Assembly (NCBI RefSeq): GCF_001623075.1
Contig: NZ_LMCF01000079.1
Coordinates: forward strand, 62,001-126,000
DNA: 64,000 nt
DNA from: Pseudovibrio sp. Ad37
Lineage (GTDB): Bacteria > Pseudomonadota > Alphaproteobacteria > Rhizobiales > Stappiaceae
Direction: 5' to 3'
Positions 1 through 64,000 of this stretch are shown here, piece by piece. The translations under genes were made by a program, and so were the position numbers. Each line of letters starts with the position of its first letter. The first letter of the stretch is position 1. Under the pieces are notes generated by a model that was not told the origin of the DNA, did no database searches, and was given only the letters and a program-made list of their open reading frames with translations.

Positions 1-161
1 CAAAAGCATTGCTTAGTGACAGAGTTCTAACGATCAAGCTGGTAAAGGCACACAATTAAAACGATTTCCAGTTCACCACCAGGAGCTAATATAGCAATAG
101 TATTCCGGTTAAACCGGTGAACTTGGTTTTTTCGCCTGTCTGATGTGACCTAATTTTTTAA

Positions 162-344
162 CATGAGATCACCACCACCACCATCGAATACCTCAAACTC
201 CGGAAGCAAATCGACACCCGTCTGAAGCAGATCCTCCGCGATGACACGCTCGGAGTGTTGGACGTCCTGCCCGAAATTGTGGAGCTGACAGGTTCTAAGA
301 ATGACCGAATGAAAGCCCTGTCAAAACTGGTTTCTGAGGCATAA
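162..344 (+). pseudogene. small open frame without a start codon
   Basis: An open frame of about 57 codons ends in TAA at 342-344. It reads as a plausible soluble peptide rich in charged residues (EYLKLRKQIDTRLKQIL, then VLPEIVELTG). An in-frame TAA lies just upstream at 159-161, and no ATG, GTG or TTG occurs before codon 32. An ATG at 163 is out of frame and soon stops. It could be a remnant, a gene with a frameshift in its first codons, or chance. I recognise no family. Confidence 0.25.
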
Positions 345-443
345 CATGACGTGAACTGTTCACTTGAATCAGTTTGTGAAGCCGGTGAATCTGTGTATTA
401 GATATTTCAATTAAATTATTGTTTTAATTACTTTATTTGTTTT

Positions 444-450
444 GAGGAGG
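444..450 (+). promoter_or_regulatory. strong ribosome binding site
   Basis: GAGGAGG sits four bases before the ATG at 455. It supports that ATG as the real start of the small membrane protein that follows. Confidence 0.6.
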
Positions 451-454
451 TTTA

Positions 455-907
455 ATGAAGCAGCCGCTGGTGAAGCTCGGGCTGTTGGTGTGTTTGCCAA
501 TTCTCTTGCACACTTTCGTCCCTATGCAGGCCTGGTGGCCTGTGCTCAGATATTCAAGTTCCTACAAACAAGATGCTCAAGAGCGCACTGTTGAATTTGC
601 AAAGCTCAGTCTCGAGGTTGCGGGCAAAGCGATCGTGGTGATGAACGAGCGCGACAAAAGTCATATCTTCAGCGAGCGCACATATTTAAAACTGCTTAAG
701 TTGCAGGGCGACAGGCGCGAGCCATCTCTGGTCGCAATGCATTGCAAGGGAAGTGTCTGCACCAACCAGCCAAATGACGCTCTCTTCGCAACACTCATGT
801 TAGCCTTTACTGCTTTGATTCTGGCCTTTGCCATGAAATTTGGGCTACGCCGGTCCTTCCCGTTGGGGGGAGCTAATGACATAGGTATGTCTGACAGGGA
901 TGCATAA
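455..907 (+). CDS. small two-segment membrane protein, unknown function
   Basis: A 150-residue protein with a hydrophobic segment near residues 7-24 that could be a membrane anchor or uncleaved signal, and a second at about 109-129. The middle part (about 35-105) is polar and would face the periplasm if both segments span. It has two cysteines five apart (C97 and C102) that could form a disulphide. The strong Shine-Dalgarno sequence supports the start. It stands alone on this strand, convergent with the ABC-F gene. I do not recognise the family. The coding call is supported by the ribosome site and the sensible topology. Confidence 0.6.
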   Translation: MKQPLVKLGLLVCLPILLHTFVPMQAWWPVLRYSSSYKQDAQERTVEFAKLSLEVAGKAIVVMNERDKSHIFSERTYLKLLKLQGDRREPSLVAMHCKGSVCTNQPNDALFATLMLAFTALILAFAMKFGLRRSFPLGGANDIGMSDRDA

Positions 908-927
908 GGCGCTCTGCACGTAGCAAT

Positions 928-962
928 AAAAAACCCGGCACTGCTTCCAGTCCCGGGTTCAT
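928..962 (-). terminator. Rho-independent terminator for the ABC-F gene
   Basis: An inverted repeat pairs AACCCGG with CCGGGTT. Read on the minus strand it is followed by a T-run (GGGTTTTTTA), about 25 bases after the stop of the leftward ABC-F gene. The plus strand has no T-run, so it serves the minus-strand gene. Confidence 0.7.
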
Positions 963-986
963 AACAATCTCTCTAAAGCGATAAGC

Positions 987-2873
987 CTAGCCGCCTGTCA
1001 GCTCTTCCAGCTCAGCGGACATCTTCAGCCAGTTCTCTTCGGTCTCTTCCAGCACCTTCACATAGGCAGCACGGCGGATGGCGTGTTGTTTTGCCTTGTC
1101 CGGTGCCTCGGTGTAGATGCGAGGATCAGCCAGCAGGGCATCAAGCTTTTTGATGTACTTCTGGTATTTGGAGATCTCTTTTTCCGCAGCTTCAATGTTC
1201 TTCTTCAGCGGTGCGGTTTTGGCACGGCGCTCAGCAGCTTCCTTCCGGCGCGCCTGTGCATTGGCTTTCTCGCTGTCTTCATCAGCCACCACCTTGGACT
1301 TGGAACCACTGTCGCCCTTTAAGATCAGCTTGCGGTACTCCGACATGTCGCCGTCAAAGTTTCTCACTCCGCCATCGGCAACCAGCCACAGCCGGTCTGC
1401 ACAGGCCTCTACCAGATGCCTGTCATGGCTGATGAGAATGACCGCACCGTCATAATCGTTGATCGCGTGCACAAGGGCTTCGCGGCTGTCGATATCAAGG
1501 TGGTTGGTCGGCTCATCGAGGATAACAAGGTTCGGTCCGTAGAACGTGGCAAGGCCCAGCAGCAACCGGGCTTTCTCACCACCGGAAAGATCCTTGGCAG
1601 GGGTCAGCATCCGGTCTGTCGGCAAACCAAACCGGTCCACACGCGCGCGGATTTTGGATTCCAACGCGCCCGGCATCAGCGGACGCACATGCTCAATCGG
1701 GTTGCTTTCGGGCATCAGGTCATCCAGCTGATGCTGCGCAAAAAACGCAGTGCTCAGCTTGGTGGCCTTAGTCATATCACCAGACATCAACCCAAGGCGC
1801 CCGGCAATCAGCTTGGCGAAGGTCGATTTACCGTTACCATTGGCTCCCAAAAGAGCAATGCGGTCATCATGGTCAATGTTCAGCGTCAGGTTCTTCAGGA
1901 TCACCGTGTCATCATAGCCAACGGAAGCCTGTTCCAGCTTGATGATCGGCGGAGAAAGCTTGGCCTCAGGCTGCGGAATATGCAGCTCCAGTCCTGATCC
2001 TTCATCCAACACAGAAATCGGCTGCATCTTCTCAAGCATCTTGATACGAGACTGCGCCTGTTTCGCTTTGGTAGCCTTCGCGCGGAAACGGTCAACGAAG
2101 CTTTGAATGTGCTTGCGTGCCTTTTCCTGCTTATCAGCCGCCTTCTTCTGCAGCAAAATGGTTTCACGGCGCTGACGGTCAAAACTGTCATAACCACCGC
2201 GATAGAAGGTGAGCTTACCACCATCCATATGCACGATGCTGTCGACCGCATTGTTCAAAAGGTCGCGATCATGGCTGATCAGAACAACCTGATACGGATA
2301 ACGCGCAATGAAGTTCTCCAGCCACATCGTACCTTCAAGGTCGAGGTAGTTGGTCGGCTCGTCAAGCAGCATCAGGTCTGGCTTGGAAAACAACAGGGCC
2401 GCAAGCGCAACACGCATACGCCAACCACCGGAGAAGTTGGCACACGGCTGCTGCTGCTCGTCGTAAGAAAAGCCCAGTCCGCTCAGGATCGCAGAGGCCC
2501 GCGCTTCAGCGCTGTGGCTCTCAATATCGACAAGTCGCGTATGGATCTCAGCAATACGGTGCGCATCTTCAGCTGTTTCGGCCTCAGCCAAAAGAGCGGT
2601 GCGTTCCGTATCAGCCGCCAGAACCACTTCCAAAAGCGTTTCCTGCGTGCCCGGCGCTTCCTGAGCCACCTGACCCACGCGCGCCTTTTGCGGCATGTGC
2701 ACACTGCCGCTCTCAACGGACAGCTCACCGCACAGCAGTTTGAACAGCGTAGACTTGCCAACGCCGTTGCGCCCGACAAGACCGGTTTTCGCACCACTTG
2801 GAATAGTAACGGAGGCATTGTCGATCAAAAGACGCCCGGCAATGCGATATGTAAGATTAGAAACCTGAAGCAT
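987..2873 (-). CDS. ABC-F family ATPase (translation or ribosome-associated)
   Basis: A soluble protein with two ABC cassettes and no membrane segments, the ABC-F layout (Uup/YheS/EttA relatives act on ribosomes). The first cassette has Walker A GRNGVGKST near residues 34-42, signature FSGGWRMR and Walker B LMLLDEPTN. The second has GANGNGKST, LSGGEKAR and VILDEPTN. A basic linker joins them, and a charged coiled coil of about 90 residues ends the protein, as in YheS/Uup types. I chose the ATG at 2873, because the frame upstream starts only at a TTG and adds 12 residues outside the conserved MLQVSNLTYR start. This gives 628 residues. The exact subfamily, and so any role in antibiotic protection, cannot be fixed by eye. 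Confidence 0.9.
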   Translation of the reverse strand: MLQVSNLTYRIAGRLLIDNASVTIPSGAKTGLVGRNGVGKSTLFKLLCGELSVESGSVHMPQKARVGQVAQEAPGTQETLLEVVLAADTERTALLAEAETAEDAHRIAEIHTRLVDIESHSAEARASAILSGLGFSYDEQQQPCANFSGGWRMRVALAALLFSKPDLMLLDEPTNYLDLEGTMWLENFIARYPYQVVLISHDRDLLNNAVDSIVHMDGGKLTFYRGGYDSFDRQRRETILLQKKAADKQEKARKHIQSFVDRFRAKATKAKQAQSRIKMLEKMQPISVLDEGSGLELHIPQPEAKLSPPIIKLEQASVGYDDTVILKNLTLNIDHDDRIALLGANGNGKSTFAKLIAGRLGLMSGDMTKATKLSTAFFAQHQLDDLMPESNPIEHVRPLMPGALESKIRARVDRFGLPTDRMLTPAKDLSGGEKARLLLGLATFYGPNLVILDEPTNHLDIDSREALVHAINDYDGAVILISHDRHLVEACADRLWLVADGGVRNFDGDMSEYRKLILKGDSGSKSKVVADEDSEKANAQARRKEAAERRAKTAPLKKNIEAAEKEISKYQKYIKKLDALLADPRIYTEAPDKAKQHAIRRAAYVKVLEETEENWLKMSAELEELTGG

Positions 2874-2970
2874 GCCACGCTGTTTGCCCGCAAACCTCTT
2901 GTTGTGCAAGGGGCAAGCAATCCGATTCTAATGTTTTTCTGATGATGGTGTGGCTTAAGAATGTGGGCTA

Positions 2971-3801
2971 CTACTGATTACACGCAATTTTTTGATGATT
3001 ATCTAAACAGTATTGAACTTGCTCGGGACTTACGATTGCATTGAATTCCCATGAACGAACGGTTCGCTCGAAGGACAGTTGAAAAATATCTGGTCTTTCT
3101 TCCGTGTCTCTTTGTCTCATTTGCCGGAGAAGACCCAAAATCTTAGATTTGAGTTTGGCTAATACGATCAACTCGTCTCGATAGCTATTCGCACAGAATA
3201 CCAAGTCGTGCTTTTCATTAAAGGACGCGCTGGAATGTGCTTCTTGCAAGCCATGCATTATAGAGATGATAGCATTTGCAATGTGCTCATCACCATACTC
3301 CAAATAACCGCAAAGTGTATCCAGATAAAAATGTGGATCTTTAACATTTTTAAAGCCAAGATCATTTGTTTCTTCGATTGAAATATCAGGTTCACTTGTT
3401 TCTTCTCTGCGTTTTATTTCGATGAATAGTTTGTTATAGTTATATGCGAGAAGATCAATAAACTTGCCAATGTTGACTAGATCAAAAGGCAGGCGAGCAC
3501 GATACATTTCCGCTCGTCTGTGACGTTCGTACTCGGCTTGCTCTTGGGCTTTAGCAGTTTGTTGTTTTATTGCTGACACAGAAAACGCAGTGATTACTGC
3601 AACGATAAGCGTTGCTAAAATGCCAAATGAACCTATCCAAAAGTTATTAGTCAAAGAAATGACTACATCAGCACCTCTTAGCACTCCGAATACCGACAGA
3701 GCTCCGTAAGCCGAAAACGTAATGAAGATGAGCGCAAATACCGCGAAAAAAAACAGCAAAAAAATTTGCCACCAGTCAAAAGCTGAAAAATTGATCTTCA
3801 A
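2971..3801 (-). CDS. hypothetical membrane protein with cytoplasmic helical domain
   Basis: A 276-residue protein. Two hydrophobic segments lie near residues 10-33 and 50-75. A charged helix follows (QQTAKAQEQAEYERHRRAEMYRA is split by no breaks), then about 170 residues of mostly helical soluble sequence. The topology suggests a membrane-anchored protein with a cytoplasmic C-terminal domain. I recognise no catalytic motif. Its DNA is visibly richer in A and T than the flanking genes, which may mean recent acquisition. It is followed leftward by the ABC-F gene but separated by about 100 bases. Confidence 0.65.
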   Translation of the reverse strand: MKINFSAFDWWQIFLLFFFAVFALIFITFSAYGALSVFGVLRGADVVISLTNNFWIGSFGILATLIVAVITAFSVSAIKQQTAKAQEQAEYERHRRAEMYRARLPFDLVNIGKFIDLLAYNYNKLFIEIKRREETSEPDISIEETNDLGFKNVKDPHFYLDTLCGYLEYGDEHIANAIISIMHGLQEAHSSASFNEKHDLVFCANSYRDELIVLAKLKSKILGLLRQMRQRDTEERPDIFQLSFERTVRSWEFNAIVSPEQVQYCLDNHQKIACNQ

Positions 3802-3912
3802 TATACCTAACCCATTTGAATTAAATCAGATTCATGCCTTCCAATTTAATGTATTTTCTTTACTTCAATCAATGAAAGAAGTGTTTTCTTTTAGGTCCGG
3901 AGTGAGTAACTC

Positions 3913-4350
3913 CTACCTCTTCCCATACCTGAACGCCTCCGCCACAAAGTGCTCGACGGGATCACGTGGGTAAGTGCCACTTACAGGCACCCAGAGGCAG
4001 CGGTTGCCTTCAAAATTCAGCACATCGCCATAAAGGGCGCGCATGTCAGCAATGAGGGTGGTTTGGCAGTGCACGAACAGGCCGAGCTGATCGCCGAACT
4101 TTGGTTTCCAGTGAAGGCGCACCGTGGTGCCGCCATGCTTTGGCAAAGGGCGATAGGAAGGTTCACCCCACTTCAGCGTCTCTGTCAAAGAGGAGGGGCC
4201 ATATAAGCGCTGGGCGCAGTCCAGGATAAGCGAGCGCAGGTCCAGCAGGCGGACGCGTTTGTCCTCAGGGTAAGCGGCAAACACCGCCGCAACGTCATCA
4301 GGCAAGGGCGCCTGAGCGGACTGTTTGCCGGGCTTTGTAACACGCTCCAT
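3913..4350 (-). CDS. DUF1801 (YdhG-like) domain protein
   Basis: A 145-residue protein matching the small DUF1801 fold. It has an N-terminal helical part (PEDKRVRLLDLRSLIL), the family-typical LKWGEPSYR stretch near residue 63, and a beta-rich region with FVHCQTTL. The family is widespread, small and soluble, with no established enzyme activity. The ATG at 4350 gives a normal length. It is downstream of a DinB-family gene on the same strand, about 106 bases apart, with a hairpin between them, so co-transcription is uncertain. Confidence 0.75.
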   Translation of the reverse strand: MERVTKPGKQSAQAPLPDDVAAVFAAYPEDKRVRLLDLRSLILDCAQRLYGPSSLTETLKWGEPSYRPLPKHGGTTVRLHWKPKFGDQLGLFVHCQTTLIADMRALYGDVLNFEGNRCLWVPVSGTYPRDPVEHFVAEAFRYGKR

Positions 4351-4422
4351 AAATGCATCCCTGAAAAGATCATGATCAATACCAGATCATAATTGACCTC
4401 TTCAGGGAGAAACAAGAGCACA

Positions 4423-4439
4423 CGCCCGATAATCGGGCG
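4423..4439. terminator. hairpin between DinB and DUF1801 genes
   Basis: A perfect seven-pair stem, CGCCCGA / TCGGGCG, with a three-base loop lies 18 bases beyond the stop of the leftward DinB gene. The downstream T-content on the minus strand is modest (CTCTTGTTTC), so it may be a weak terminator. Confidence 0.4.
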
Positions 4440-4456
4440 AAATCAGTTGCCTTTCG

Positions 4457-4990
4457 TCAGGCGGTAATCATGTCCTCTTCTTTTGCCATCCATTGCCCGG
4501 TCTCACGCTGGAAGTAGATCATGTCCAGCGCCGCAGGTGTCCGGCCCAGCTGGGTCAGCATGGCATGCACCTGTCCGCGGTGGTGGGTCTGATGGTTGAA
4601 GAAGTGGAACAGCGCAGCGCCAAGGGGCTGCTGCATCACCAGTGGCTTGCGCACAGTGCGATAGATCATGGTGCGCAGGAAGTCTTTCTCCTGCATCTGA
4701 TCAATCACCGAGCAGATACGAACGTCCAGCAGACGGCGCTTTTCCTGCAAGGTTGCAAGGTCGCCGGTCAACTGTTCGTCAAGGCTGTCAATCGGGTCGC
4801 CTTGGCCAGTAAAGCGATAGAGCCAGATCTTATCTGCCACATACTGGTGATCCATGGTGCCATGAATGGAATTGAAATAAACGCCAAGATCACGGTGATA
4901 CTCTTCCGCAGTGATCTGGTCGCATTCCTGAAGCAATAGATCGTTAGCCCACTTGTTATAGGAGGCATACATTACAAATGCTGCTTTCAT
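4457..4990 (-). CDS. DinB/YfiT-family metal-binding protein
   Basis: A 177-residue protein of the DinB fold, a four-helix bundle that binds a divalent metal through three histidines. Candidate ligands are the H of NSIHGTMDHQ near residue 44 and the NHQTHHRGQVHAML motif near residue 133, the hallmark of the family. DinB relatives are thiol- or damage-linked proteins, mostly of unknown substrate. The ATG at 4990 follows a GGACACCCCT context on the minus strand and gives the usual length. Confidence 0.85.
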   Translation of the reverse strand: MKAAFVMYASYNKWANDLLLQECDQITAEEYHRDLGVYFNSIHGTMDHQYVADKIWLYRFTGQGDPIDSLDEQLTGDLATLQEKRRLLDVRICSVIDQMQEKDFLRTMIYRTVRKPLVMQQPLGAALFHFFNHQTHHRGQVHAMLTQLGRTPAALDMIYFQRETGQWMAKEEDMITA

Positions 4991-5483
4991 AGGGGTGTCC
5001 TCTTGCTATGTCTGTTGCAAGAACAATGCACGCCTTTGAACCTCTATAAATTGACCCATCTCAAACAAAACCAGCCGTAGGGGGAGACGTGTAGTCGCAA
5101 CCCGAAAGACGTAGTTGTCCATGCAGCGCCAGAACCTGTTGGAACCTCAACCCTTTTCGCCAAAAGCCTGCATTCGCGTCATTGCCTCCTTGGGAAAACC
5201 TCCCCTTAAAATCAAAGGGGTCCATACGGAAGAGGCGGGAGGGGTGCCACGGAGCAGGGCTGATAACAGCATTGCAACCGTCATCAATGAGTCATAATCG
5301 CCTGTTTTCTGCAGTTTTCACGCAGGACAACGTGGGAATACGGATATACCCTCTTGCTTTTTAAGGGAGAGTTTAAGTATATCTCGCGCGAACCTTTGTG
5401 GCGCTTTGTTAAGGCGCTGCAGGAAAAAGATTTTTAATGAGAGCTGCCCTTCGGAAGCTCGTGACAAACTGCAGGTAATAACG
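4991..5483. other. intergenic region upstream of ndk
   Basis: There are about 490 bases between the divergent DinB and ndk genes. I see no convincing gene. One short hairpin, CCCCTT / AAGGGG, lies at 5202-5220. The stretch just before ndk (5400-5483) is open in the ndk frame but lacks protein-like conservation, so it is read as leader. Confidence 0.4.
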
Positions 5484-5906
5484 ATGGCGATTGAACGCAC
5501 GTTTTCCATGATCAAGCCGGACGCAACCAAACGCAACCTGACCGGTGCTATCACCGCTAAGCTCGAAGAAGCTGGCCTTAGCGTTGTTGCATCCAAGCGC
5601 GTTTGGATGTCCCTGCGTGAAGCTGAAGGTTTCTATGCAGTACACAAAGAGCGTCCTTTCTTTGGTGAACTGACAGAATTCATGTCTTCCGCTCCAACCA
5701 TCGTTCAGGTTCTGGAAGGCGAAAACGCAATCGCGAAAAACCGTGAAGTCATGGGCGCTACCAACCCTGCAGATGCTGCTGAAGGCACCATCCGTAAGGA
5801 ATTCGCTCTGTCCATCGGCGAAAACTCCGTACACGGTTCTGACGCTCCTGAAACAGCTGCTGAAGAAATCGCTTACTGGTTCTCCGGCACCGAAGTCGTA
5901 GGCTAA
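5484..5906 (+). CDS. ndk: nucleoside diphosphate kinase
   Basis: Transfers the terminal phosphate of ATP to nucleoside diphosphates through a phosphohistidine, balancing NTP and dNTP pools in the cytosol. The 140 residues match the family length. The start [15 protein letters not shown], the KERPFF segment and the active-site block near residue 117 ([13 protein letters not shown], catalytic His) are all present. I chose the ATG at 5484, because the 26 extra upstream codons in the same frame are not part of the family. It stands alone and is closed by its own terminator. Confidence 0.97.
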
Positions 5907-5942
5907 TTTAGCTCAGTGATTTCAGCTGTCTGCTGAAAAAAA

Positions 5943-5984
5943 AAGCCCGCTTGATGCTTGATTGCGTCAGGCGGGTCTTTTCTT
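5943..5984 (+). terminator. terminator of ndk
   Basis: A stem of CCCGC with GCGGG, extended by imperfect pairs, is followed by TCTTTTCTTG. It starts about 37 bases after the ndk stop. Confidence 0.7.
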
Positions 5985-6063
5985 GTCAAAAATTCCATCA
6001 TATCGGCAGGTAATTCATAAAAGTTACTGGATAAACTCAGATTTGCGCTGGGCACCCTTGCTT

Positions 6064-6089
6064 CGGACACAATTTTAAAATTGAGTCCG
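6064..6089. promoter_or_regulatory. near-perfect 26-base palindrome upstream of the GlcG/HbpS-like gene
   Basis: The arms CGGAC and GTCCG flank a symmetric core, CAATTTTAAAATTG. Only one base pair of the 26-base dyad fails. It ends 35 bases before the ATG at 6125, where an operator would sit. No regulator gene adjoins it, so the protein that binds it is unknown. Confidence 0.45.
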
Positions 6090-6124
6090 CGCGCACGTGG
6101 GGAAAAGGAACGCGAGATAAATTC

Positions 6125-6598
6125 ATGAATATAAATGCAAAATCGCTTCTCTTAGGGGCATCTATGGCACTGGCGGCAAGCGCGGCAACCGCTCAGGACC
6201 ATACTCGTCCTTATTTGAGCCTTGATGCAGCAGGCAAAGGCGTAAGCGTCTGTGTGGCTCTGGCGAAGGATAACGGTTGGAACATGTCCATCGTTATTCT
6301 GGATCGGGGAGAGGATGTTGTGGCGTCTGCACGCATGGATGAGGCTCTGCCTGCCAGCTACAAAGGCGCAACGCTCAAGGCAAACACATCTTTGTCCTGG
6401 GGCATGCCAACAGAGCAGGTGAACGAGGTTCTGGAGAAGGCACCGGTCTTCAAACAGTTCCCGGGCATTTTAGGCATTGCCGGCGGTCTGCCGATCATCG
6501 TAGGTGAAAGCGCTCTGGTGGGTGCAATCGGCGTTGCAGGCAGCTCCATGGAAAATGATGCAACCTGCGCAAAGGCAGCTGTAGAAGCCATGCGCTGA
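6125..6598 (+). CDS. exported GlcG/HbpS-like (DUF336) protein
   Basis: A 157-residue protein with a clean Sec signal (SLLLGASMALAASAATAQ, cleavage after about residue 23). A single GlcG/HbpS domain follows: the VVILDRGEDVVASARMD strand, the KAPVFKQFPGILGIAGGLPI block and a C-terminal VGAIGVAGSSMEND. HbpS relatives bind haem outside the cell or in the periplasm, while other members (GlcG) have no known activity. It is monocistronic with its own terminator and a palindromic candidate operator. Haem binding here is an inference from the family only. Confidence 0.85.
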   Translation: MNINAKSLLLGASMALAASAATAQDHTRPYLSLDAAGKGVSVCVALAKDNGWNMSIVILDRGEDVVASARMDEALPASYKGATLKANTSLSWGMPTEQVNEVLEKAPVFKQFPGILGIAGGLPIIVGESALVGAIGVAGSSMENDATCAKAAVEAMR

Positions 6599-6623
6599 TC
6601 GCAGCAAACCGAGTGAGTTTAAC

Positions 6624-6661
6624 AAAGCCAGTTCCGTTTGTGCGGAGCTGGCTTTGTTTTT
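6624..6661 (+). terminator. terminator after the GlcG/HbpS-like gene
   Basis: AAAGCCAG pairs with CTGGCTTT, followed by GTTTTTGC. It lies about 25 bases after the stop at 6598. Confidence 0.75.
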
Positions 6662-6702
6662 GCGCTATCTCTGTCTCAAAGGCACGAGGCCAGTCTCAGG
6701 AG

Positions 6703-7140
6703 TTACATCCACATTTGCGGGTGGTTCTGGCTCGACAATTCAGGGGCCGCACCGACTTTAACTTCTGCGTACCACTCAGAAACCTGAAGGAAGACCGGGA
6801 AAACCTGCCGCAGATGCGTCACGTCAAAGTCGCTGTCTGGAATGCGGATTTCGCCATAGGCTGAGGAATGGGCAACCTCAAGGCCAAAGGTCAGATTATA
6901 ACCCGCCACATCCAACGTATTGCTGTTTTGCAGCAGTTCTGTGAGAACGCGTGTATCAGTTGGCAAGTCATTGAAGAGAATGCGGAGCACGCACGTTTCG
7001 GTAGTCTGATCAAAGCCGAATACCAGAGAAAAATTCTGATTAATTTCAAGCACGAGTTCGCCGTCGAGGTCATCCTCCAGCATCGGGCTTAAATCAATGC
7101 TTTCCAGGAATTCATTAGCGGCTGTTTGAAAGTTCGACAC
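6703..7140 (-). CDS. candidate CesT/Tir-type (class I) type III secretion chaperone
   Basis: A 145-residue acidic protein whose pattern fits the CesT/SicP/SigE chaperone fold. It has an N-terminal helix (FQTAANEFLESI), the strand LVLEINQNFSLVFGFD, then alternating strands LRILFNDLP and NLTFGLEV, and a C-terminal helix. Such chaperones are small acidic dimers that hold one effector in the cytosol for export. It lies head to head with the SopB-like effector, 162 bases apart. That is the strongest functional clue, although in Salmonella the sopB and sigE genes run in the same direction. The family call rests on pattern, not on a catalytic motif. Confidence 0.65.
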   Translation of the reverse strand: MSNFQTAANEFLESIDLSPMLEDDLDGELVLEINQNFSLVFGFDQTTETCVLRILFNDLPTDTRVLTELLQNSNTLDVAGYNLTFGLEVAHSSAYGEIRIPDSDFDVTHLRQVFPVFLQVSEWYAEVKVGAAPELSSQNHPQMWM

Positions 7141-7302
7141 GGGTGCTCCTTTAAACGGGATGTTTGATTTGAACTCTGTCTAACAGAGACAATCAACCCA
7201 TAGGCGTGCCAAAGGGCACATCACGCCCCTCAGCTTTCCATATGCTTTGTCTCAAGAACGCGCTCAACGCGCCGCTAAAAGACAAAACTAAGGGAACTAG
7301 GC

Positions 7303-9288
7303 ATGGGAATCTCGACGGTCGCGGCATCGACAACTGTCCAACCTATTGAAACTACATCTGTAAATCAGGCAAATACCAATGCTGCTGAAAACACAGCCGT
7401 AAAATCGACTGAAGTGCGGAGCCATGATGGTGGCCTGTATAAAATTGTTGCATATGTCAGAGAAAAACTCTCAGGCGCTCCCCACCACAGCTTGGCAGCA
7501 CGTGTAAACACCCCGGCAGAGGGCAGAGAGACCGAGAGCGTCCTCACCCGGATCAAGGCGTTCTTCACGGGCAGTTCTCGTGCATCCCAAGCGGAAACCG
7601 CTCCGGCTGCAACGGGTGCTACCAAGCAGTTGGTGAACGCAAAAACAGCTCAGTTTACCGAAAACAACAAGAGCCTTGCTACATCCGTTGAAAACATCAA
7701 GGAACGGGCCGAAACCCATGTAAGACCAGCCGCAAAGTATGCTGTTGCAGAATTGCTGAGTGCTGGGGTTCGCGGAAACAGTGATGTCTTCGAGATCAAA
7801 GCAGAAGTGGGCATCAAGGCGGCGTTCAATCGGTTGGATGCAAAGATTGCAGAACAACCCGATGATATCAAAGGGATTTCGAAAGCATCCAAGGCCTTGA
7901 ACAAGGATATCCAGAAGGAAGTCATCTCAGCTTATAAGCTGGCTGCTTCTACCGAAGGGACGACGCTCTCCAAGAGTGAGGTCAAAGCGCTGAAAAGCGA
8001 TATCCAGAAGCACATGTCCGCTCACATAACTCAGAGCCTGAACAAGACTGAGGCCAACTGGCAGATCACGACAGAGACCGTCACACTCAATCATGAAACC
8101 CAGGTAGAGCTGGGCGCTGCAGATATAGACAGCGTGGCAAACAGCAGCTTCATAGCCACCACCACACCTGCAGCAAAGCTGAATGCGTTGAAGGATGGGT
8201 ATCAGACCAGTAATGTAAATGGCATCAGCTCCACCGCGACCTCTGAAACAGATCACGCCGTCAACCTCTGGGTCAGTGAGCTGAAAGGCGAGACCACGTC
8301 TTATGCTGCCGTCCGTCACGGAGTGAATTTCCCATTTGGCGTTAAGCATGATGCTGACTTGGCCAAAACTGGAGCGGACAACAGAACCCGAGAAGTGGTG
8401 ACAGCAGCGGCGTCCACGAAGACCTCTGAGATCGTCAAATGGCGTACTGAACACCCGGGAGAACCATTCCCGCTGAAAATCGTCTCAACCTCTCTGTTGA
8501 CCGCTGCGGCCAAAGCAAAAACCTATGAGACTGGCCAGCAAGAAGCATGGGGCCGCGCACAGGGCGAGCAGACCATTAAGGTTGACTTGCCTGGTGAGGG
8601 CGTGACGGAAGTCAATGTAAAGGTCGAAGTGCTGCCATTCAGCATGGGGGTCAACGGTTTTGCGAAACTGGGATTGTTCTCTGGGTCCATCGGCAAACAT
8701 TTGGGGGATCGTCTTACCGGCTGGAAATGGGCTGATAACCACAATGAGCCATTGATCGGTCAACTGGACGAAATGGTGGAGCAAGCCAAAACCGATGCTG
8801 TAGAGGCCAACGATCCAGGTAAAGTTGCCCGTCTTGAGAGTTACAGTACCCAGCTGCATGAGGCGGTCAATGATGGCAAGCAGCGCCGTTCCGCAGGCAA
8901 TGCCTATGGTGTTGCCGTTCTGGTCAACCTGATTGCGAATGAAACCGGAGCTGTCCCTGCGATCAACTGCATGTCCGGCAAGGATCGTACAGGTTATCTG
9001 GATGCAGCGGTCAAAGCACGCCTCATGGAAGTAGAAAGCCTGAATGCAGGTCGTGCAGAAAATGAGAAGTCTCTTGTGCCGCAGATCTATGGCCAGCGCA
9101 CAGAAGCGCAAAATGCTCTGATGAGCCTGTCCTCCGAAGTGATGGGCGGTAAGACGGTACAAAAAGCATGTACCGGGGTCGCTGGCTATAAAGTTGGCGA
9201 AGGCGGAATGTTCAAAGTTCAGGCAAACCTGGACAACGTACTGGACTCCAAAAGCCTGCTGGGCTTGTCTGCTGCCGTAAAGGCGTAA
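7303..9288 (+). CDS. SopB/IpgD-like phosphoinositide phosphatase, candidate type III effector
   Basis: A 661-residue protein with no Sec signal. Its N-terminus is rich in Ser, Thr and Ala, as in type III substrates. The C-terminal half carries the SopB/IpgD signature: the PFSMGVNGFAK segment near residue 445, like PFNFGVNELA of SopB, and the CX5R phosphatase loop NCMSGKDRTGYLDA with catalytic C556 and R562. SopB and IpgD remove phosphate from host PtdIns(4,5)P2 and related lipids, driving membrane ruffling and survival signalling. The middle region is helical and longer than in SopB (about 560 residues). A candidate chaperone lies divergently upstream and a terminator follows. Export and host target are inferred; the active-site motif is seen. 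Confidence 0.85.
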   Translation: MGISTVAASTTVQPIETTSVNQANTNAAENTAVKSTEVRSHDGGLYKIVAYVREKLSGAPHHSLAARVNTPAEGRETESVLTRIKAFFTGSSRASQAETAPAATGATKQLVNAKTAQFTENNKSLATSVENIKERAETHVRPAAKYAVAELLSAGVRGNSDVFEIKAEVGIKAAFNRLDAKIAEQPDDIKGISKASKALNKDIQKEVISAYKLAASTEGTTLSKSEVKALKSDIQKHMSAHITQSLNKTEANWQITTETVTLNHETQVELGAADIDSVANSSFIATTTPAAKLNALKDGYQTSNVNGISSTATSETDHAVNLWVSELKGETTSYAAVRHGVNFPFGVKHDADLAKTGADNRTREVVTAAASTKTSEIVKWRTEHPGEPFPLKIVSTSLLTAAAKAKTYETGQQEAWGRAQGEQTIKVDLPGEGVTEVNVKVEVLPFSMGVNGFAKLGLFSGSIGKHLGDRLTGWKWADNHNEPLIGQLDEMVEQAKTDAVEANDPGKVARLESYSTQLHEAVNDGKQRRSAGNAYGVAVLVNLIANETGAVPAINCMSGKDRTGYLDAAVKARLMEVESLNAGRAENEKSLVPQIYGQRTEAQNALMSLSSEVMGGKTVQKACTGVAGYKVGEGGMFKVQANLDNVLDSKSLLGLSAAVKA

Positions 9289-9317
9289 CCGCCACCACAA
9301 AGCAAAGCATCACTAAG

Positions 9318-9345
9318 AGAGCGGCCTGAGTGCCGCTCTTTTTTG
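9318..9345 (+). terminator. terminator of the SopB-like gene
   Basis: AGAGCGGC pairs with GCCGCTCT, followed by six Ts. It lies 30 bases after the stop. Confidence 0.85.
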
Positions 9346-9361
9346 TGGGGTAAGCAGGAGA

Positions 9362-9532
9362 TTATCCGGCCTCATAGCAGGAGTTGGAAGCTATCTCGCT
9401 GGGCTTAACGTTCCCAGTGTTGTTGGGGAACATGCAGGCAGATCGCAAGGGGCTGCGACAATCTGTCATTATACCTTAGCCGGAGTGAAAGGCGCTAAAG
9501 CACTGAGAAATTGGCTACGGGTTTTTGCATAA
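9362..9532 (+). pseudogene. possible C-terminal remnant of a tyrosine recombinase
   Basis: A frame of 56 codons without a start codon ends in TAA at 9530-9532. It contains VVGEHAGRSQGAATICHYT, which resembles the HxxR ... Y end of phage-type integrases (a G-H-x-x-x-x-x-T-x-x-Y-T pattern). It is followed by a short helical tail, GAKALRNWLRVFA. Upstream the frame runs only into the terminator of the preceding gene, so any N-terminal part is gone. The resemblance is modest, but the position at the edge of an accessory zone fits. Confidence 0.35.
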
Positions 9533-9563
9533 CATTTTGATATGCATCAGTAATGTGTGGGTG

Positions 9564-9616
9564 AAGGAGGTGATATAATGCCAGAAACCCAAGGAATACC
9601 CTTGGTAAAACTATGA
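9564..9616 (+). promoter_or_regulatory. putative leader peptide with consensus ribosome site
   Basis: AAGGAGGTGA (9564-9573) matches the full anti-Shine-Dalgarno sequence. It is followed by ATG at 9578 and a 12-codon frame (MPETQGIPLVKL) ending in TGA at 9616. The frame spans a small hairpin, CCAAGG / CCTTGG. A 12-residue leader before a regulator, with a perfect ribosome site while the regulator itself has none, suggests translational coupling or attenuation. That function is an inference. Confidence 0.4.
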
Positions 9617-9637
9617 TTGATTAAAATTTAAATCAAT
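9616..9637. promoter_or_regulatory. 22-base palindrome, candidate TetR operator
   Basis: The arms ATTGATT (9616-9622) and AATCAAT (9631-9637) flank an A/T core. Twenty of the 22 positions are symmetric. It ends 16 bases before the ATG of the first TetR gene, a usual place for an autoregulatory operator. Confidence 0.45.
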
Positions 9638-9653
9638 ATATATAGTGACCACT

Positions 9654-10265
9654 ATGGAAATGGAAAAAGCCCCCCGCGGTCGACCCCGTCGGTTGGATAA
9701 AGATAAAATACTGGAGATCGCAAGTGTCCTGTTCTGGCAACAGGGCTATGAAGCGACTTCGATAAATGAGCTAGTCACTGCCATGGGTATTGCACCACCA
9801 AGTCTGTATGCAGCATTTTCCTCCAAGGAGGAACTGTACTTGGCTGCAATCGACAGGTATTCGGCAAGCTATGGCCGGCAAATGCTGTCTGGCCTTGCTC
9901 TGCATTCCTGTGTTTATGAAGCAATCCGGACCGTTCTTTATGAATGTGTGGAGGTTTTCGTCGGTGGAGACCATCCTTCTGGTTGTATGATCGCCACCGG
10001 ATTGGTCGAAAGCTCTAATGCTCAAGGCGCATTGGCACGTAAATTGGCTGATTTACGCCAGCAAACCATCAAGATCATCGCAGATAAGTTTAAAGCCTGT
10101 GAAACCCAGTTTGTCGAAGGAACTGACCTTCCGGCCCTTGCCAGCTTCTTTGGCGCCACAATTCAAGGCATGGCTGTTCAGGCAAGAGACGTTAACTGCC
10201 CGACAGAACTGCATAAAATCGCAGAACACAGTTTGAGCGTACTGCAGGCATCTCGTCGTTTCTGA
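9654..10265 (+). CDS. TetR-family regulator, array member 1 (canonical)
   Basis: A 203-residue TetR/AcrR-type repressor. The N-terminus has an AT-hook-like RGRPR followed by the helix-turn-helix: ILEIASVLFWQQGYEAT, then INELVTAMGIAPPSLYAAF with the conserved Tyr and SSKEELY. The C-terminal ligand domain contains YGRQMLSGLALHS and a Tyr-Glu-Cys segment shared with the next genes. A GTG at 9645 could also start it, and neither start has a clear ribosome site. This member keeps all usual DNA-contact features, while its downstream relatives diverge in the recognition helix, so it may be the parent copy. The inducer is unknown. Confidence 0.88.
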   Translation: MEMEKAPRGRPRRLDKDKILEIASVLFWQQGYEATSINELVTAMGIAPPSLYAAFSSKEELYLAAIDRYSASYGRQMLSGLALHSCVYEAIRTVLYECVEVFVGGDHPSGCMIATGLVESSNAQGALARKLADLRQQTIKIIADKFKACETQFVEGTDLPALASFFGATIQGMAVQARDVNCPTELHKIAEHSLSVLQASRRF

Positions 10266-10296
10266 TAAAGGAAATGGCGCAAAATTGCGTTATTAG

Positions 10297-10336
10297 GCGT
10301 AATTTGTTAATAAAATTACGCAATCACGCCTTTTTA
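10297..10336 (+). terminator. terminator after TetR member 1
   Basis: GCGTAATTT pairs with AAATTACGC across a seven-base loop. It is followed by an alternative CGCC arm and TTTTTATTTT. Confidence 0.6.
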
Positions 10337-10501
10337 TTTTGCAATATTACGAAAACTAAAGAATGTCATTTACATAATATATCAGAGTATCGTGAATGAT
10401 ACTGTTAAGGATATTTCCCATGCACTCTTGAGTTTGTTGTTCCAAGCCTCCTGTCACCTATGCTTTTGGTATGGATTGCCCAACACCAAGGGAGGCTGAC
10501 G

Positions 10502-11109
10502 ATGGATAGTGATACCATTAACTTCACCGAGACGTTCCCACAGTCAATGCAGGAAGCACTCAAAGCATCCCTCAAAGTATTCTGGCGCCTCGGTGTGCAT
10601 CGCACATCCATTGATGATGTGTGCCGCCAGTCAGGTGTTTCCTATCATTTCCTCAATGAGAACTTTGAGAGTAAAGAACATCTCTATCGCACTGCAGTGA
10701 TGTGGTACCTGGATCAGTATGGAAGACAGCTCCTGTCAGAGTTTGCGCTTCACTCCAATCCCACGGAAGCCCTGCGCGGTGCGCTCTATGAATGCATCGG
10801 ACTGTTCTGCAACAAGCAGTGTGAGCACGCCAAGCTGTTGTCCTACGCTCTGGCTGCCGTCAACAAAGTGACCGGATCCTGATCTCGGAGTTGCTGTCTT
10901 TGCGCCGCAAGGTCTACGCCACCATCTTGATGAAGCTGAACAGCAACAAGACCCACTTGAAGGACACAGCAGACATTCCCGTACTGGCGCGCTTCTACAT
11001 CACAACGCTCAGAGGTCTCGCCAGTCAGGCAGCAGATGGCATCCCAAGTGATGAGCTCTACCGCGTGGCAGATTTGAGCTTGGAGCTACTGGAAGTCTAC
11101 CGCAAATGA
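10502..11109 (+). pseudogene. TetR-family regulator, array member 2, frameshifted
   Basis: The N-terminal part reads from ATG 10502 (ribosome site GGGAGG before it): helix-turn-helix FWRLGVHRTSIDDVCRQSG, then YGRQLLSEFALHS. It runs into TGA at 10880. The missing C-terminal part continues one frame over from about 10873 (RILISELLSLRRK to LELLEVYRK, stop at 11109) and aligns with members 1 and 4. One base appears lost near 10868-10875. It is a disrupted gene, or a sequencing error at that site. Had it been intact, it would be about 202 residues. The turn region (SYHFLNENFESKEHLY) is already divergent. Confidence 0.8.
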
Positions 11110-11133
11110 GTACGTCCAGCACAGTCCGACCGA

Positions 11134-11172
11134 AGAGCCTGACAGAAATGAACATCTGTCAGGCTCTTTTTT
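11134..11172 (+). terminator. terminator after TetR member 2
   Basis: A perfect 12-pair stem, AGAGCCTGACAG / CTGTCAGGCTCT, is followed by a T-run. Confidence 0.9.
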
Positions 11173-11594
11173 AGGTGAGGGTGCCTGTCAACTTTTGTCG
11201 CCCTTGAGTTGTATTTTTTTAGAAGGCTTTTTGTGTTGAGAGATAAGGGCAGGGAATAATGGCCCATCGTAGCGCACCGCTTTAATCTGGTCACGTAATC
11301 GCCCTGATTGCTTTTGTAACAAGCTGCGTTAACCAACACGACAAAATATCAAAGTCTCGCCACAATAGATGACAGCAGACGCAAGGTCATGCAGCCTTCG
11401 CAGAATGAGAGTTCCGTAAAATTCAGCCTAATATTCTTACATGGCCACAGATGGTTACATCATTTTTCACTAAAGCTGAGACAAACCGATCCTCTTTGTT
11501 AAGGATGAGTTCCGTTCGCGTGAGGGTAAGTTGTTGCATACGTAAAAGAGCTTAAGATTGAAGGCTCGCTCAATAGAGATACGGGAGATTTTCG
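11173..11594. other. intergenic region between TetR members 2 and 3
   Basis: About 420 bases with no gene that I can support. No repeat or clear dyad was seen beyond the terminator at its left edge. The right end must hold the promoter of member 3. Confidence 0.4.
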
Positions 11595-12209
11595 ATGCAA
11601 ATCGAGACCGTTAAAACGAACCAGCCGACACCGATCAGTTTGACAAAAACTTTTGCAGCCTCCATCCACGAATTCTCAAATTTTGGGGTGGAAGCAACAT
11701 CGCTTGAGCAAATCAGTACAGCGACGGGCGTCCCAACCGAGCGTTTATCCCAAACCTTTCATGACACCGCTAATCTGTTCTCCAATGTGGTCAAATGGTA
11801 CTTGACCAGATACGAGCACCAGATCCTCTCCGGTTTCGCTATGCATTCCAACCCAGTCGAAGCCATCCGCATTGCCCTCTACGAATGCATTGAACTGTTT
11901 TGCGAGGATGACTGCCCTCATGGCAGTTTGCTCTCGGTTGAGCTTATGGAGATTTCTGATACCGGCGGCGTCATCGCCAAAGAAATGGCACACCTCAAAG
12001 AACAGGTCCACGGACGCATCTATCAAAAACTGGAGAACTGCAAACAGCGCTTCGCCTCGGGTTTTAGACCCAATGAGCTTGCGGAATTCTATACCGAAGT
12101 CATGGTTATTCTCATCAAGCAGGCCTGTGATGGGGTAGATCGCACCAACCTATATAATCTCGCTGATGCCAGCCTTGAAAGATTGGAGAACCAGCCTGTC
12201 ATACATTAA
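11595..12209 (+). CDS. TetR-like protein, array member 3 (divergent DNA-binding region)
   Basis: A 204-residue protein aligning along its length with the other array members: FGVEATSLEQISTATGV, YLTRYEHQILSGFAMHS, then ALYECIELFC. The recognition region reads PTERLSQTFHDTANLF. It therefore lacks the conserved Tyr-x-x-Phe and Lys-Glu residues that TetR proteins use at the end of the helix-turn-helix. It may bind a different site or no DNA at all. GAGATTTTCG precedes the ATG, and a strong terminator follows. Confidence 0.8.
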   Translation: MQIETVKTNQPTPISLTKTFAASIHEFSNFGVEATSLEQISTATGVPTERLSQTFHDTANLFSNVVKWYLTRYEHQILSGFAMHSNPVEAIRIALYECIELFCEDDCPHGSLLSVELMEISDTGGVIAKEMAHLKEQVHGRIYQKLENCKQRFASGFRPNELAEFYTEVMVILIKQACDGVDRTNLYNLADASLERLENQPVIH

Positions 12210-12232
12210 GTCGTGTGAGCAAAAAGACCACT

Positions 12233-12273
12233 AAAGGCGGACTGGTGACCCTCAGTGTCAGTCCGCTTTTTTT
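12233..12273 (+). terminator. terminator after TetR member 3
   Basis: GCGGACTG pairs with CAGTCCGC, followed by seven Ts. Confidence 0.85.
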
Positions 12274-12441
12274 GTGAAATAAACGCTCAAAACCGGCGCT
12301 AAACAGGGCTGCGAAAAGGCGAAATACTCAATTTGTCCGGATCTTGTCTATCAGGCCTTAATCGTAATTTTCCTAGCATTAATAATCAGTTGTTCTTTAT
12401 CCATGGCCGCGTAATATGTACTTATGCCTATAAAGGATGAA

Positions 12442-13035
12442 ATGCACGTGGAAACAATATCTCCGGACATAGAGGCCATGTTGGAAGCCTCGGTCAAAAT
12501 GTTTTGGAAGCGCGGCTATGATGCCACTTCCCTAGATGATGTCGTGGACGCTATGGGTGTTCCTCATGAGTTCGTAGAAGGGGCATTTTCCAATAAGGAA
12601 GAACTCTATGCAGCAGCCACAAGGTGGTACCTGCAAAACTATGGCCGCAGGCTGCTTTCTGGTTTTGCCATGCATTCCAACTGCTGTGATGCCATTCGTG
12701 TCGCCCTTTACGAATGTATCGATGTGCTCTGCGATAAAACAGAGTCAGACGGATGCCTTCTGTCATCTGGCTTACTGGAGATCTCCACTCAGGATAGCAT
12801 TCTGACCAGAGAGATTACTGATCTGCGCAACACCATGGTGGTTGCGATCACGCGCAAGCTTACTGATTGCAAAGAAAGCCTCAAGACCGGTACTGATATC
12901 GAAACGCTCGCCCGCTTTTATGCAGCAACCCTGCAGGGACTGGCCAGTCAATGTAAGGATGGCGCCAAAAAAGAACAGCTCTATCGCGTGGTTGATATGA
13001 GCATGAAAGTCCTGGATTCCTACCGCATCAATTAA
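12442..13035 (+). CDS. TetR-family regulator, array member 4
   Basis: About 197 residues from the ATG at 12442, which is preceded by AAAGGATG at a good spacing. An ATG at 12424 in the same frame would add six residues. The helix-turn-helix reads FWKRGYDATSLDDVVDAMGV, then PHEFVEGAFSNKEELY, keeping the SNKEELY end but replacing the conserved Tyr by a Phe-Val pair. The ligand domain has YGRRLLSGFAMHS and ALYECIDVLC. It is closest to member 1 over the whole length. The next gene starts about 55 bases on without an obvious terminator. Confidence 0.85.
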   Translation: MHVETISPDIEAMLEASVKMFWKRGYDATSLDDVVDAMGVPHEFVEGAFSNKEELYAAATRWYLQNYGRRLLSGFAMHSNCCDAIRVALYECIDVLCDKTESDGCLLSSGLLEISTQDSILTREITDLRNTMVVAITRKLTDCKESLKTGTDIETLARFYAATLQGLASQCKDGAKKEQLYRVVDMSMKVLDSYRIN

Positions 13036-13090
13036 AAGGTTATCTTTATGTTCTCTGTCGATATGAGGCTTGGAACATAGGGTGAGCATA

Positions 13091-13918
13091 ATGAATTTTG
13101 AGGCGTCTCAGGGCACTTCAAAAGATAACCCAATCGCGATCGTTTCTAATCCTTTACAGATGGTGAAAGTTATAGGCGCAGTAAGCCCTATGTCTTTGGA
13201 ATGTTGTTTCCCATGTGACCAAAACAGCGTTGAGGAGACCCTCCGACACCATATACTCGCGACCATGAGACCGTGCGATAAGATAGAAGGCGGAAACGTA
13301 TCTCCTGAAGCGGAAAGGCTCTTCGACCAGTGCGTCAAAGTCTTTCTCCTTAAGGGCTACGAAACCTGCACTCTGGATGATATCGGTGAAGCAGCTGGAT
13401 GCTCGGGAGACTGCGTGAAGGAACACTTCACGTCCAAGCAGGAACTCGCAGCTGCAGCTATGCGCTGGTACTACATCAAGTACAGCCGCCACATGCGCGC
13501 AGAAATGGCCATGCACCAGGACATTTACTCGGCCATGGAAGCGGTGCTGTTTGCCTTCATCGAAATCAGCTGCGATCAGGTCCATGCCAATAAAGGCCTG
13601 TTTGTCCGCACGTTCATTGACATTTCCAACGTTGATGAGTTCGTCAAAAACTCCTTCGAGGAACTGCAGGATGATTGGGAACATCAGGTTCTCGACAAGT
13701 TCAAGCAGTGCAAGCTGGAGCTCAAGGACGACGCCGACATCGAGGTGTTGGCACACTACTTCCTGACAGTGATTGAAGGTCTTTATGAGCTGATCAAATA
13801 CGGAACCCCGTGTGATCTGATGTACAAGGTTGCGGTTGCGAGCCTCGGCGTTTTAGAATTGCATATGAAGACCGGCCAGGCCAAGAAAAAGAAGGGCTCC
13901 AAGAAGAAATCAAAGTGA
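13091..13918 (+). CDS. TetR-like protein, array member 5, extended at both ends
   Basis: 275 residues from ATG 13091. The first 58 residues have no counterpart in the other members, and an ATG at 13265 would remove them. The choice between these starts is uncertain. The core is TetR-like: FLLKGYETCTLDDIGEAAG, then SGDCVKEHFTSKQELA, YSRHMRAEMAMHQ and the C-terminal ligand domain. The C-terminus is a lysine run (KKKKGSKKKSK), unique in the array, which could aid nucleic-acid binding. The conserved Tyr of the recognition helix is replaced by Cys-Val. Confidence 0.75.
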   Translation: MNFEASQGTSKDNPIAIVSNPLQMVKVIGAVSPMSLECCFPCDQNSVEETLRHHILATMRPCDKIEGGNVSPEAERLFDQCVKVFLLKGYETCTLDDIGEAAGCSGDCVKEHFTSKQELAAAAMRWYYIKYSRHMRAEMAMHQDIYSAMEAVLFAFIEISCDQVHANKGLFVRTFIDISNVDEFVKNSFEELQDDWEHQVLDKFKQCKLELKDDADIEVLAHYFLTVIEGLYELIKYGTPCDLMYKVAVASLGVLELHMKTGQAKKKKGSKKKSK

Positions 13919-14065
13919 GTGCCACTGCCTTCTCACTGCCCATTGCCTTAGCTCTTTACAGAAGATGAACGAAATCCACCAAGACGGGAGAGACCTCTTC
14001 TGTACTCATTTCCCATAGCGGGAGAACGAGATTGCTGCCCCCCACCCAAAACGTATACTGGCGCC

Positions 14066-14689
14066 ATGTCCTCATTAGATCCCATACGCGATGGTGAATT
14101 GTCACCTGAACTCGAAACCGCCTTAGATTCCTGCGTGAAGGTTTTTATGCTGCAAGGGTTCCAGCATTCCACATTAGAAGACCTTGCTGTTGCAAGTGGC
14201 ACATCAAGGAACTTTATCGAGAAGCATTTTGCCACCAAGGAGCAGTTTTGTGCAGCGGCCTTACGCTGGTACTTCTCCAAATTCTATCGCCAGCTCCGGT
14301 CCGTTCTCGCGCTCCACTCAGAGCTGTATCCGGCAGTTGAAGCCGTCCTTTACGAGTTTATTGAACTCTCCCGAGAGCAATATGATGCTGGCACGGCCAT
14401 GCGGTTCCATACCCTCATGGACATCGCAGAGCTGGACCCGGAATTGTCGGAGGAGCTGCGCAAGATGAAGCTCGAGGGCATGGAGCACTTCATCTACAAA
14501 TTCACCCAGTGCAAAGGCGAGCTTCAAACCGATGACGAAGCCACATCACTGGCCAAATTCTATACAACGGTGTTTGAAGGCCTCTCCATCATGGTACAGC
14601 ATGGCATGTCCCATGAAGATCTATACAGCATGGCAAACCTGAGCCTGGAAGTGCTCGCCAATCACCTGAAAAAAGGCATCAACTTCTGA
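14066..14689 (+). CDS. TetR-like protein, array member 6
   Basis: A 207-residue protein closest to member 5: SPELETALDSCVKVFMLQGF, SRNFIEKHFATKEQFC, YFSKFYRQLRSVLALHS, then LYEFIELS. The first helix of the DNA-binding domain is intact, but the recognition helix end is altered (Phe-Ile in place of the Tyr). The ATG at 14066 has no clear ribosome site. About 145 bases separate it from member 5. Ligand and target are unknown. Confidence 0.8.
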   Translation: MSSLDPIRDGELSPELETALDSCVKVFMLQGFQHSTLEDLAVASGTSRNFIEKHFATKEQFCAAALRWYFSKFYRQLRSVLALHSELYPAVEAVLYEFIELSREQYDAGTAMRFHTLMDIAELDPELSEELRKMKLEGMEHFIYKFTQCKGELQTDDEATSLAKFYTTVFEGLSIMVQHGMSHEDLYSMANLSLEVLANHLKKGINF

Positions 14690-14849
14690 GGCGTTCCTAA
14701 GAAGAACGATGACTGTTTTTCAGATGAAGACATGTAAGAACTGAAGACACAAAATCACGACGCATCAGGTTCAAATCCTTCCATTGCTTTTAAAGGTCTC
14801 TTTGCATTGGCATGGTTCTTCATTGCAGACCCGACACTGCGCTCATATA

Positions 14850-14866
14850 TTAGAATGGCGTTCTAA
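14850..14866. promoter_or_regulatory. palindromic operator, distal copy
   Basis: TTAGAATGGCGTTCTAA: perfect six-base arms around a five-base centre. A second copy lies 46 bases downstream over the start of the next TetR gene. This is the typical arrangement of a self-repressing TetR promoter. Confidence 0.6.
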
Positions 14867-14895
14867 CTTGGGATAGAGCGATACTCTGGTTAGGG

Positions 14896-14912
14896 TTGGA
14901 ATGGTGTTCTAG
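14896..14912. promoter_or_regulatory. palindromic operator, proximal copy
   Basis: TTGGAATGGTGTTCTAG repeats the distal operator with three changes. It overlaps the first base of the GTG start codon at 14912. Confidence 0.6.
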
Positions 14913-15475
14913 TGGCCAATGAAAACAACAGATATCAATCCATACTGGATGCGGCGCTGGAGTTGTTCCTGGCGCAAGGCTACACAAGCACCTCGATTGC
15001 GCAAATCCGCAATAAAAGCGGAGCGACGACCGGTAGCATCTATCACTTCTTCAAGGGAAAGCCGGATATTGCCGTCGCGCTATGGGATCAGGCCGTCGCC
15101 GGTTGGACCAGAGAGACACGCAACACGCCTCAAACCGCAAGCGCTGAAGACACCATCAAAGCCTCCGTCAATGGCTTGCTGCGGTGGGGCAGTGCCAATC
15201 CTGACCTGTTTCGCCTCTTTGAGGAGCTGAAGGTCAAAGCCCAGACGGAAGATGAGTTCGAAACCATCAAACAACAGATGGAGAACGTTCATTTGCAGGG
15301 GGAGGCGCTCTATGCCACCTGGCAAGTGCTGGGAGCTGTGAAACCCATTCCGTGGTCTGTTGCGTCCGCGCTCATCGTAGGTCCAGCCTATACGCTCTTA
15401 AGCACAGAGCGGGTTGTCTCGGATAAAGACAGAGCCTTTCTGGTGAAGATGGCATGGGAAGCGGTTAAGAAGTAA
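14912..15475 (+). CDS. TetR-family regulator, member 7 (distinct, canonical)
   Basis: A 187-residue TetR repressor that is not a close relative of members 1-6. The helix-turn-helix is canonical: ILDAALELFLAQGYTSTSI, then IRNKSGATTGSIYHFFKGK with the conserved Tyr-His-Phe. The C-terminal domain differs from the array type. It starts at GTG 14912, since the nearby ATG is out of frame. Two palindromes, one overlapping the start, point to autoregulation. It converges with the HAD hydrolase gene, with 18 bases between the stops. The regulated genes are not evident. Confidence 0.88.
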   Translation: MANENNRYQSILDAALELFLAQGYTSTSIAQIRNKSGATTGSIYHFFKGKPDIAVALWDQAVAGWTRETRNTPQTASAEDTIKASVNGLLRWGSANPDLFRLFEELKVKAQTEDEFETIKQQMENVHLQGEALYATWQVLGAVKPIPWSVASALIVGPAYTLLSTERVVSDKDRAFLVKMAWEAVKK

Positions 15476-15493
15476 GAGACCTGCCAGTAAGCC

Positions 15494-16111
15494 TTAAAAC
15501 GACCCCAGCACCTTGATGATCTGCTCGCGGGTGTTGGGAGTAAAATGCAGCGCCCGCCACCCCATGTCTAACGCGGACATAATGTTCTCTTCCCGGTCAT
15601 CAATCAAAAGCATTCGGTTGGCGGGAACCTTAAGGGCCTTGGTAACATGCATGAAAAACTCGGCGCTGGGCTTGACCACACCCATACGCCCGGAGGCAGA
15701 CACCGTTTCCACACGATCCTTGTAGCCCATCTGCTCTTCGATATAGCGCGTGCGCCGCGCCCCGTTGTTGGTCGCGATCACTTGCCGGACATGGGTCTTG
15801 GTAAGCTTGCGCATTAAGGCCAGCAGGTCAAAGTCTGGGTGGGCGTCCTTTTTAAACCAGTACAGCAGGAAATGATCAAGGTCGCCGGGATAGCCCGTCT
15901 TATCCGCCCATCGGGAGAGAAGGCTTCTGAGATCTTCATGCCCAACCAGAACCTCTTTAAAGTCATCCGTAAACATCTCCTGAGCAAAGGTGTGCCATGA
16001 GATGCCAAGATCCTCTTCAAACTGCTGCACCCAGATAAAGCGGTCATTGATAATGTTACGATTGAGAACTCCGTCAAAATCCCACGCAATTACGTCGATA
16101 TCCTGCAACAT
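15494..16111 (-). CDS. HAD-superfamily hydrolase
   Basis: A 205-residue Rossmann-like phosphatase. Motif I is WDFDGVLN near residue 9 (nucleophile Asp and acid Asp). Motif II is the ATNNGA threonine region. Motif III is the lysine in GVVKPSAEFF, and motif IV is LLIDDREEN. The cap between motifs I and II is helical, so this is a HAD-IA type acting on a small phosphorylated metabolite that the sequence does not reveal. I chose ATG 16111 over a TTG four codons upstream. The gene is single, divergent from the molybdoenzyme gene. Confidence 0.88.
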   Translation of the reverse strand: MLQDIDVIAWDFDGVLNRNIINDRFIWVQQFEEDLGISWHTFAQEMFTDDFKEVLVGHEDLRSLLSRWADKTGYPGDLDHFLLYWFKKDAHPDFDLLALMRKLTKTHVRQVIATNNGARRTRYIEEQMGYKDRVETVSASGRMGVVKPSAEFFMHVTKALKVPANRMLLIDDREENIMSALDMGWRALHFTPNTREQIIKVLGSF

Positions 16112-16334
16112 GGACTGCCTCAAGCTTCAAACCATTCCCTATGAAAGACCAGAACAGGCACCTCTTGCAAGCATTAGGAAGCACAGGAACACCGCAAAGA
16201 CCGCGCAGGACCTCAAGAAATCGTCAATTCAAGAATTTTTTGCCTGCGCTTTCTTGACAATTTGAGTGTTACCCGCGATCTGTCTGTGCAACGAGAACAA
16301 GTCTAGAACACCAGTTTTATTGAGTACGCCACGC

Positions 16335-18428
16335 ATGTCTAAGCCCGAAAAACCACAAAGGTTTGCCTCCGCATGTCCTCACGATTGCCCATCCACCTGT
16401 GCAATCGAGGTCGAAGTACATGCAGATGGGCGTGTAGGCCGTATTCATGGTGCGCGTGACAACGATTACACCGCTGGCGTCATCTGCGCCAAAGTCGCCC
16501 GCTATTCCGAGCGCCTCCATCACCCGGACCGCCTGACCAAGCCTTTGCGCCGCACAGGCCCCAAAGGCTCCGGTCAGTTCGAAGAGATCAGCTGGGAAGA
16601 GGCACTACAAGAAGTCTCTGAGAAATTCTTGGAGGCTGAGAAGAAACACGGCCCGCAAACCGTCTGGCCTTACTTCTTTGCCGGCACCATGGGTCTTGTT
16701 CAGCGCGACAGCATCAACCGCCTGCGCAATGCCAAAAGCTACTCCGGCATGTACCAGACCTTCTGCACCAACATGGCGTGGACAGGATATATCGCAGGCA
16801 CCGGCAAGCTCGCTGGGCCGGACCCGCGCGAAATGGCACTTGCCGATGCTGTGGTGATCTGGGGAACAAACCCGGTGGCGACACAGGTCAACGTCATGAC
16901 CCACGCCATTAAAGCTCGCAAGACCCGTAAAGCCAAGATCGTTGTCATCGACGTCTATAAGACCGAGACCATGAAACAGGCAGACATCGGTCTTGTCCTG
17001 AAGCCGGGCTCCGATGCCGCGCTCGCGTGTGCTGTCATGCACGTCCTGTTCCGTGATGGCTATGCCGACCGCGCCTACATGGAAAAATACGCCGACGCGC
17101 CTCAGGAACTGGAAGAACACCTGAAGACCCGCAGCCCACAATGGGCCAGCGAGATCACAGGTCTTTCCGTTGAGCAAATCGAAGAACTCGCAAAGCTGGT
17201 TGGCGAAACAAGGAAAACCTATTTCCGTCTTGGTTACGGCTTTACCCGCCAGCGCAACGGCGTGGTCTCCATGCACGCTGCCAGCTGCATCGCGGTAGTT
17301 GGCGGTCATTACCAATATGAGGGCGGCGGCGCGTTTCATAACAACGGTGCCATCTACGGCCTTAACATGGCCATGGTCGAAGCCCACTCGCTCCACGACA
17401 GCTCCATCCGCAAACTCGACATGTCTCAGGTAGGCCGCGTGCTTACTGGCGACAGCGAAGCGCTCATGGACGGCCCACCAGTCACCGCCATGTTGATCCA
17501 AAACACCAATCCGGTGTCTGTTGCTCCTGAGCAGACTCTCGTAAAAGAAGGCTTTGCCCGCGAAGACCTGTTCACCGTGGTCCACGAGCAGTTCATGACC
17601 GAAACCGCGCTCATGGCCGATATCGTCCTGCCAGCAACCCAGTTTCTGGAACATGACGACATCTACAAAGGCGGCGGACACCAGAACCTGTTGTTCGGTC
17701 CGAAACTTGTTGATGCCCCAGGCGAAGCCAAACCAAACCTTTATGTGCTGAACGAACTCATTGAGCGCCTTGGCGGTGAAGACCACGATGCTCACAAGAT
17801 GACCTCCCGCGAGCACATCGACTGGATGCTCAAGAACTCCAAGTATCCCGGTGGTCTGAATGAGCTGGAAGAAAACCGCTGGCTCGATTGTCAGCCGGAC
17901 TTTGCCGAAGCCCACTACATAAACGGTTTTGGCTATGAAGACGGCAAGTTCCGCTTCAAGCCGGACTGGGCGAAGGTGCCTGCACCAAACAACGGCCCAA
18001 TGGGCCCATGGCAGCAAATGCCAGTCTTGCCGGATCATTGGGACATCAATGAGATGCCGACCAAGGACTATCCATTCCGCCTCGCCACATCTCCCTCACG
18101 CTCGTTCCTGAACTCTACGTTCAATGAGACACCAAGCACCGTGAAGAAGGAAGGCCGTCCAACAGCCATGCTGCACACCGACGATGCAGCCGCGCTGGGC
18201 GTGGAGGAGGGCGACAAGATCATCCTCTCCAATCGCCGCGGCGAAGTCATCCTGCACGCTTCCGTGGGCGATCGTCCTCAAAAGGGCACACTCATCGCAG
18301 AAGGCATCTGGCCCAACGCAGCGCACGAAGGTGGAAACGGCATCAACACCCTCACCAGCGCCGATCAGACAGCACCGTTCGGCGGCGCTGCCTTCCACGA
18401 CATCCACATCGCGGTGCGCAAAGCGTAA
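16335..18428 (+). CDS. cytoplasmic molybdopterin oxidoreductase (DMSO reductase family)
   Basis: A 697-residue molybdenum enzyme large subunit. The N-terminus carries a [4Fe-4S] site (ACPHDCPSTC, then a fourth Cys in GVICAK). The molybdopterin domain follows with WGTNPVATQ, and the C-terminal molydopterin-binding domain has MLHTDDAAALGVEEGD and a closing GGNGINTLT block. There is no twin-arginine signal, so it acts in the cytosol. I chose ATG 16335, directly before the conserved region. No iron-sulphur or membrane partner gene adjoins it, and the substrate cannot be named. Similar single-gene enzymes are common in alphaproteobacteria. Confidence 0.85.
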   Translation: MSKPEKPQRFASACPHDCPSTCAIEVEVHADGRVGRIHGARDNDYTAGVICAKVARYSERLHHPDRLTKPLRRTGPKGSGQFEEISWEEALQEVSEKFLEAEKKHGPQTVWPYFFAGTMGLVQRDSINRLRNAKSYSGMYQTFCTNMAWTGYIAGTGKLAGPDPREMALADAVVIWGTNPVATQVNVMTHAIKARKTRKAKIVVIDVYKTETMKQADIGLVLKPGSDAALACAVMHVLFRDGYADRAYMEKYADAPQELEEHLKTRSPQWASEITGLSVEQIEELAKLVGETRKTYFRLGYGFTRQRNGVVSMHAASCIAVVGGHYQYEGGGAFHNNGAIYGLNMAMVEAHSLHDSSIRKLDMSQVGRVLTGDSEALMDGPPVTAMLIQNTNPVSVAPEQTLVKEGFAREDLFTVVHEQFMTETALMADIVLPATQFLEHDDIYKGGGHQNLLFGPKLVDAPGEAKPNLYVLNELIERLGGEDHDAHKMTSREHIDWMLKNSKYPGGLNELEENRWLDCQPDFAEAHYINGFGYEDGKFRFKPDWAKVPAPNNGPMGPWQQMPVLPDHWDINEMPTKDYPFRLATSPSRSFLNSTFNETPSTVKKEGRPTAMLHTDDAAALGVEEGDKIILSNRRGEVILHASVGDRPQKGTLIAEGIWPNAAHEGGNGINTLTSADQTAPFGGAAFHDIHIAVRKA

Positions 18429-18442
18429 GGCAGATATCCTTG

Positions 18443-18479
18443 GCCTATTGAAGGGGACGATACCGCTCTTTCAATAGGC
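18443..18479. terminator. ten-pair inverted repeat after the molybdoenzyme gene
   Basis: GCCTATTGAA pairs with TTCAATAGGC around a 17-base loop, 15 bases past the stop. There is no T-run, so it is a weak terminator or an RNA-stability hairpin. Confidence 0.45.
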
Positions 18480-18665
18480 ATGGACGACAAAAGTGATGAT
18501 TTTCCTCAGTTCACAAAAATTGAACGCATATGTGAACGAAAAAGAGCCCTCAAAGTACTAAGCGACACTCTTAACTCCGACAGGAATCGTAAAGTAGTTC
18601 CACTTAGCGAGTTCTGACTGAATTTGATAACTCTGCGTCAAATTCATAATAATAAAGGGTGTGCA

Positions 18666-19946
18666 ATGAGCGGATTAACTATTGGTAACTCTAGTAATTT
18701 TCACGGTGCTGTTGAAAATCTGGTAAATCAGGCTCGTGTCGAGCATGCAACCTCGTTAAATCTAAATACTGACGACTTGATCGTTTCTATTGGCAGTAAA
18801 CAAGGCAACCCGCAGACAGGGGAACGGATTTACTCTGTTGTGGTTGACACGCCGCAGCACAAACGCGGTTTGGGAGATAATCTTAAATCTGCAGCAAGTG
18901 CGTTGTCGCATGGCCGCCTTGCCAATGTGAAGCAATCTCTCTCCGACGCGACAAAAAACATCGGGAACCTCCTGGGACGAACCCAAAGTGCTCCAGAACA
19001 AGCGAAAAACAACTGGGCTCCCTTTCTGGAACTCGCAGAGCAGACGATTGCAGACACAATAAAGCACGCTTCACCCGGAACCGAGCGTGTCGTCGATTTG
19101 AAAGCCATGATGGCCGCAATTCAATCGAGCGTTTTTGATAGCACTGAGTTTAACGAGCACGACGGCTCTCATCGCACACTGGCTGATGCCACCAAAGTTG
19201 ATATCCGCAGCTTGAAAGCTTTGGATGTCGCGGTTGCCGGCGCCCAGAGCCGAATATTGGGTTATGCAAGCAGTATCAGAAACGCTGAGCTCTCGGGCTC
19301 TGGAGTGCAAAAAGAGAATGCGCCTATTCCGAACTCTGTGAGCGACGCTCCCCGTGTGCAGCAACCGCCTCTTTACGACATTCCACGCCAGCCACCACAA
19401 CCCTTATACGATACCCCGCGTCCACACCCGCATCATTACGATACTCCGCGGCCACAAAACCCATACGATCATCTCAAGCCGGAGGCGACTGTTGAACCAA
19501 CATACGCGCAGGTGAACACTGGGACGGTCTTCCAGAATGTAGAAGCACGAAATCTGGGTGAGCAAACGCAGAGCTACTCCGCACGCCGCACTCTGGAGAT
19601 TTCAAATGGTAATTTGGGAACCAACTTCCAAACCCTGGACGAGCTAAATGATTTCATGGAGGGCAAAGAAGCCTACATCGACGGCTATATGGCTCAACTG
19701 CAGACATCAGGAGAGTTCAAAACCTTCGAAACATATTTTGCTCAGTTCAACGTATCAGTCACTAACGAGCCTCAGCAGGTACCACCACCAGTGGGGCCAA
19801 CAGTCACCTATGCTGATTTGCAAACAGGACCTGATGAAGATGGTATCGAGCAATCTGATGTTCAGACGGAGCGCAGCGCAAAGAGCCAGCCTCAAATGGT
19901 AAAACTCGAAGATTTGGTTTTGCAAGAGGGTGAACTTCGGATCTGA
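18666..19946 (+). CDS. candidate type III effector with repeated tyrosine-phosphorylation motifs
   Basis: A 426-residue protein with no Sec signal or membrane segment. The first 215 residues are helical with a Ser/Asn-rich N-terminus. A Pro-rich stretch then carries spaced tyrosines: PLYDIP (Y237), PLYDTP (Y248), HYDTP (Y258), NPYDHL (Y267) and EPTYAQV (Y280). A VTYADL motif follows near the C-terminus (Y382). YDxP is the SH2-docking form in host adaptor proteins, EPxYA is the bacterial effector phosphorylation motif (CagA, Tarp and Bartonella Bep proteins), and V-x-Y-x-x-L is an ITIM. Together they suggest a protein delivered into host cells and phosphorylated there. I chose ATG 18666 with AAAGGGTG before it. 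No chaperone adjoins it. The motifs are seen; secretion and phosphorylation are inferred. Confidence 0.7.
   Translation: MSGLTIGNSSNFHGAVENLVNQARVEHATSLNLNTDDLIVSIGSKQGNPQTGERIYSVVVDTPQHKRGLGDNLKSAASALSHGRLANVKQSLSDATKNIGNLLGRTQSAPEQAKNNWAPFLELAEQTIADTIKHASPGTERVVDLKAMMAAIQSSVFDSTEFNEHDGSHRTLADATKVDIRSLKALDVAVAGAQSRILGYASSIRNAELSGSGVQKENAPIPNSVSDAPRVQQPPLYDIPRQPPQPLYDTPRPHPHHYDTPRPQNPYDHLKPEATVEPTYAQVNTGTVFQNVEARNLGEQTQSYSARRTLEISNGNLGTNFQTLDELNDFMEGKEAYIDGYMAQLQTSGEFKTFETYFAQFNVSVTNEPQQVPPPVGPTVTYADLQTGPDEDGIEQSDVQTERSAKSQPQMVKLEDLVLQEGELRI
19366..19480 (+). repeat. imperfect tandem codons for PxYDTPRP units
   Basis: Four short coding units of about 10 residues repeat a Pro-x-Tyr-Asp-(Thr/Ile/His)-(Pro/Leu) core at Y237, Y248, Y258 and Y267. 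The units differ enough at DNA level that they are not a recent slippage product. Confidence 0.7.
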
Positions 19947-20040
19947 CAAGTCTCACAGGCGGTAACGTAGGACTAACTCCGCTTTCAACGCAGAAAAAAC
20001 GCAAATCGCGCAAACGAACGCACATAGCAACGTAAGCAAA

Positions 20041-20078
20041 AAAAAGGCCGGAGGCGGGAGCGCCTACGGCCTTTTTTG
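20041..20078. terminator. terminator shared by the effector gene and purN
   Basis: AAAAAGGCCG pairs with CGGCCTTTTTT, with A- and T-runs on both sides. It can stop transcription from either direction between these two convergent genes. Confidence 0.85.
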
Positions 20079-20104
20079 TGTCTCTTTAAGAGAACCTTAT
20101 CTCA

Positions 20105-20758
20105 TTAACAAATAAGGCTTTTATCGTCCTGCTTGGCACCTTCAATCTTCACGCGGAAGCCATCAACGGAAGCTCTGCCACTGGCCACAGCCTCCAATGC
20201 CTTGGGATAGATCTCATGCTCAACAGCCAGCACACGCGCTGCCAGATCATCCGGGTTATCCCCGTCCAGAACGGGGACAGCTCCCTGCGCGATGATCGGA
20301 CCCACATCCATTTCCGCTGTTACAAAATGCACAGTCGCCCCATGAATGCGAACGCCTTCCTTCAACGCCCGCTCATGAGTATGCAGACCTGGGAAGCTCG
20401 GCAGCAGAGCAGGGTGGATGTTGATCATCCGGCCTTGCCACTGGCTCACAAACCACGGCGTCAGCAAACGTAAAAAGCCAGCCAGAACAAGAAGTTCAAC
20501 ATTGTTCTCTAACAGCTTGGCATGCAGGTCACGCTCAAAAGCTTCGCGGTCCTTGCCATAAAGCTTGTGGTCCAGCGCAAAGGTCGCAAAGCCTTCGTCA
20601 GAGGCACGTTCCAACCCTTTTGCGTCTGGCCGATTAGACCCAACCACAACGATTTCCGCTGGATAATCAGGGGCTTTTGCTGCCTCAATAAGAGACAGCA
20701 TATTGGAGCCACGCCCTGAAATCAAAACACCAACGCGTTTCTTAGGCTGCGTGCTCAT
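20105..20758 (-). CDS. purN: phosphoribosylglycinamide formyltransferase
   Basis: Transfers the formyl group of 10-formyl-tetrahydrofolate to GAR, step three of purine synthesis. The 217 residues have the folate-enzyme fold: [13 protein letters not shown] at the start, the [10 protein letters not shown] segment, the catalytic [14 protein letters not shown] region with Asn and His, and the [16 protein letters not shown] loop with the catalytic Asp. It starts inside the end of purM, with a four-base overlap, which is translational coupling. The order purM-purN is standard. Confidence 0.97.
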
Positions 20759-21840
20759 TTGGCAAAACCCAGTGAGCCATCAAACACAACCTGCTCAGCT
20801 CCATCCTGAGCAGCTTCCAGTTTGCCAAGCGTCACAACAGTTTCGCCTTCACGCTCAAGCACGTCGCGAACAGCATCCGCTTTGTCTGCCGCAACCGCGA
20901 CCACCATGCCAACACCACAGTTGAAGGTGCGCAGCATTTCAAACTGTTCAATGCCGCCAGCTTTTGAGAGCCAGCCAAACACAGCAGGGGAGGAAATAGC
21001 AGAAAGATCGATCCGTGCAGCAAGCCCGTCAGGCAGAACACGCGGCAGGTTCTCAGGAAGGCCACCACCAGTGATGTGAGCCAAGGCTTTGATGCCATTG
21101 GTTTCTTTGATCGCGGCCAGCAACGGCTTCACATAAATGCGGGTCGGTTCCATCAGCGCTTCGCCAAGCGTTTTGTCTGCATCAAACGGAGCTTTGTCAG
21201 CCCATGTCAGACCGGAAACCTCAACGATCTTGCGAACCAGAGAGAAGCCGTTGGAATGCACACCGGAGGAAGCCAGACCAAGCAAAACGTCGCCTTCGCC
21301 AATATCTTTGGACGGCAGCAGTGTTCCGCGTTCAGCCGCGCCAACGGAAAATCCAGCCAGATCATAATCACCAGCCGCATACATGCCCGGCATTTCAGCT
21401 GTTTCACCGCCGATCAGCGCAGCGCCGGAGATTTTACAGCCCTCTGCAATCCCCGCCACAACATCGGTCGCCATATCCACGTCCAGCGCGCCAGTGGCAA
21501 AATAATCAAGGAAGAACAGTGGCTCAGCGCCTTGCACCACAAGATCGTTCACACACATGGCAACCAGATCAATCCCCACACCGCTATGCACGTTGGTGTC
21601 GATGGCAATCTTAAGCTTGGTGCCCACGCCATCATTGGCTGCCACAAGAACAGGGTCTTTAAATCCAGCGCCTTTCAAATCAAAAAGACCGCCAAAGCCG
21701 CCAATGTCACTGTCAGCACCCGGGCGACGCGTTGCTTTAACCAGTGGGCTGATCCGTTTGACCAGTGCGTTCCCGGCGTCGATATCGACCCCCGCTTGTG
21801 AATAGGTAAGGCCGTTATTACCGTTCTGGTCCTGGCTCAT
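20755..21840 (-). CDS. purM: phosphoribosylformylglycinamidine cyclo-ligase
   Basis: Closes the imidazole ring to give AIR, step five of purine synthesis, using ATP. At 361 residues it has the usual length. Typical blocks are [15 protein letters not shown] at the start, the glycine-rich [34 protein letters not shown] and [13 protein letters not shown]. It is the first gene of the purM-purN pair and divergent from the AI-2E permease. Confidence 0.97.
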
Positions 21841-22246
21841 GGATACTGCTCCGCATCATCAAGAGTATAGCGGCATGACCGCCTATGTAATTTGGCGGCA
21901 TAAAAACAAAACTGTAGGGAATTGCAAGGCCGAAAGGGGAAGGAAACCACGCTGGTATCTCAGAAAAACGCAGATCTGTGCAGAACCAGCTAAGCTTTTG
22001 CGAATTAATGGAGCTTTGAAAAACTCTTCATTCAGGAGAAACTTTTTCACTCCTCTCAAAGATACTCCGAAATTAAGCGGGCGAAAAGGTGGAGTAGCTA
22101 CTCTGGCAAACCTGATGCTGCGACTTGACGTAATCAACCTATGGAAACTACAACCATCTTAAATTTTAAAGATGCCTCTGTGAGTGACCGCGCTGCCGCA
22201 TAACAGGCAAGCTGATGGGCTCCATGCCTCCACCTGGAGATAGTTT
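21841..22246. other. divergent intergenic region, purM / AI-2E permease
   Basis: About 400 bases with no supported gene. A small dyad (GGCGG...CCGCC type) lies at 21871-21900. Promoters for both flanking units should be here. I see no purine riboswitch consensus or PurR-like box. Confidence 0.35.
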
Positions 22247-23338
22247 ATGAGTACAAACAAACGGTTATTCTTCTGGTTGCTGGCTTTTACAGCCTTCATC
22301 CTGTTCTTGTCGGTGTTTCAAAGCATCCTTCTACCGTTTGTCGCTGGTATGGCCTTGGCCTATCTTCTCGATCCAATTGCGGATTATCTGGAAACCCACG
22401 GGTTCGGGCGCATCTGGGCAACTGTTACGATCCTCCTGATATTCCTGATTGTTTTCACCGCAGCGCTGCTGATCCTCCTGCCAATTCTCGGCAAACAGCT
22501 GGTCGCATTTCTGGAGTACCTGCCTGAACTGGCCGGAAATCTTGAAAATTTGCTGCGCGAAAGTCTTGGGCCACAAATGGACAGACTTGCAAACCTGTCA
22601 GGCCAAACCAACAAAATCGATTGGGGTGCCTTCGTCGGACAGGCCGCAAACTTCGTTGGCGGACTGCTGTCTTCCATCTGGAGCGGCGGGCAAGCACTTA
22701 TTTCTATCATCGGTCTTGCTGTGGTAACACCAGTTGTCGCGTTCTATCTCTTGCTCGACTGGGACAACATGATCGAACGCATCGACAGCTGGCTGCCACG
22801 AGACTACCAGCAAACCATCCGCGCACTGGCAAGCGATATGGATTCAGTTGTCGCCGGGTTTGTTCGCGGGCAGGTGATGATGTGCCTGATACTGGGCACC
22901 TTCTACGCTGTCGCTCTGTTACTTGTTGGCCTGAAATTTGGCCTGTTGATCGGCCTTACGGCGGGCTTGATCAGCTTCATTCCTTATGTCGGCGCGATTG
23001 TCGGCTTCGGTCTGTCAATTGGTGTTGCTTTGGTCCAGTTCTGGCCTGATTATTTCATGATCGGAGCGGTGCTGGGCGTGTTTGTTGTTGGTCAGTTCCT
23101 GGAGGGAAACGTCCTTCAGCCCAAACTTTTAGGTGGAAGTGTCGGTCTTCACCCTGTCTGGCTCATGTTTGCACTGTTCGCTTTTGGTTCTTTAATGGGA
23201 TTTGTGGGGATGTTGATAGCAATTCCAGCTGCAGCAGTGGTTGGGGTACTAGCAAGATTTGCTCTCAGGCAATATCTTGCTAGTTCGCTATATGCAGGTC
23301 ACTACAAAAATACCAATAAGACGGAAGGACTGGAATGA
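22247..23338 (+). CDS. AI-2E/PerM-family transporter
   Basis: A 363-residue integral membrane protein with about eight hydrophobic segments. It has the family arrangement: two segments near residues 10-35, one near 55-85, a soluble loop of about 70 residues, then closely packed segments ending in the GxxFIPYVGAIVGF and LGGSVGLHPVWLMF blocks. Members export autoinducer-2 or act in ion exchange, and the substrate of most is unknown. Its end overlaps the start of hdaA by four bases, an arrangement conserved in many alphaproteobacteria. Confidence 0.9.
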   Translation: MSTNKRLFFWLLAFTAFILFLSVFQSILLPFVAGMALAYLLDPIADYLETHGFGRIWATVTILLIFLIVFTAALLILLPILGKQLVAFLEYLPELAGNLENLLRESLGPQMDRLANLSGQTNKIDWGAFVGQAANFVGGLLSSIWSGGQALISIIGLAVVTPVVAFYLLLDWDNMIERIDSWLPRDYQQTIRALASDMDSVVAGFVRGQVMMCLILGTFYAVALLLVGLKFGLLIGLTAGLISFIPYVGAIVGFGLSIGVALVQFWPDYFMIGAVLGVFVVGQFLEGNVLQPKLLGGSVGLHPVWLMFALFAFGSLMGFVGMLIAIPAAAVVGVLARFALRQYLASSLYAGHYKNTNKTEGLE

Positions 23339-24015
23339 CAGGATCGACAGGGCCACAACAATTGCCTTTGGTCTTGCCCCATGAGGAGGCTTTGGGGGTT
23401 GATGATTATCTGGTTTCAACGTCAAATCAGGCTGCATTCAATCTGATTACCAATTGGCCGGAGTGGCCATCTCCGATCGTGACCCTGCAAGGGCCGATCG
23501 GATCGGGTAAAACACATCTGGTCAACGCATGGCAGGAGCTCAGCGGAGCTCAGATCGTGGGCGGAGATGAACTGGAATTTCTCGACCTGACGGCATTGGC
23601 AGAAGCCGGGCCAGTCGCGGTGGAAGACCTGCATGCAGGTTTTGATGAAGCATCTTTGTTCCATCTGTTCAACGCAGTACGCCTGACCGGTGGCAACATG
23701 TTGATGACCACCCGTGAGTGGCCAAACACGTTTGACCTTAAAACCAAGGATCTGGCGTCCCGTTTTCGGGCGGCAACCCCGGTGCAGGTGGAAGAGCCGG
23801 ACGACATGCTGCTCGCAATGGTCATGACCAAACATTTTTCAGATCGTCAGGTAACTGTTGACTCCAGTGTGATAGATTACCTCGTGATAAGAATTGAACG
23901 GTCACTGGATGCAGCACGCAACGTTGTAGACATGCTGGACAGACACGCATTGGCGAAGGGCCGAAAGATCTCCCGCGTCATGGCCTCCAAAATACTGGAG
24001 AGCATGGGCGAGTAG
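23335..24015 (+). CDS. hdaA: DnaA regulatory inactivator HdaA
   Basis: A 226-residue DnaA-like AAA+ protein without the DNA-binding domain of DnaA. It has Walker A GPIGSGKTH near residue 50, a Walker B-like VAVEDLHAG and a C-terminal lid domain (SLDAARNVVDMLDRHAL). HdaA with the sliding clamp stimulates ATP hydrolysis by DnaA after initiation in alphaproteobacteria. A clamp-binding motif is expected at the N-terminus, where QQLPLVLPHEEAL fits. It is coupled to the upstream permease by a four-base overlap. Confidence 0.93.
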   Translation: MTGSTGPQQLPLVLPHEEALGVDDYLVSTSNQAAFNLITNWPEWPSPIVTLQGPIGSGKTHLVNAWQELSGAQIVGGDELEFLDLTALAEAGPVAVEDLHAGFDEASLFHLFNAVRLTGGNMLMTTREWPNTFDLKTKDLASRFRAATPVQVEEPDDMLLAMVMTKHFSDRQVTVDSSVIDYLVIRIERSLDAARNVVDMLDRHALAKGRKISRVMASKILESMGE

Positions 24016-24022
24016 GCACCAA

Positions 24023-24172
24023 GGCGTATCTCCGAAAAGTGGTTGTCGGTTTTCGGCTCAAGATATGCCACTAGAAAAGGCGTATCTCCGAAAAGCAGTT
24101 GCCGGTTTTCGGCTCCAGATACGCTTGTAAATATTGCTTAGTGCTTGCTGCTGCACTGCAACATGCTCTAAG
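24023..24172. repeat. double copy of a dispersed RIME-like hairpin repeat
   Basis: Two adjacent copies (24023-24069 and 24079-24124) of a unit that begins GGCGTATCTCCGAAAAG and ends in its inverted GATACGCC form, with an inner CCGAAAA / TTTTCGG stem. A second module, TTAGTGC...GCTCTAA, follows at 24138-24172. The layout resembles rhizobial RIME and Brucella Bru-RS elements. Related copies are at 50564, 51782 and 60914. Confidence 0.75.
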
Positions 24173-24305
24173 CTTTATTTTCCCGTCAAAAATGTATGGT
24201 CTAAATGACCAGAATCATACAACGGCCAGCGCAATCGCCAGATAATTTAAGGGCGAGGTGCGCCCATACAGGCGACCCGGTCCACGGGCTGCGGAGGTAC
24301 ATGGA

Positions 24306-26537
24306 ATGAATGAGTTTACGGAAATGAACGCTTTGGAAGACGAGACCACTGACACCGCAGATTTTGAGGTGAGTGCAGGGCTGGCTCTGATGCAAAAACC
24401 GGAGCGTTTTGTAAACCGTGAACTCTCGTGGTTGCAGTTCAACCGCCGTGTTCTGGAAGAATCCATGAACCCGAGCCATCCGCTTTTGGAGCGGCTTCGG
24501 TTCCTGTCCATCTCTGCCAACAACCTTGATGAGTTCTTCATGGTGCGTGTTGCTGGCCTGCGCGGTCAGCAGCGAGCGGATGTGACCACAATTTCCGATG
24601 ATGGTCTGACCTCGACGGAACAGCTGGAGCAAATCTCTGTTGAGGTAAGTAAGCTTCAAAGTGAGCAGCAAGCCCGCTTCCGCCAACTGCGCTCTGAGCT
24701 GGCTGATGAAGGTATCTTCATCGTTGAAGCGCAGAACATGAGCCAGTCTGAAACGGATTGGCTGGAAGACTACTTCCTTCAGCATATTTTCCCGGTTCTG
24801 ACCCCGTTGGCTATTGATCCAGCTCATCCTTTCCCGTTCATCCCAAATCTGGGCTTTTCGCTGATCCTGGATCTGCGTCCGGTGGATGGAGGCGCAGGTA
24901 TGACTGCGCTGCTGCGTATGCCAAGCCAGATTGGCCGCTTTGTTGTTCTGCCAACACCGCGTGATGCCGGGCCAAAAGCAACTCGTTTCATTCCGATTGA
25001 GACGATCATCTCGTTGTTCATCGGCAATCTCTTCCCGGGATATGAAGTTTGCGGCAAAGGCGCGTTCCGCGTATTGCGCGACTCCGATTTGGAAATAGAG
25101 GAAGAAGCGGAAGATCTGGTGCGCGTTTTTGAAACCGCCCTGAAACGCCGCCGTCGCGGGTCTGTGATCCGCATGGAAATTGACGAAAGCACACCAGAAA
25201 GTCTGCGTGCCTTCGTTGCAAATGAGCTTGAAGTCACCAAAGAGGAAACCTTCCTTGCCAACGGCCTTTTGGCGCTGAATGACCTGTCTCAGGCTGTGAA
25301 CGTCAAACGCGACGATCTCAAGTTCCCGCCATACACCCCGCGCTATCCGGAACGCATCCGCGAACACGGCGGGGATTGTTTTGCAGCTATCCAACAAAAA
25401 GACATCCTCATCCACCATCCCTACGAGAGCTTCGACGTTGTCGTTCAGTTCCTCCGCCAAGCCGCTCAGGACCCGGATGTCGTCGCAATCAAACAAACGC
25501 TGTACCGCACATCCAACAACTCCCCGATCGTCAAAGCCCTTGCTGAAGCTGCAGAAGCTGGCAAATCCGTCACCGCACTTGTCGAACTCAAAGCTCGTTT
25601 TGACGAAGAAGCCAACATCCGTTGGGCGCGAGATCTGGAACGCGCTGGAGTACAGGTCGTCTTCGGCTTCCTTGAGCTGAAAACTCATGCGAAAGTCTCC
25701 ATGGTTGTCCGCCGCGAACAGGGTGGTTTGAAAACTTACTGCCACTTCGGCACTGGCAACTACCACCCAATCACAGCACGCATCTATACCGATCTGTCCT
25801 ACTTTACCGCAGAGCCAGTAATGGCACGCGATGCTGCTAAGGTGTTCAATTACATCACAGGTTACGCAGAACCGGGCGAACTGGAGCGGCTGGCCGTTTC
25901 TCCAATGAGCCTGCGCAAGCGCATCATTCAGCACACAGAAGAAGAGATTGCCCACACCAAGGCAGGTCGTCCGGGTCAGATCTGGATGAAGATGAACTCT
26001 CTGGTAGATCCAGGTGTCATTGATGCATTGTACCGTGCCAGTCAGGCAGGGGTACAAATTGATCTGGTCGTGCGCGGTATTTGCTGCTTGCGTGCCGGCG
26101 TGCCGGGGCTCTCTGACAACATCCGCGCGAAATCAATTGTGGGAAGATTTCTTGAGCACAGTCGTATCTTCTGCTTTGGCAATGGTCACGGGTTGCCCTC
26201 TGATGAAGCCCATGTCTATATCTCATCTGCGGATATGATGCCGCGCAATCTGGATCGTCGGGTCGAGACCCTTGTTCCTGTTAAAACGCCAACAGTACAC
26301 AAGCAGATTCTTGATCAGATCATGGTTGCAAATCTAGAAGATAATCAACAAAGCTGGCGTCTGCTTCCAGACGGTAGTCATGAGCGCATTGTTGCAGAAC
26401 CAGACGAAGATCCGTTCAACGCACACAAGTTCTTTATGACGAACCCATCTCTGTCTGGTCGTGGTAGCTCGCTACAGGGCGATAGCCCGAAACTTTTTGT
26501 AGAACGGCCAAATAGTGACAGATATCTCGACGAGTGA
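24306..26537 (+). CDS. ppk: polyphosphate kinase 1
   Basis: Reversibly makes polyphosphate from ATP at the membrane face. The 743 residues start at ATG 24306 after GCGGAGGT. The N domain begins [19 protein letters not shown], the head domain follows, and the two phospholipase D-like catalytic domains contain HFGTGNYHP (phospho-accepting His) and [14 protein letters not shown]. It overlaps ppx by 23 bases, so synthesis and breakdown of polyphosphate are translated together. Confidence 0.97.
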
Positions 26538-28038
26538 TGAGCCTCGAGGACGATTTACAGACCCGGGACCAATAGCGATCATTGATATTGGTTCCAACTC
26601 TGTCCGTCTTGTAATTTATGAAAGACTGGCGCGTAACCCGACAGCGTTGTTCAATGAAAAAATCCTGGCAGGACTGGGGCGCGGCGTAGGCGCAACAGGT
26701 CGTCTGGGCGAAGAAAATGTCGCCACTGCACTGCGTGCACTGGTGCGGTTTCGCCGTGTTTGCGATCATGTGGGTGTCATCAAACTGCACATTCTGGCAA
26801 CAGCAGCAGCTCGCGAAGCTGAAAACGGCGCCGAGTTCATTGCAAAAGTAGAAAACATCTGCCGGGCCAACGTTCAGATCCTGTCTGGCCGTGATGAGGC
26901 ATTCTACTCAGCAATGGGGGTTTTCTCCGGTTTCTGGCGAGCAGATGGCCTTGTTGGAGATTTGGGCGGCGGATCATTAGAGCTGGTCGACATCAGTGCT
27001 CACGGCATCGGTGACGGACGCACATTTCCGCTTGGCGGCATTCGGCTGCAGGAATCCTCAGAAAAAGATCTGGCACTGGCCAATGAGATCGCCCGTGAAG
27101 AGCTGGAAAAAGCAGACTGGCTGGGCAAGGCAAAAGACCGCAATTTTTATGCGATTGGCGGAACGTGGCGTTCACTTGGCCGTTTGCATCTGTATCAACA
27201 AGGCTATCCGCTGCACGTGATGCATGATTACACAGTGCCTGCTGAAGTCATGATTGATTTCTGCGAGCAGCTCATGCGGGATGACCTAAACAACGAGCCA
27301 AGCATTCAGGTGATCTCAAAAGCGCGTCGTGGATTGTTGCCATACGGTGCAACGGTGATGCGGCAGACCTTGTTGCATTGTCAGGCAGATCAGGTCGTCT
27401 TTTCTGCACTCGGCGTGCGGGAAGGGTACTTGTATGATCAGCTTGATGAAGACGGCAAAAAGCAAGACCCTTTGCTCACAGCAGCCCACGAGTTGGGTGT
27501 GCTGCGTGCCCGTGATCCCTCATATTCAGCCGAAGTGGTTGAGTGGAGCGAGCAGGCCATGCGTGTGGCTGGTGTGGACGAAAGCGAAGGCGAACGCCGC
27601 CTGCGCATTGCGGCCTGTCAGCTAACGGATATCGGCTGGCGTGCGCATCCGGACTACCGTGGTCAACAATCACTGAACATTATTTCTAATGGCGGGTTTG
27701 TAGGCATTGATCATGCGGGTAGGGCATATCTGGCACTGACAGTGTTCTATCGCTACGAAGGCCTGATGGATGATGCGCTTTCGCCGGCCATTCGTAGCCT
27801 GAGTAATCCACGTCTCATGAAGCTGGCACGTATGCTTGGCGCAACGTTGCGTGTTGCGGCATTGATCAGCGCTTCCATGAATGGCGTGTTGCTCAAGAGC
27901 AAGCTGTCGCTGGTGAACGACAAACTCGTACTGGCTCTCCCGGCAGAACTTGCGGACATGCAAGGGGATCGTTTGACAAAGCGCTTGAACCAACTAGGGC
28001 GCGTTATGGATCTGGAAGCCGAAGTCAGAGTGCTTTAA
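26515..28038 (+). CDS. ppx: exopolyphosphatase / guanosine pentaphosphatase
   Basis: Removes terminal phosphate from polyphosphate, and possibly from pppGpp, in the actin-like ATPase fold. The 507 residues start at GTG 26515, within the ppk end. Motifs are the phosphate loop [17 protein letters not shown] near residue 22, the [13 protein letters not shown] loop near 150, and [13 protein letters not shown]-terminal HD-like helical domain begins near residue 320. A terminator follows. Confidence 0.95.
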
Positions 28039-28059
28039 TAAATCTGAGACAGATACAAG

Positions 28060-28090
28060 AAAGCCCCGACAAGTTTTGCCGGGGCTTTTC
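28060..28090. terminator. terminator between convergent ppx and rnd
   Basis: AAAGCCCCG pairs with CGGGGCTTT, flanked by TTCTTATTT on the plus strand. It could serve both genes. Confidence 0.8.
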
Positions 28091-28131
28091 TTATTTATCA
28101 GTAAGTTATGATGAGTAGTGGATTCAAAATC

Positions 28132-29355
28132 TTAATCAGACTTTGGCTTGTTGTTCTTGTTGCCACCACGACGGCGAGAGCTGTTTTCAACACGCTCAAC
28201 CGGTTCACCTTGTTCGCAAATGACGACCTGACGGCCATTAAAAGCAAGGCCGATTTCGCCTTTTTTCAAGCGCAGCGCATCTTCACCAAAAAGCTCTCGG
28301 CGCCAGCCGGAAAGAGCCTGAACCTGCGCATCTCCACTTGATGCAATCTTGTCCAGATCATCGACCGTCGCGATAACTTTCGGTGCCACACCAAAGCTTT
28401 CGCTCTTCATCTTCAAAAGCACCTTCAGCAAATCGACAGCTGCAGACGCTCCGTCCGGAGAAGGCCGTCCTTTTGGAACTTCTGGCAGATCGTCCTCAGA
28501 AATCTCCATAGCGCGTTTTACCGCGTTGAGAATGTCCTCAGCATGTCTGGAGCGCTCAAAACCACGTGGGATTGTGCGCAAGTGCCCCAAAGCTTCAGAT
28601 GTCTGAGGCTTCTGCGTTGCAACCTCAAAAATCGCATCATCTTTGATAACGCGGCTACGAGGAATGTCACGCTTTTGCGCTTCCTGTTCGCGCCAGAAGG
28701 CCAGTTCCTTTAAAACAGCCAGATCGCGTGGTTTGCGGACGCGCAACTTCATGCGCTGCCAGGCCTTTGCAGGATCACTGCGATAGGTATCAATGGAAGA
28801 CAGCGTTGCCATCTCATCTTCAACCCAGTGGTTGCGGCCCTTCTGTTCCAGTTGCTCTTTCAGGAACTGGTAGACGTCGCGCAAGTGGGTCACATCAGCC
28901 AGTGCATAAGCAAGCTGTTTGTTCGTCAATGGACGCCGGGACCAATCTGTAAACCGGGATGATTTGTCGATCCGCTCACCCGTCACTTTCGAAACCAGCT
29001 GGTCGTAGGAAACTGAATCCCCAAAGCCACAAACCATGGCTGCAACCTGACTATCGAAGAGAGGTGAAGGCACAAAGCCACCCAGATGGTAGATTATTTC
29101 AATATCTTGCCGAGCAGCATGGAACACCTTCACGATGTCCGTATTGCGCATCAATGCAAAAAAAGGTTCAAGATCCAGATCTTCAGCCAGAGCATCAACC
29201 AACACAGCATTATCTGGATTGGCAATCTGAATGACGCAGAGTTTTGGCCAGAAGGTCGTTTCCCGCAAAAACTCGGTATCAACTGTTACGAAATCTGAAT
29301 TAGCAAGCTTGGCACACGCTTGCGCAAGCTCTTCTGTAGTTGTGATCATCTTCAT
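28132..29355 (-). CDS. rnd: ribonuclease D
   Basis: A 3'-to-5' exoribonuclease of the DEDD family that trims tRNA and other RNAs. In its 407 residues the exonuclease motifs are TVDTEFLRE (Exo I, near residue 24), the VKVFHAARQDIEI block (Exo II, with its catalytic Asp) and LAYALADVTHL (Exo III, Tyr and Asp). HRDC-type helices follow near residue 215 (AVLKELAFWREQEAQ). The length is normal. It is divergent from aspS. Confidence 0.95.
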   Translation of the reverse strand: MKMITTTEELAQACAKLANSDFVTVDTEFLRETTFWPKLCVIQIANPDNAVLVDALAEDLDLEPFFALMRNTDIVKVFHAARQDIEIIYHLGGFVPSPLFDSQVAAMVCGFGDSVSYDQLVSKVTGERIDKSSRFTDWSRRPLTNKQLAYALADVTHLRDVYQFLKEQLEQKGRNHWVEDEMATLSSIDTYRSDPAKAWQRMKLRVRKPRDLAVLKELAFWREQEAQKRDIPRSRVIKDDAIFEVATQKPQTSEALGHLRTIPRGFERSRHAEDILNAVKRAMEISEDDLPEVPKGRPSPDGASAAVDLLKVLLKMKSESFGVAPKVIATVDDLDKIASSGDAQVQALSGWRRELFGEDALRLKKGEIGLAFNGRQVVICEQGEPVERVENSSRRRGGNKNNKPKSD

Positions 29356-29652
29356 GGTGTCAAAGTCTATAGCGTAAGCGAGCGGGCTTGTCCCTATCTA
29401 AGTTTCTCGTTTTCACATCAAGTGGTTGTAAATGTCGATTTTTGCTCTCTATGAACCAAAGGGTCGCAGCCAGAGCCTCGCGAAAACCACGTAGGTAGAG
29501 GAAACTCGGGAAATGTCCGCAAGAAACAGCGCCAAAGTTACAGACTTACTTGACTTTAGGATGCTGACATGTCTTTTCCAGCCGGATGACCTTTTGATGA
29601 GGTCAACCAGTTTCTGAATTTTATGATTCACTAGATTACCACTGAGGACGCT

Positions 29653-31437
29653 ATGCATCGTTATCGAAGCCATACCTGCGGAGAGCTGCGGGCGAATAAT
29701 GTAGGTGAAACCACTCGCCTTTCTGGCTGGGTGCACCGTGTACGCGATCACGGCGGCCTGCTGTTCATCGACTTGCGTGACCATTACGGCCTTACGCAGT
29801 GTGTTGTTGATCCGGACTCCCCAGCATTTAAACTGGCTGAAACCGTACGTTCCGAATGGTGCATCCGCATCGATGGTGACATTAAGAAGCGCTCTGACGA
29901 TACCGTCAACAAGGGCCTTGGCACCGGCGAGATCGAAATTTTCATTCGTGATATGGAAGTTTTGGGCGACTCTCAAGAGCTGCCACTGCCAGTATTCGGT
30001 GAGTTGGAATACCCAGAAGATATTCGTCTGAAGTACCGTTTCCTCGACCTGCGTCGCGACACTCTGCACGCAAACCTGATGACACGGACTAAGATCATCA
30101 ACTCCATGCGTCGCCGCATGAATGATGCTGAGTTTAACGAATTCCAGACACCAATTCTGACGGCTTCTTCTCCTGAAGGCGCACGCGATTTCTTGGTGCC
30201 TTCTCGTATTCACCCTGGTAAGTTTTACGCGTTGCCACAGGCTCCTCAGCAGTTCAAACAGCTGCTTATGATGTCTGGCTTTGATAAATACTTCCAGATC
30301 GCACCTTGCTTCCGTGATGAAGATCCACGCGCTGACCGTCTGCCAGGCGAGTTCTACCAGCTCGACGTGGAAATGAGCTTTGTCACTCAGGAAGACGTGC
30401 TGACCACCATGGAACCAGTTATCCGTGGTGTGTTTGATGAATTCTCTGAAGGTAAGCCAGTTACCAAAGAATTCCCACGCATTCCTTACGCAGAAGCGAT
30501 CCGCAAATACGGCTCCGATAAGCCGGATCTGCGTAACCCGATCGAAATGCAGGACGTGACTGAACACTTCGCAGGCTCCGGCTTTAAAGTGTTTGCACGT
30601 ATGATCGAGAGCGATCCAAAGGTTCAGGTCTGGGCAATCCCAGCTCCAAAGGGCGGTTCCCGCGCATTCTGTGATCGCATGAACTCATGGGCACAGAGCG
30701 AAGGCCAACCAGGCCTTGGTTATATCTTCTTCCGTAAAGAAGAAGACGCAATCGCCGGTGCTGGCCCAATTGCGAAAAACATCGGTACAGAGCGCACTGA
30801 AGCAGTCCGCACCCAGCTTGGTCTGGATGAAGGCGATGCGGTGTTCTTTGCGGCTGGCGATCCTAAAAAGTTCGCAGACTTCGCTGGCAAAGCGCGTACT
30901 CGCGCTGCTGAAGAGCTGAACCTGATTGATGAAGACCAGTTCGCACTGTGTTGGATTGTTGACTTCCCAATGTACGAATGGGACGAAGAAAACAAGAAAG
31001 TTGACTTCTGCCACAACCCATTCTCCATGCCAGAAGGTGGAATGGACGGCCTCAACAATGTTGAGCCTCTTGAACTGAACGCCTACCAGTACGACGTTGT
31101 CTGTAACGGTTATGAAATCGGCTCAGGCGCGATCCGTAACCACCAGGTCGAAGTCATGAAAAAAGCCTTCGAAATCGCTGGTTACGATGAAAGCCTGCTC
31201 GAAGAAAAATTCGGTGGCATGTTCCGCGCATTCCAGTACGGCGCGCCTCCACACGGCGGCATGGCTGCTGGCGTTGATCGTATCGTTATGCTGCTCGTTG
31301 GTGCAAAGAACCTGCGTGAGGTTACCTTGTTCCCAATGAACCAGCAGGCACAAGATTTGATGATGGGCGCTCCGGGCGATGTGTTCCCGGCACAGCTGCG
31401 CGATCTTCATATCCGCCTGAACTTGCCAGAAGCATAA
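29653..31437 (+). CDS. aspS: aspartyl-tRNA synthetase
   Basis: A class II synthetase, 594 residues, of the bacterial type with an inserted GAD domain. An N-terminal OB fold ([20 protein letters not shown]) binds the anticodon. Motif 2 is [20 protein letters not shown] and motif 3 is [13 protein letters not shown]. Alphaproteobacterial AspRS is often non-discriminating and works with GatCAB. That cannot be decided from these motifs by eye. It stands as a single gene, with a hairpin downstream. Confidence 0.97.
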
Positions 31438-31497
31438 GAGCCGCTGGCAGAAAAGCAGGTATGGCGGTTCACGTCATAATGTTATAAATCTCATGGA

Positions 31498-31526
31498 AGG
31501 GCGGTCGTAGATCTACGGTCGCCTTT
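31498..31526 (+). terminator. terminator after aspS
   Basis: An imperfect dyad, GGCGGTCGTAG / CTACGGTCGCC, centred on AT is followed by TTTTC. Confidence 0.55.
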
Positions 31527-31592
31527 TCATCTTCTACCGGTAGCAAATTAAGTCGTCATACTTAATTTCGCTGGAAAAGCTGAGGGTTTTAG

Positions 31593-33398
31593 GTGTTCGA
31601 CGCCATAAGCAAAAAGCTGTTTGCGGATGAAGAGGGCGCTCCCAGCCTTATTCGCCGCCTTCTCCGAGAAAATTTCGGGCAATACAAGTTCCAATACATG
31701 ATTGCGTTTGGCTTCATGATTGTAGCTGCCGGTGCCGGCGCTGGCAGTGCAGCCATCATGAAAAACGTAATCAATCAGGTCTTTATCGACCGTGACATCA
31801 CCATGGTCTACATCATCTCCGGCGCGGTGATGACCATCTTTCTGACCAAAGGTATAGCGACCTATGGTCAGACTGTTGTGCTGAGCAGGATCGGTAACTC
31901 GATTGTCGCCAAGCTCCAGCGTAACATGTTTGAAAAAGTGACCCGATTGGGCGTCAGATATTTCGACCACACGACATTTGGTGATCTGGCCACACGATTT
32001 GGCCACAACACAAGCGCTGCCAGAGGCGTTATGGACCTAATTATCCTGTCCGCTGGACGGGATGTCATGTCTGTGATCGGTCTGGTCACTGTCATGGTCT
32101 GGCAGAACCCACTGCTCTCGCTCATTTCATTGGGCATTATGCCGCCAGCCGTCTATGCTGTCTCTAAGCTCGTTCGCCGTGTGAAGAAGATTGCAAAGAG
32201 CCAGTTTGTTTCTCAGACAATCATCCTTTCTCTGGTAAAGGAAATGGCTCTGGGCATTCGCGTCGTGAAGTCCTTCAACTACGAAGCAAACATGCATTCG
32301 GCGATGGACAGTGCGGTCTCCAGTGTTGAACAGCAGTCCAACAAGATTGCGAAGCTGACTGCCAGAACATCACCATTGATGGAAACTCTGGGCGGTATCG
32401 CGATTGGGATTATTATCCTCTACGGCGGTTATAGTGTAATTGCCTTGGATCAGGATCCGGGAGCATTCTTTGCCTTCATCACAGCACTTTTGCTTGCATA
32501 TGAGCCAATTAAACGCCTCGCTCGCTTTCAGGTTAATCTGAATACAAAGCTTGTTGGTGTGCGCCTGATGTACGAGCTTCTGGATATGCCAGAAGAAAAT
32601 CAGAGAACCTTAGACAAGCCTGACATGAAGGTCACCAAAGGACGGATCGAGTTCAAACAAGTCGAGTTCGATTATGGTGAGACGAAAGCTCTGAATGGCC
32701 TGAGTATGGTCGCAAACTCAGGTGAAGTGACTGCCCTTGTTGGTGCATCTGGAGCGGGTAAATCAACAGTCTTCTCATTGATTGAGCGTTTCTATGAAAT
32801 TGATGAGGGCGGAATTCTGATCGATGATCAAGACATTCGTGACTTCAACATGGAAAGTCTGCGCAGCAATATCGCAATCGTGACACAGGATACGTTCCTA
32901 TTTGATCGTACGATCAGAGAGAACATCCTTATCGGCCGTCCTGGCGCCACGGATGAGGAAGTGATTGAGGCTGCAAAGAATGCAAATGCCCACGAGTTCA
33001 TCGAGAAGATGGAAAAGGGTTACGAAAGCAATGCAGGCGAGGGTGGTACACGCCTTTCCGGCGGCCAGCGTCAGCGCTTGGCGATCGCACGGGCAATGCT
33101 TTCTGACGCACCCATTCTATTGCTGGATGAAGCGACGTCTGCTTTGGATGCTGAGTCCGAAAACAAAGTACAAACCGCGCTTGCTCGGCTGATGAAGGGG
33201 CGTACCACACTCGTGATTGCGCACCGCCTTTCAACCGTTCGTGATGCGGATACGATCCATGTGTTGTCGCATGGCAAACTCTTAGAGAGCGGCACGCACG
33301 ATCAGTTGTATGAGATGGATGGTTATTACAGACACCTGTGTGAACTCCAGTTCACCAACAGCAATCAAGTAACTCAAAAAGCGTCTCCGGATGCCTGA
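31593..33398 (+). CDS. MsbA-like ABC exporter (fused permease-ATPase)
   Basis: A 601-residue half-transporter. The N-terminal membrane domain has about six segments between residues 30 and 320. The ATPase domain has Walker A GASGAGKST near residue 388, signature RLSGGQRQRLAIARA, Walker B ILLLDEATSALD and the AHRLSTV His switch. It works as a dimer exporting lipid or another hydrophobic molecule. The MsbA/lipid A role is one option and is not proven. It starts at GTG 31593. A strong terminator follows. Confidence 0.92.
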   Translation: MFDAISKKLFADEEGAPSLIRRLLRENFGQYKFQYMIAFGFMIVAAGAGAGSAAIMKNVINQVFIDRDITMVYIISGAVMTIFLTKGIATYGQTVVLSRIGNSIVAKLQRNMFEKVTRLGVRYFDHTTFGDLATRFGHNTSAARGVMDLIILSAGRDVMSVIGLVTVMVWQNPLLSLISLGIMPPAVYAVSKLVRRVKKIAKSQFVSQTIILSLVKEMALGIRVVKSFNYEANMHSAMDSAVSSVEQQSNKIAKLTARTSPLMETLGGIAIGIIILYGGYSVIALDQDPGAFFAFITALLLAYEPIKRLARFQVNLNTKLVGVRLMYELLDMPEENQRTLDKPDMKVTKGRIEFKQVEFDYGETKALNGLSMVANSGEVTALVGASGAGKSTVFSLIERFYEIDEGGILIDDQDIRDFNMESLRSNIAIVTQDTFLFDRTIRENILIGRPGATDEEVIEAAKNANAHEFIEKMEKGYESNAGEGGTRLSGGQRQRLAIARAMLSDAPILLLDEATSALDAESENKVQTALARLMKGRTTLVIAHRLSTVRDADTIHVLSHGKLLESGTHDQLYEMDGYYRHLCELQFTNSNQVTQKASPDA

Positions 33399-33450
33399 TA
33401 AGGTCGACTAGAAGCGTCATCGAGCTTTTAGAAGGGCCCTTCCAGATTAC

Positions 33451-33493
33451 AAAAAAGGCCGCTGTGATATCACCTATCACAGCGGCCTTTTTT
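33451..33493. terminator. bidirectional terminator
   Basis: AAGGCCGCTGTGAT pairs with ATCACAGCGGCCTT, with A- and T-runs on the two sides, between the convergent ABC exporter and the exported-protein gene. Confidence 0.9.
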
Positions 33494-33511
33494 ATTTCAT
33501 CCTGTTTGAGC

Positions 33512-35629
33512 TTACTCGGTGTAGCTCACAGTTGCGCCCAGCATCTCAGGGAGCTGTTGAGGTGCAAGAGCCGCAATCCCTCCAAGCTGCATGATTGGAA
33601 CTGCTGTCTGCGGAGCAAGTGTCACGCGGATGTTGGTTGGCTTGGCAGCAAAGCTCTTAGCTGCTTTTGCCAGTTCCAGAGCAAATTCGGTTTCAGCCAG
33701 AGGTCCAGCCTGCTGGAGCGTGCCATCAATCATCATTGAAGCCAGCAATTCAGCAGGAAGACCTGCTTGCTCTGCCTGAGTTGCAAGAAGCTCACTGATA
33801 AGCGGAGAATCCATCACTTCGATCTGTGCACCTTTGAAGGTCGCCAGAGCCACAACAGCTTCTGCCTCCTGTGGGTTCTCAAAGAGAGAGCGTGGAATTC
33901 CGCCAAGCTGAATGTCAGCACGAAGTTTTATGCCGTTTTCAAGCTCAAACTCGAATTTTTCCAGAGACAGATCCTGAGTGTTCTCATCCCACGCAATCTT
34001 GAAGTCCTGTGTGAGGTTAACACGCTCAATGCCAAGACGATCAAGCACACCCAGAACCATCGGCTCTTGAAGGAGTGCAGCATCAAAGCTCAGACCACCA
34101 ATGACTTCAGACAGGCTTGTCGGGATAGGCCCGATGTGATTACCCATCTCAATAGTAAGCTCACCAAGGGAGACTGGTGTTGGCAGATCTTTTGCCTGCA
34201 TGTTCAGGCCAGCAAGAGAAATGCGTCCGATAGTTGGAATGGCCTTCATCGCAGCAGCAGGATCAGCTTCTGCCGCAAGAGTGCTCTCAACCATGGTACG
34301 CAGGCTAGGCCATGCAAGATCAGCTAGTTCAAAGCTGTCCAAGTCAAACACTGCATCGTCACCTTCGACTGCACCGTGCAGGCCTTCAAATTTCATCTGA
34401 CCAAGACTGTTGGTTGTAAAGTCTGTGGTTGAGAAATGCTTCAGTGTTGCTTCAAAACTTGGTGCTTCGCTGTCTTTCATACGTGCGCGGATTGGATCCC
34501 ACGCTTTGATGACCATGTCGTTTACGTCTGAATATGCGACGTAGTATGAGCCGAGCGCATCAAGCACGCCGAAAATCTGATCAACAGCCTCTTCTTCCTC
34601 TGGCTTGTCTTTGAGGCTCTCAAACGCAGCCCAAAGCTTGGCAGCATCACCACCTGACATGCGCACATCTTTGGTGGTAGATTCACCAGCACTCACTTCT
34701 AGAAAACCGAATGGTTCAGAGGCGCTGGCACCTTCAGTTTTTATTGTACTTGAGAAGCTTCCAACCCGGTACTCGCTAAGCAGCCTATCAGAAGGTGCCT
34801 TGGCCGCACCAAGAAGCGCCAGAAGCGGGCGTACGTCTTGATCTTTGACTGAAAAGTCGTTGTATACCGTTTCAGAAACCGTTGAGACCTCTCGGCCACC
34901 TGTCGTCATTGAAGTTGTTGTTTTATATTCAATTTCCTCAATTGAGGCCAAAGCCACAACACCATTTTCCGCGCCGGAGTAAACGCCGTTCTTAATGGTG
35001 TATGTCCCTGTAAGTGCATCCGCCATTGCCATATCAGCGACAACTTCAGCAAAGCTGCTGCGGTCATAAGAAACACTGGTTGCGGCGACGAGCAGCTGCT
35101 GAAACTCTTCTGCGGTAACACCATCTGACAGAACAGGCAGGTCAGCCCAGTTCAAAGAATAACCGGAAATGACATAATCTTTGGCGTCAGCAATAACTTT
35201 GATGACATCGTTGGAGGCTTGAGCCTCTGCAACATTTTTGAAATTCTCTGCTTTCTCAAAAAAGCCGAGCTCAAGCTGCATCTCATCGGTGGTTACGTTT
35301 TGGAAGCTGAAGGTGTCACCGTCACGTGAAGAGCCATCATAAATCGCCTTTGGCGTCTTGATGATGTAGTAGACGCCAAGGTTAGGCTTGTCTTCATCGA
35401 GGGAAAGAGTGAACATTCCTTCGATTTTATGATCAAGAATTTCGGTCTTTGATCCGACTTCTATCGCCTTCGCATATGTTGCAGTTTCTGCGCCATTTGC
35501 AAGGAACCAGTCATTGTACTTATCAATGAGGTCTGATGCAGGACTGGAAAGAGCAGGCTGGGCGGATAAACCTAATACAGTGATTGAAACAGCAAAAAAT
35601 CCCTGCCGTTTGAAATTTTGGAAAGGCAT
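33512..35629 (-). CDS. exported protein of unknown function, paralogue of its upstream neighbour
   Basis: A 705-residue protein with a Sec signal (FFAVSITVLGLSAQPALSS, cleavage near residue 29). The mature protein is acidic and reads as alternating strands and helices, without cysteines in a catalytic setting. Its last 50 residues (KPTNIRVTLAPQTAVP, then GGIAALAPQQLPEMLG) match the C-terminus of the next gene upstream (QSITLSATPKAPISVT ... ISPASIISLLG). I recognise no named family, though the layout recalls DUF945/DUF2125-like periplasmic proteins. It is the second gene of a pair with a 37-base gap. Confidence 0.75.
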   Translation of the reverse strand: MPFQNFKRQGFFAVSITVLGLSAQPALSSPASDLIDKYNDWFLANGAETATYAKAIEVGSKTEILDHKIEGMFTLSLDEDKPNLGVYYIIKTPKAIYDGSSRDGDTFSFQNVTTDEMQLELGFFEKAENFKNVAEAQASNDVIKVIADAKDYVISGYSLNWADLPVLSDGVTAEEFQQLLVAATSVSYDRSSFAEVVADMAMADALTGTYTIKNGVYSGAENGVVALASIEEIEYKTTTSMTTGGREVSTVSETVYNDFSVKDQDVRPLLALLGAAKAPSDRLLSEYRVGSFSSTIKTEGASASEPFGFLEVSAGESTTKDVRMSGGDAAKLWAAFESLKDKPEEEEAVDQIFGVLDALGSYYVAYSDVNDMVIKAWDPIRARMKDSEAPSFEATLKHFSTTDFTTNSLGQMKFEGLHGAVEGDDAVFDLDSFELADLAWPSLRTMVESTLAAEADPAAAMKAIPTIGRISLAGLNMQAKDLPTPVSLGELTIEMGNHIGPIPTSLSEVIGGLSFDAALLQEPMVLGVLDRLGIERVNLTQDFKIAWDENTQDLSLEKFEFELENGIKLRADIQLGGIPRSLFENPQEAEAVVALATFKGAQIEVMDSPLISELLATQAEQAGLPAELLASMMIDGTLQQAGPLAETEFALELAKAAKSFAAKPTNIRVTLAPQTAVPIMQLGGIAALAPQQLPEMLGATVSYTE

Positions 35630-35666
35630 TAAATAAACCTTTTATGGCTAGTAGGAGGGTTCCGTG

Positions 35667-36860
35667 CTAGTTTACATTTGCTTGAAGGGCGATGCCAAGC
35701 AAAGAAATGATGGAAGCGGGGGAAATCGCAGATACCCCAAGAATTTGTGTTACGCTTATCGGTGCCTTAGGGGTAGCACTCAGCGTGATACTCTGCGGAT
35801 TTTGCAAGAAACTATAAATCGCTTCCGTAAACTCCAGCTGCTTTGCGCGATCAGGAATTTTCGCAAACTGCTTTTCTGCTTTTTCCGTCAATTGCTGTGT
35901 ATAGGCAGAGCGTGATTGTCCGTGTCGGTGAGCTTGACGTTCAAGCATGTCATCCAGACTACCTTCATCGACGAGTGAGAGATTGAAACTGGAGATGGCT
36001 GCGCTCTGTAATAAATCCAGGGCAATGACGTTATCCTTAGTGGCAAGCTCGGTGATCTGCTCAACAACTGTATCTGTAAGGCCTTCCAGTTTCAGGGAGA
36101 CCTGTACAGAGAAAAGATCTTTCAGCACAACAGCTGCACTCGGAATATTGACTTCGCCCGTGTCGCCATTCCACTCACCTTCAAAGTCGATATCTGCATC
36201 CACTTGAGTCAGGCCCAACTCATCAAGCATTTGCTGTTGTGGTGGTGCAAACATGGATCGGCTCAAAACGATATGAGCAACCTGAACACTGGCAATGATA
36301 GGGAAGCCGCCATTGTTGACGTCAAAGTCGATACTGACCCGCTCAATAGGCATAGATTGGCCCGTTGAACGATCCTGAAACAACAGTCCCATAATCTCTG
36401 CAGTGGAATAGAGTGACATGGGGAGGTTTGATGCTGGATTGCTTAGATCATTGGCATTGGGAAGATAAAGATCCGTAATCGCGATCTTGTCTGCCGTGAA
36501 GTTGAAGTCTGGTTCGTCAACCTCGAACTTCGAAGCTGCAAATGCCCCGACAAAGATGCGCCCATCACTTTCCACGGATGCCTGAGCCAGTGCCAGATCA
36601 CCAATCTTGAAACGCTTTGTCTGATCTACCTTCGGATAACCTTCAATACCGCCAATAGAAAGCACGTCATTGTCGACAGTAACCGGTCCTACATGCGTCA
36701 AGGTCAACCCGCGGTCCTGAAGGTTCTGAAGAAAGGCTTTTGCGACAGCATTATCAGTATTGATCTGTGCTGATGCTGTAAGAGCAAAGCAGCTGCTGAA
36801 GAGGAGGGCAAAGAAGAATACCAGGAAGGCACGATGGCGACGTAACTCAGAACTGCGCAT
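35667..36860 (-). CDS. exported protein of unknown function, shorter paralogue
   Basis: A 397-residue protein with an N-terminal signal (AFLVFFFALLFSSCFALTASA, cleavage near residue 31). A Cys within the hydrophobic core is not in lipobox position. The mature part is beta-rich with repeated D-F-D and N-F-T segments, and ends with the C-terminal motif shared with the downstream gene. It is first in a two-gene unit. Function is unknown. A periplasmic or envelope role is inferred from the signal peptide only. Confidence 0.75.
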   Translation of the reverse strand: MRSSELRRHRAFLVFFFALLFSSCFALTASAQINTDNAVAKAFLQNLQDRGLTLTHVGPVTVDNDVLSIGGIEGYPKVDQTKRFKIGDLALAQASVESDGRIFVGAFAASKFEVDEPDFNFTADKIAITDLYLPNANDLSNPASNLPMSLYSTAEIMGLLFQDRSTGQSMPIERVSIDFDVNNGGFPIIASVQVAHIVLSRSMFAPPQQQMLDELGLTQVDADIDFEGEWNGDTGEVNIPSAAVVLKDLFSVQVSLKLEGLTDTVVEQITELATKDNVIALDLLQSAAISSFNLSLVDEGSLDDMLERQAHRHGQSRSAYTQQLTEKAEKQFAKIPDRAKQLEFTEAIYSFLQNPQSITLSATPKAPISVTQILGVSAISPASIISLLGIALQANVN

Positions 36861-37110
36861 AGCTCGGCTCCAGATTGACCGCTAAGAGGCATTTGGGTGC
36901 TAAGCTGGCATATTGAGAGTTAGGGGCGCGTGTATATCACTGCAAAAAGTCAAACCACTCTAAGAGAAAACATAGTGGAACCCTGCATTTCACAACCATT
37001 TTGGAAAGCATCTGGGGATCGTTTAGGGTGTTTGGATGATTTTTACAGTTTTAAGTAAGCCTTAATCATAGAAATAGGTAGCCGTATTTTGCATTTTTAA
37101 GGTCGTGGTT

Positions 37111-38760
37111 GTGTCTCGCCATTATTTCGTATTTGTCCGCGCAATTTTGGTTGCTTTGGGATTGGCGCTCTTGCCATTGCTCATTGGCAATATGATCCTT
37201 GAGAACTTCGCGATGCACCAGGCGCGAAACGAAATGAACGCGATCGCAGATCGTTACATCTCAAGAAGCGAGGCCGCGATTTCCGGTGCCGTTGAAATAC
37301 TGCGCCAGATGCAGGTGAAAGGTCTGATCTCCTGTACACGCCAAAATCAGGGTGAGTTTGAAAAGACCCTCTCAGAAAACGTCATTATTAACGCAATAGG
37401 GATCGTGGATCACCGCGGTGTCCCCATGTGTTATGTGCCGGCTCAAGTTCGCCGCGGCAACAGTATTCTGCCGGCAGTCAAGCCAGATGCCCCGCGCGTT
37501 GGAATTGGTATGTCCTGGATGGAGTATCAGGGTATACGCACAGCGTTGGTCTCCTGGAAACTTAGAAATGGCTGGCGTCTGGTTGCTAATATTTCTCCAA
37601 CCGTACTCGCGATTGAACCGGGGCCAGATTATCTGCGCCATGCTTCTGAGATCGAAGTCCGGTTAGGGCGTGATCATGTTTGGGTCAATCCGGCAAACAA
37701 CAGCAACCTTCCTGTCATCATGGGCAGCAACTTCATTGAAGAGTTTGCAGCATCAACGATCTACCCGATTAATGTGCGGATCCGAAGCGATCGTAATGCG
37801 GTCATGAGTCTGGTAGGCGAACTCAAGATCGTGGCTGTGATCGCCTGTTCAGGCATTGCTATTTTCCTGATTGCCTTGGGCGTCTGGCTTTCCTGGAAGC
37901 CTGAAAAAGATGCAGAAGACGACTTTGTTGCCTCCATCCGTAACAACGAATTCATACCGTACTATCAGCCTGTCGTAGACATCGTAACTGGTGAGCTACA
38001 GGGCTGTGAGATGCTGATGAGATGGCAACTTACCAACGGTAAAATAGTCTCTCCGGGTCAGTTCATGACCTATGCAGAAACCTCGGGCCATATCTTCGAG
38101 ATGACCCGCAGCATCATGCGCCAGTCCATTGATGATCTGGGAGAGTTATACTCTCAGCACCCGGAACTGAAGCTCTCGGTCAACCTCTTCGCAGGCCATT
38201 TTAATGATCGGTCTATCGTAGATGATTTATTGGACATCTACGAAGACTCTCCAATTGCGCTCAATCAGGTTGTTATGGAAGTGACAGAGCGTCAGCCTCT
38301 CGAAGACATTGATCTGGCGAGAAAGATCATCGCAGAGCTGCAGGCCCATGGCATTCGTGTCGCGCTTGATGATGTGGGAACAGGTCATGGCGGTCTGGCT
38401 TACTTGCAAAAGCTGGGCATGGACATCGTCAAGATCGATAAGATGTTCATCGACCCATTAGGTAGCGAAGAGAATGCCTTCCGTCTTGTCGATGCCATAG
38501 CCGAACTCGCAGATACCATGAACATGGGCATCATCGCAGAGGGCGTTGAGAAGTATGAACAAATTGTACTTCTGCGCGAACTCGGGGTGTCTTCTGCACA
38601 GGGCTACATCTTCTCCAAACCATTGCCAGCCCGCAAATACCTTGAATTTGCGGAGGACATCTTCACAGATAGACGCAATCCGGTGAAGGTGCTTGAAGAA
38701 AAGAAGCAAGCTTCTGATGAAGCACTGGATCAGATTGTTGCTCAAAACGACGTCGACTAA
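37111..38760 (+). CDS. membrane-anchored EAL-domain cyclic-di-GMP phosphodiesterase
   Basis: About 549 residues. A first membrane segment (residues 8-28) is followed by a periplasmic sensor of about 190 residues with Cys pairs (ISCTRQ and PMCYVPA), the CSS-motif layout. A second segment lies near 235-258. The EAL domain then shows PYYQPVVDIVTGELQGCEMLMRW (EML in place of EAL), SVNLFAGHF, VMEVTERQ, LDDVGTGHGGL, VKIDKMFI, IAEGVEKY and AQGYIFSKP. All metal and catalytic residues appear kept, so it should hydrolyse c-di-GMP. In this family the periplasmic thiols can gate activity. GTG 37111 is eight bases after AAGG; a GTG at 37105 is also possible. Confidence 0.9.
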   Translation: MSRHYFVFVRAILVALGLALLPLLIGNMILENFAMHQARNEMNAIADRYISRSEAAISGAVEILRQMQVKGLISCTRQNQGEFEKTLSENVIINAIGIVDHRGVPMCYVPAQVRRGNSILPAVKPDAPRVGIGMSWMEYQGIRTALVSWKLRNGWRLVANISPTVLAIEPGPDYLRHASEIEVRLGRDHVWVNPANNSNLPVIMGSNFIEEFAASTIYPINVRIRSDRNAVMSLVGELKIVAVIACSGIAIFLIALGVWLSWKPEKDAEDDFVASIRNNEFIPYYQPVVDIVTGELQGCEMLMRWQLTNGKIVSPGQFMTYAETSGHIFEMTRSIMRQSIDDLGELYSQHPELKLSVNLFAGHFNDRSIVDDLLDIYEDSPIALNQVVMEVTERQPLEDIDLARKIIAELQAHGIRVALDDVGTGHGGLAYLQKLGMDIVKIDKMFIDPLGSEENAFRLVDAIAELADTMNMGIIAEGVEKYEQIVLLRELGVSSAQGYIFSKPLPARKYLEFAEDIFTDRRNPVKVLEEKKQASDEALDQIVAQNDVD

Positions 38761-39100
38761 CCCAACTTAACTCTATTTCAACACGGCTCAGATCAATGCC
38801 CACTGACGGGTATAAATCATGCCGTTATGCGCATAACTTATGGTAGTATGTTGAATAATATTAATATATTCCATAATTATATGTAGTGCATGTTTGAAAG
38901 ACTGCTTCACCGCACTTTCTAGCAGCCTTGGCTATCTCCCAAAAGCTCAGGAAAGGGAGGCGAAAGACAGTATTCTACGGAAAGAAGCAACTAGAAAAGA
39001 AATATTCACTCGCACGCGGTTTATTAGCTGCATGTGCCTCAGCACAGCCTTCAGCTTGGGTTAGCCTTTGCCAACCTCATTAATCGGAGCAAGGCGAACG
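38761..39100. other. intergenic region with a perfect 14-base palindrome
   Basis: 340 bases, very A/T-rich around 38860-38890. GTTATGCGCATAAC at 38824-38837 is a perfect palindrome, 64 bases after the EAL gene stop, with no T-run beyond it. It could be an operator for the downstream fpr gene or an RNA hairpin. No gene is seen. Confidence 0.4.
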
Positions 39101-39913
39101 ATGAACCAGATCATAAAGGGTGCGGAATTGGAGAGTGCAGTTCCTGCAAATGTCTTTGTAGAAACAGTAACGGAAGTGACCCATTTCACGGACCGCCTTT
39201 TCCGGTTCAAAATCACGCGTCCTTCAAGCTTCAGATTCCGCTCTGGTGAATTCGTCATGATCGGTTTGATGATCGACGGAAAGCCGCTTCTCCGAGCCTA
39301 TTCCATTGCCAGTCCGTCCTGGGATGAAGAACTGGAGTTCTTCTCCATCAAGGTTCCGGACGGCCCATTGACCCAGCACCTGCAGAAGATCAAGGAGGGC
39401 GACCACATCCTTCTGAAGAAGAAGTCCACCGGAACACTTGTGCTTGACGCTCTGTCTCCGGCAAAACGTCTTTATATGTTCTCATCTGGAACCGGCATTG
39501 CTCCATTTGCCAGCCTGATCCGCGATCCTGAGACCTATGAGAAATTTGATGAGGTGATCCTGACTCACACCACACGCGAAATCTCTGAGCTTCGCTACGG
39601 AGAAGAGCTGGTGGCCGATATCAGCAATGATCCGCTGATTGGCGAAGTTGCAGCTGGCAAGTTACATCTTTACAACTCCGTCACCCGCGAACGCTTCAAG
39701 CGGGAAGGGCGCATCACTCATCTGATTGAAAGCGGCAAGCTCTTTAACGACCTGTCTGTTCCAGTCTTAGACGTCGCAGAAGACCGGGCCATGATCTGCG
39801 GTTCCATGCACATGATTGCAGATACCAAGACATTGTTGGAACAACGTGGTTTCAGCGAGGGTGCCAACAACCATCCAGGTGATTTTGTTGTTGAACGTGC
39901 GTTCGTGGGCTAA
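39101..39913 (+). CDS. fpr: ferredoxin/flavodoxin-NADP+ reductase
   Basis: A 270-residue FAD enzyme moving electrons between NADPH and ferredoxin or flavodoxin. The FAD site is LRAYSIASP near residue 65. The NADP site is SSGTGIAPFASLIRDPE near residue 130, then GSMHMIADTKTLLEQRGF. The C-terminus ends in VERAFVG, typical of the proteobacterial Fpr class. ATG 39101 gives the family start. An upstream TTG would add 11 residues. Confidence 0.93.
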   Translation: MNQIIKGAELESAVPANVFVETVTEVTHFTDRLFRFKITRPSSFRFRSGEFVMIGLMIDGKPLLRAYSIASPSWDEELEFFSIKVPDGPLTQHLQKIKEGDHILLKKKSTGTLVLDALSPAKRLYMFSSGTGIAPFASLIRDPETYEKFDEVILTHTTREISELRYGEELVADISNDPLIGEVAAGKLHLYNSVTRERFKREGRITHLIESGKLFNDLSVPVLDVAEDRAMICGSMHMIADTKTLLEQRGFSEGANNHPGDFVVERAFVG

Positions 39914-39966
39914 ACCACCGCGCAATATGTGATAGCTCATCTCTATTGCATTGGAGATGAGGTCAC

Positions 39967-40500
39967 GTGGGCAAGAAAGTTTCATCTGAATATCTGCGCC
40001 GGGCAGCGCTGCATTATCTAAACAGATACAATACGTCGGAAGACAGTCTGCGACGTGTTCTCAAGCGCAAAATAGACAAACGTGCCAGAGAAGCGGATGA
40101 AGACCCCCATGAGTTCTATGAGTTGATTGAACCTGTGGTCACGTTTTGCCGTGATCACAAATTTGTCGATGACCTTCAGTTTGCACAAAGCAAAATCAGA
40201 TCGGCGACACTCAAAGGCAAATCAAGCTCCCGAATAAAGCTGGAGCTGAATGCCAAAGGTGTGTCTGGAGACGATATTCAGACAGCTTTTGACGATGAAA
40301 ACCATGACGACCAGCGCGCAGCGATTGCCTATGCCAAACGAAGGCGCTTTGGGCCGTGGCGGACAAAGCCTAAAGAAGAGCGGCGGGATAAAGAGCTTGG
40401 CAGTTTGATCCGCGCAGGCTTCCCCTTTTCGCTCGCTCAAAAGATCATTGATATGACCTTGGAAGAGGCTGAAGACATCATCTACTGGCCTGTTTCCTGA
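39967..40500 (+). CDS. recX: RecX-family regulatory protein
   Basis: A 177-residue basic, all-helical protein of the RecX family, which limits RecA filament growth. The three-helix repeats are visible: AALHYLNRYNTSEDSLRRVLKRK, then the FVDDLQFAQSKIRSATLKGKSSSRIKLELNAKGV core, then AIAYAKRRRFGPWR. The last part differs from the E. coli protein. Starts at GTG 39967 after TTGGAGATGAGG. It is not beside recA here. Confidence 0.85.
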   Translation: MGKKVSSEYLRRAALHYLNRYNTSEDSLRRVLKRKIDKRAREADEDPHEFYELIEPVVTFCRDHKFVDDLQFAQSKIRSATLKGKSSSRIKLELNAKGVSGDDIQTAFDDENHDDQRAAIAYAKRRRFGPWRTKPKEERRDKELGSLIRAGFPFSLAQKIIDMTLEEAEDIIYWPVS

Positions 40501-40616
40501 AGCTTTTCGTCAAATCCTCTGAAAAATCCCGAAAGCCTTTTGTGAGCGCAGCAATAATTCTTCTCTAGATTAGTCTGATCTGCAATCAATCCAGCACCGT
40601 GCCTTTGGGAGAAAAG

Positions 40617-41741
40617 ATGCCGGATTCAGATCTAAGCGACACTTTCAGAAGATACGGTCTGCTCATCCCTGTGCTTGCGGGTCTATGCCTGTTGGTTAGC
40701 CCTCAGCTCTCAGTTGCCGACGACCTTACTCCAAAAAACGAAACTTCTGACAAAACTGATATCATCGTGACGCCTCAACAAGACGGAGGTGTTCACATTG
40801 ATGAAATGCGTCAGTCAAAGTGTGCCGTCATTATTGATGACTTTGATGAATACCCAAGTGCAAGCAACTGGGATATTCACCGCATGAACAGGCCAGAAAA
40901 TTTCCAGATTGAAAGCGATGTGGTGCGTGATGGTGGGCATGCGCTGGCAATCACTGTGTTCGGCGATGATGAGCTGGATTCAGAAGGCAACCTGAAAAAT
41001 GAACTTTGGGAGGCACGCCAAACGCGATGTAATTTTGGCGATGAAGTTTGGTACTCATTCAGCTTTAAAATTGCTGGAACCGTCTGGCCTGCTGGATCGA
41101 CCCGCTGGGTCATTGGTCAATGGAAAGAAGATTCTGGCGGTAGCCCATTTCTGGCGCAACGATTTGACAACGGCGTCTTTCACATCACCGTCCAGCACAA
41201 TGACATTCGCAAACTGGTTGTGCAGGCAGAAGGCAGCTATCAGCAGGACTTCAAGGGGTTCTCGCGAGAGCTTCAACAAATGCTGAGTTTGGATCGGCAA
41301 GGCTTTCGCAACAGAAATGATGCCAGCCGCACCTCAGATGAGTTTCTTGGCAGTGGCCTTTCAATTCCTGAGCTGAAAAAAGCGATTGAAACGCAGGACA
41401 CCTCCAAGTTCCCATTTCTGGCGGATCCGCAAACCTACTCAGATTATCCGGGTATTCAGATTGAACTCTCAGATGATCCGGTACTGCCGGATCCAACAAC
41501 CGGATGGGTGGATATGCGCTACCGTGTCAAAGGAAGCCGTGTCGGGCAGGGGATCATCGAGATTTGGGCCAACAACAGGTTTATCGCACGCGTTACTGGC
41601 TACATTGGTAACGACGAGTTTGCCGGTAAAACCCAATACTTCAAGTTCGGGCATTACCGGGATTATGATCGTGATGACTTGCAGTCAACAGTGTATCTGG
41701 ACCGCTTTCGCCGCGGCCCACACCGGTCTGATGTAGATTAG
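40617..41741 (+). CDS. exported polysaccharide lyase-like protein
   Basis: A 374-residue protein with an N-terminal hydrophobic segment ([20 protein letters not shown], a signal peptide preceded by about 14 residues). The mature part resembles the heparin lyase I / polysaccharide lyase jelly roll: KNELWEAR, the [25 protein letters not shown] strand pair and a C-terminal [10 protein letters not shown] ... VYLDRFRRG. It probably cuts an acidic polysaccharide outside the inner membrane, as host- or alga-associated bacteria do, but the substrate is not readable. ATG 40617 follows GGGAGAAAAG. Its stop overlaps that of fhs by four bases. Confidence 0.75.
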
Positions 41742-43405
41742 AACAAGCCTTCAATCTGGCTGTTTTCATCAAGCCCAATAGTCTCTGCTGCGGGATGGCG
41801 CGGCAAGCCCGGCATCACCATAATATCGCCAGTCAGCGCCACAATAAATCCAGCCCCTGCGGAAAGTCGAACCGCACGCACATGGATGCTGTAGTCAGAT
41901 GGTGCCCCAAGCAAAGCCGGATCGGTCGAGAAGGAATAAGGCGTCTTGGCCATGCAAACCGAGAGATGACCGTACCCCTGTTCCTCATAGGATTTGAGTT
42001 GATCTTTGACAGCCGGCTCGCAGGTGACTTTGGAGGCGCCGTAGACTTTTTTACAAATCCTGCGAATTTTCTTCCAAAGGGCCAGATCATCTTCATAAAG
42101 ATGTTTGAAGTCTGACTGTGTCGTCTGGAGAATTTCGGAGACAGAAGTCGCCAGCTCTTCAGTGCCTGCTGAGCCATTGGCCCAATGTGTGCAGGGCACG
42201 GCCTTTACGCCAAGCTTCTCCATCCGTGACAGGATCACGTCAATTTCCTGATCTGTATCAGGGCCGTACCGGTTGATCGCCACAATCACAGGAACGCCAT
42301 AGCGCTTACAGTTTTTGACGTGTCGTTCCAAATTGCTCATGCCTTTTTCAAGGGCGGGGATGTTCTCTACTGTCAGATCATTCTTGGCAACACCGCCATG
42401 CATCTTGAGTGCGCGAACCGTTGCCACAACAACAACGGCATTTGGTGTCAAACCAGCTTGACGGCATTTGATGTTGAAGAACTTTTCAGCGCCAAGGTCC
42501 GCACCAAAACCAGCTTCCGTCACCACATAATCAGAAAGACGCAGCGCGGTCTTTGTCGCAATCACTGAGTTACAGCCATGAGCGATATTGGCAAACGGAC
42601 CGCCATGGATAAAGGCAGGGTTGTTCTCAAGTGTCTGAACCAGATTAGGTCGGAAGGCGTCTTTAAGCAGCGCAGTCATAGCGCCATCGGCTTTCAGATC
42701 CCGGCAATAAACCGGTGTCTTATCTTTGCGATACCCAATCAACAGGCGGCCCAAACGATCCTGAAGGTCCTGTAGATTTTCAGCAAGGCAAAGCACGGCC
42801 ATCACTTCAGAAGCCACGGTAATGTCAAAGCCAGATTCACTCGGGAACCCATTGCTTACGCCGCCAAGACCAGTGGTAACGGAGCGCAGTGAACGGTCAT
42901 TGATGTCAACAACCCGGCGCCAGACAACGCGGCGTTGATCAATACTCTCCGCATTGCCCCAATAAATGTGGTTATCAATCATAGCAGACAGCAAGTTATG
43001 TGCGGTAGTGATTGCATGTAGATCACCTGTGAAATGGAGATTGATATCCTCCATGGGCACCACCTGCGCGTAACCGCCACCTGCTGCTCCACCCTTCATG
43101 CCAAAACACGGGCCTAACGAGGGTTCACGCAAGCAGATGGTTGTTTTCAGCCCGATGCGATTGAGCGCATCACCAAGGCCCACAGTTGTTGTGGTCTTAC
43201 CTTCTCCCGCTGGGGTTGGGGAGACAGCTGTCACAAGTATGAGTTTGCCATATGGATTACTGCTCAGCTCAGGCATCTCATCCAGATTAACCTTGGCTTT
43301 AAATCGGCCATAAGGTTCAAGAGCGTCCTCCGGGATCTTCAGATTTTGAGCGATGCGCGCAATGGGTTTCATGTCTGCTGCGCGGGCAATTTCAATATCT
43401 TTCAT
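41738..43405 (-). CDS. fhs: formate-tetrahydrofolate ligase
   Basis: Makes 10-formyl-tetrahydrofolate from formate, ATP and THF, feeding purine synthesis and one-carbon metabolism. The 555 residues match the family. Walker A-like [18 protein letters not shown] lies near residue 64, [24 protein letters not shown] near 105, and [14 protein letters not shown] near 290. It is a single gene, convergent with the lyase gene and divergent from the permease. Confidence 0.97.
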
Positions 43406-43738
43406 GGAAAATCTCCAGATTAGAACGTGTAATCAAATGAGCCGGAGAGAGCGTCAAAAACGCAAATCAGGCAGGAACAGCAATGTAATCTCTACGTAGA
43501 ATCTCTACCGAATGCACCTGCAAAGTTCAAGATTGAGGTAGGGCACTTGAAACTAACTTAGTTAACGGCGCTCATGTGTGTTTTTGCTGAGATGAGAAAT
43601 ATTATTGCCTGAATAGCTGTTGGTCTGTTCTAAATATCACCAGACTGAGCTTGCGCGGCAAATCCAAGAGCATTAGAGCTGGTTGGGTTTTGTACACAAT
43701 CTACGCCAATGCCGTAGATTCGTCGGTTAGGTCACCCC
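43406..43738. other. divergent intergenic region, fhs / DMT permease
   Basis: About 330 bases. A short direct repeat AATCTCTAC occurs twice between 43485 and 43510 on the fhs side. I looked for a folate or ZTP riboswitch core and saw none that I could support. Confidence 0.35.
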
Positions 43739-44632
43739 ATGTTTTTATTTGAAGTTGCCGCGCTCGGTGCCGCTGCCACCTGGGCTATCGGTGGTCTCAT
43801 TTCTGCAAAACCTGCTGCTCATCTTGGAGCCATTGGCTTCAACTGCGTGCGCATGTGGTTTGTTGTGGTGTTTTTGGGTATCTATGTCTTTGCGACAGGT
43901 ACTTGGAGTACGGTTGACTCAAGCCACGCTTCTCTCATCTTTCTTTCTGGCTTTGTCGGCATATTCATGGGGGATACACTGCTGTTCCTTACGCTCAACC
44001 GTATGGGACCACGTCGCACAGCCATCCTGTTTTCCATGAATGCGCCTATGTCAGCGCTTCTAGGTTGGCTGTTTCTGTCAGAAGAACTTTCATTTCAGGC
44101 GCTTGTCGGTATCTCGTTTGTTCTGGTCGGCGTTATTCTCGCCATTGCGTTTGGGAAGCGCAAAGACCAACTTCATAAATGGGAGGTGATTAGAGGGCCT
44201 GTCGCCATCGGTGTCCTCTTCGGCACCTTGGCAGCGCTTTCCCAGTCGGTCGGCTCGATCATCATTCGCCCTGTTATGGAAAGTGGAGCAGATCCAGTTG
44301 CGATTTCTCTTATGCGCTGCACCATTGCGGCATTTGGGTTGCTGGTGTTGTTTTACCTACCAGGCCGTCCGTTTAGGCTAGCGAACCCAATCAACAAAGA
44401 GATTGTAGCGCTGGCCTCTTTGTCCGGTATGCTCGGCATGGGTATCGGCATGACGTTGATCCTCTATGCACTCAGCGGTGGCGAAGTTGGCATTGTTTCT
44501 ACCTTGTCAGCAACCACACCAGCCATGATGCTACCTGTTCTATGGTGGCAAACCAAAGAGTTCCCTGCCATTGGAGCATGGATCGGCGCACTCCTCGTCA
44601 TTCTCGGCTGTGCTTTGATTTTCATGAGCTAA
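43739..44632 (+). CDS. EamA/DMT-superfamily permease
   Basis: A 297-residue membrane protein with ten hydrophobic segments in two repeats of the EamA type. The first repeat ends with the FSMNAPMSALLGWLFLSEELSF signature (helix 4 end with acidic pair), and the second with LSATTPAMMLPVLWWQTKE. Members export amino acids or other metabolites, and the substrate is unknown. Monocistronic; the B12 uptake unit follows after about 200 bases. Confidence 0.88.
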   Translation: MFLFEVAALGAAATWAIGGLISAKPAAHLGAIGFNCVRMWFVVVFLGIYVFATGTWSTVDSSHASLIFLSGFVGIFMGDTLLFLTLNRMGPRRTAILFSMNAPMSALLGWLFLSEELSFQALVGISFVLVGVILAIAFGKRKDQLHKWEVIRGPVAIGVLFGTLAALSQSVGSIIIRPVMESGADPVAISLMRCTIAAFGLLVLFYLPGRPFRLANPINKEIVALASLSGMLGMGIGMTLILYALSGGEVGIVSTLSATTPAMMLPVLWWQTKEFPAIGAWIGALLVILGCALIFMS

Positions 44633-44825
44633 ACAAACGAGAAGGCAGCGATGCGGCCTAAGCATCCCTAGCAGGTGCGGCCTTAAGTGGTCGCACCGCA
44701 AGATATGGTGATGTGCTCTCTCCAGCAAATTCTGTGAGTTTAGCTGGCAATTGGTCGAATTTTATCAAGTTCCTCGCTCAGCCAGTTGACGGAAGCCCCT
44801 GAAATCTGATCAATAGCCGGGCATT

Positions 44826-45008
44826 TGGTATTTTTGTCGATCAGATGAAAATGAAAAGGGAACACGGTCCATTTGGAAAAGCCGTGGCTGCCCCCGCAAC
44901 TGTAAGCGTAGAGTTGTTGCTCACACATGCCACTGATGCAGCTGTTTAAAGCGATGTTGGGAAGGCGGAGTAATAATAAGGACGCGCAAGCCAGGAGACC
45001 TGCCAGAT
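44826..45008 (+). ncRNA. cobalamin riboswitch
   Basis: An AdoCbl-type leader in correct order: GGGAACACGGT, then GCTGCCCCCGCAACTGTAAGC, TGCCACTG, GGGAAGGC and the B12 box GCAAGCCAGGAGACCTGCC at about 44986. It precedes btuB by about 190 bases, the expected position for turning off B12 uptake when cobalamin is plentiful. Confidence 0.95.
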
Positions 45009-45197
45009 GCAGTCACTCACCCACGGTACGGGGCGTGCTAAGGGGCGGTATTCCGTTCAGGTGACATTCACAGTGCGTCTGAGTGGTGATGAATCTGACT
45101 TTATTTCAACGGGTTAGAACCAAGTTTCTTCAAAGGCGCACAATGCAATCAACAGCATGGCATCCAACATGGATGCTGTGAATGATGGACCAAACTC

Positions 45198-47033
45198 GTG
45201 CGTAACACATCTTGGATCGCAGCTACCCTCAAGTCCGGCGTAGCCCTTTCAGCACTCTTCAGCTCAACTCTTATCTCATCCGCAAACGAGACAGAGCTCG
45301 ATGACATCATCGTCATCGCCAACAGAACGGAAACCGAAGCCGGCAAAGTCGGCTCCACAACACATGTCGTGACCGAAGAAGACCTAAAGAACGACGGCGC
45401 TACGTTTGTCTCCGAATACCTGACAAAACTCCCGGGAATTTCATTTTCGCAAAATGGTGGGGCGGGTAAGCAAAGCTCGCTGCGTATGCGCGGAATGAGC
45501 AATTATTACACCAAAGTTCTGGTAGATGGAATTGATATTTCCGATCCCAGCTCGCCACAGGTTGAAGCACGTTTGGAGCATATGTTGCTCAATGATGTGG
45601 AGCGTATTGAAATCCTCAAAGGATCTCAAAGCGCGCTCTACGGGGGGCAAGCCGTTGCTGGTGTAATTAACATCATCACGAAACGTGCTGAAGCTGGTAC
45701 CGTAAACCATACTGCAACAATTGAAGGCGGTAGCTACGGCACCGTAAACGCTTCTTATGGGTTGAAAGCTGCCTCTGATCGGGCAGATATCGCTGTTAAT
45801 ACGCAGCGTTTCCATACTGACGGATTTAGTGCTGTTTCCCCCAAGGGCCGCCCATCAGATGAAGATGGATATGAGAATAAGACATTTTCTGCAAAAGGCT
45901 CTGTTGATGTTACCGAAGAGCTAAACCTCTATTTTGCTGCGCGTGGCCTGCACGGCACAACCGAGTATGATGGGAGCACCTCACCAGCTGCAAACAACAA
46001 GGTTAAAGCCGAGCAATACTTTGGAAAAATTGGCGCGAATTACATCTGGCTTGATGAACGTATGACGACTGACGCGTCTATCCAGTTCTCTGATCTTACA
46101 AGAGAATATAGCAGCGGCTATACGGCAAAAGGTAACCGCGTTAAGTTCGAGCTGTTGAATGATCTTGATGTTAGCGACAGTTTCCGACTCAACTTTGGAG
46201 GAGATTGGAGCCGCGAAAAGGTGAAAGGTCAGACCAAGGACATCGAAGTCATTGGTGGCTTTCTACAAGCCCAATGGAATCCAACGGATCCACTGAATGT
46301 TAGTGGTGCTATCAGATTGGATCATCACAACGCCTATGGGTACTACCTGACCGGGCGAGGAACGATTTCTTATCAGGTTCTTGACGGTACTCGACTCCGT
46401 TCCAGTCTTGGAAACGGCTTCCGTGCTCCTTCATCCTACGAACTCTATGATAGTTTTTCCGGCAATCCTAATTTTGAGCCAGAAACCAGTGTGAGTTATG
46501 ACATCGGAGTGGATCAAAACCTGTTTAATGACAAACTCAGACTATCTGCTAGTTACTTCCATATCCTCACAGAGGATTTGATCATTAATGATCCTGTGAC
46601 TTACAAGTATGAGCAAATCGACGGTCTGTCACGCAGCCAAGGTGTAGAACTTTCTGCAAACTGGGCTGCGCTGGATAATCTAAGCTTTAATGGTGCTTAC
46701 ACATACACTTGGGCGGTAGGGCCGGACAAAAAACGTTTACGCCGTGTACCTCTGCACGACGTAAACCTTGGTTTTACTTACAAACCATGGGAGCCTCTCG
46801 CACTCAGTGTAAACGCTAATTATGTTTATGGTCTCAAAGATTTGAACGACAGCAAAGAGCCAATTAAGCTCGACGATTTCGTTCTGGTCAATGCCAAGGC
46901 TGCCTACCAGTACACCGAGAATTTAACGTTCCACGTCCGTGGTGAAAACCTGTTGGATCAGGATTATGAGCGGATCAAAGACTATCAGACACCAGGTCTT
47001 TCCGTTTACGCTGGTCTTACTGCCAGTTTCTGA
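45198..47033 (+). CDS. btuB: TonB-dependent outer membrane receptor for vitamin B12
   Basis: A 611-residue outer membrane receptor. It has a signal peptide (about residues 1-29) and a TonB box-like DDIIVIANRT just after it. The plug domain has SSLRMRGMSNYYTKVLVDGIDI and ALYGGQAVAGVINIITK. A 22-strand barrel follows and ends in a terminal Phe (GLTASF). Position behind a cobalamin riboswitch and before btuF, btuC and btuD makes cobalamin the likely ligand. It starts at GTG 45198, since no good ATG is in frame nearby. Confidence 0.93.
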   Translation: MRNTSWIAATLKSGVALSALFSSTLISSANETELDDIIVIANRTETEAGKVGSTTHVVTEEDLKNDGATFVSEYLTKLPGISFSQNGGAGKQSSLRMRGMSNYYTKVLVDGIDISDPSSPQVEARLEHMLLNDVERIEILKGSQSALYGGQAVAGVINIITKRAEAGTVNHTATIEGGSYGTVNASYGLKAASDRADIAVNTQRFHTDGFSAVSPKGRPSDEDGYENKTFSAKGSVDVTEELNLYFAARGLHGTTEYDGSTSPAANNKVKAEQYFGKIGANYIWLDERMTTDASIQFSDLTREYSSGYTAKGNRVKFELLNDLDVSDSFRLNFGGDWSREKVKGQTKDIEVIGGFLQAQWNPTDPLNVSGAIRLDHHNAYGYYLTGRGTISYQVLDGTRLRSSLGNGFRAPSSYELYDSFSGNPNFEPETSVSYDIGVDQNLFNDKLRLSASYFHILTEDLIINDPVTYKYEQIDGLSRSQGVELSANWAALDNLSFNGAYTYTWAVGPDKKRLRRVPLHDVNLGFTYKPWEPLALSVNANYVYGLKDLNDSKEPIKLDDFVLVNAKAAYQYTENLTFHVRGENLLDQDYERIKDYQTPGLSVYAGLTASF

Positions 47034-47039
47034 TTAAGT

Positions 47040-47067
47040 ATGCCGCTCGGTGAATGCTGAGCGGCAT
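47040..47067 (+). terminator. intercistronic hairpin between btuB and btuF
   Basis: ATGCCGCTC pairs perfectly with GAGCGGCAT. There is no T-run after it, so it may protect the btuB message or dampen read-through rather than end transcription. Confidence 0.6.
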
Positions 47068-47131
47068 CTTGCAGGGGGAAAGCTCTACTCGGGTTGCCTT
47101 CCACTTTATGTACGCCTCTCAAAAGGTCGAA

Positions 47132-48004
47132 ATGCGAAATAAGATCAAAAAGATCATGCAAATGGCGTTTCTGGTGGGTCTGGTGATCAGTCCTGCTGTT
47201 GCATGCGCTGACCAGAATGAGGCTGAGGCACCTAGGCGAGTTGTCTCCATGAACCTGTGCACCGATCAGTTCTCTATGCTGCTCGCAAACAAAGAGCAAC
47301 TGGTATCAGTCTCCAGATTAGCGTCTGACTCAACGCTCTCCGTCATGAGCGAAGAGGCAAAGGCCTATCCGGTCAACTTTGGTGGCGCAGAAGAAATCTA
47401 TCTGATGAACCCGGATCTGGTGATCGCAGGGACATACACAAATCAAACCACAGTCCAGATGCTGCGTGGTCTTGGGATAACGGTGGTCCAGGTGCCACCC
47501 GTTCGGACCATCTCCGACATCGCCAAAGAGCTGCGACGTCTCGGTAAGGTATTGGGACGTGAACAACAAGCAGAAGCGCTTGCACAGCAGTTCACCTCTG
47601 AAATCCAACAGTTAATCGATGCCCAGCCAGATGAACAGGCACGGGCAGGGGTCTACTACGCCAATGGGTACACGGCGGGAGATGGTAGCCTCGTCAATGA
47701 GTTGATCACAACGGCAGGCCTGCAGAATATTGCCAATAATCTGGGCTTGAAGGGCACAAGTAAACTGCCTCTGGAGCTGCTGATCCTCGAAGACCCACAG
47801 TTGCTTGTTGAGGGCACTCAGTTCTCAGATAAACCAGCACTGGCTTTTGAACTCCTCGCTCACCCGGCATTGAAGCGAACACTCGGCAACAGTGGCCGCG
47901 TCATGGTTGAAGACAAATACACCATTTGTGGTCTGCCGTTTGTGACGCAAGCTATTGGTAAACTGGCCAACCAAGCCACCAAATTAGGAGCGCAAGCCGA
48001 ATGA
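47132..48004 (+). CDS. btuF: periplasmic cobalamin-binding protein
   Basis: About 290 residues from ATG 47132, preceded by AAAGGTCG. An ATG at 47108 would lengthen the signal. The signal peptide is MQMAFLVGLVISPAVACA. The two-lobed class III binding fold shows RRVVSMNLCTDQFSMLLA at the start, the central LNPDLVIAGTYTN segment, a long helix, then LELLILEDPQLLVEG. It delivers B12 from the receptor to BtuC and BtuD. Its end overlaps btuC by four bases. Confidence 0.92.
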   Translation: MRNKIKKIMQMAFLVGLVISPAVACADQNEAEAPRRVVSMNLCTDQFSMLLANKEQLVSVSRLASDSTLSVMSEEAKAYPVNFGGAEEIYLMNPDLVIAGTYTNQTTVQMLRGLGITVVQVPPVRTISDIAKELRRLGKVLGREQQAEALAQQFTSEIQQLIDAQPDEQARAGVYYANGYTAGDGSLVNELITTAGLQNIANNLGLKGTSKLPLELLILEDPQLLVEGTQFSDKPALAFELLAHPALKRTLGNSGRVMVEDKYTICGLPFVTQAIGKLANQATKLGAQAE

Positions 48005-48999
48005 CAAAGCATCCGGATGCTCCGTTGATTATGGCACTATGCCTGATCGCCGCTGCCTTGTTTGTAACCTCGCTTATGATCGGCGCTGCTGATTTGACAT
48101 TCATGCAGCTGATTAAAGCAGCATTTGCTGCAGAAAAAACGCCAGTTTCCATCGTCTTCTGGGAGATCCGCGTCCCACGCGCCCTGCTGGGCTTAATCAC
48201 GGGTGCAACGCTTGGCCTATCCGGTGCGGTATTGCAGGGCCTCCTGCGCAATCCCTTGGCAGAGCCCGGCCTGATCGGCGTCAGCTCCTCCGCAAGTCTG
48301 GGTGCAGTCATCGCAATTTACACCGGGCTGACAATCACCATGCCTTTCGCGCTGCCAGCGTTTGCGCTGTTCGGCGCAGCGATTGCAGCAGTTTTGTTGC
48401 CCATGCTGGCAGGTGGCAGAGGCCAGACATTGACACTGATCCTTGCTGGCGTAGCGATCTCAAGCATCGCGACCGCACTCACCTCATTGGCGCTCAATCT
48501 GTCTCCAAACCCGTTCGCAGCCATGGAGATCGTCTTTTGGATGCTCGGCTCGCTGAACGACAGGTCCATGCAACATTTGTACATCATTGCACCGTTCATT
48601 CTCATCGGTTGGAGCCTTCTGCTCATCACGGGCAGAGGCCTCAATGCATTGTCTTTGGGTGAGGAAACCGCTCATACCATGGGCGTATCACTGCCACGTT
48701 TGCGATTTTGCGCCATTGCGGGAACTGCAGCCAGTGTGGGTGCAGTGACAGCCGTGACGGGCACAATTGGGTTCATCGGCCTCATCGTGCCTCATCTGCT
48801 GCGCAAAATGGTAGGCGGAGAACCTCAGCGTCTTTTGCTACCAAGTGCCATTGCTGGGGCTTGCTTGCTTACGCTTGCTGATATCACTGTGAAGCTGTTT
48901 GGCCCACAATCGAACCTCAAGCTCGGAGTGCTAACGGCGATTGTCGGCGCGCCGTTCTTTCTTTGGCTGATCATCAAACAACGCAGGGCTTTGATCTGA
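48001..48999 (+). CDS. btuC: cobalamin ABC transporter permease
   Basis: A 332-residue FecCD-type permease with about ten membrane segments. Typical blocks are FWEIRVPRALLGLITGATLGLSGAVLQGLLRNPLAEPGLIG and the cytoplasmic coupling region GTIGFIGLIVPHLLR (each family hallmark). It dimerises in the inner membrane. Coupled to btuF by a four-base overlap and to btuD by TGATG. Confidence 0.95.
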   Translation: MTKHPDAPLIMALCLIAAALFVTSLMIGAADLTFMQLIKAAFAAEKTPVSIVFWEIRVPRALLGLITGATLGLSGAVLQGLLRNPLAEPGLIGVSSSASLGAVIAIYTGLTITMPFALPAFALFGAAIAAVLLPMLAGGRGQTLTLILAGVAISSIATALTSLALNLSPNPFAAMEIVFWMLGSLNDRSMQHLYIIAPFILIGWSLLLITGRGLNALSLGEETAHTMGVSLPRLRFCAIAGTAASVGAVTAVTGTIGFIGLIVPHLLRKMVGGEPQRLLLPSAIAGACLLTLADITVKLFGPQSNLKLGVLTAIVGAPFFLWLIIKQRRALI

Positions 49000-49760
49000 T
49001 GCTACTTCAACTCAAAGACCTTTCCGTAAACTACGGCCCCAAGAACATCCTGTCCTCAATAAATCTGGAGATTGGTGAAGGCGAGATCGTTGGCTTGATC
49101 GGCCCCAACGGCTCAGGCAAATCCACACTGATGAAAGCCATGGTCGGATTAATCCCGTCTCATGGAAACATCAGCTACGACAACCAGCCACTCAAAAGCA
49201 TCTCTGCCAAGCAACTCTCCAAGTATGTTGCTTACATGGCGCAGGAGCGTGATGTAGCTTGGGATTTGTCTGTAGAACGCATTTTGGCACTGGGCTGTGA
49301 GGCAATCGGTGGCTCCGTACGTATGCCTAAACACAAGGCAGAACTGGAAGATACGATTGCGAGCTTGGGGCTGGAGGCGATCAGAAAAGCCTCTATCCTG
49401 CAGGTGTCTGGCGGTGAAAAAGCACGCGCACTGCTCGGAAGAGCCTTGATGCAAAAAACACCGCTGATTATTGCAGATGAACCAACGGCAGGACTTGATC
49501 CGGAACATCAGTTGGAGCTTCAGGAAATCTTTCAGAAGCTACAACAACAAGGCACATCAATGCTTGTCAGCCTGCATGACTGGACATACGCTGCCCGCCT
49601 GTGCACGCGGATCGCGATGTTAAAAGAAGGCAAACTGGTCGCGTATGGTACCCCGGAAGAGGTGCTGACCGAAGAGCGCGTGCAGGATGTCTACCGCGTC
49701 AAAGCCCATATTCTGCAAACAGAGCAAGGGCCTGTGATCACCCCTACAACACGTATTTAA
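48999..49760 (+). CDS. btuD: cobalamin ABC transporter ATPase
   Basis: A 253-residue ATPase. Walker A is GLIGPNGSGKST near residue 33, signature VSGGEKARALLGRA, Walker B LIIADEPTAGLD, and the switch His is in VSLHDWTYA. The ATG at 48999 shares a base with the btuC stop. It is the last gene of the B12 unit and converges with the RutR-like gene, only 12 bases apart and with no terminator visible. Confidence 0.95.
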   Translation: MLLQLKDLSVNYGPKNILSSINLEIGEGEIVGLIGPNGSGKSTLMKAMVGLIPSHGNISYDNQPLKSISAKQLSKYVAYMAQERDVAWDLSVERILALGCEAIGGSVRMPKHKAELEDTIASLGLEAIRKASILQVSGGEKARALLGRALMQKTPLIIADEPTAGLDPEHQLELQEIFQKLQQQGTSMLVSLHDWTYAARLCTRIAMLKEGKLVAYGTPEEVLTEERVQDVYRVKAHILQTEQGPVITPTTRI

Positions 49761-49772
49761 GAAGGCGCTTGA

Positions 49773-50402
49773 TTATTCGGGTGCAAGGCTCTTGCGGAAC
49801 ATGCGATCAAGATAAGCCGCAGCTTCTTTGAAACGGTCCTTGGACTTATCTGCCGGAAGCAACGTCTCCACCTGACTGTCAAAGTCAGCGTAATGCTGGG
49901 TCGTGGACCAGATTGAAAACAGCAGGTGGTACGGATCTGTCTCGGCGATCTTGCCCTCATTCATCCAGCCTTGAACGACGACGGTCTTCTCATCCACCAA
50001 TGACTTCAAGGGGCCGGCAATCAGAGACTTGATGCGCGGAGCACCCTGTAAGATCTCATTGGCAAACAAGCGGCTTTCCCGTGGGTAGTCCCGTGCCATC
50101 TCCAGTTTGCGGCGTACATACGCGCAAATCTCTTCAATGGGTTCACCTTCAGGATTGAGCTGATGCAGCGGGTCAAGCCAGATGTACAGCAACCGTTCAA
50201 TCAGCTCTGCATGAATGGCATCTTTGCTATCGTAATAATAAAAGAGGTTTGGTTTGGACAAGCCAGCTTGCTGAGCGACCTGATCGATCGTAGATCCACG
50301 AAATCCATAGGTTGAGAACACATCCAGCGCAGCTGCGAGGATTTTCTCAGTCTTTTCCATCTGAATTCGTGTTTTGCCTTTTGCTTCAGAAGCCTTAGCC
50401 AT
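49773..50402 (-). CDS. RutR-like TetR-family regulator
   Basis: A 209-residue TetR regulator. The helix-turn-helix ILAAALDVFSTYGFRGSTIDQVAQQAGLSKPNLFYYYDSKD is split here only for description. The ligand domain closely resembles E. coli RutR: LLYIWLDPL, RDYPRESRLFANEILQGAP, and FSIWSTTQHYADFDSQVE. RutR binds uracil or thymine and controls pyrimidine use. I chose ATG 50402 over a TTG at 50414. The gene lies downstream of the F420 genes on the same strand and in the same neighbourhood as a pyrimidine operon, which supports the assignment. Two dyads sit before it. Confidence 0.85.
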   Translation of the reverse strand: MAKASEAKGKTRIQMEKTEKILAAALDVFSTYGFRGSTIDQVAQQAGLSKPNLFYYYDSKDAIHAELIERLLYIWLDPLHQLNPEGEPIEEICAYVRRKLEMARDYPRESRLFANEILQGAPRIKSLIAGPLKSLVDEKTVVVQGWMNEGKIAETDPYHLLFSIWSTTQHYADFDSQVETLLPADKSKDRFKEAAAYLDRMFRKSLAPE

Positions 50403-50438
50403 ACTCTTTTCCAAATTGCTTAAGCACCGAACCTAAAA

Positions 50439-50453
50439 ATACCCGCTCGGTAT
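50439..50453. promoter_or_regulatory. dyad upstream of the RutR-like gene
   Basis: ATACCCGCTCGGTAT: five-base arms, 37 bases before the ATG. The shape is common for TetR operators, but no RutR-type core is visible. Confidence 0.35.
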
Positions 50454-50457
50454 ATGA

Positions 50458-50473
50458 GTAGGTTAGCACCTAC
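50458..50473. promoter_or_regulatory. second dyad upstream of the RutR-like gene
   Basis: GTAGGTTAGCACCTAC: perfect six-base arms around TAGC, next to the previous dyad. It may be an operator within the promoter. Confidence 0.35.
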
Positions 50474-50563
50474 GAAAACATAGTGCTCATATCAAGCTAA
50501 ACACTAGTAGAAAAGTCGTGATGAGGCAGCTCACCCAATAATTGTTGTTTTTCTGCAATAAAA

Positions 50564-50664
50564 CGTATCCCTGAAAAGTGGTTCCGGCTTTCGGATAAGA
50601 ATACGCGTAATAATAAAGAGTTAGAGCTTGATGCGTGAATGCACATGAACACAGCATGCTCTAA
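50564..50664. repeat. RIME-like hairpin repeat, copy C
   Basis: First module 50564-50606 (CGTATCCCTGAAAAGTGG ... GAATACG). Second module 50621-50664 (TTAGAGCTTG ... CATGCTCTAA). Same two-part design as at 24023. It separates the LLM oxidoreductase gene from the RutR-like gene. Confidence 0.7.
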
Positions 50665-50708
50665 TAAGAGAAAAGGCCGGGATCATATGGAACCCGGCCC
50701 GTGTTTGC

Positions 50709-51743
50709 TTAGCTGACAGCTTCCGGTGTTTTTGCGTTGTCCGCGTTAAATGCCGGAATGATCTTTTCGCCGTAATCTGCGATGATCTTCTCTTCGTCAC
50801 CACTGTCCAGATAGATGTTGAACTGAGTGATGCCTGCATCTTTCAGCTTGTTCAGCTTTTCAATGTGGTTTTCAGGTGGGCCGAGAACTGCAAAGCTTTC
50901 AACGATATCATCGGTAATGAAGTCGAGGAACGGATTGTCGCTCTGACCGTGCTTGGAATAGTCATAACCACGACGATTCTCGATGTAAGAAGTCAGAGAT
51001 GCAGGTACCTGATCGGTGTTTGATCCATACTTCTCAACGATATCTGCCACATGGTTGCCAACCATAGCAGGGAACCATTTGGTCTTTTCAATGCCTTCTT
51101 CCAGTGTGCCTGTATGAGCAGGAGCAGCTGCCATAATGCCGAAGTTGCTCATGTCACGGCCAGCTTCTTCACCAGCTGCAACTGCCTGATCGCCAAGCCA
51201 TTTACAAATGCCAGGCTCCGCAATCTGAAGAATAAGGCCATCGCCTACGCGGCCAGCAGAGCTCAACGCTTTTGGCCCATAAGCCGCAACCCAGACAGGG
51301 AGCTCATAACCATCCGCCCATGGGAACTTCACTGGCTCAGGGCATTCACCGTACTGCGCTTCTTCACCACGGATCAGAGCTTTAACAGTGTGAGTGAATT
51401 CTTCCAGACGCTTCAGCGGAGCAGGTTTTTTGCCCATCACGCGCACAGCACTGTCGCCGCGGCCCAGACCAATATCAAAACGACCACCGGACTGTTTGGC
51501 AAGCGAACCAAACAAGCTGGCTGCATGAGACCAGTCACGGGTGTTTGGGTTGGTCACGCATGGTCCAAAACGCATGTTTTTGGTGTGTTCCATGCACATT
51601 GCCATAGCCACGAAGCTCTCACGCCACAAAATGTGACTGTCGTAGAACCAGCAATACTTGAAACCAGCATTTTCAGCCTGACGAACCAGTGCCTTCGCGC
51701 GCTCTGGTTCTACAAACCCTTTAAAGCAAATACCAAAGTCCAT
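50709..51743 (-). CDS. F420-type luciferase-like (LLM) oxidoreductase
   Basis: A 344-residue TIM-barrel protein of the luciferase-like family, on the F420-binding side near methylene-tetrahydromethanopterin reductase: MDFGICFKGFVEPERAKALVRQAE, WFYDSHILWRE, FGPCVTNPNTRDWS, GGRFDIGLGRGDSA and VWVAAYGPKAL. It resembles the group built around Colwellia CPS_4043 found in actinobacteria and some proteobacteria, whose substrate is unsettled. ATG 51743 follows AAGGAGA. It lies directly downstream of an F420:NADP oxidoreductase and F420 synthesis genes. It may reduce a substrate of the neighbouring pyrimidine operon. The alternative is an FMN monooxygenase like RutA. Confidence 0.85.
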   Translation of the reverse strand: MDFGICFKGFVEPERAKALVRQAENAGFKYCWFYDSHILWRESFVAMAMCMEHTKNMRFGPCVTNPNTRDWSHAASLFGSLAKQSGGRFDIGLGRGDSAVRVMGKKPAPLKRLEEFTHTVKALIRGEEAQYGECPEPVKFPWADGYELPVWVAAYGPKALSSAGRVGDGLILQIAEPGICKWLGDQAVAAGEEAGRDMSNFGIMAAAPAHTGTLEEGIEKTKWFPAMVGNHVADIVEKYGSNTDQVPASLTSYIENRRGYDYSKHGQSDNPFLDFITDDIVESFAVLGPPENHIEKLNKLKDAGITQFNIYLDSGDEEKIIADYGEKIIPAFNADNAKTPEAVS

Positions 51744-51781
51744 GTGTGTCTCCTTCACAAATAGTAAGGTGTTGTTCAAAA

Positions 51782-51826
51782 CGTACCCTCGAAAAACGGC
51801 AGTTGGTTTTCGAAGAAGGATACGCC
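51782..51826. repeat. RIME-like hairpin repeat, copy D (first module only)
   Basis: ACGTACCCTCGAAAAACGG ... CGAAGAAGGATACGCC, a diverged copy of the first module, between the npdG-like gene and the LLM gene inside the F420 operon. Confidence 0.6.
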
Positions 51827-51836
51827 CGAAAAAGTC

Positions 51837-52505
51837 TTAGTGATCCGGTGCCCAGATGCGGATTCCCGCATGTGTAAACGGCACAGCTTTTGAAATGTTC
51901 TGACGAATGAGGATCGGGGTAATCGCCTCAATACAGCGTGCTGCTTTTGCATTGCCGCTATTGTAGGTTTTCACATCGAGCTTGTTGACCAGCTCCATCA
52001 CCACCTTGCGGGCAGCAAGGCTGTCACCGCACACGAGGATGTCGCAGTTGATCGGCCAATCCAGATTGTTCAAAGTCGTGGCCGAAACATTGTGCAATGC
52101 GCCCACAACAGGAATGTCTGGCCCAAGCAATGCTTGTGCAGCCTCAGTAGCAGAGCCTTCTGGCGGCATTTCGACGGTCTTCGGGTCACCTGGGGCAAGC
52201 GGAACAACAATGTCGATCAGGATTTTACCAGCAAGGTGCGGTTTCAGGGCGTTTAACGTTGCGTCGTGCGCTGCATAAGGCACAGCAAGCATAACGCACT
52301 CGCCAGCCGCTGCCACCGCATCCTCGTTACCCATACCGTTGATCTGCGCAGAACCTTCTGGGAGCTTGCTCATCAACTCCTCGGCAATTTCCTTGCCGCG
52401 AACTGCATCACGAGAGCCAAGCGCAACGGGACCGCCCGCACGTGCAAACCTGAGTGCAAGCCCCTGACCCTGTGGCCCGGTTCCTCCGATAATTGCTAAT
52501 GTCAT
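51837..52505 (-). CDS. npdG: F420:NADP+ oxidoreductase-like protein
   Basis: A 222-residue Rossmann protein: [22 protein letters not shown] at the start (NADP loop), [15 protein letters not shown] binding the 2'-phosphate, [15 protein letters not shown] and a helical C-terminus. Fno/NpdG swaps electrons between NADPH and F420 in the cytosol. Here it could supply F420H2 for the LLM enzyme. Its ATG overlaps the cofE stop by four bases. Confidence 0.88.
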
Positions 52506-53272
52506 CGGAACATGTCCTCCTTCTTAGATCTTATTAAATCCTGTGCCGAGCTCGCCTCCAGCGTCCAGTTCAGTCCGCGAAACAGCACAACAGGCGTCTG
52601 TCCTGCTTTGCTGATCACCAGACCGGAAGCCGCGGCCAACTCATCTGCAAAGGCTGGTTCAGTCACACTGAGCAAACGCCCATGTGCATCCGAGTTGCCT
52701 TGTTCTTTGATTGTTGCCGGAACACCGGCAAGGCCCACAGCCACGTTCACTTGGCCAAGTCGCCAGGGCCGTCCAAAAGTGTCCGTAATGGCGAAGCCGA
52801 TCTCGACGTTAAAGCGTTTGGAAAGCGCCGCCTGCATGCGGGTAGCGCTGGCATCCGGGTCTTCAGGCAGCAAAATGAGCGTTTCATCTGTGCCGCTGTT
52901 GGATTCATCGACGGCCGCATTGGCGGAAATGAAGCCCAAACGGTGCTCACAGATCATCGTCCCTTCATTTTGCGTCGGACGCTTAAAATGGCGAACCACC
53001 CGAGTGCTTTCCTGCAGGATAATCTCAACCTTGCGTGGGTCTTTGTTCAGCTCCTCCGCATAGGTCTGCGCGTCTTCAGAAGGCGTGACATCTGACAGGC
53101 TCACAATGCGGCCTTCCGCCTTGGAGAAGATCTTATGCGCAGATGTCAGGACGTCTCCGTCTTGCAAAGAAAGCCCAGCTGCCTCAATGGCATCGCCCAA
53201 AATAGCAGCGAGATCATCGCCGGGATTGATCTCTGGAATGTTCGGTATCGCATGTAGGGAAAGTGTATGCAT
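52502..53272 (-). CDS. cofE: coenzyme F420-0:L-glutamate ligase
   Basis: About 256 residues. It adds glutamate to F420-0 with GTP, forming the gamma-glutamyl tail. The family start [40 protein letters not shown] and the [19 protein letters not shown] core are present. It is the single-domain form and lacks the nitroreductase-like domain fused in actinobacterial FbiB. ATG 53272 overlaps the cofC stop in TGATG. How many glutamates are added cannot be read from the sequence. Confidence 0.93.
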
Positions 53273-53922
53273 CAAACAGCTCTCCGATCGGAACGTTTTG
53301 CACGGAGCCGGGGCTGATGTGCGCTCAAATCTTCCATATAGTCGATATCTCTGGAAAAGGAGGAGGACGGAACGATCACGCAGTTCAAACCACGCTCTGC
53401 CGCTTGGGCCTGATGCTTCAGAAAGGATGAACTGCCATAGGTGAACGAAATGGCATCCGGCGGCGTTACAATCAGCACATTGGTGCCGTAGTCATGTGCC
53501 GGGCACAAAACCAGTGAATTCGGCGAACCAACAAGTCCCAGAAGCCGCTCAAACTCACCAAAGTCAGGAGCTGCGATATCGGCAGGTAAAACGCATAGTG
53601 TCTCGTAATCATGCGCTTTTGCCCAAAGAGCAGCAGTGGTCAGTGCACAGTTCAGTCCATCTTCCTGTCCCTCTAAGATCAAGTGAAGGCGATGATCAGT
53701 CACGGCTTTTGCGATATCCGCTGAACTTGTGACCACTGCAATCTCAAAGGGCGTGCTGCTGCGTGCCTGGGCGTCCTGCAGGAAGGCAACGGTCTGCGCA
53801 AATAAGTTTGCGGCCACGGTGGCCCGTTCTCTGGCATCAAGATCCGGCCCAAGACGCGACTTGGCTCTCGCAAAATCTTTTACCGGAACAACAATAAGCG
53901 TTTTGAAAGTGGTTTCCGTCAT
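53272..53922 (-). CDS. cofC: F420 precursor guanylyltransferase (CofC family)
   Basis: A 216-residue nucleotidyltransferase fold. It has a VVPVKDFARAKSRLGPDLDARERATVAANLF start (a family hallmark), an LPADIAAP metal-binding segment and SFTYGSSSFLKHQAQA. It activates 2-phospholactate, PEP or 3-phosphoglycerate with GTP, depending on the lineage. The substrate here is not predictable by eye. Coupled to cofD by an ATGA overlap. Confidence 0.9.
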   Translation of the reverse strand: MTETTFKTLIVVPVKDFARAKSRLGPDLDARERATVAANLFAQTVAFLQDAQARSSTPFEIAVVTSSADIAKAVTDHRLHLILEGQEDGLNCALTTAALWAKAHDYETLCVLPADIAAPDFGEFERLLGLVGSPNSLVLCPAHDYGTNVLIVTPPDAISFTYGSSSFLKHQAQAAERGLNCVIVPSSSFSRDIDYMEDLSAHQPRLRAKRSDRRAV

Positions 53923-54902
53923 GCACTCAGCTCCTGGGCCTCGGAAGCTTTTTCACTCCCAACACCAGAAACTGCGAGTAACGCCGCTGCCAGACGTACT
54001 TTGTCATCGCGGGTCTTCATAAGGATCGTGTCCGTGAAGGTGCGCAGACCAAGGTCATTGATGGCAGTCACATGCTGCTCATCTGCGTGGTCAATCACAA
54101 AGCAATCCAGAAAATCCGCATAAATCTGCGCCACGCCAAAGGCTGATGCTTCATAGCCAAGAGAAGCCAGCATCCGGTCCGCAGGGCCTTTCACGACACC
54201 GCCATTGATGATCGGCGAAACTCCAACCTTTGGAGCCTTGGAGGCCTTCACCGCTTCCAGAATACCGGAAATTTTCAGGATTGGCAGAATGCTCACGAGG
54301 GGGTTGCTTGGTGCAACCACAATCAAGTCTGCCTCAGCAAGTGCGCTCAAGGCTTCCTCAGTGGCATGTGCGTCCTCGATATGATCGTAATGCAGCTCCC
54401 GAACCTCAGGCGCACAGCGCTCTTTGACGAAGTATTCCTGAAAGCTCAGCCAACCTGCCTCCGTTCTCACACGCGTTTGAACCGTATCGTCCGTTGGCAA
54501 AATTATCTCGCACTCAAGGCCAAAGCTCTTGGCGATATCACGTGCAATATGCGTTGGGCGATCTCCCTGACGGCGTCGGTGTGTGCGGTAGATGTGTAGA
54601 CCAAAATCACGGTCTCCAAGTGACATCCATGTATCGTCACCCAGTTTAGAGAGCGTGTCTAACGCGCGGTGGCCTTCATCCGCCACACCCCAACCTTGTT
54701 GGCGATCAATCACATCGGCAAGCGTGTAGGTGAGGGTATCAATGTCCGGCGAAATCCAAAGGCCGTGGAAAGCTTCGTCATCTGCAATGTTGCCGATGAT
54801 GGAAAGCTCTACGTTCTCCAGATGATACAGGCCTTCCGCCATTTTGGCGCCGCCAACCCCTCCGGCAATCAAAGTGACTTTGATAGGCGTGTTTGAGCTC
54901 AT
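53919..54902 (-). CDS. cofD: F420-0 synthase, phospholactyl-type transferase to FO
   Basis: A 327-residue CofD: TLIAGGVGGAKMAEGLYHL (phosphate loop), NIADDEAFHGLWISPDIDTLTYTLA, GDRDFGLHIYR and IVVAPSNPLVSILPIL. It transfers the phosphate-linked side chain to FO, giving F420-0 or its dehydro form. The ends overlap cofC and cofH by four bases each. Confidence 0.95.
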   Translation of the reverse strand: MSSNTPIKVTLIAGGVGGAKMAEGLYHLENVELSIIGNIADDEAFHGLWISPDIDTLTYTLADVIDRQQGWGVADEGHRALDTLSKLGDDTWMSLGDRDFGLHIYRTHRRRQGDRPTHIARDIAKSFGLECEIILPTDDTVQTRVRTEAGWLSFQEYFVKERCAPEVRELHYDHIEDAHATEEALSALAEADLIVVAPSNPLVSILPILKISGILEAVKASKAPKVGVSPIINGGVVKGPADRMLASLGYEASAFGVAQIYADFLDCFVIDHADEQHVTAINDLGLRTFTDTILMKTRDDKVRLAAALLAVSGVGSEKASEAQELSA

Positions 54903-56173
54903 CCAGCACCTCCAGCCGCTTGTACAGGCGCACCATCAGCCTCAGTCAGGAAGTTCAGCAGCCCGGAATGTGCGCGGGCAACCAATGGCGCCTGTTGTTC
55001 TGGCAATCCATCGGCAAAATCATTGATCACGCCATAAATGGTGTTGCGCTGAACAGGCTCTCTGCCTGCTTCCTGAATGACTTGGCACATCTCATAGGCT
55101 GTGATTTCCTGCCCATGAGCCGCCCCAGCAGAGCGGGAGATGCTCTCATTCATCAAAGTGCCGCCCAGATCATTCACGCCGCATTGTAAAAGATCAGAGG
55201 CAAACTCAGCACCAAGCTTAGTCCAGGAAACCTGAATGTTGTCGATCCAGCCATGCAGCATAATCCGCGAAACTGCATGCATCTTGCGTACTTCCAAATC
55301 AGTCGGACCAGGGCGCACGTTTTTCGGATCCGCCGTATAAAGTGGGCTCTCGGAGTGAACGAAGCTCAGGGGCACCAGTTCGGTGAAGCCTCCGGTTTCC
55401 TTTTGAATATCGCGCAGCAAGGCGATGTGAGCCGCCCAATGCTCCGGTCCATCAATATGGCCGTACATAATCGTTGCGGTGGTCGAAATTCCAACCTCGT
55501 GGGCCGCTTTGATGATCTCCACCCACTTCTCGGTGCTCAATTTGTTACGGGTCAGCTGCTGGCGAATATCTGTGTCCAGAATTTCCGCCGCTGTACCGGG
55601 CAGGGAACCCAGCCCGCAATCCTTCAGGTCCTGAAGAAAGTCCGTGTAAGACTGCTTGGTCTTGGCCGCACCATACCAAACCTCAAACGGCGAAAACGCA
55701 TGGATGTGCATGTCCGGCAGCGCTTTTTTGATTGCCAGCACGAGCTCACGATAATAAGTGCCTTCCATTTTCGGGTGTAGTCCACCCTGAATGCAGACCT
55801 CAGTCGCTCCGCGGTCCCAAGCTTCCTGCGCCCGTGCCACAACTTGCTCAGGCACCAGCCATTCGGCGCCAGGGTCTTCGGTTCGCTTGGCAAATCCACA
55901 AAACTTGCAGCCCATGTAGCAGACATTGGTGAAGTTGATGTTCCGGTTAACTACAAAGCCCACCCGATCACCATTGCACCGCTGACGAAGCGTATCCGCC
56001 ACATAGGCAATAGCTGGAAATTCTTCTGCTGAGGCACGGAACAGGCATTCGCCTTCAGCTTGAGAAACCTCATTACCAGCCAGCGCCTTGCTCAAAATAT
56101 CACGAACGGGAGCGCTAACACTGCGAAACTCTGGCGTATCACCGGCGCGCTGCGGGAAATTGTGAAGGGTCAT
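54899..56173 (-). CDS. cofH: FO synthase subunit 2 (radical SAM, CofH)
   Basis: A 424-residue radical SAM enzyme with the cluster motif NVCYMGCKFCGFAKR (Cys spaced 3 and 2). ICIQGGLHPKMEGTYY and IMYGHIDGPEHWAAH follow. With CofG it joins tyrosine and the ribitylaminouracil of riboflavin synthesis into the deazaflavin FO. The ATG at 56173, with GGAGG eight bases upstream, overlaps the cofG stop as ATGA. A longer upstream frame is not needed. CofG and CofH are separate genes here, unlike the fused FbiC of actinobacteria. Confidence 0.95.
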   Translation of the reverse strand: MTLHNFPQRAGDTPEFRSVSAPVRDILSKALAGNEVSQAEGECLFRASAEEFPAIAYVADTLRQRCNGDRVGFVVNRNINFTNVCYMGCKFCGFAKRTEDPGAEWLVPEQVVARAQEAWDRGATEVCIQGGLHPKMEGTYYRELVLAIKKALPDMHIHAFSPFEVWYGAAKTKQSYTDFLQDLKDCGLGSLPGTAAEILDTDIRQQLTRNKLSTEKWVEIIKAAHEVGISTTATIMYGHIDGPEHWAAHIALLRDIQKETGGFTELVPLSFVHSESPLYTADPKNVRPGPTDLEVRKMHAVSRIMLHGWIDNIQVSWTKLGAEFASDLLQCGVNDLGGTLMNESISRSAGAAHGQEITAYEMCQVIQEAGREPVQRNTIYGVINDFADGLPEQQAPLVARAHSGLLNFLTEADGAPVQAAGGAG

Positions 56174-57309
56174 AGGGTGCCTCCTGACTGAAGCGAGGCA
56201 GAGGAACCCATCTGTTCCCAAAGCCCTTGTGATTTTGAAAGCACAGCAGGGTCAACAAACTCGGTTTTATCGCGCAGATAACTCGGATAAACGGTCAGGC
56301 GCTCTTCCAGCTTCTGCCCTGCCAGCTGAGTAGATTGTGCAAGCTCATCAATCACTGGCCAGCGGTGCTGTGGGTTGATGAAATCAATGGTAACCGGCGA
56401 AATGCCGCCCCAGTCGTTGATACCCGCACTCAGGTATTCCATATGTCGCTCACTCAGATTTGGCGGTGCCTGAAGACTGATTTTTGGTGAAAGGATCAAC
56501 CGGGCCACGGCCAGCGTGCGCAGCATGTCATCCAGCGAAGGTTCCGGATGGTTTTCCATTCCGATCCCTGGCTTGCGCTGGAAATTCTGGATAATCACTT
56601 CCTGGATATGGCCGTGCCGAGCATGGCTTTCATTGATAGCCTCGAGTGCTTCAATGCGCTCTTCCCACGTCTCGCCAATGCCGATCAGCAGTCCGGTGGT
56701 AAACGGGATCTTCTTTTGTCCAGCACGTTCCAAAGTCCGCAGGCGCTGGACAGGAGCCTTATCCGGACAGCCGTAATGCGGTTGGCCTTCTTTCATCAAT
56801 CGACGACTGGTTGTCTCCAGCATCATGCCCATAGAGGCGGCAAAGGGGCGAAGCTGATCAATCTCTTCATCGCTCAGCGTACCCGCATTCACGTGGGGCA
56901 GGAGAGTTGTTTCCCCCAGCACCATCTCACAGGCATCCGCCAGATAGCTTATCATGGAACTGTAGCCAAGCGTTGCCAGAGCCGCTTTCGCCTGCTCGTA
57001 GCGCAGTTCGGGCTTCTCACCCAGACTGAACAGCAGTTCCTTACATCCGGTCTCTTCACCCTGACGCGCCGTACGCATCACTTGCTCCGGTGTCATGATG
57101 TTGGCTTCGGGCGAGCTGGGGTGTTTGACAAATGTGCAATACGTACATGTATCCCTGCACATGTTTGTCAGTGGTGCAAAAACTTTACGGGAGTAGGTGA
57201 CAGTGTTGCCCCAATACTGAAGCTTTACTGTAGCAGCCTGTTGCATCAGATCCCGAAGATCTGAGCCTTGCACTTCCCCCAGGTATCGCGCTTGGTCAGC
57301 AGTCAACAT
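56170..57309 (-). CDS. cofG: FO synthase subunit 1 (radical SAM, CofG)
   Basis: A 379-residue radical SAM enzyme with LTNMCRDTCTYCTFVK (Cys spaced 3 and 2), then ELLFSLGEKPELRY, LLPHVNAGTL, FTTGLLIGIGETWEER and a C-terminal GINDWGGISPVTIDF. Partner of CofH in FO synthesis. ATG 57309 has GAGGT nine bases before it. It is the first gene of the leftward operon, facing the 826-base regulatory gap. Confidence 0.95.
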   Translation of the reverse strand: MLTADQARYLGEVQGSDLRDLMQQAATVKLQYWGNTVTYSRKVFAPLTNMCRDTCTYCTFVKHPSSPEANIMTPEQVMRTARQGEETGCKELLFSLGEKPELRYEQAKAALATLGYSSMISYLADACEMVLGETTLLPHVNAGTLSDEEIDQLRPFAASMGMMLETTSRRLMKEGQPHYGCPDKAPVQRLRTLERAGQKKIPFTTGLLIGIGETWEERIEALEAINESHARHGHIQEVIIQNFQRKPGIGMENHPEPSLDDMLRTLAVARLILSPKISLQAPPNLSERHMEYLSAGINDWGGISPVTIDFINPQHRWPVIDELAQSTQLAGQKLEERLTVYPSYLRDKTEFVDPAVLSKSQGLWEQMGSSASLQSGGTL

Positions 57310-58135
57310 AATTTTTTACCTCTCGGTCAAAAAATATCGGCAACTACCAGTTAGTCAAGCAAGAATTATCTCTAAGGCAGAATATCTGTTTTGCAATGCA
57401 AATATAACCTGTCCTCCAAAATATAAACTTGGAGTGATGCAGAGCTTTTTGGGTAAGTTTGCAGTGCAGCATTAGAGGTCTCTAAGTTAGTTTTTTCTTG
57501 TTAAAGCTTATCTTGGCAGAATAGATAGTGAACTTTACTCGCATATTTATCCGCTGAGGCTTTGTCTGTTCTATTTGTTACACTTTTATAATTAGGTGCG
57601 AAAAATAAACTAAGTTGTGGAGCTTTCTTGTGTGAGATAGCGGTATGCTGAGAGAGAGGTCGGCTAATTTATCGGCTTACCCCTTGTAATGTTAGAGATA
57701 TTTCTTACTAGTATCAGGAGCCTGAAACAAATTTTGAAGGTGGGTTGACAGATAATTGACTGTTTGGTCCAATTTACCCAAAGTTTTGGGAGGGGAATAT
57801 CCAAGATTTAAGCTGAACTAAGCTATTGTATGAGGGGGCCACCTCTGCATACGATACCTACTCTGTTCCAAATGGGAAAAATAACCCTGCGGGAAATCTA
57901 GTAGATTGAATTTTTGACATATTTTGCCTGCAGCTTGTTTATGTGCGGTTGCAATCCGTCCGTCCTGTCAAAAAAAGAGATACAGCTCGAATCCTGCGAA
58001 AGTCCTCATCGGTTTTATCAGTTTTATACTCCTTCGGGAGACCAGATAACTATGGCGAGCCCGTTGTGATTACAAAGAATAAAGCGCGGGTGAGTTGAAT
58101 AAAACGACGTTGTAAAAGCGTTATCGGAGAGACTT
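57310..58135. other. divergent regulatory region between F420 and pyrimidine operons
   Basis: 826 bases, A/T-rich, with no supported gene. It separates cofG (leftward) from the amidohydrolase gene (rightward) and must hold both promoters. The only clear regulatory sign is a RutR-like box at 57756. Its length is unusual beside the overlapping genes on both sides, so a small RNA or leader could be hidden here. I see none that I can support. Confidence 0.5.
57756..57772. promoter_or_regulatory. RutR-like operator
   Basis: TTGACTGTTTGGTCCAA. Against the E. coli RutR consensus TTGACCAnnTGGTCAA it matches at 11 of 14 fixed positions over the first 16 bases. It lies near the middle of the divergent region, and a RutR-like gene is in the same locus. 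Confidence 0.5.
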
Positions 58136-59407
58136 ATGAGTAAACTTGGCTCAAATCATCGTATTAATGGTGACAGACTGTGGCGTAGCCTTATGGATAT
58201 GGCCCAAATCGGACCCGGTGTTCGTGGCGGCAACAACAGGCAGACGCTCACAGACGAAGATGCCGAGGGCCGCAAGCTTTTCACCATCTGGTGTGAGGCT
58301 GAAGGCATGTCAATGCACATCGATACCATGGGCAATATGTTTGCCCGGCTGGAAGGGGAAGATCCGAGCCTTGATCCGATCATGATCGGCTCTCATTTGG
58401 ATACGCAGCCAACTGGTGGCAAGTATGATGGTGTGCTTGGTGTACTTGCAGGTCTGGAAGTGATCCGCTCCATTCGTGAGCGTGGCATAAAAACCAAACA
58501 CCCAATTGAGGTGGTCAACTGGACCAACGAAGAGGGCACCCGTTTCGCACCGGCTATGCTGGCCTCTGGTGTGTTTGCTGGTATGCACACGCAGGACTGG
58601 GCCTATGATCGCGAAGATGCAGAAGGCAAAAAGTTTGGCGATGAGCTGAAGCGCATCGGCTATGTGGGCGAGGAGCCAGTCGGCGCGCGCAAACTCCATG
58701 CCATGTTTGAACTCCACATTGAGCAGGGACCAATCCTCGAAATCGAGGAAAAAGACATCGGTGTTGTCACCCACGGTCAGGGGCTCTGGTGGCTGCAGGT
58801 CACCCTCACAGGAAAAGACAGCCACACCGGTTCAACCCCAATGCCAATGCGCAAAAATGCAGGTCTTGGCATGGCGCGCATCACAGAGTTGGTGCACCAG
58901 ATTGCCATGGAGAACCAGCCAGAAGCCGTTGGCGCCATTGGACATTGCGACGTCTATCCAAACAGCCGCAATGTGATTCCGGGTAAAACCGTCTTCACCA
59001 TTGATTTCCGCTCCCCGCATCAGGACGTTCTGGATGGCATGAAAGCCAAACTGGAAGCTGAAGCACCGAAAATCGCAGAAGAACTTGGTCTGGGCATCGA
59101 GATCGAAGCCGTCGGTCACTTTGATCCGGTCACCTTCGATGAAGGCTGCGTCTCTGCCGTGCGCAATGCAGCAGAGCGCCTGAGCTATTCTCACCGCAAC
59201 ATCATTTCCGGCGCAGGCCACGATGCTTGCTGGATAAACCGTGTAGCGCCAACAGCCATGATCATGTGCCCATGCGTGGATGGTTTGAGCCACAACGAAG
59301 ACGAAGAGATTTCAAGAGAGTGGGCAACTGCAGGTGCTGACGTGCTGTTCCATGCAGTGCTTGAGTACGCGGAAATTGAGCAAGATACCACCGAGCCAGC
59401 CGAATAA
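58136..59407 (+). CDS. N-carbamoyl-beta-alanine / N-carbamoyl amino acid amidohydrolase
   Basis: A 423-residue M20-fold zinc hydrolase of the ureidopropionase/allantoate group. Metal ligands are visible in GSHLDTQPTGGKYDGVLG (His and Asp), WTNEEGTRF (Glu), ELHIEQGP (His) and the C-terminal CVDGLSHNEDEEIS (His). The dimer domain lies between them, with the bridging GKDSHTGSTPM. It would release ammonia and CO2 from carbamoyl-beta-alanine, the last step of reductive pyrimidine breakdown. It is first in an operon with dihydropyrimidinase, 32 bases apart. A carbamoyl-alpha-amino acid substrate (hydantoin route) is the alternative. Confidence 0.92.
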   Translation: MSKLGSNHRINGDRLWRSLMDMAQIGPGVRGGNNRQTLTDEDAEGRKLFTIWCEAEGMSMHIDTMGNMFARLEGEDPSLDPIMIGSHLDTQPTGGKYDGVLGVLAGLEVIRSIRERGIKTKHPIEVVNWTNEEGTRFAPAMLASGVFAGMHTQDWAYDREDAEGKKFGDELKRIGYVGEEPVGARKLHAMFELHIEQGPILEIEEKDIGVVTHGQGLWWLQVTLTGKDSHTGSTPMPMRKNAGLGMARITELVHQIAMENQPEAVGAIGHCDVYPNSRNVIPGKTVFTIDFRSPHQDVLDGMKAKLEAEAPKIAEELGLGIEIEAVGHFDPVTFDEGCVSAVRNAAERLSYSHRNIISGAGHDACWINRVAPTAMIMCPCVDGLSHNEDEEISREWATAGADVLFHAVLEYAEIEQDTTEPAE

Positions 59408-59439
59408 CCCAAAGATTTGAAAGAGTTGAGGACTGCAAT

Positions 59440-60894
59440 ATGTCTAAAGTTATCAAAGGCGGCACGATTGTAACTGCCGATAGAACCTACAAGTCTGATG
59501 TGCTGGTTGACGGTGGCAAGATCATCGAAATAGGTAAGAACCTCTCCGGTGATGAAACGCTGGATGCCACCGGCTGTTATGTCATGCCGGGCGGGATTGA
59601 CCCGCACGTGCATCTGGAAATGCCGTTCATGGGAACGCATTCTGCAGACAACTTCGAGATTGGCACAAGGGCAGGCCTTGCTGGCGGCACAACCATGGTG
59701 GTGGACTTTTGTCTGCCATCTCCCGGCCAGTCCATGATGGAAGCGCTTGCCATCTGGCAGCAGAAGTCCGGCGCAGCATGCTCGGATTACTCCTACCACA
59801 TGGCTGTCACGTGGTGGGGCGAGCAGGTCTTTAACGAAATGCAGGAGGTAGTTGATCGCGGCATCAACACCTTCAAACATTTCATGGCCTATAAAGGTGC
59901 GTTGATGGTGGATGATGACGAAATGTTCGCATCTTTCCAACGTTGTGCCGCGCTTGGTGCAATGCCGCTCGTCCATGCCGAGAACGGTGATGTAGTCGCC
60001 ACCATGCAGCAAAAACTGCTGGCAGAAGGCAACAACGGTCCGGAAGCGCATTCTTATTCTCGCCCGCCGGAAGTGGAAGGTGAGGCAGCCAACCGTGCAA
60101 TCATGATCGCGGATATGGCTTGTGTACCGCTCTACATCGTGCACACAAGCTGTGAGCAGGCCCATGAAGCCATCCGCCGCGCCCGTCAAAAAGGCATGCG
60201 TGTGTATGGGGAACCGCTCATCCAGCACCTGACACTGGATGACAGCGAGTATGCCAACCCGAATTGGGACCACGCCGCACAGCGCGTCATGTCGCCTCCG
60301 TTCCGCAACAAACAGCATCAGGATAGCCTTTGGGCAGGCTTGCAGTCCGGCTCATTGCAGGTGGTCGCAACTGACCACTGCGCCTTTACATTGGAGCAGA
60401 AACGCTTTGGTGTTGGCGACTTTACCAAGATCCCGAACGGTACAGGCGGTTTGGAAGACCGCATGCCAATGCTCTGGTCAACCGGTGTGCGCACAGGCCG
60501 CCTGACCATGAACGAGTTCGTAGCTGTCACTTCCACCAATATCGCCAAGATCCTGAATATGTATCCTAAAAAAGGTGCAATTCTTGAAGGAGCGGATGCC
60601 GACATTGTTGTCTGGGATCCTAACCGCTCAAAAACAATCACTGCTGCAAATCAGCAGTCCTGCGTCGAATACAACGTGTTTGAAGGCAGGGAAGTGGTCG
60701 GTCTGCCACGCTTCACACTCACCCGTGGCAAAGTCGCGATTGAGGAAAGTACGGTTAAAACCGAACCAGGTCACGGTGAATTCGTTGGTCGCGAGCCAAA
60801 TGCTCCGGTCGGCGCCGCTCTGTCCAAGTGGAAGGAAATCACAGCGCCTCGCAAAGTTGAGCGCCGGCCAGAATTGATGCCAGCAGGCGTATAA
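59440..60894 (+). CDS. hydA: dihydropyrimidinase (D-hydantoinase)
   Basis: Opens the ring of dihydrouracil or dihydrothymine (and hydantoins). A 484-residue amidohydrolase: metal site GGIDPHVHLEMPF near residue 53, the carboxylated lysine region NTFKHFMAYKGAL near 150, PLVHAENGD, LYIVHTSCEQAHEAI, and VVATDHCAFTLEQKRFG (catalytic Asp). TIM barrel with small beta domains at both ends, normal length. It follows the amidohydrolase gene and precedes the NCS1 permease, the standard reductive pyrimidine set without the dehydrogenase. Confidence 0.96.
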   Translation: MSKVIKGGTIVTADRTYKSDVLVDGGKIIEIGKNLSGDETLDATGCYVMPGGIDPHVHLEMPFMGTHSADNFEIGTRAGLAGGTTMVVDFCLPSPGQSMMEALAIWQQKSGAACSDYSYHMAVTWWGEQVFNEMQEVVDRGINTFKHFMAYKGALMVDDDEMFASFQRCAALGAMPLVHAENGDVVATMQQKLLAEGNNGPEAHSYSRPPEVEGEAANRAIMIADMACVPLYIVHTSCEQAHEAIRRARQKGMRVYGEPLIQHLTLDDSEYANPNWDHAAQRVMSPPFRNKQHQDSLWAGLQSGSLQVVATDHCAFTLEQKRFGVGDFTKIPNGTGGLEDRMPMLWSTGVRTGRLTMNEFVAVTSTNIAKILNMYPKKGAILEGADADIVVWDPNRSKTITAANQQSCVEYNVFEGREVVGLPRFTLTRGKVAIEESTVKTEPGHGEFVGREPNAPVGAALSKWKEITAPRKVERRPELMPAGV

Positions 60895-60913
60895 GTCTGC
60901 ACACAGAGCAAAA

Positions 60914-61012
60914 GGTGCATCTCCGAAAAGAGGACACTGGCTTTCGGAACAAGAGGCGCCTGAAAACAACAATTTAGAGCATGTCGCAGAGCTAAAAAGC
61001 ATTGCGATATGC
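60914..61012. repeat. RIME-like hairpin repeat, copy E
   Basis: First module 60914-60960 (GGTGCATCTCCGAAAAG ... AAGAGGCGCC). Second module from about 60973 (TTTAGAGCATG ...). It lies between hydA and the permease gene inside the operon. Confidence 0.65.
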
Positions 61013-61105
61013 CATCAGGTCCGCGTGGGGTACGCGGGCTGGTCATTAAACGCAGTAGTTTTTATAGAGGGGATCTGCTGCCTTTAATCTGAGGGGAATT
61101 ACTCG

Positions 61106-62605
61106 ATGTCGGACTCAACTCTAGGCTCAACCGGGAATGTCGTCCCGGACGAGTTTGGTATTATCCATCAGGAACTAGTCGGAATCGACGGTGATCTTTA
61201 CAACGAAGATCAGCTGCCAACCGCTGCTGTAGCTCGTACATGGAACTGGGTTTCCATCTCCGCGCTCTGGGTCGGGATGGTGGTCTGTATCCCAACTTAT
61301 CTGCTCGCGTCCTATCTGATTGGCGCAGGAATGAGCTGGGATCAGGCGGTCATGACGATCCTGCTCGCCAACGCAATCGTTCTCATTCCAATGGTCCTGA
61401 TCGGCCATGCAGGCACCAAGTATGGTATTCCATTCCCGGTGCTGCTGCGCTCGTCCTTTGGTCCAGCTGGTGCCAAATTTCCAGCAGTCGCCCGTGGTAT
61501 CGTGGCTTGTGGCTGGTTCGGTATTCAGACATGGGTTGGCGGTTCTGCGATCTACGTGATCCTGAACACGCTCATGAGTGGAGCACTGGCAGGTGACCCG
61601 CTCCCAATTCTGGGCATCAATGCAGGCCAGTTTGCCTGCTTCATGGCGTTTTGGGCACTGCACCTGTACTTCATCAAAAACGGTACAGAATCCATCCGTT
61701 GGCTGGAAACTTATGCAGCGCCATTCCTGCTTGCAATGGGTCTGGCACTGCTGGCATGGGCTTATGTCAATGCAGGTGGGTTCGGCGCAATGCTTTCCAC
61801 TCCAAGCCAGTTTGCTGAAGGTCAGCCTAAAGAAGGCCAGTTCTGGTCCGTCTTCTGGCCAAGCCTCACAGGTATGGTCGGCTTCTGGGCAACCCTTGCA
61901 CTGAACATTCCGGACTTTACGCGCTATGCAAAGAGTCAGAAAGACCAGTTCATGGGGCAGGCTGTTGGCCTTCCAATCCCAATGGCGCTGTTTGCGTTCA
62001 TCGCCTCTGCGGTGACCTCCGCAACTGTGGTGATCTTCGGCGAACCAATCTGGGATCCAATTGTATTGGCTGAGAAAATGGGCGGCATGAGCATTATCAT
62101 CGCTCTGTTCGCACTCATCGTTGCAACGCTCACCACCAACCTGGCGGCAAACGTTGTGGCTCCGGCGCACGGGTTCTCCAACCTGGCACCGAAATCCATC
62201 AACCTGCGCACCGGCGGTTACATCACAGCGGCTATTGGCCTTGTGATGTTCCCATGGATCCTCGTGAACCACATCATCGGTTGGTTGATTGCATACTCAG
62301 CGCTGCTGGGGCCGATTGCGGGAATTATGCTGGCAGACTACTACCTGCTGCGCAAAACCAAGCTCAATGTGGAAGATCTGTTCAAGCACAACGGCATCTA
62401 TTCCGGCTCAAACGGCTGGAACTGGGCGGGCGTGCTCGCGCTGATTATCGGTATCCTGCCAAACCTTCCAGGCTTCCTGGCAGGCGTAGGCCTTTCCGGT
62501 CCAGCCTCACCCCTGTTCGCAACCATCTACACCTATGCATGGTTCGTTGGTCTGTTCGTGGCAGGTATCGCCTACCTTATTCTGGCGAAAATCCTGAACA
62601 AGTAA
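61106..62605 (+). CDS. NCS1-family nucleobase/hydantoin permease
   Basis: A 499-residue transporter with about twelve hydrophobic segments. The NCS1 pattern is clear: RTWNWVSISALWVGMVVCIPTYLL at the first segment (N-terminal tail about 45 residues), GIPFPVLLRSSFG, ACGWFGIQTWVGG, NIPDFTRYAKSQKDQF and the NLAANVVAPAHGFSNL loop. It probably brings uracil, thymine, dihydropyrimidines or hydantoins into the cell. Same direction as hydA, with a hairpin repeat between. Confidence 0.93.
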   Translation: MSDSTLGSTGNVVPDEFGIIHQELVGIDGDLYNEDQLPTAAVARTWNWVSISALWVGMVVCIPTYLLASYLIGAGMSWDQAVMTILLANAIVLIPMVLIGHAGTKYGIPFPVLLRSSFGPAGAKFPAVARGIVACGWFGIQTWVGGSAIYVILNTLMSGALAGDPLPILGINAGQFACFMAFWALHLYFIKNGTESIRWLETYAAPFLLAMGLALLAWAYVNAGGFGAMLSTPSQFAEGQPKEGQFWSVFWPSLTGMVGFWATLALNIPDFTRYAKSQKDQFMGQAVGLPIPMALFAFIASAVTSATVVIFGEPIWDPIVLAEKMGGMSIIIALFALIVATLTTNLAANVVAPAHGFSNLAPKSINLRTGGYITAAIGLVMFPWILVNHIIGWLIAYSALLGPIAGIMLADYYLLRKTKLNVEDLFKHNGIYSGSNGWNWAGVLALIIGILPNLPGFLAGVGLSGPASPLFATIYTYAWFVGLFVAGIAYLILAKILNK

Positions 62606-62630
62606 CAGGCAGACACACACTAAATAACGA

Positions 62631-62664
62631 GAAGAAGGGGCGGCGTAGCATGCGCCGCTTCTTC
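62631..62664 (+). terminator. hairpin after the NCS1 gene
   Basis: GCGGCG pairs with CGCCGC around TAGCATG, and the stem extends through GAAGAA / TTCTTC with a bulge. It is followed by CTGTTTC. It may reduce read-through into the DUF1330 gene. Confidence 0.6.
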
Positions 62665-62684
62665 CTGTTTCAAAGGAAGAGAAA

Positions 62685-62972
62685 ATGCCAAAAGCCTATT
62701 GGGTCGCTCACGTCACAGTCACAGATCCTGAGCCCTACAAGCTCTACGCAGACGGAGCTTCTGCCGCCTTCAAAAAGTACAGTGCCAACGTTCTGGCCCG
62801 CGGTGGCAAGTTTGAGGATCTGGAAGGCACAAACCATCCCCGCAACGTGGTGATCGAGTTTGCCGACATGGAAACTGCGATGGCGTGCTACAACAGCGAA
62901 GAGTATCAGGCTGCCAAGAAACACCGCGAAAACGCTGGCATTGCCAACATCATCATCGTGGAAGGCGCCTAA
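62685..62972 (+). CDS. DUF1330 family protein
   Basis: A 95-residue ferredoxin-like (dimeric alpha-beta barrel) protein: MPKAYWVAHVTVTDPEPYKLY, a RGGKFEDLEG strand, then PRNVVIEFADMETAMACYNSEEYQAA, the DUF1330 pattern. No established activity is known for the family, and members often sit beside catabolic genes. It is on the same strand as the pyrimidine operon, 80 bases downstream of the NCS1 gene across a hairpin. AAGGAAGAGA precedes the ATG. Confidence 0.88.
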   Translation: MPKAYWVAHVTVTDPEPYKLYADGASAAFKKYSANVLARGGKFEDLEGTNHPRNVVIEFADMETAMACYNSEEYQAAKKHRENAGIANIIIVEGA

Positions 62973-62996
62973 CGCGCATCTGCATCGGATGAAACG

Positions 62997-63032
62997 AAAA
63001 AAGCCGCAGCGATCAAACTGCGGCTCTTTTTA
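62997..63032. terminator. bidirectional terminator, DUF1330 / acyl-CoA ligase
   Basis: AAAAGCCGCAG pairs with CTGCGGCTCTTTT, with an A-run before and a T-run after it, between convergent genes. Confidence 0.85.
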
Positions 63033-63050
63033 TGTCTTCTGGTGAAAAAC

Positions 63051-64000
63051 TTATTTCTCTCGCAATTCCCGGCGCAAGATCTTGCCCACGGTCGATTTTG
63101 GAAGCTCTTCCAAAAACTCCACGTATTTCGGCACCTTATAAGCCGCTATCGCGTTGTGGCAGTAATCCTGCACGGCTTCTGGCGTAACGTCCTCGTTGTT
63201 GCGCACAACAAACGCTTTCACCGCCTCGCCAGTTCGCTCGTCAGATGTACCTGCAACAGCCACTTCAACCACACCCTTGATCTCAGCTATCACAGCCTCA
63301 ACCTCTGCGGGGTATACGTTGAAGCCAGACACAAGCACCATGTCTTTCTTGCGGTCGACAATCTTGAAGTTGTTGCGCTTGTCCATGATCGCAATATCAC
63401 CGGTACGGAAGAACCCGTCCGGCGTCATCACCGCGGTCGTTGCCTCCGGCTTGCGCCAATAGCCTTGCATGATTTGCGGTCCGCGTGCACAAAGCTCACC
63501 CGGCTGGCCAAGCGGAACTTCATTGTCCTCCGCATCCAGCAGCTTGATCTCTGTCTTTGGCATGGACTGGCCAACTGTCTCGGTAAACTCGGTGCTGTCA
63601 AACGGATTCACCGAAAGGATCGGCGAGGTCTCACTCAGGCCATATCCTTCAATAATGTGGTGACCGGTCACCTGTTTCCACTTATCCGAAATCGCACGCT
63701 GAATAGCTGAGCCGCCACCCATGGCAAATTTGTAGTTGCTGAAGTCCAGTCCATCAAAACCCGGTGTATGCAGCAGGCCGTTAAACAGCGTGTTGACCCC
63801 GGTAATCACGCTGAATTTCCACTTCTTCAGCTCTTCCACAAACCCCGGCATATCGCGTGGATTCGTGATCAGCACGTTTCTGGAGCCCAGCCAGTAAAAC
63901 GACACGCAGTTCACCATCAACGCAAAGATGTGATAGAGCGGCAAAGCCGTTATGACGATCTCCTGCCCAGCACGCATAAACCCGTCTGTTGCCGCATCAA
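63051..64000 (-). CDS. long-chain acyl-CoA synthetase (partial, N-terminus outside window)
   Basis: The C-terminal 316 or so residues of an AMP-forming ligase. The frame runs open through the window edge at 64000. Motifs are YGLSETSPILS, GELCARGPQIMQGYWRKPEAT, GFFRTGDIAIMD, DRKKDMVLVSGFNVYPAEVE and the catalytic lysine in KTVGKILRRELR. It most resembles FadD-type fatty acid activation. It converges with the DUF1330 gene and is not part of the pyrimidine operon. Confidence 0.93.
   Translation of the reverse strand, partial: DAATDGFMRAGQEIVITALPLYHIFALMVNCVSFYWLGSRNVLITNPRDMPGFVEELKKWKFSVITGVNTLFNGLLHTPGFDGLDFSNYKFAMGGGSAIQRAISDKWKQVTGHHIIEGYGLSETSPILSVNPFDSTEFTETVGQSMPKTEIKLLDAEDNEVPLGQPGELCARGPQIMQGYWRKPEATTAVMTPDGFFRTGDIAIMDKRNNFKIVDRKKDMVLVSGFNVYPAEVEAVIAEIKGVVEVAVAGTSDERTGEAVKAFVVRNNEDVTPEAVQDYCHNAIAAYKVPKYVEFLEELPKSTVGKILRRELREK

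Follow-up and report, generated by a model that had tools for sequence, protein, structure and literature searches.

Our analysis indicates that a gene cluster of Pseudovibrio sp. Ad37 very probably serves the reductive catabolism of uracil and thymine, with the step of PreTA taken over by an unrelated, F420H2-dependent reductase of the LLM type. F420 is a cofactor known above all from methanogens; the reductive pyrimidine (Pyd) pathway normally starts with PreTA, which contains flavin and iron-sulfur centres and depends on NAD(P)H. It seems that a group of mostly marine bacteria breaks down uracil and thymine with an F420-run enzyme, with the cofactor genes alongside and under a uracil-sensing switch. 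The initial annotation of this DNA had proposed F420H2-dependent catabolism of pyrimidines or hydantoins. Apart from the putative catalytic step, that proposal has good support, all of it inferential. Catabolism of hydantoins is the weaker option, since the RutR pocket, the kinship of HyuC and HydA, and an AptA-type omega-aminotransferase linked in some relatives point to uracil and thymine.

The cluster lies in the window, which is the whole stretch of 64,000 nucleotides that was analysed. Its core is a seven-gene unit, cofG-cofH-cofD-cofC-cofE-npdG-LLM, flanked on one side by a RutR-like gene and on the other by divergent hyuC-hydA-NCS1. The unit is on the minus strand and begins with cofG (FO synthase subunit, 56170..57309; TIGR03550, 461 bits, cut-off 213) and cofH (FO synthase subunit, 54899..56221; TIGR03551, 501 bits, cut-off 374), whose ORF overlaps cofG and whose true start is probably internal to that ORF. 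Then come cofD (phospholactate-type transferase, 53919..54902; TIGR01819, 285 bits, cut-off 257), cofC (guanylyltransferase, 53272..53922; TIGR03552, 139 bits, cut-off 105), cofE (F420-0:L-glutamate ligase, 52502..53275; TIGR01916, 243 bits, cut-off 181), npdG (NADPH-dependent F420 reductase, 51837..52505; TIGR01915, 185.9 bits, cut-off 149.8), and the LLM gene. On the plus strand are hyuC (N-carbamoyl-beta-alanine / L-carbamoyl amidohydrolase, 58136..59407; NF006769, 697 bits, cut-off 452), hydA (59440..60894; TIGR02033, 592 bits, cut-off 393), and the gene of an NCS1 family nucleobase:cation symporter (61106..62605; TIGR00800, 365 bits, cut-off 353). HydA is a dihydropyrimidinase, as in reductive pyrimidine catabolism, by both TIGR02033 and its nearest PDB entry, the dihydropyrimidinase 3dc8. 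HyuC, whose nearest PDB entries are 8apz, 8aq0, and 8c46, can be placed with beta-ureidopropionase by family only, as it scored 660 bits with 8c46 (N-carbamoyl-beta-alanine amidohydrolase) and 682 bits with 8apz (N-carbamoyl-L-amino-acid hydrolase). All the enzyme and transporter genes named in the initial annotation are thus above their family cut-offs, and its wording "RutR-like" proved apt for the regulator, a TetR protein (49773..50414, minus strand; PF08362) which scored under both RutR equivalog cut-offs (TIGR03613, 223 of 368 bits; NF011584, 204 of 230 bits).

The LLM oxidoreductase (50709..51743, minus strand, with the ORF open from 51779), the proposed F420H2-dependent uracil/thymine reductase, belongs to TIGR03842 (501.7 bits, cut-off 295.45), a family itself graded only "hypothetical equivalog". 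When its structural model was compared with known structures, ranks 1-15 by Z were all F420-dependent enzymes. The model appeared closer to F420-dependent Mer than to any FMN enzyme, and its fold is nearer to F420 enzymes than to FMN monooxygenases. The predicted Mer-like, F420-type fold favours the earlier reading of this protein as F420-dependent; the family-specific loop 223-275, with W223, MVGNH at 227-231, RxGYDY at 257-262, and H265, was modelled at lower confidence. Two other assignments were rejected. The protein is not the Mer of one-carbon metabolism, as it reached 118 of 349 bits with TIGR03555 and lacks Glu6, the position of Mer E6 being C, T, or V and never Glu in 35/35 LLM sequences. 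Nor was it assigned as a RutA-type monooxygenase, since TIGR03612 was unmatched and the fold is of the F420 type.

The genome of the strain (5.88 Mb, 99.94% complete) was searched for other pyrimidine routes and other F420 users. The absence of preT and preA from the window, noted in the initial annotation, extends to the whole genome. No protein was over the cut-off for PreA (NF006183), so that the PreTA of the reductive pathway was not detected, and the single match to PF01180 was PyrD of the quinone type. RutA was not found at E<=1e-100, and the one dihydropyrimidinase over cut-off was the window HydA. PF00296 gave two matches, the window LLM and a second LLM protein, for which the best NCBIfam model was an FMN family (118.8 of 244.45 bits, below cut-off) and which has a neighbour of the flavin-reductase family. 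PF01243 was matched at six places. Scans of five of these proteins gave PdxH, an FMN-type TIGR04025 protein over cut-off, two weak TIGR04025 matches, and one weak Nim match, and none of the five matched an F420 model. The sixth place (L155) is on the opposite strand and resembles L154 by eye. The earlier suggestion that the cofactor operon is kept for a single pathway therefore fits this genome, in which no other F420 enzyme was recognised, within a scope of three Pfam families, of which PF04075 had no match and a control that was also silent.

Among the 134 relatives, we compared 80 LLM loci, many of them cut off; from A2/A3, rows with an in-frame stop and near-duplicates were excluded. These loci contained CofE in 76 cases, CofD in 75, NpdG in 72, HyuC in 43, RutR in 42, and HydA in 41, and PreA within the retrieved flank in none of the 80. 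The LLM gene adjoins HyuC/HydA in both Alpha- and Gammaproteobacteria. The same neighbourhood, as anticipated earlier, recurs in many genera with strong co-occurrence, which indicates that it is not a chance arrangement. Some relatives have PntAB in addition, and in others F420-dependent glucose-6-phosphate dehydrogenase (Fgd) stands in the unit in place of NpdG. A Streptomyces plasmid sequence has HydA only 11 bp away from a gene of TIGR03842; NCBIfam and Pfam scans of other ORFs there (L120) named just an aminotransferase, trpS, and an opposite-strand polysaccharide lyase. Genome searches covered 48 genomes from the compared loci plus two more (G000 and G158), 50 in total, with L079 and L092 as two further genomes in the CofD search. 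All 52 LLM genomes of that search had CofD at E<=1e-30, 49 of them above the curated threshold, and 0/3 comparators without the LLM had it. The constant presence of CofD in LLM genomes may count as indirect support for F420 binding and use by the LLM protein.

In the window regulator, all the uracil-contact residues of RutR (W77, Y97, W167, Q171, and Q179) are conserved. A RutR-type palindrome, TTTTACCTCTCGGTCAAA, lies at 57314..57331, immediately upstream of cofG, and it is the sole site with <=1 mismatch in the genome of the strain. At <=2 mismatches, sites in this genome were not commoner than in the control (31 vs 42), and sites with 2-3 mismatches occur inside E. coli genes too. Across the loci, the palindrome was found upstream of cofG in 45/63 at <=3 mismatches (permuted controls: mean 0.67, maximum 5); as some of the sites used to derive the motif came from Pseudovibrio, the count without the seven Pseudovibrio loci is 38/56. 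It was present in 5/11 other alphaproteobacterial loci and absent upstream of cofG in Cohaesibacter (0/2) and SAR116 (0/2). The sites of pntA are physically identical to those of cofG. The six Roseibium-type loci, in which cofD and LLM face each other, all had the palindrome, mostly as one site seen from both sides, while the totals upstream of cofD (8/76) and LLM (6/81) were not above the control maximum of 8. Upstream of hydA (0/35) and NCS1 (1/23) the result was negative, in line with the inner position of these genes. No good palindrome precedes hyuC in Pseudovibrio (0/5 loci); the window site at 57755..57772, 364 nt upstream of hyuC, is weak and unproven, with three mismatches. The palindrome was also found upstream of preT (6/9) and of hyuC in PreTA/HydA loci (9/15), and where the LLM and HydA loci are separate, it was present at both in 8/8 genomes examined.

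PreA was over cut-off in 13/48 HydA-bearing LLM genomes versus 67/89 HydA-bearing genomes without the LLM (Fisher p 7e-8, with lineages not independent). In 37 of all 50 LLM genomes PreA was not over cut-off, and HydA was kept in 35 of those 37. The PreA-less genomes with an unlinked LLM gene that were fetched (L134-L139) contained the usual RutR-HyuC-HydA-ABC cluster without preTA in 6/6 cases. Conversely, a genome of another genus in the same family (G262) has preTA but no LLM and no CofD, and its HydA and HyuC are 88% and 76% identical to those of the window. In a HydA tree of 41 rows, the partner label, PreTA-linked or LLM-genome HydA, changes at least four times. For this tree identical proteins were collapsed, the HydA of PreA-less LLM genomes was grouped with the LLM label, and L034 (which overlaps L143), L140, two reductase-less genomes, and distant HydA were left out; Marinomonas is one long-branched row, and the bootstrap had not converged. 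The intermixing of the two labels, together with the RutR-type palindromes, gives added support to the proposed pathway.

There are exceptions. PreA was over cut-off in 13/50 LLM genomes, 12 of them Leisingera-, Limimaricola-, and Shimia-like and one Roseibium. In 12 of these 13 there are two or more HydA, which makes the LLM route an addition there and not a replacement. Two LLM genomes (G424 and G429) had no HydA at E<=1e-100, P. alcaliphilus had none within the 25 kb fetched around its locus, and G427 had RutA over cut-off besides the LLM. In G226 and G299, the RutR-HyuC-HydA-ABC cluster occurs without PreA, this LLM, or CofD, indicating that the HydA cluster is not always paired with either reductase.

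The retention of the LLM as a second route in PreTA genomes, and the additional HydA there, would be explained if the LLM reduces not uracil or thymine but a related ring feeding HydA/HyuC, which might be a modified pyrimidine (5-hydroxymethyluracil, for example), the precursor of a hydantoin, or a ring derived from purines, e.g. yanthine. A putative luciferase-family F420-dependent yanthine reductase has been proposed in Chloroflexota, according to passages of PMC12507026. However, one RutR-type palindrome is common to both routes, the RutR uracil pocket residues were identical in 78/78 frames found, the HydA proteins of the two routes intermix, and most LLM genomes lack both PreA (the 37/50 above) and RutA (49/50) over cut-off. 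We consider this explanation quite unlikely.

It is very unlikely that the LLM acts instead at the end of the pathway, reducing malonate or methylmalonate semialdehyde with F420H2 in an Adf-like reaction, with the first step performed by an unrecognised enzyme or made needless through dihydropyrimidine import. The frequent absence of PreA where HydA is kept argues against this, as do the switches of HydA lineages between PreTA and LLM and the structural model, which appears nearer to Mer than to Adf. Finally, RutA too belongs to the LLM proteins, and in E. coli it is regulated by RutR, but that the window LLM is a RutA-like FMN monooxygenase opening the ring oxidatively, with the F420 genes as bystanders, is extremely improbable given the rejection of that assignment above.

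Under the proposed reductive pathway, the NCS1 symporter, assigned by family, would import the pyrimidine. Uracil or thymine would then bind the RutR-like repressor and free the cofG operator, as the pocket and palindrome suggest, and F420 would be made when pyrimidine is available for degradation. NpdG would reduce F420 with NADPH, and the LLM, with F420H2 as hydride donor, would reduce the C5=C6 bond, giving the 5,6-dihydropyrimidine. By analogy with known relatives of their families, HydA would open the ring, and HyuC would yield beta-alanine or beta-aminoisobutyrate, CO2, and ammonia. Somewhat more tentatively, we think it probable that one of the main uses these Alpha- and Gammaproteobacteria have for F420 is the reduction of uracil and thymine, and that F420 is made on demand, with the whole biosynthesis operon acting as a catabolic one that the substrate of a single enzyme induces. 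It would form a self-sufficient cofactor-plus-enzyme cassette that is exchanged, also on plasmids, and that arose in two or more separate assemblies, one containing NpdG and another Fgd. If so, low F420 would be expected in uninduced cells.

A 2021 review (PMC8498797) lists the purpose of F420 production in Proteobacteria among the open questions, and states that no F420H2-dependent reductase had been studied experimentally in bacteria outside the Actinobacteria. The pathway proposed here would provide a first clear purpose for F420 in these bacteria. As it names a single enzyme, substrate, and regulator, growth and enzyme assays of a simple kind could answer the question. The pathway would also be a clear example of an enzyme replaced by a non-orthologous one, in a route of nitrogen scavenging that is widespread, and TIGR03842 would gain a function. 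The LLM beside HydA in Streptomyces, if it has the same role, would extend the route to Actinobacteria.

No proposal of F420-dependent pyrimidine reduction was found in the open-licence papers searched, a sample that is no proof of absence from print. The closest was the Chloroflexota "yanthine reductase" (PMC12507026), which is similar in its LLM family, its proposed F420 donor, and ring reduction before hydantoinase-type hydrolases. It differs in its purine-derived ring and its phylum, and is a proposal without experiment; the passages of that paper mention neither an F420 biosynthesis operon nor RutR control. Mer is the closest PDB fold and sequence to the LLM, and the VTNPxxR motif is common to both, but its E6 (PDB 8qq8 is the E6Q mutant) is replaced in the 35 LLM sequences mentioned above and its cut-off is not reached. 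The Rut pathway (RutA-G and RutR) shares the RutR-type regulator and palindrome but uses oxidative FMN chemistry, and RutA is absent from the Pseudovibrio genome. A change of electron donor at the same step is known from Clostridium chromiireducens, whose ferredoxin-dependent dihydropyrimidine dehydrogenase, said to have been described by Wang et al. in 2020, reportedly stays within the PreA family, whereas here another protein family would take over. The pathway of PreTA or dihydropyrimidine dehydrogenase (EC 1.3.1.1) with HydA and HyuC is alike in these two enzymes, RutR-type control, transporters, and pathway position; its first enzyme is the flavin and iron-sulfur PreTA with NAD(P)H, in contrast to the unrelated LLM with F420H2 proposed here.

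We confirmed the gene neighbourhood described in the initial annotation by reading the gene order and by NCBIfam cut-offs, which npdG and all five cof genes passed. On the minus strand, cofG-cofH-cofD-cofC-cofE-npdG and the gene of an LLM oxidoreductase (TIGR03842, 501.7 bits; 50709–51743) overlap or lie a short distance apart, and a RutR-like gene comes after them; in the opposite orientation, hyuC-hydA-NCS1 start from an 826-base gap. The RutR-like protein showed 41% identity to E. coli RutR, yet fell under both RutR model cut-offs. The LLM of two Pseudovibrio loci (L037 and L038) is 100% identical to that of the window. TonB receptor and B12-type ABC transporter genes (BtuB/BtuFCD-like; 45198–49760) adjoin the cluster as a separate transcription unit. 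CofC (53272–53922) and its relatives are by far the least conserved of the unit, with identities often of 27–45% among relatives and mostly 45–80% for the other genes, which may reflect a changed substrate.

HydA and HyuC require a dihydropyrimidine. In the genome of this strain (5.88 Mb, completeness 99.94%), only one HydA over the cut-off was found, that of the cluster. The single match to PF01180, the family of PreA and PyrD, was a quinone-type PyrD, so the absence of preT and preA claimed for the window extends to the whole genome. Two matches to PF00296 were found: the LLM of the window and a second LLM (C27:33917–34858), which lies 3 bases after a flavin-reductase-family gene and whose top NCBIfam model was the FMN-dependent TIGR04020, below its cut-off. 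RutA was not found in this genome at E≤1e-100. These searches indicate that it has neither of the two known first steps, PreTA and RutA.

Scanning public genomes, we obtained 134 relatives, 80 of which were kept as loci, many cut by contig ends. Upon tblastn search, these 80 contained CofE (76), CofD (75), NpdG (72), CofH and CofC (64 each), CofG (62), HyuC (43), RutR (42), HydA (41), NCS1 (22), and PntA (12); PreA was found in none, flanks being partly cut by contig ends. A class III aminotransferase was present in 20, six with 66% or more identity to an AptA-type query and 14 with only 26–33%. The neighbourhood recurs in other proteobacteria, where the initial annotation had proposed to look for it. 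HydA, HyuC, and NCS1 are present in the Pseudovibrio loci; PntAB and an AptA-type aminotransferase sit between two halves of the cluster on a Leisingera plasmid; and Marinomonas has the same gene set in a different order. In a Streptomyces plasmid record, 11 bp separate HydA from a downstream TIGR03842 gene (588 bits). In six Roseibium-type loci (L059, L066, L073, L075, L076, and L078), the LLM is divergent from cofD-cofC-fbiC-fgd-cofE, with a fused fbiC replacing cofG/cofH and Fgd, an F420-dependent glucose-6-phosphate dehydrogenase, replacing npdG as read in L059 (TIGR03554, 490 bits; cut-off 420). The same LLM is thus paired with two different F420 supply lines, and PntAB and NpdG alike drive electrons in the direction of F420H2, which suggests that the LLM consumes it.

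In marine Alphaproteobacteria (L084–L088, L091, L094, and L096–L099; two genomes of 1.6 Mb), the LLM unit is cofD-cofE-npdG-LLM, with cofD and cofE less than 90 bp apart in L088, and cofG, cofH, and cofC were not found in the flanks examined; FO salvage, or a location of these genes elsewhere, is possible. A contig titled Nocardioides marinus (L055) carries a Leisingera-type LLM locus, with 83% identity of its LLM to that of the window and 81% of its PntA to that of Leisingera, and is probably a mislabelled or contaminated record. On plasmid pSBC2-6 of Caballeronia sp. SBC2 (L119), IS66 genes lie close to a partial LLM, a HyuC-like Zn-dependent hydrolase, an alanine dehydrogenase, and a short pntB, which together look like a decayed cassette copy in Betaproteobacteria.

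Co-occurrence across genomes, named in the initial annotation as a test, was found for both partners: CofD (E≤1e-30) was present in 52 of 52 LLM genomes, 49 of them over the curated cut-off, versus none of three comparators, and HydA in 48 of 50 LLM genomes, 13 of which had PreA. Among 398 Pseudomonadota genomes, TIGR03842 over the cut-off was rare (two, this strain included), and PreA was found in 67 and HydA in 91, including all 67. PreA was present in 13/48 HydA-bearing genomes with the LLM versus 67/89 without it (Fisher p 7e-8, uncorrected for kinship). The six PreA-less genomes examined with an unlinked LLM (L134–L139) had the usual RutR-HyuC-HydA-ABC cluster without preTA. G262, which belongs to a different genus of this family, carries preT-preA with HyuC and HydA 76% and 88% identical to those of the window, and neither LLM nor CofD was found there. 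The tree of 41 HydA proteins, many of them near-copies and with unsettled bootstrap, required at least four label changes between PreTA-linked and LLM-genome proteins (five on the best tree, four to six in bootstraps). HydA lineages therefore seem to be shared between LLM and PreTA.

The palindrome TTTGACC-N4-GGTCAAA, which has a site at cofG in the window (57314–57331), is close to the consensus RutR box of E. coli. In that species, a site with three mismatches was found in the rutA/rutR gap, but sites with 2–3 mismatches also occurred inside genes of the two stretches examined. With at most three mismatches of 14, the palindrome was found upstream of cofG in 45 of 63 loci (60 permuted palindromes: mean 0.67, maximum 5), or in 38 of 56 without the Pseudovibrio loci, from which the motif was partly drawn. 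By group, the cofG counts were 7/7 in Pseudovibrio, 6/6 in Leisingera with L055, 5/6 in Limimaricola, 16/16 in Marinomonas/Oceanospirillum, 2/2 in Flavimaribacter-like loci, 1/1 each in Thalassovita and Shimia, 1/2 in Epibacterium/Tritonibacter, 5/11 in other alphaproteobacteria, and 0/2 each in Cohaesibacter and SAR116. The six Roseibium-type loci carry it in the cofD/LLM gap and none at the inner cofG. It was also found upstream of preT (6/9), of hyuC (17/44; no strong palindrome on the Pseudovibrio hyuC side), and of hyuC in PreTA/HydA loci (9/15, four perfect); the pntA sites (8/9) are cofG sites viewed from the opposite side. Where LLM and HydA loci lie apart, both carry a site in all eight genomes examined (at most three mismatches, best of several promoters, with no separate control). 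The cofG site is the only one in this strain's genome with at most one mismatch; by our estimate about one is expected by chance, so the argument rests on conservation. The five uracil-contacting RutR residues, named in PMC10891134 (W77, Y97, W167, Q171, and Q179), were identical in 78/78 RutR frames (E≤1e-15, 150–420 aa, overlapping loci counted apart).

Several observations count against the proposed reading, among them the lack of a palindrome at cofG in Cohaesibacter and SAR116. Of the 13 genomes with both LLM and PreA, 12 carry two or three HydA, and the F420 route in the 13 must be either redundant or conditional, or else tuned to a different pyrimidine. No HydA was found at E≤1e-100 in LLM genomes G424 and G429; G429 is a MAG of 2.2 Mb whose RutA-like gene scores below the cut-off, and LLM genome G427 has RutA over it. 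Two Rhodobacteraceae-like genomes, G226 (L145) and G299 (L146), have the RutR-HyuC-HydA-ABC cluster with no match over the cut-off for PreA, the TIGR03842 LLM, or RutA; either they have a third kind of first-step enzyme or they use only dihydropyrimidines.

Taken together, several independent lines of inference, among them co-occurrence, HydA partner changes, palindromes, and the RutR uracil pocket, support the F420H2-dependent pyrimidine catabolism proposed in the initial annotation, in which the LLM would reduce uracil or thymine. The F420 review PMC8498797 mentions traces of F420 in Paracoccus denitrificans and does not settle what the cofactor does in Proteobacteria. P. alcaliphilus carries the cassette; if the P. 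denitrificans strain also has it, growth without pyrimidine could explain the traces. F420-dependent pyrimidine reduction was not found as a proposal in the open-licence literature searched. The closest published one (PMC12507026) is a putative yanthine reductase of the luciferase family that would use F420, described for Chloroflexota; the present cluster would be a new variant of a pyrimidine pathway already known.
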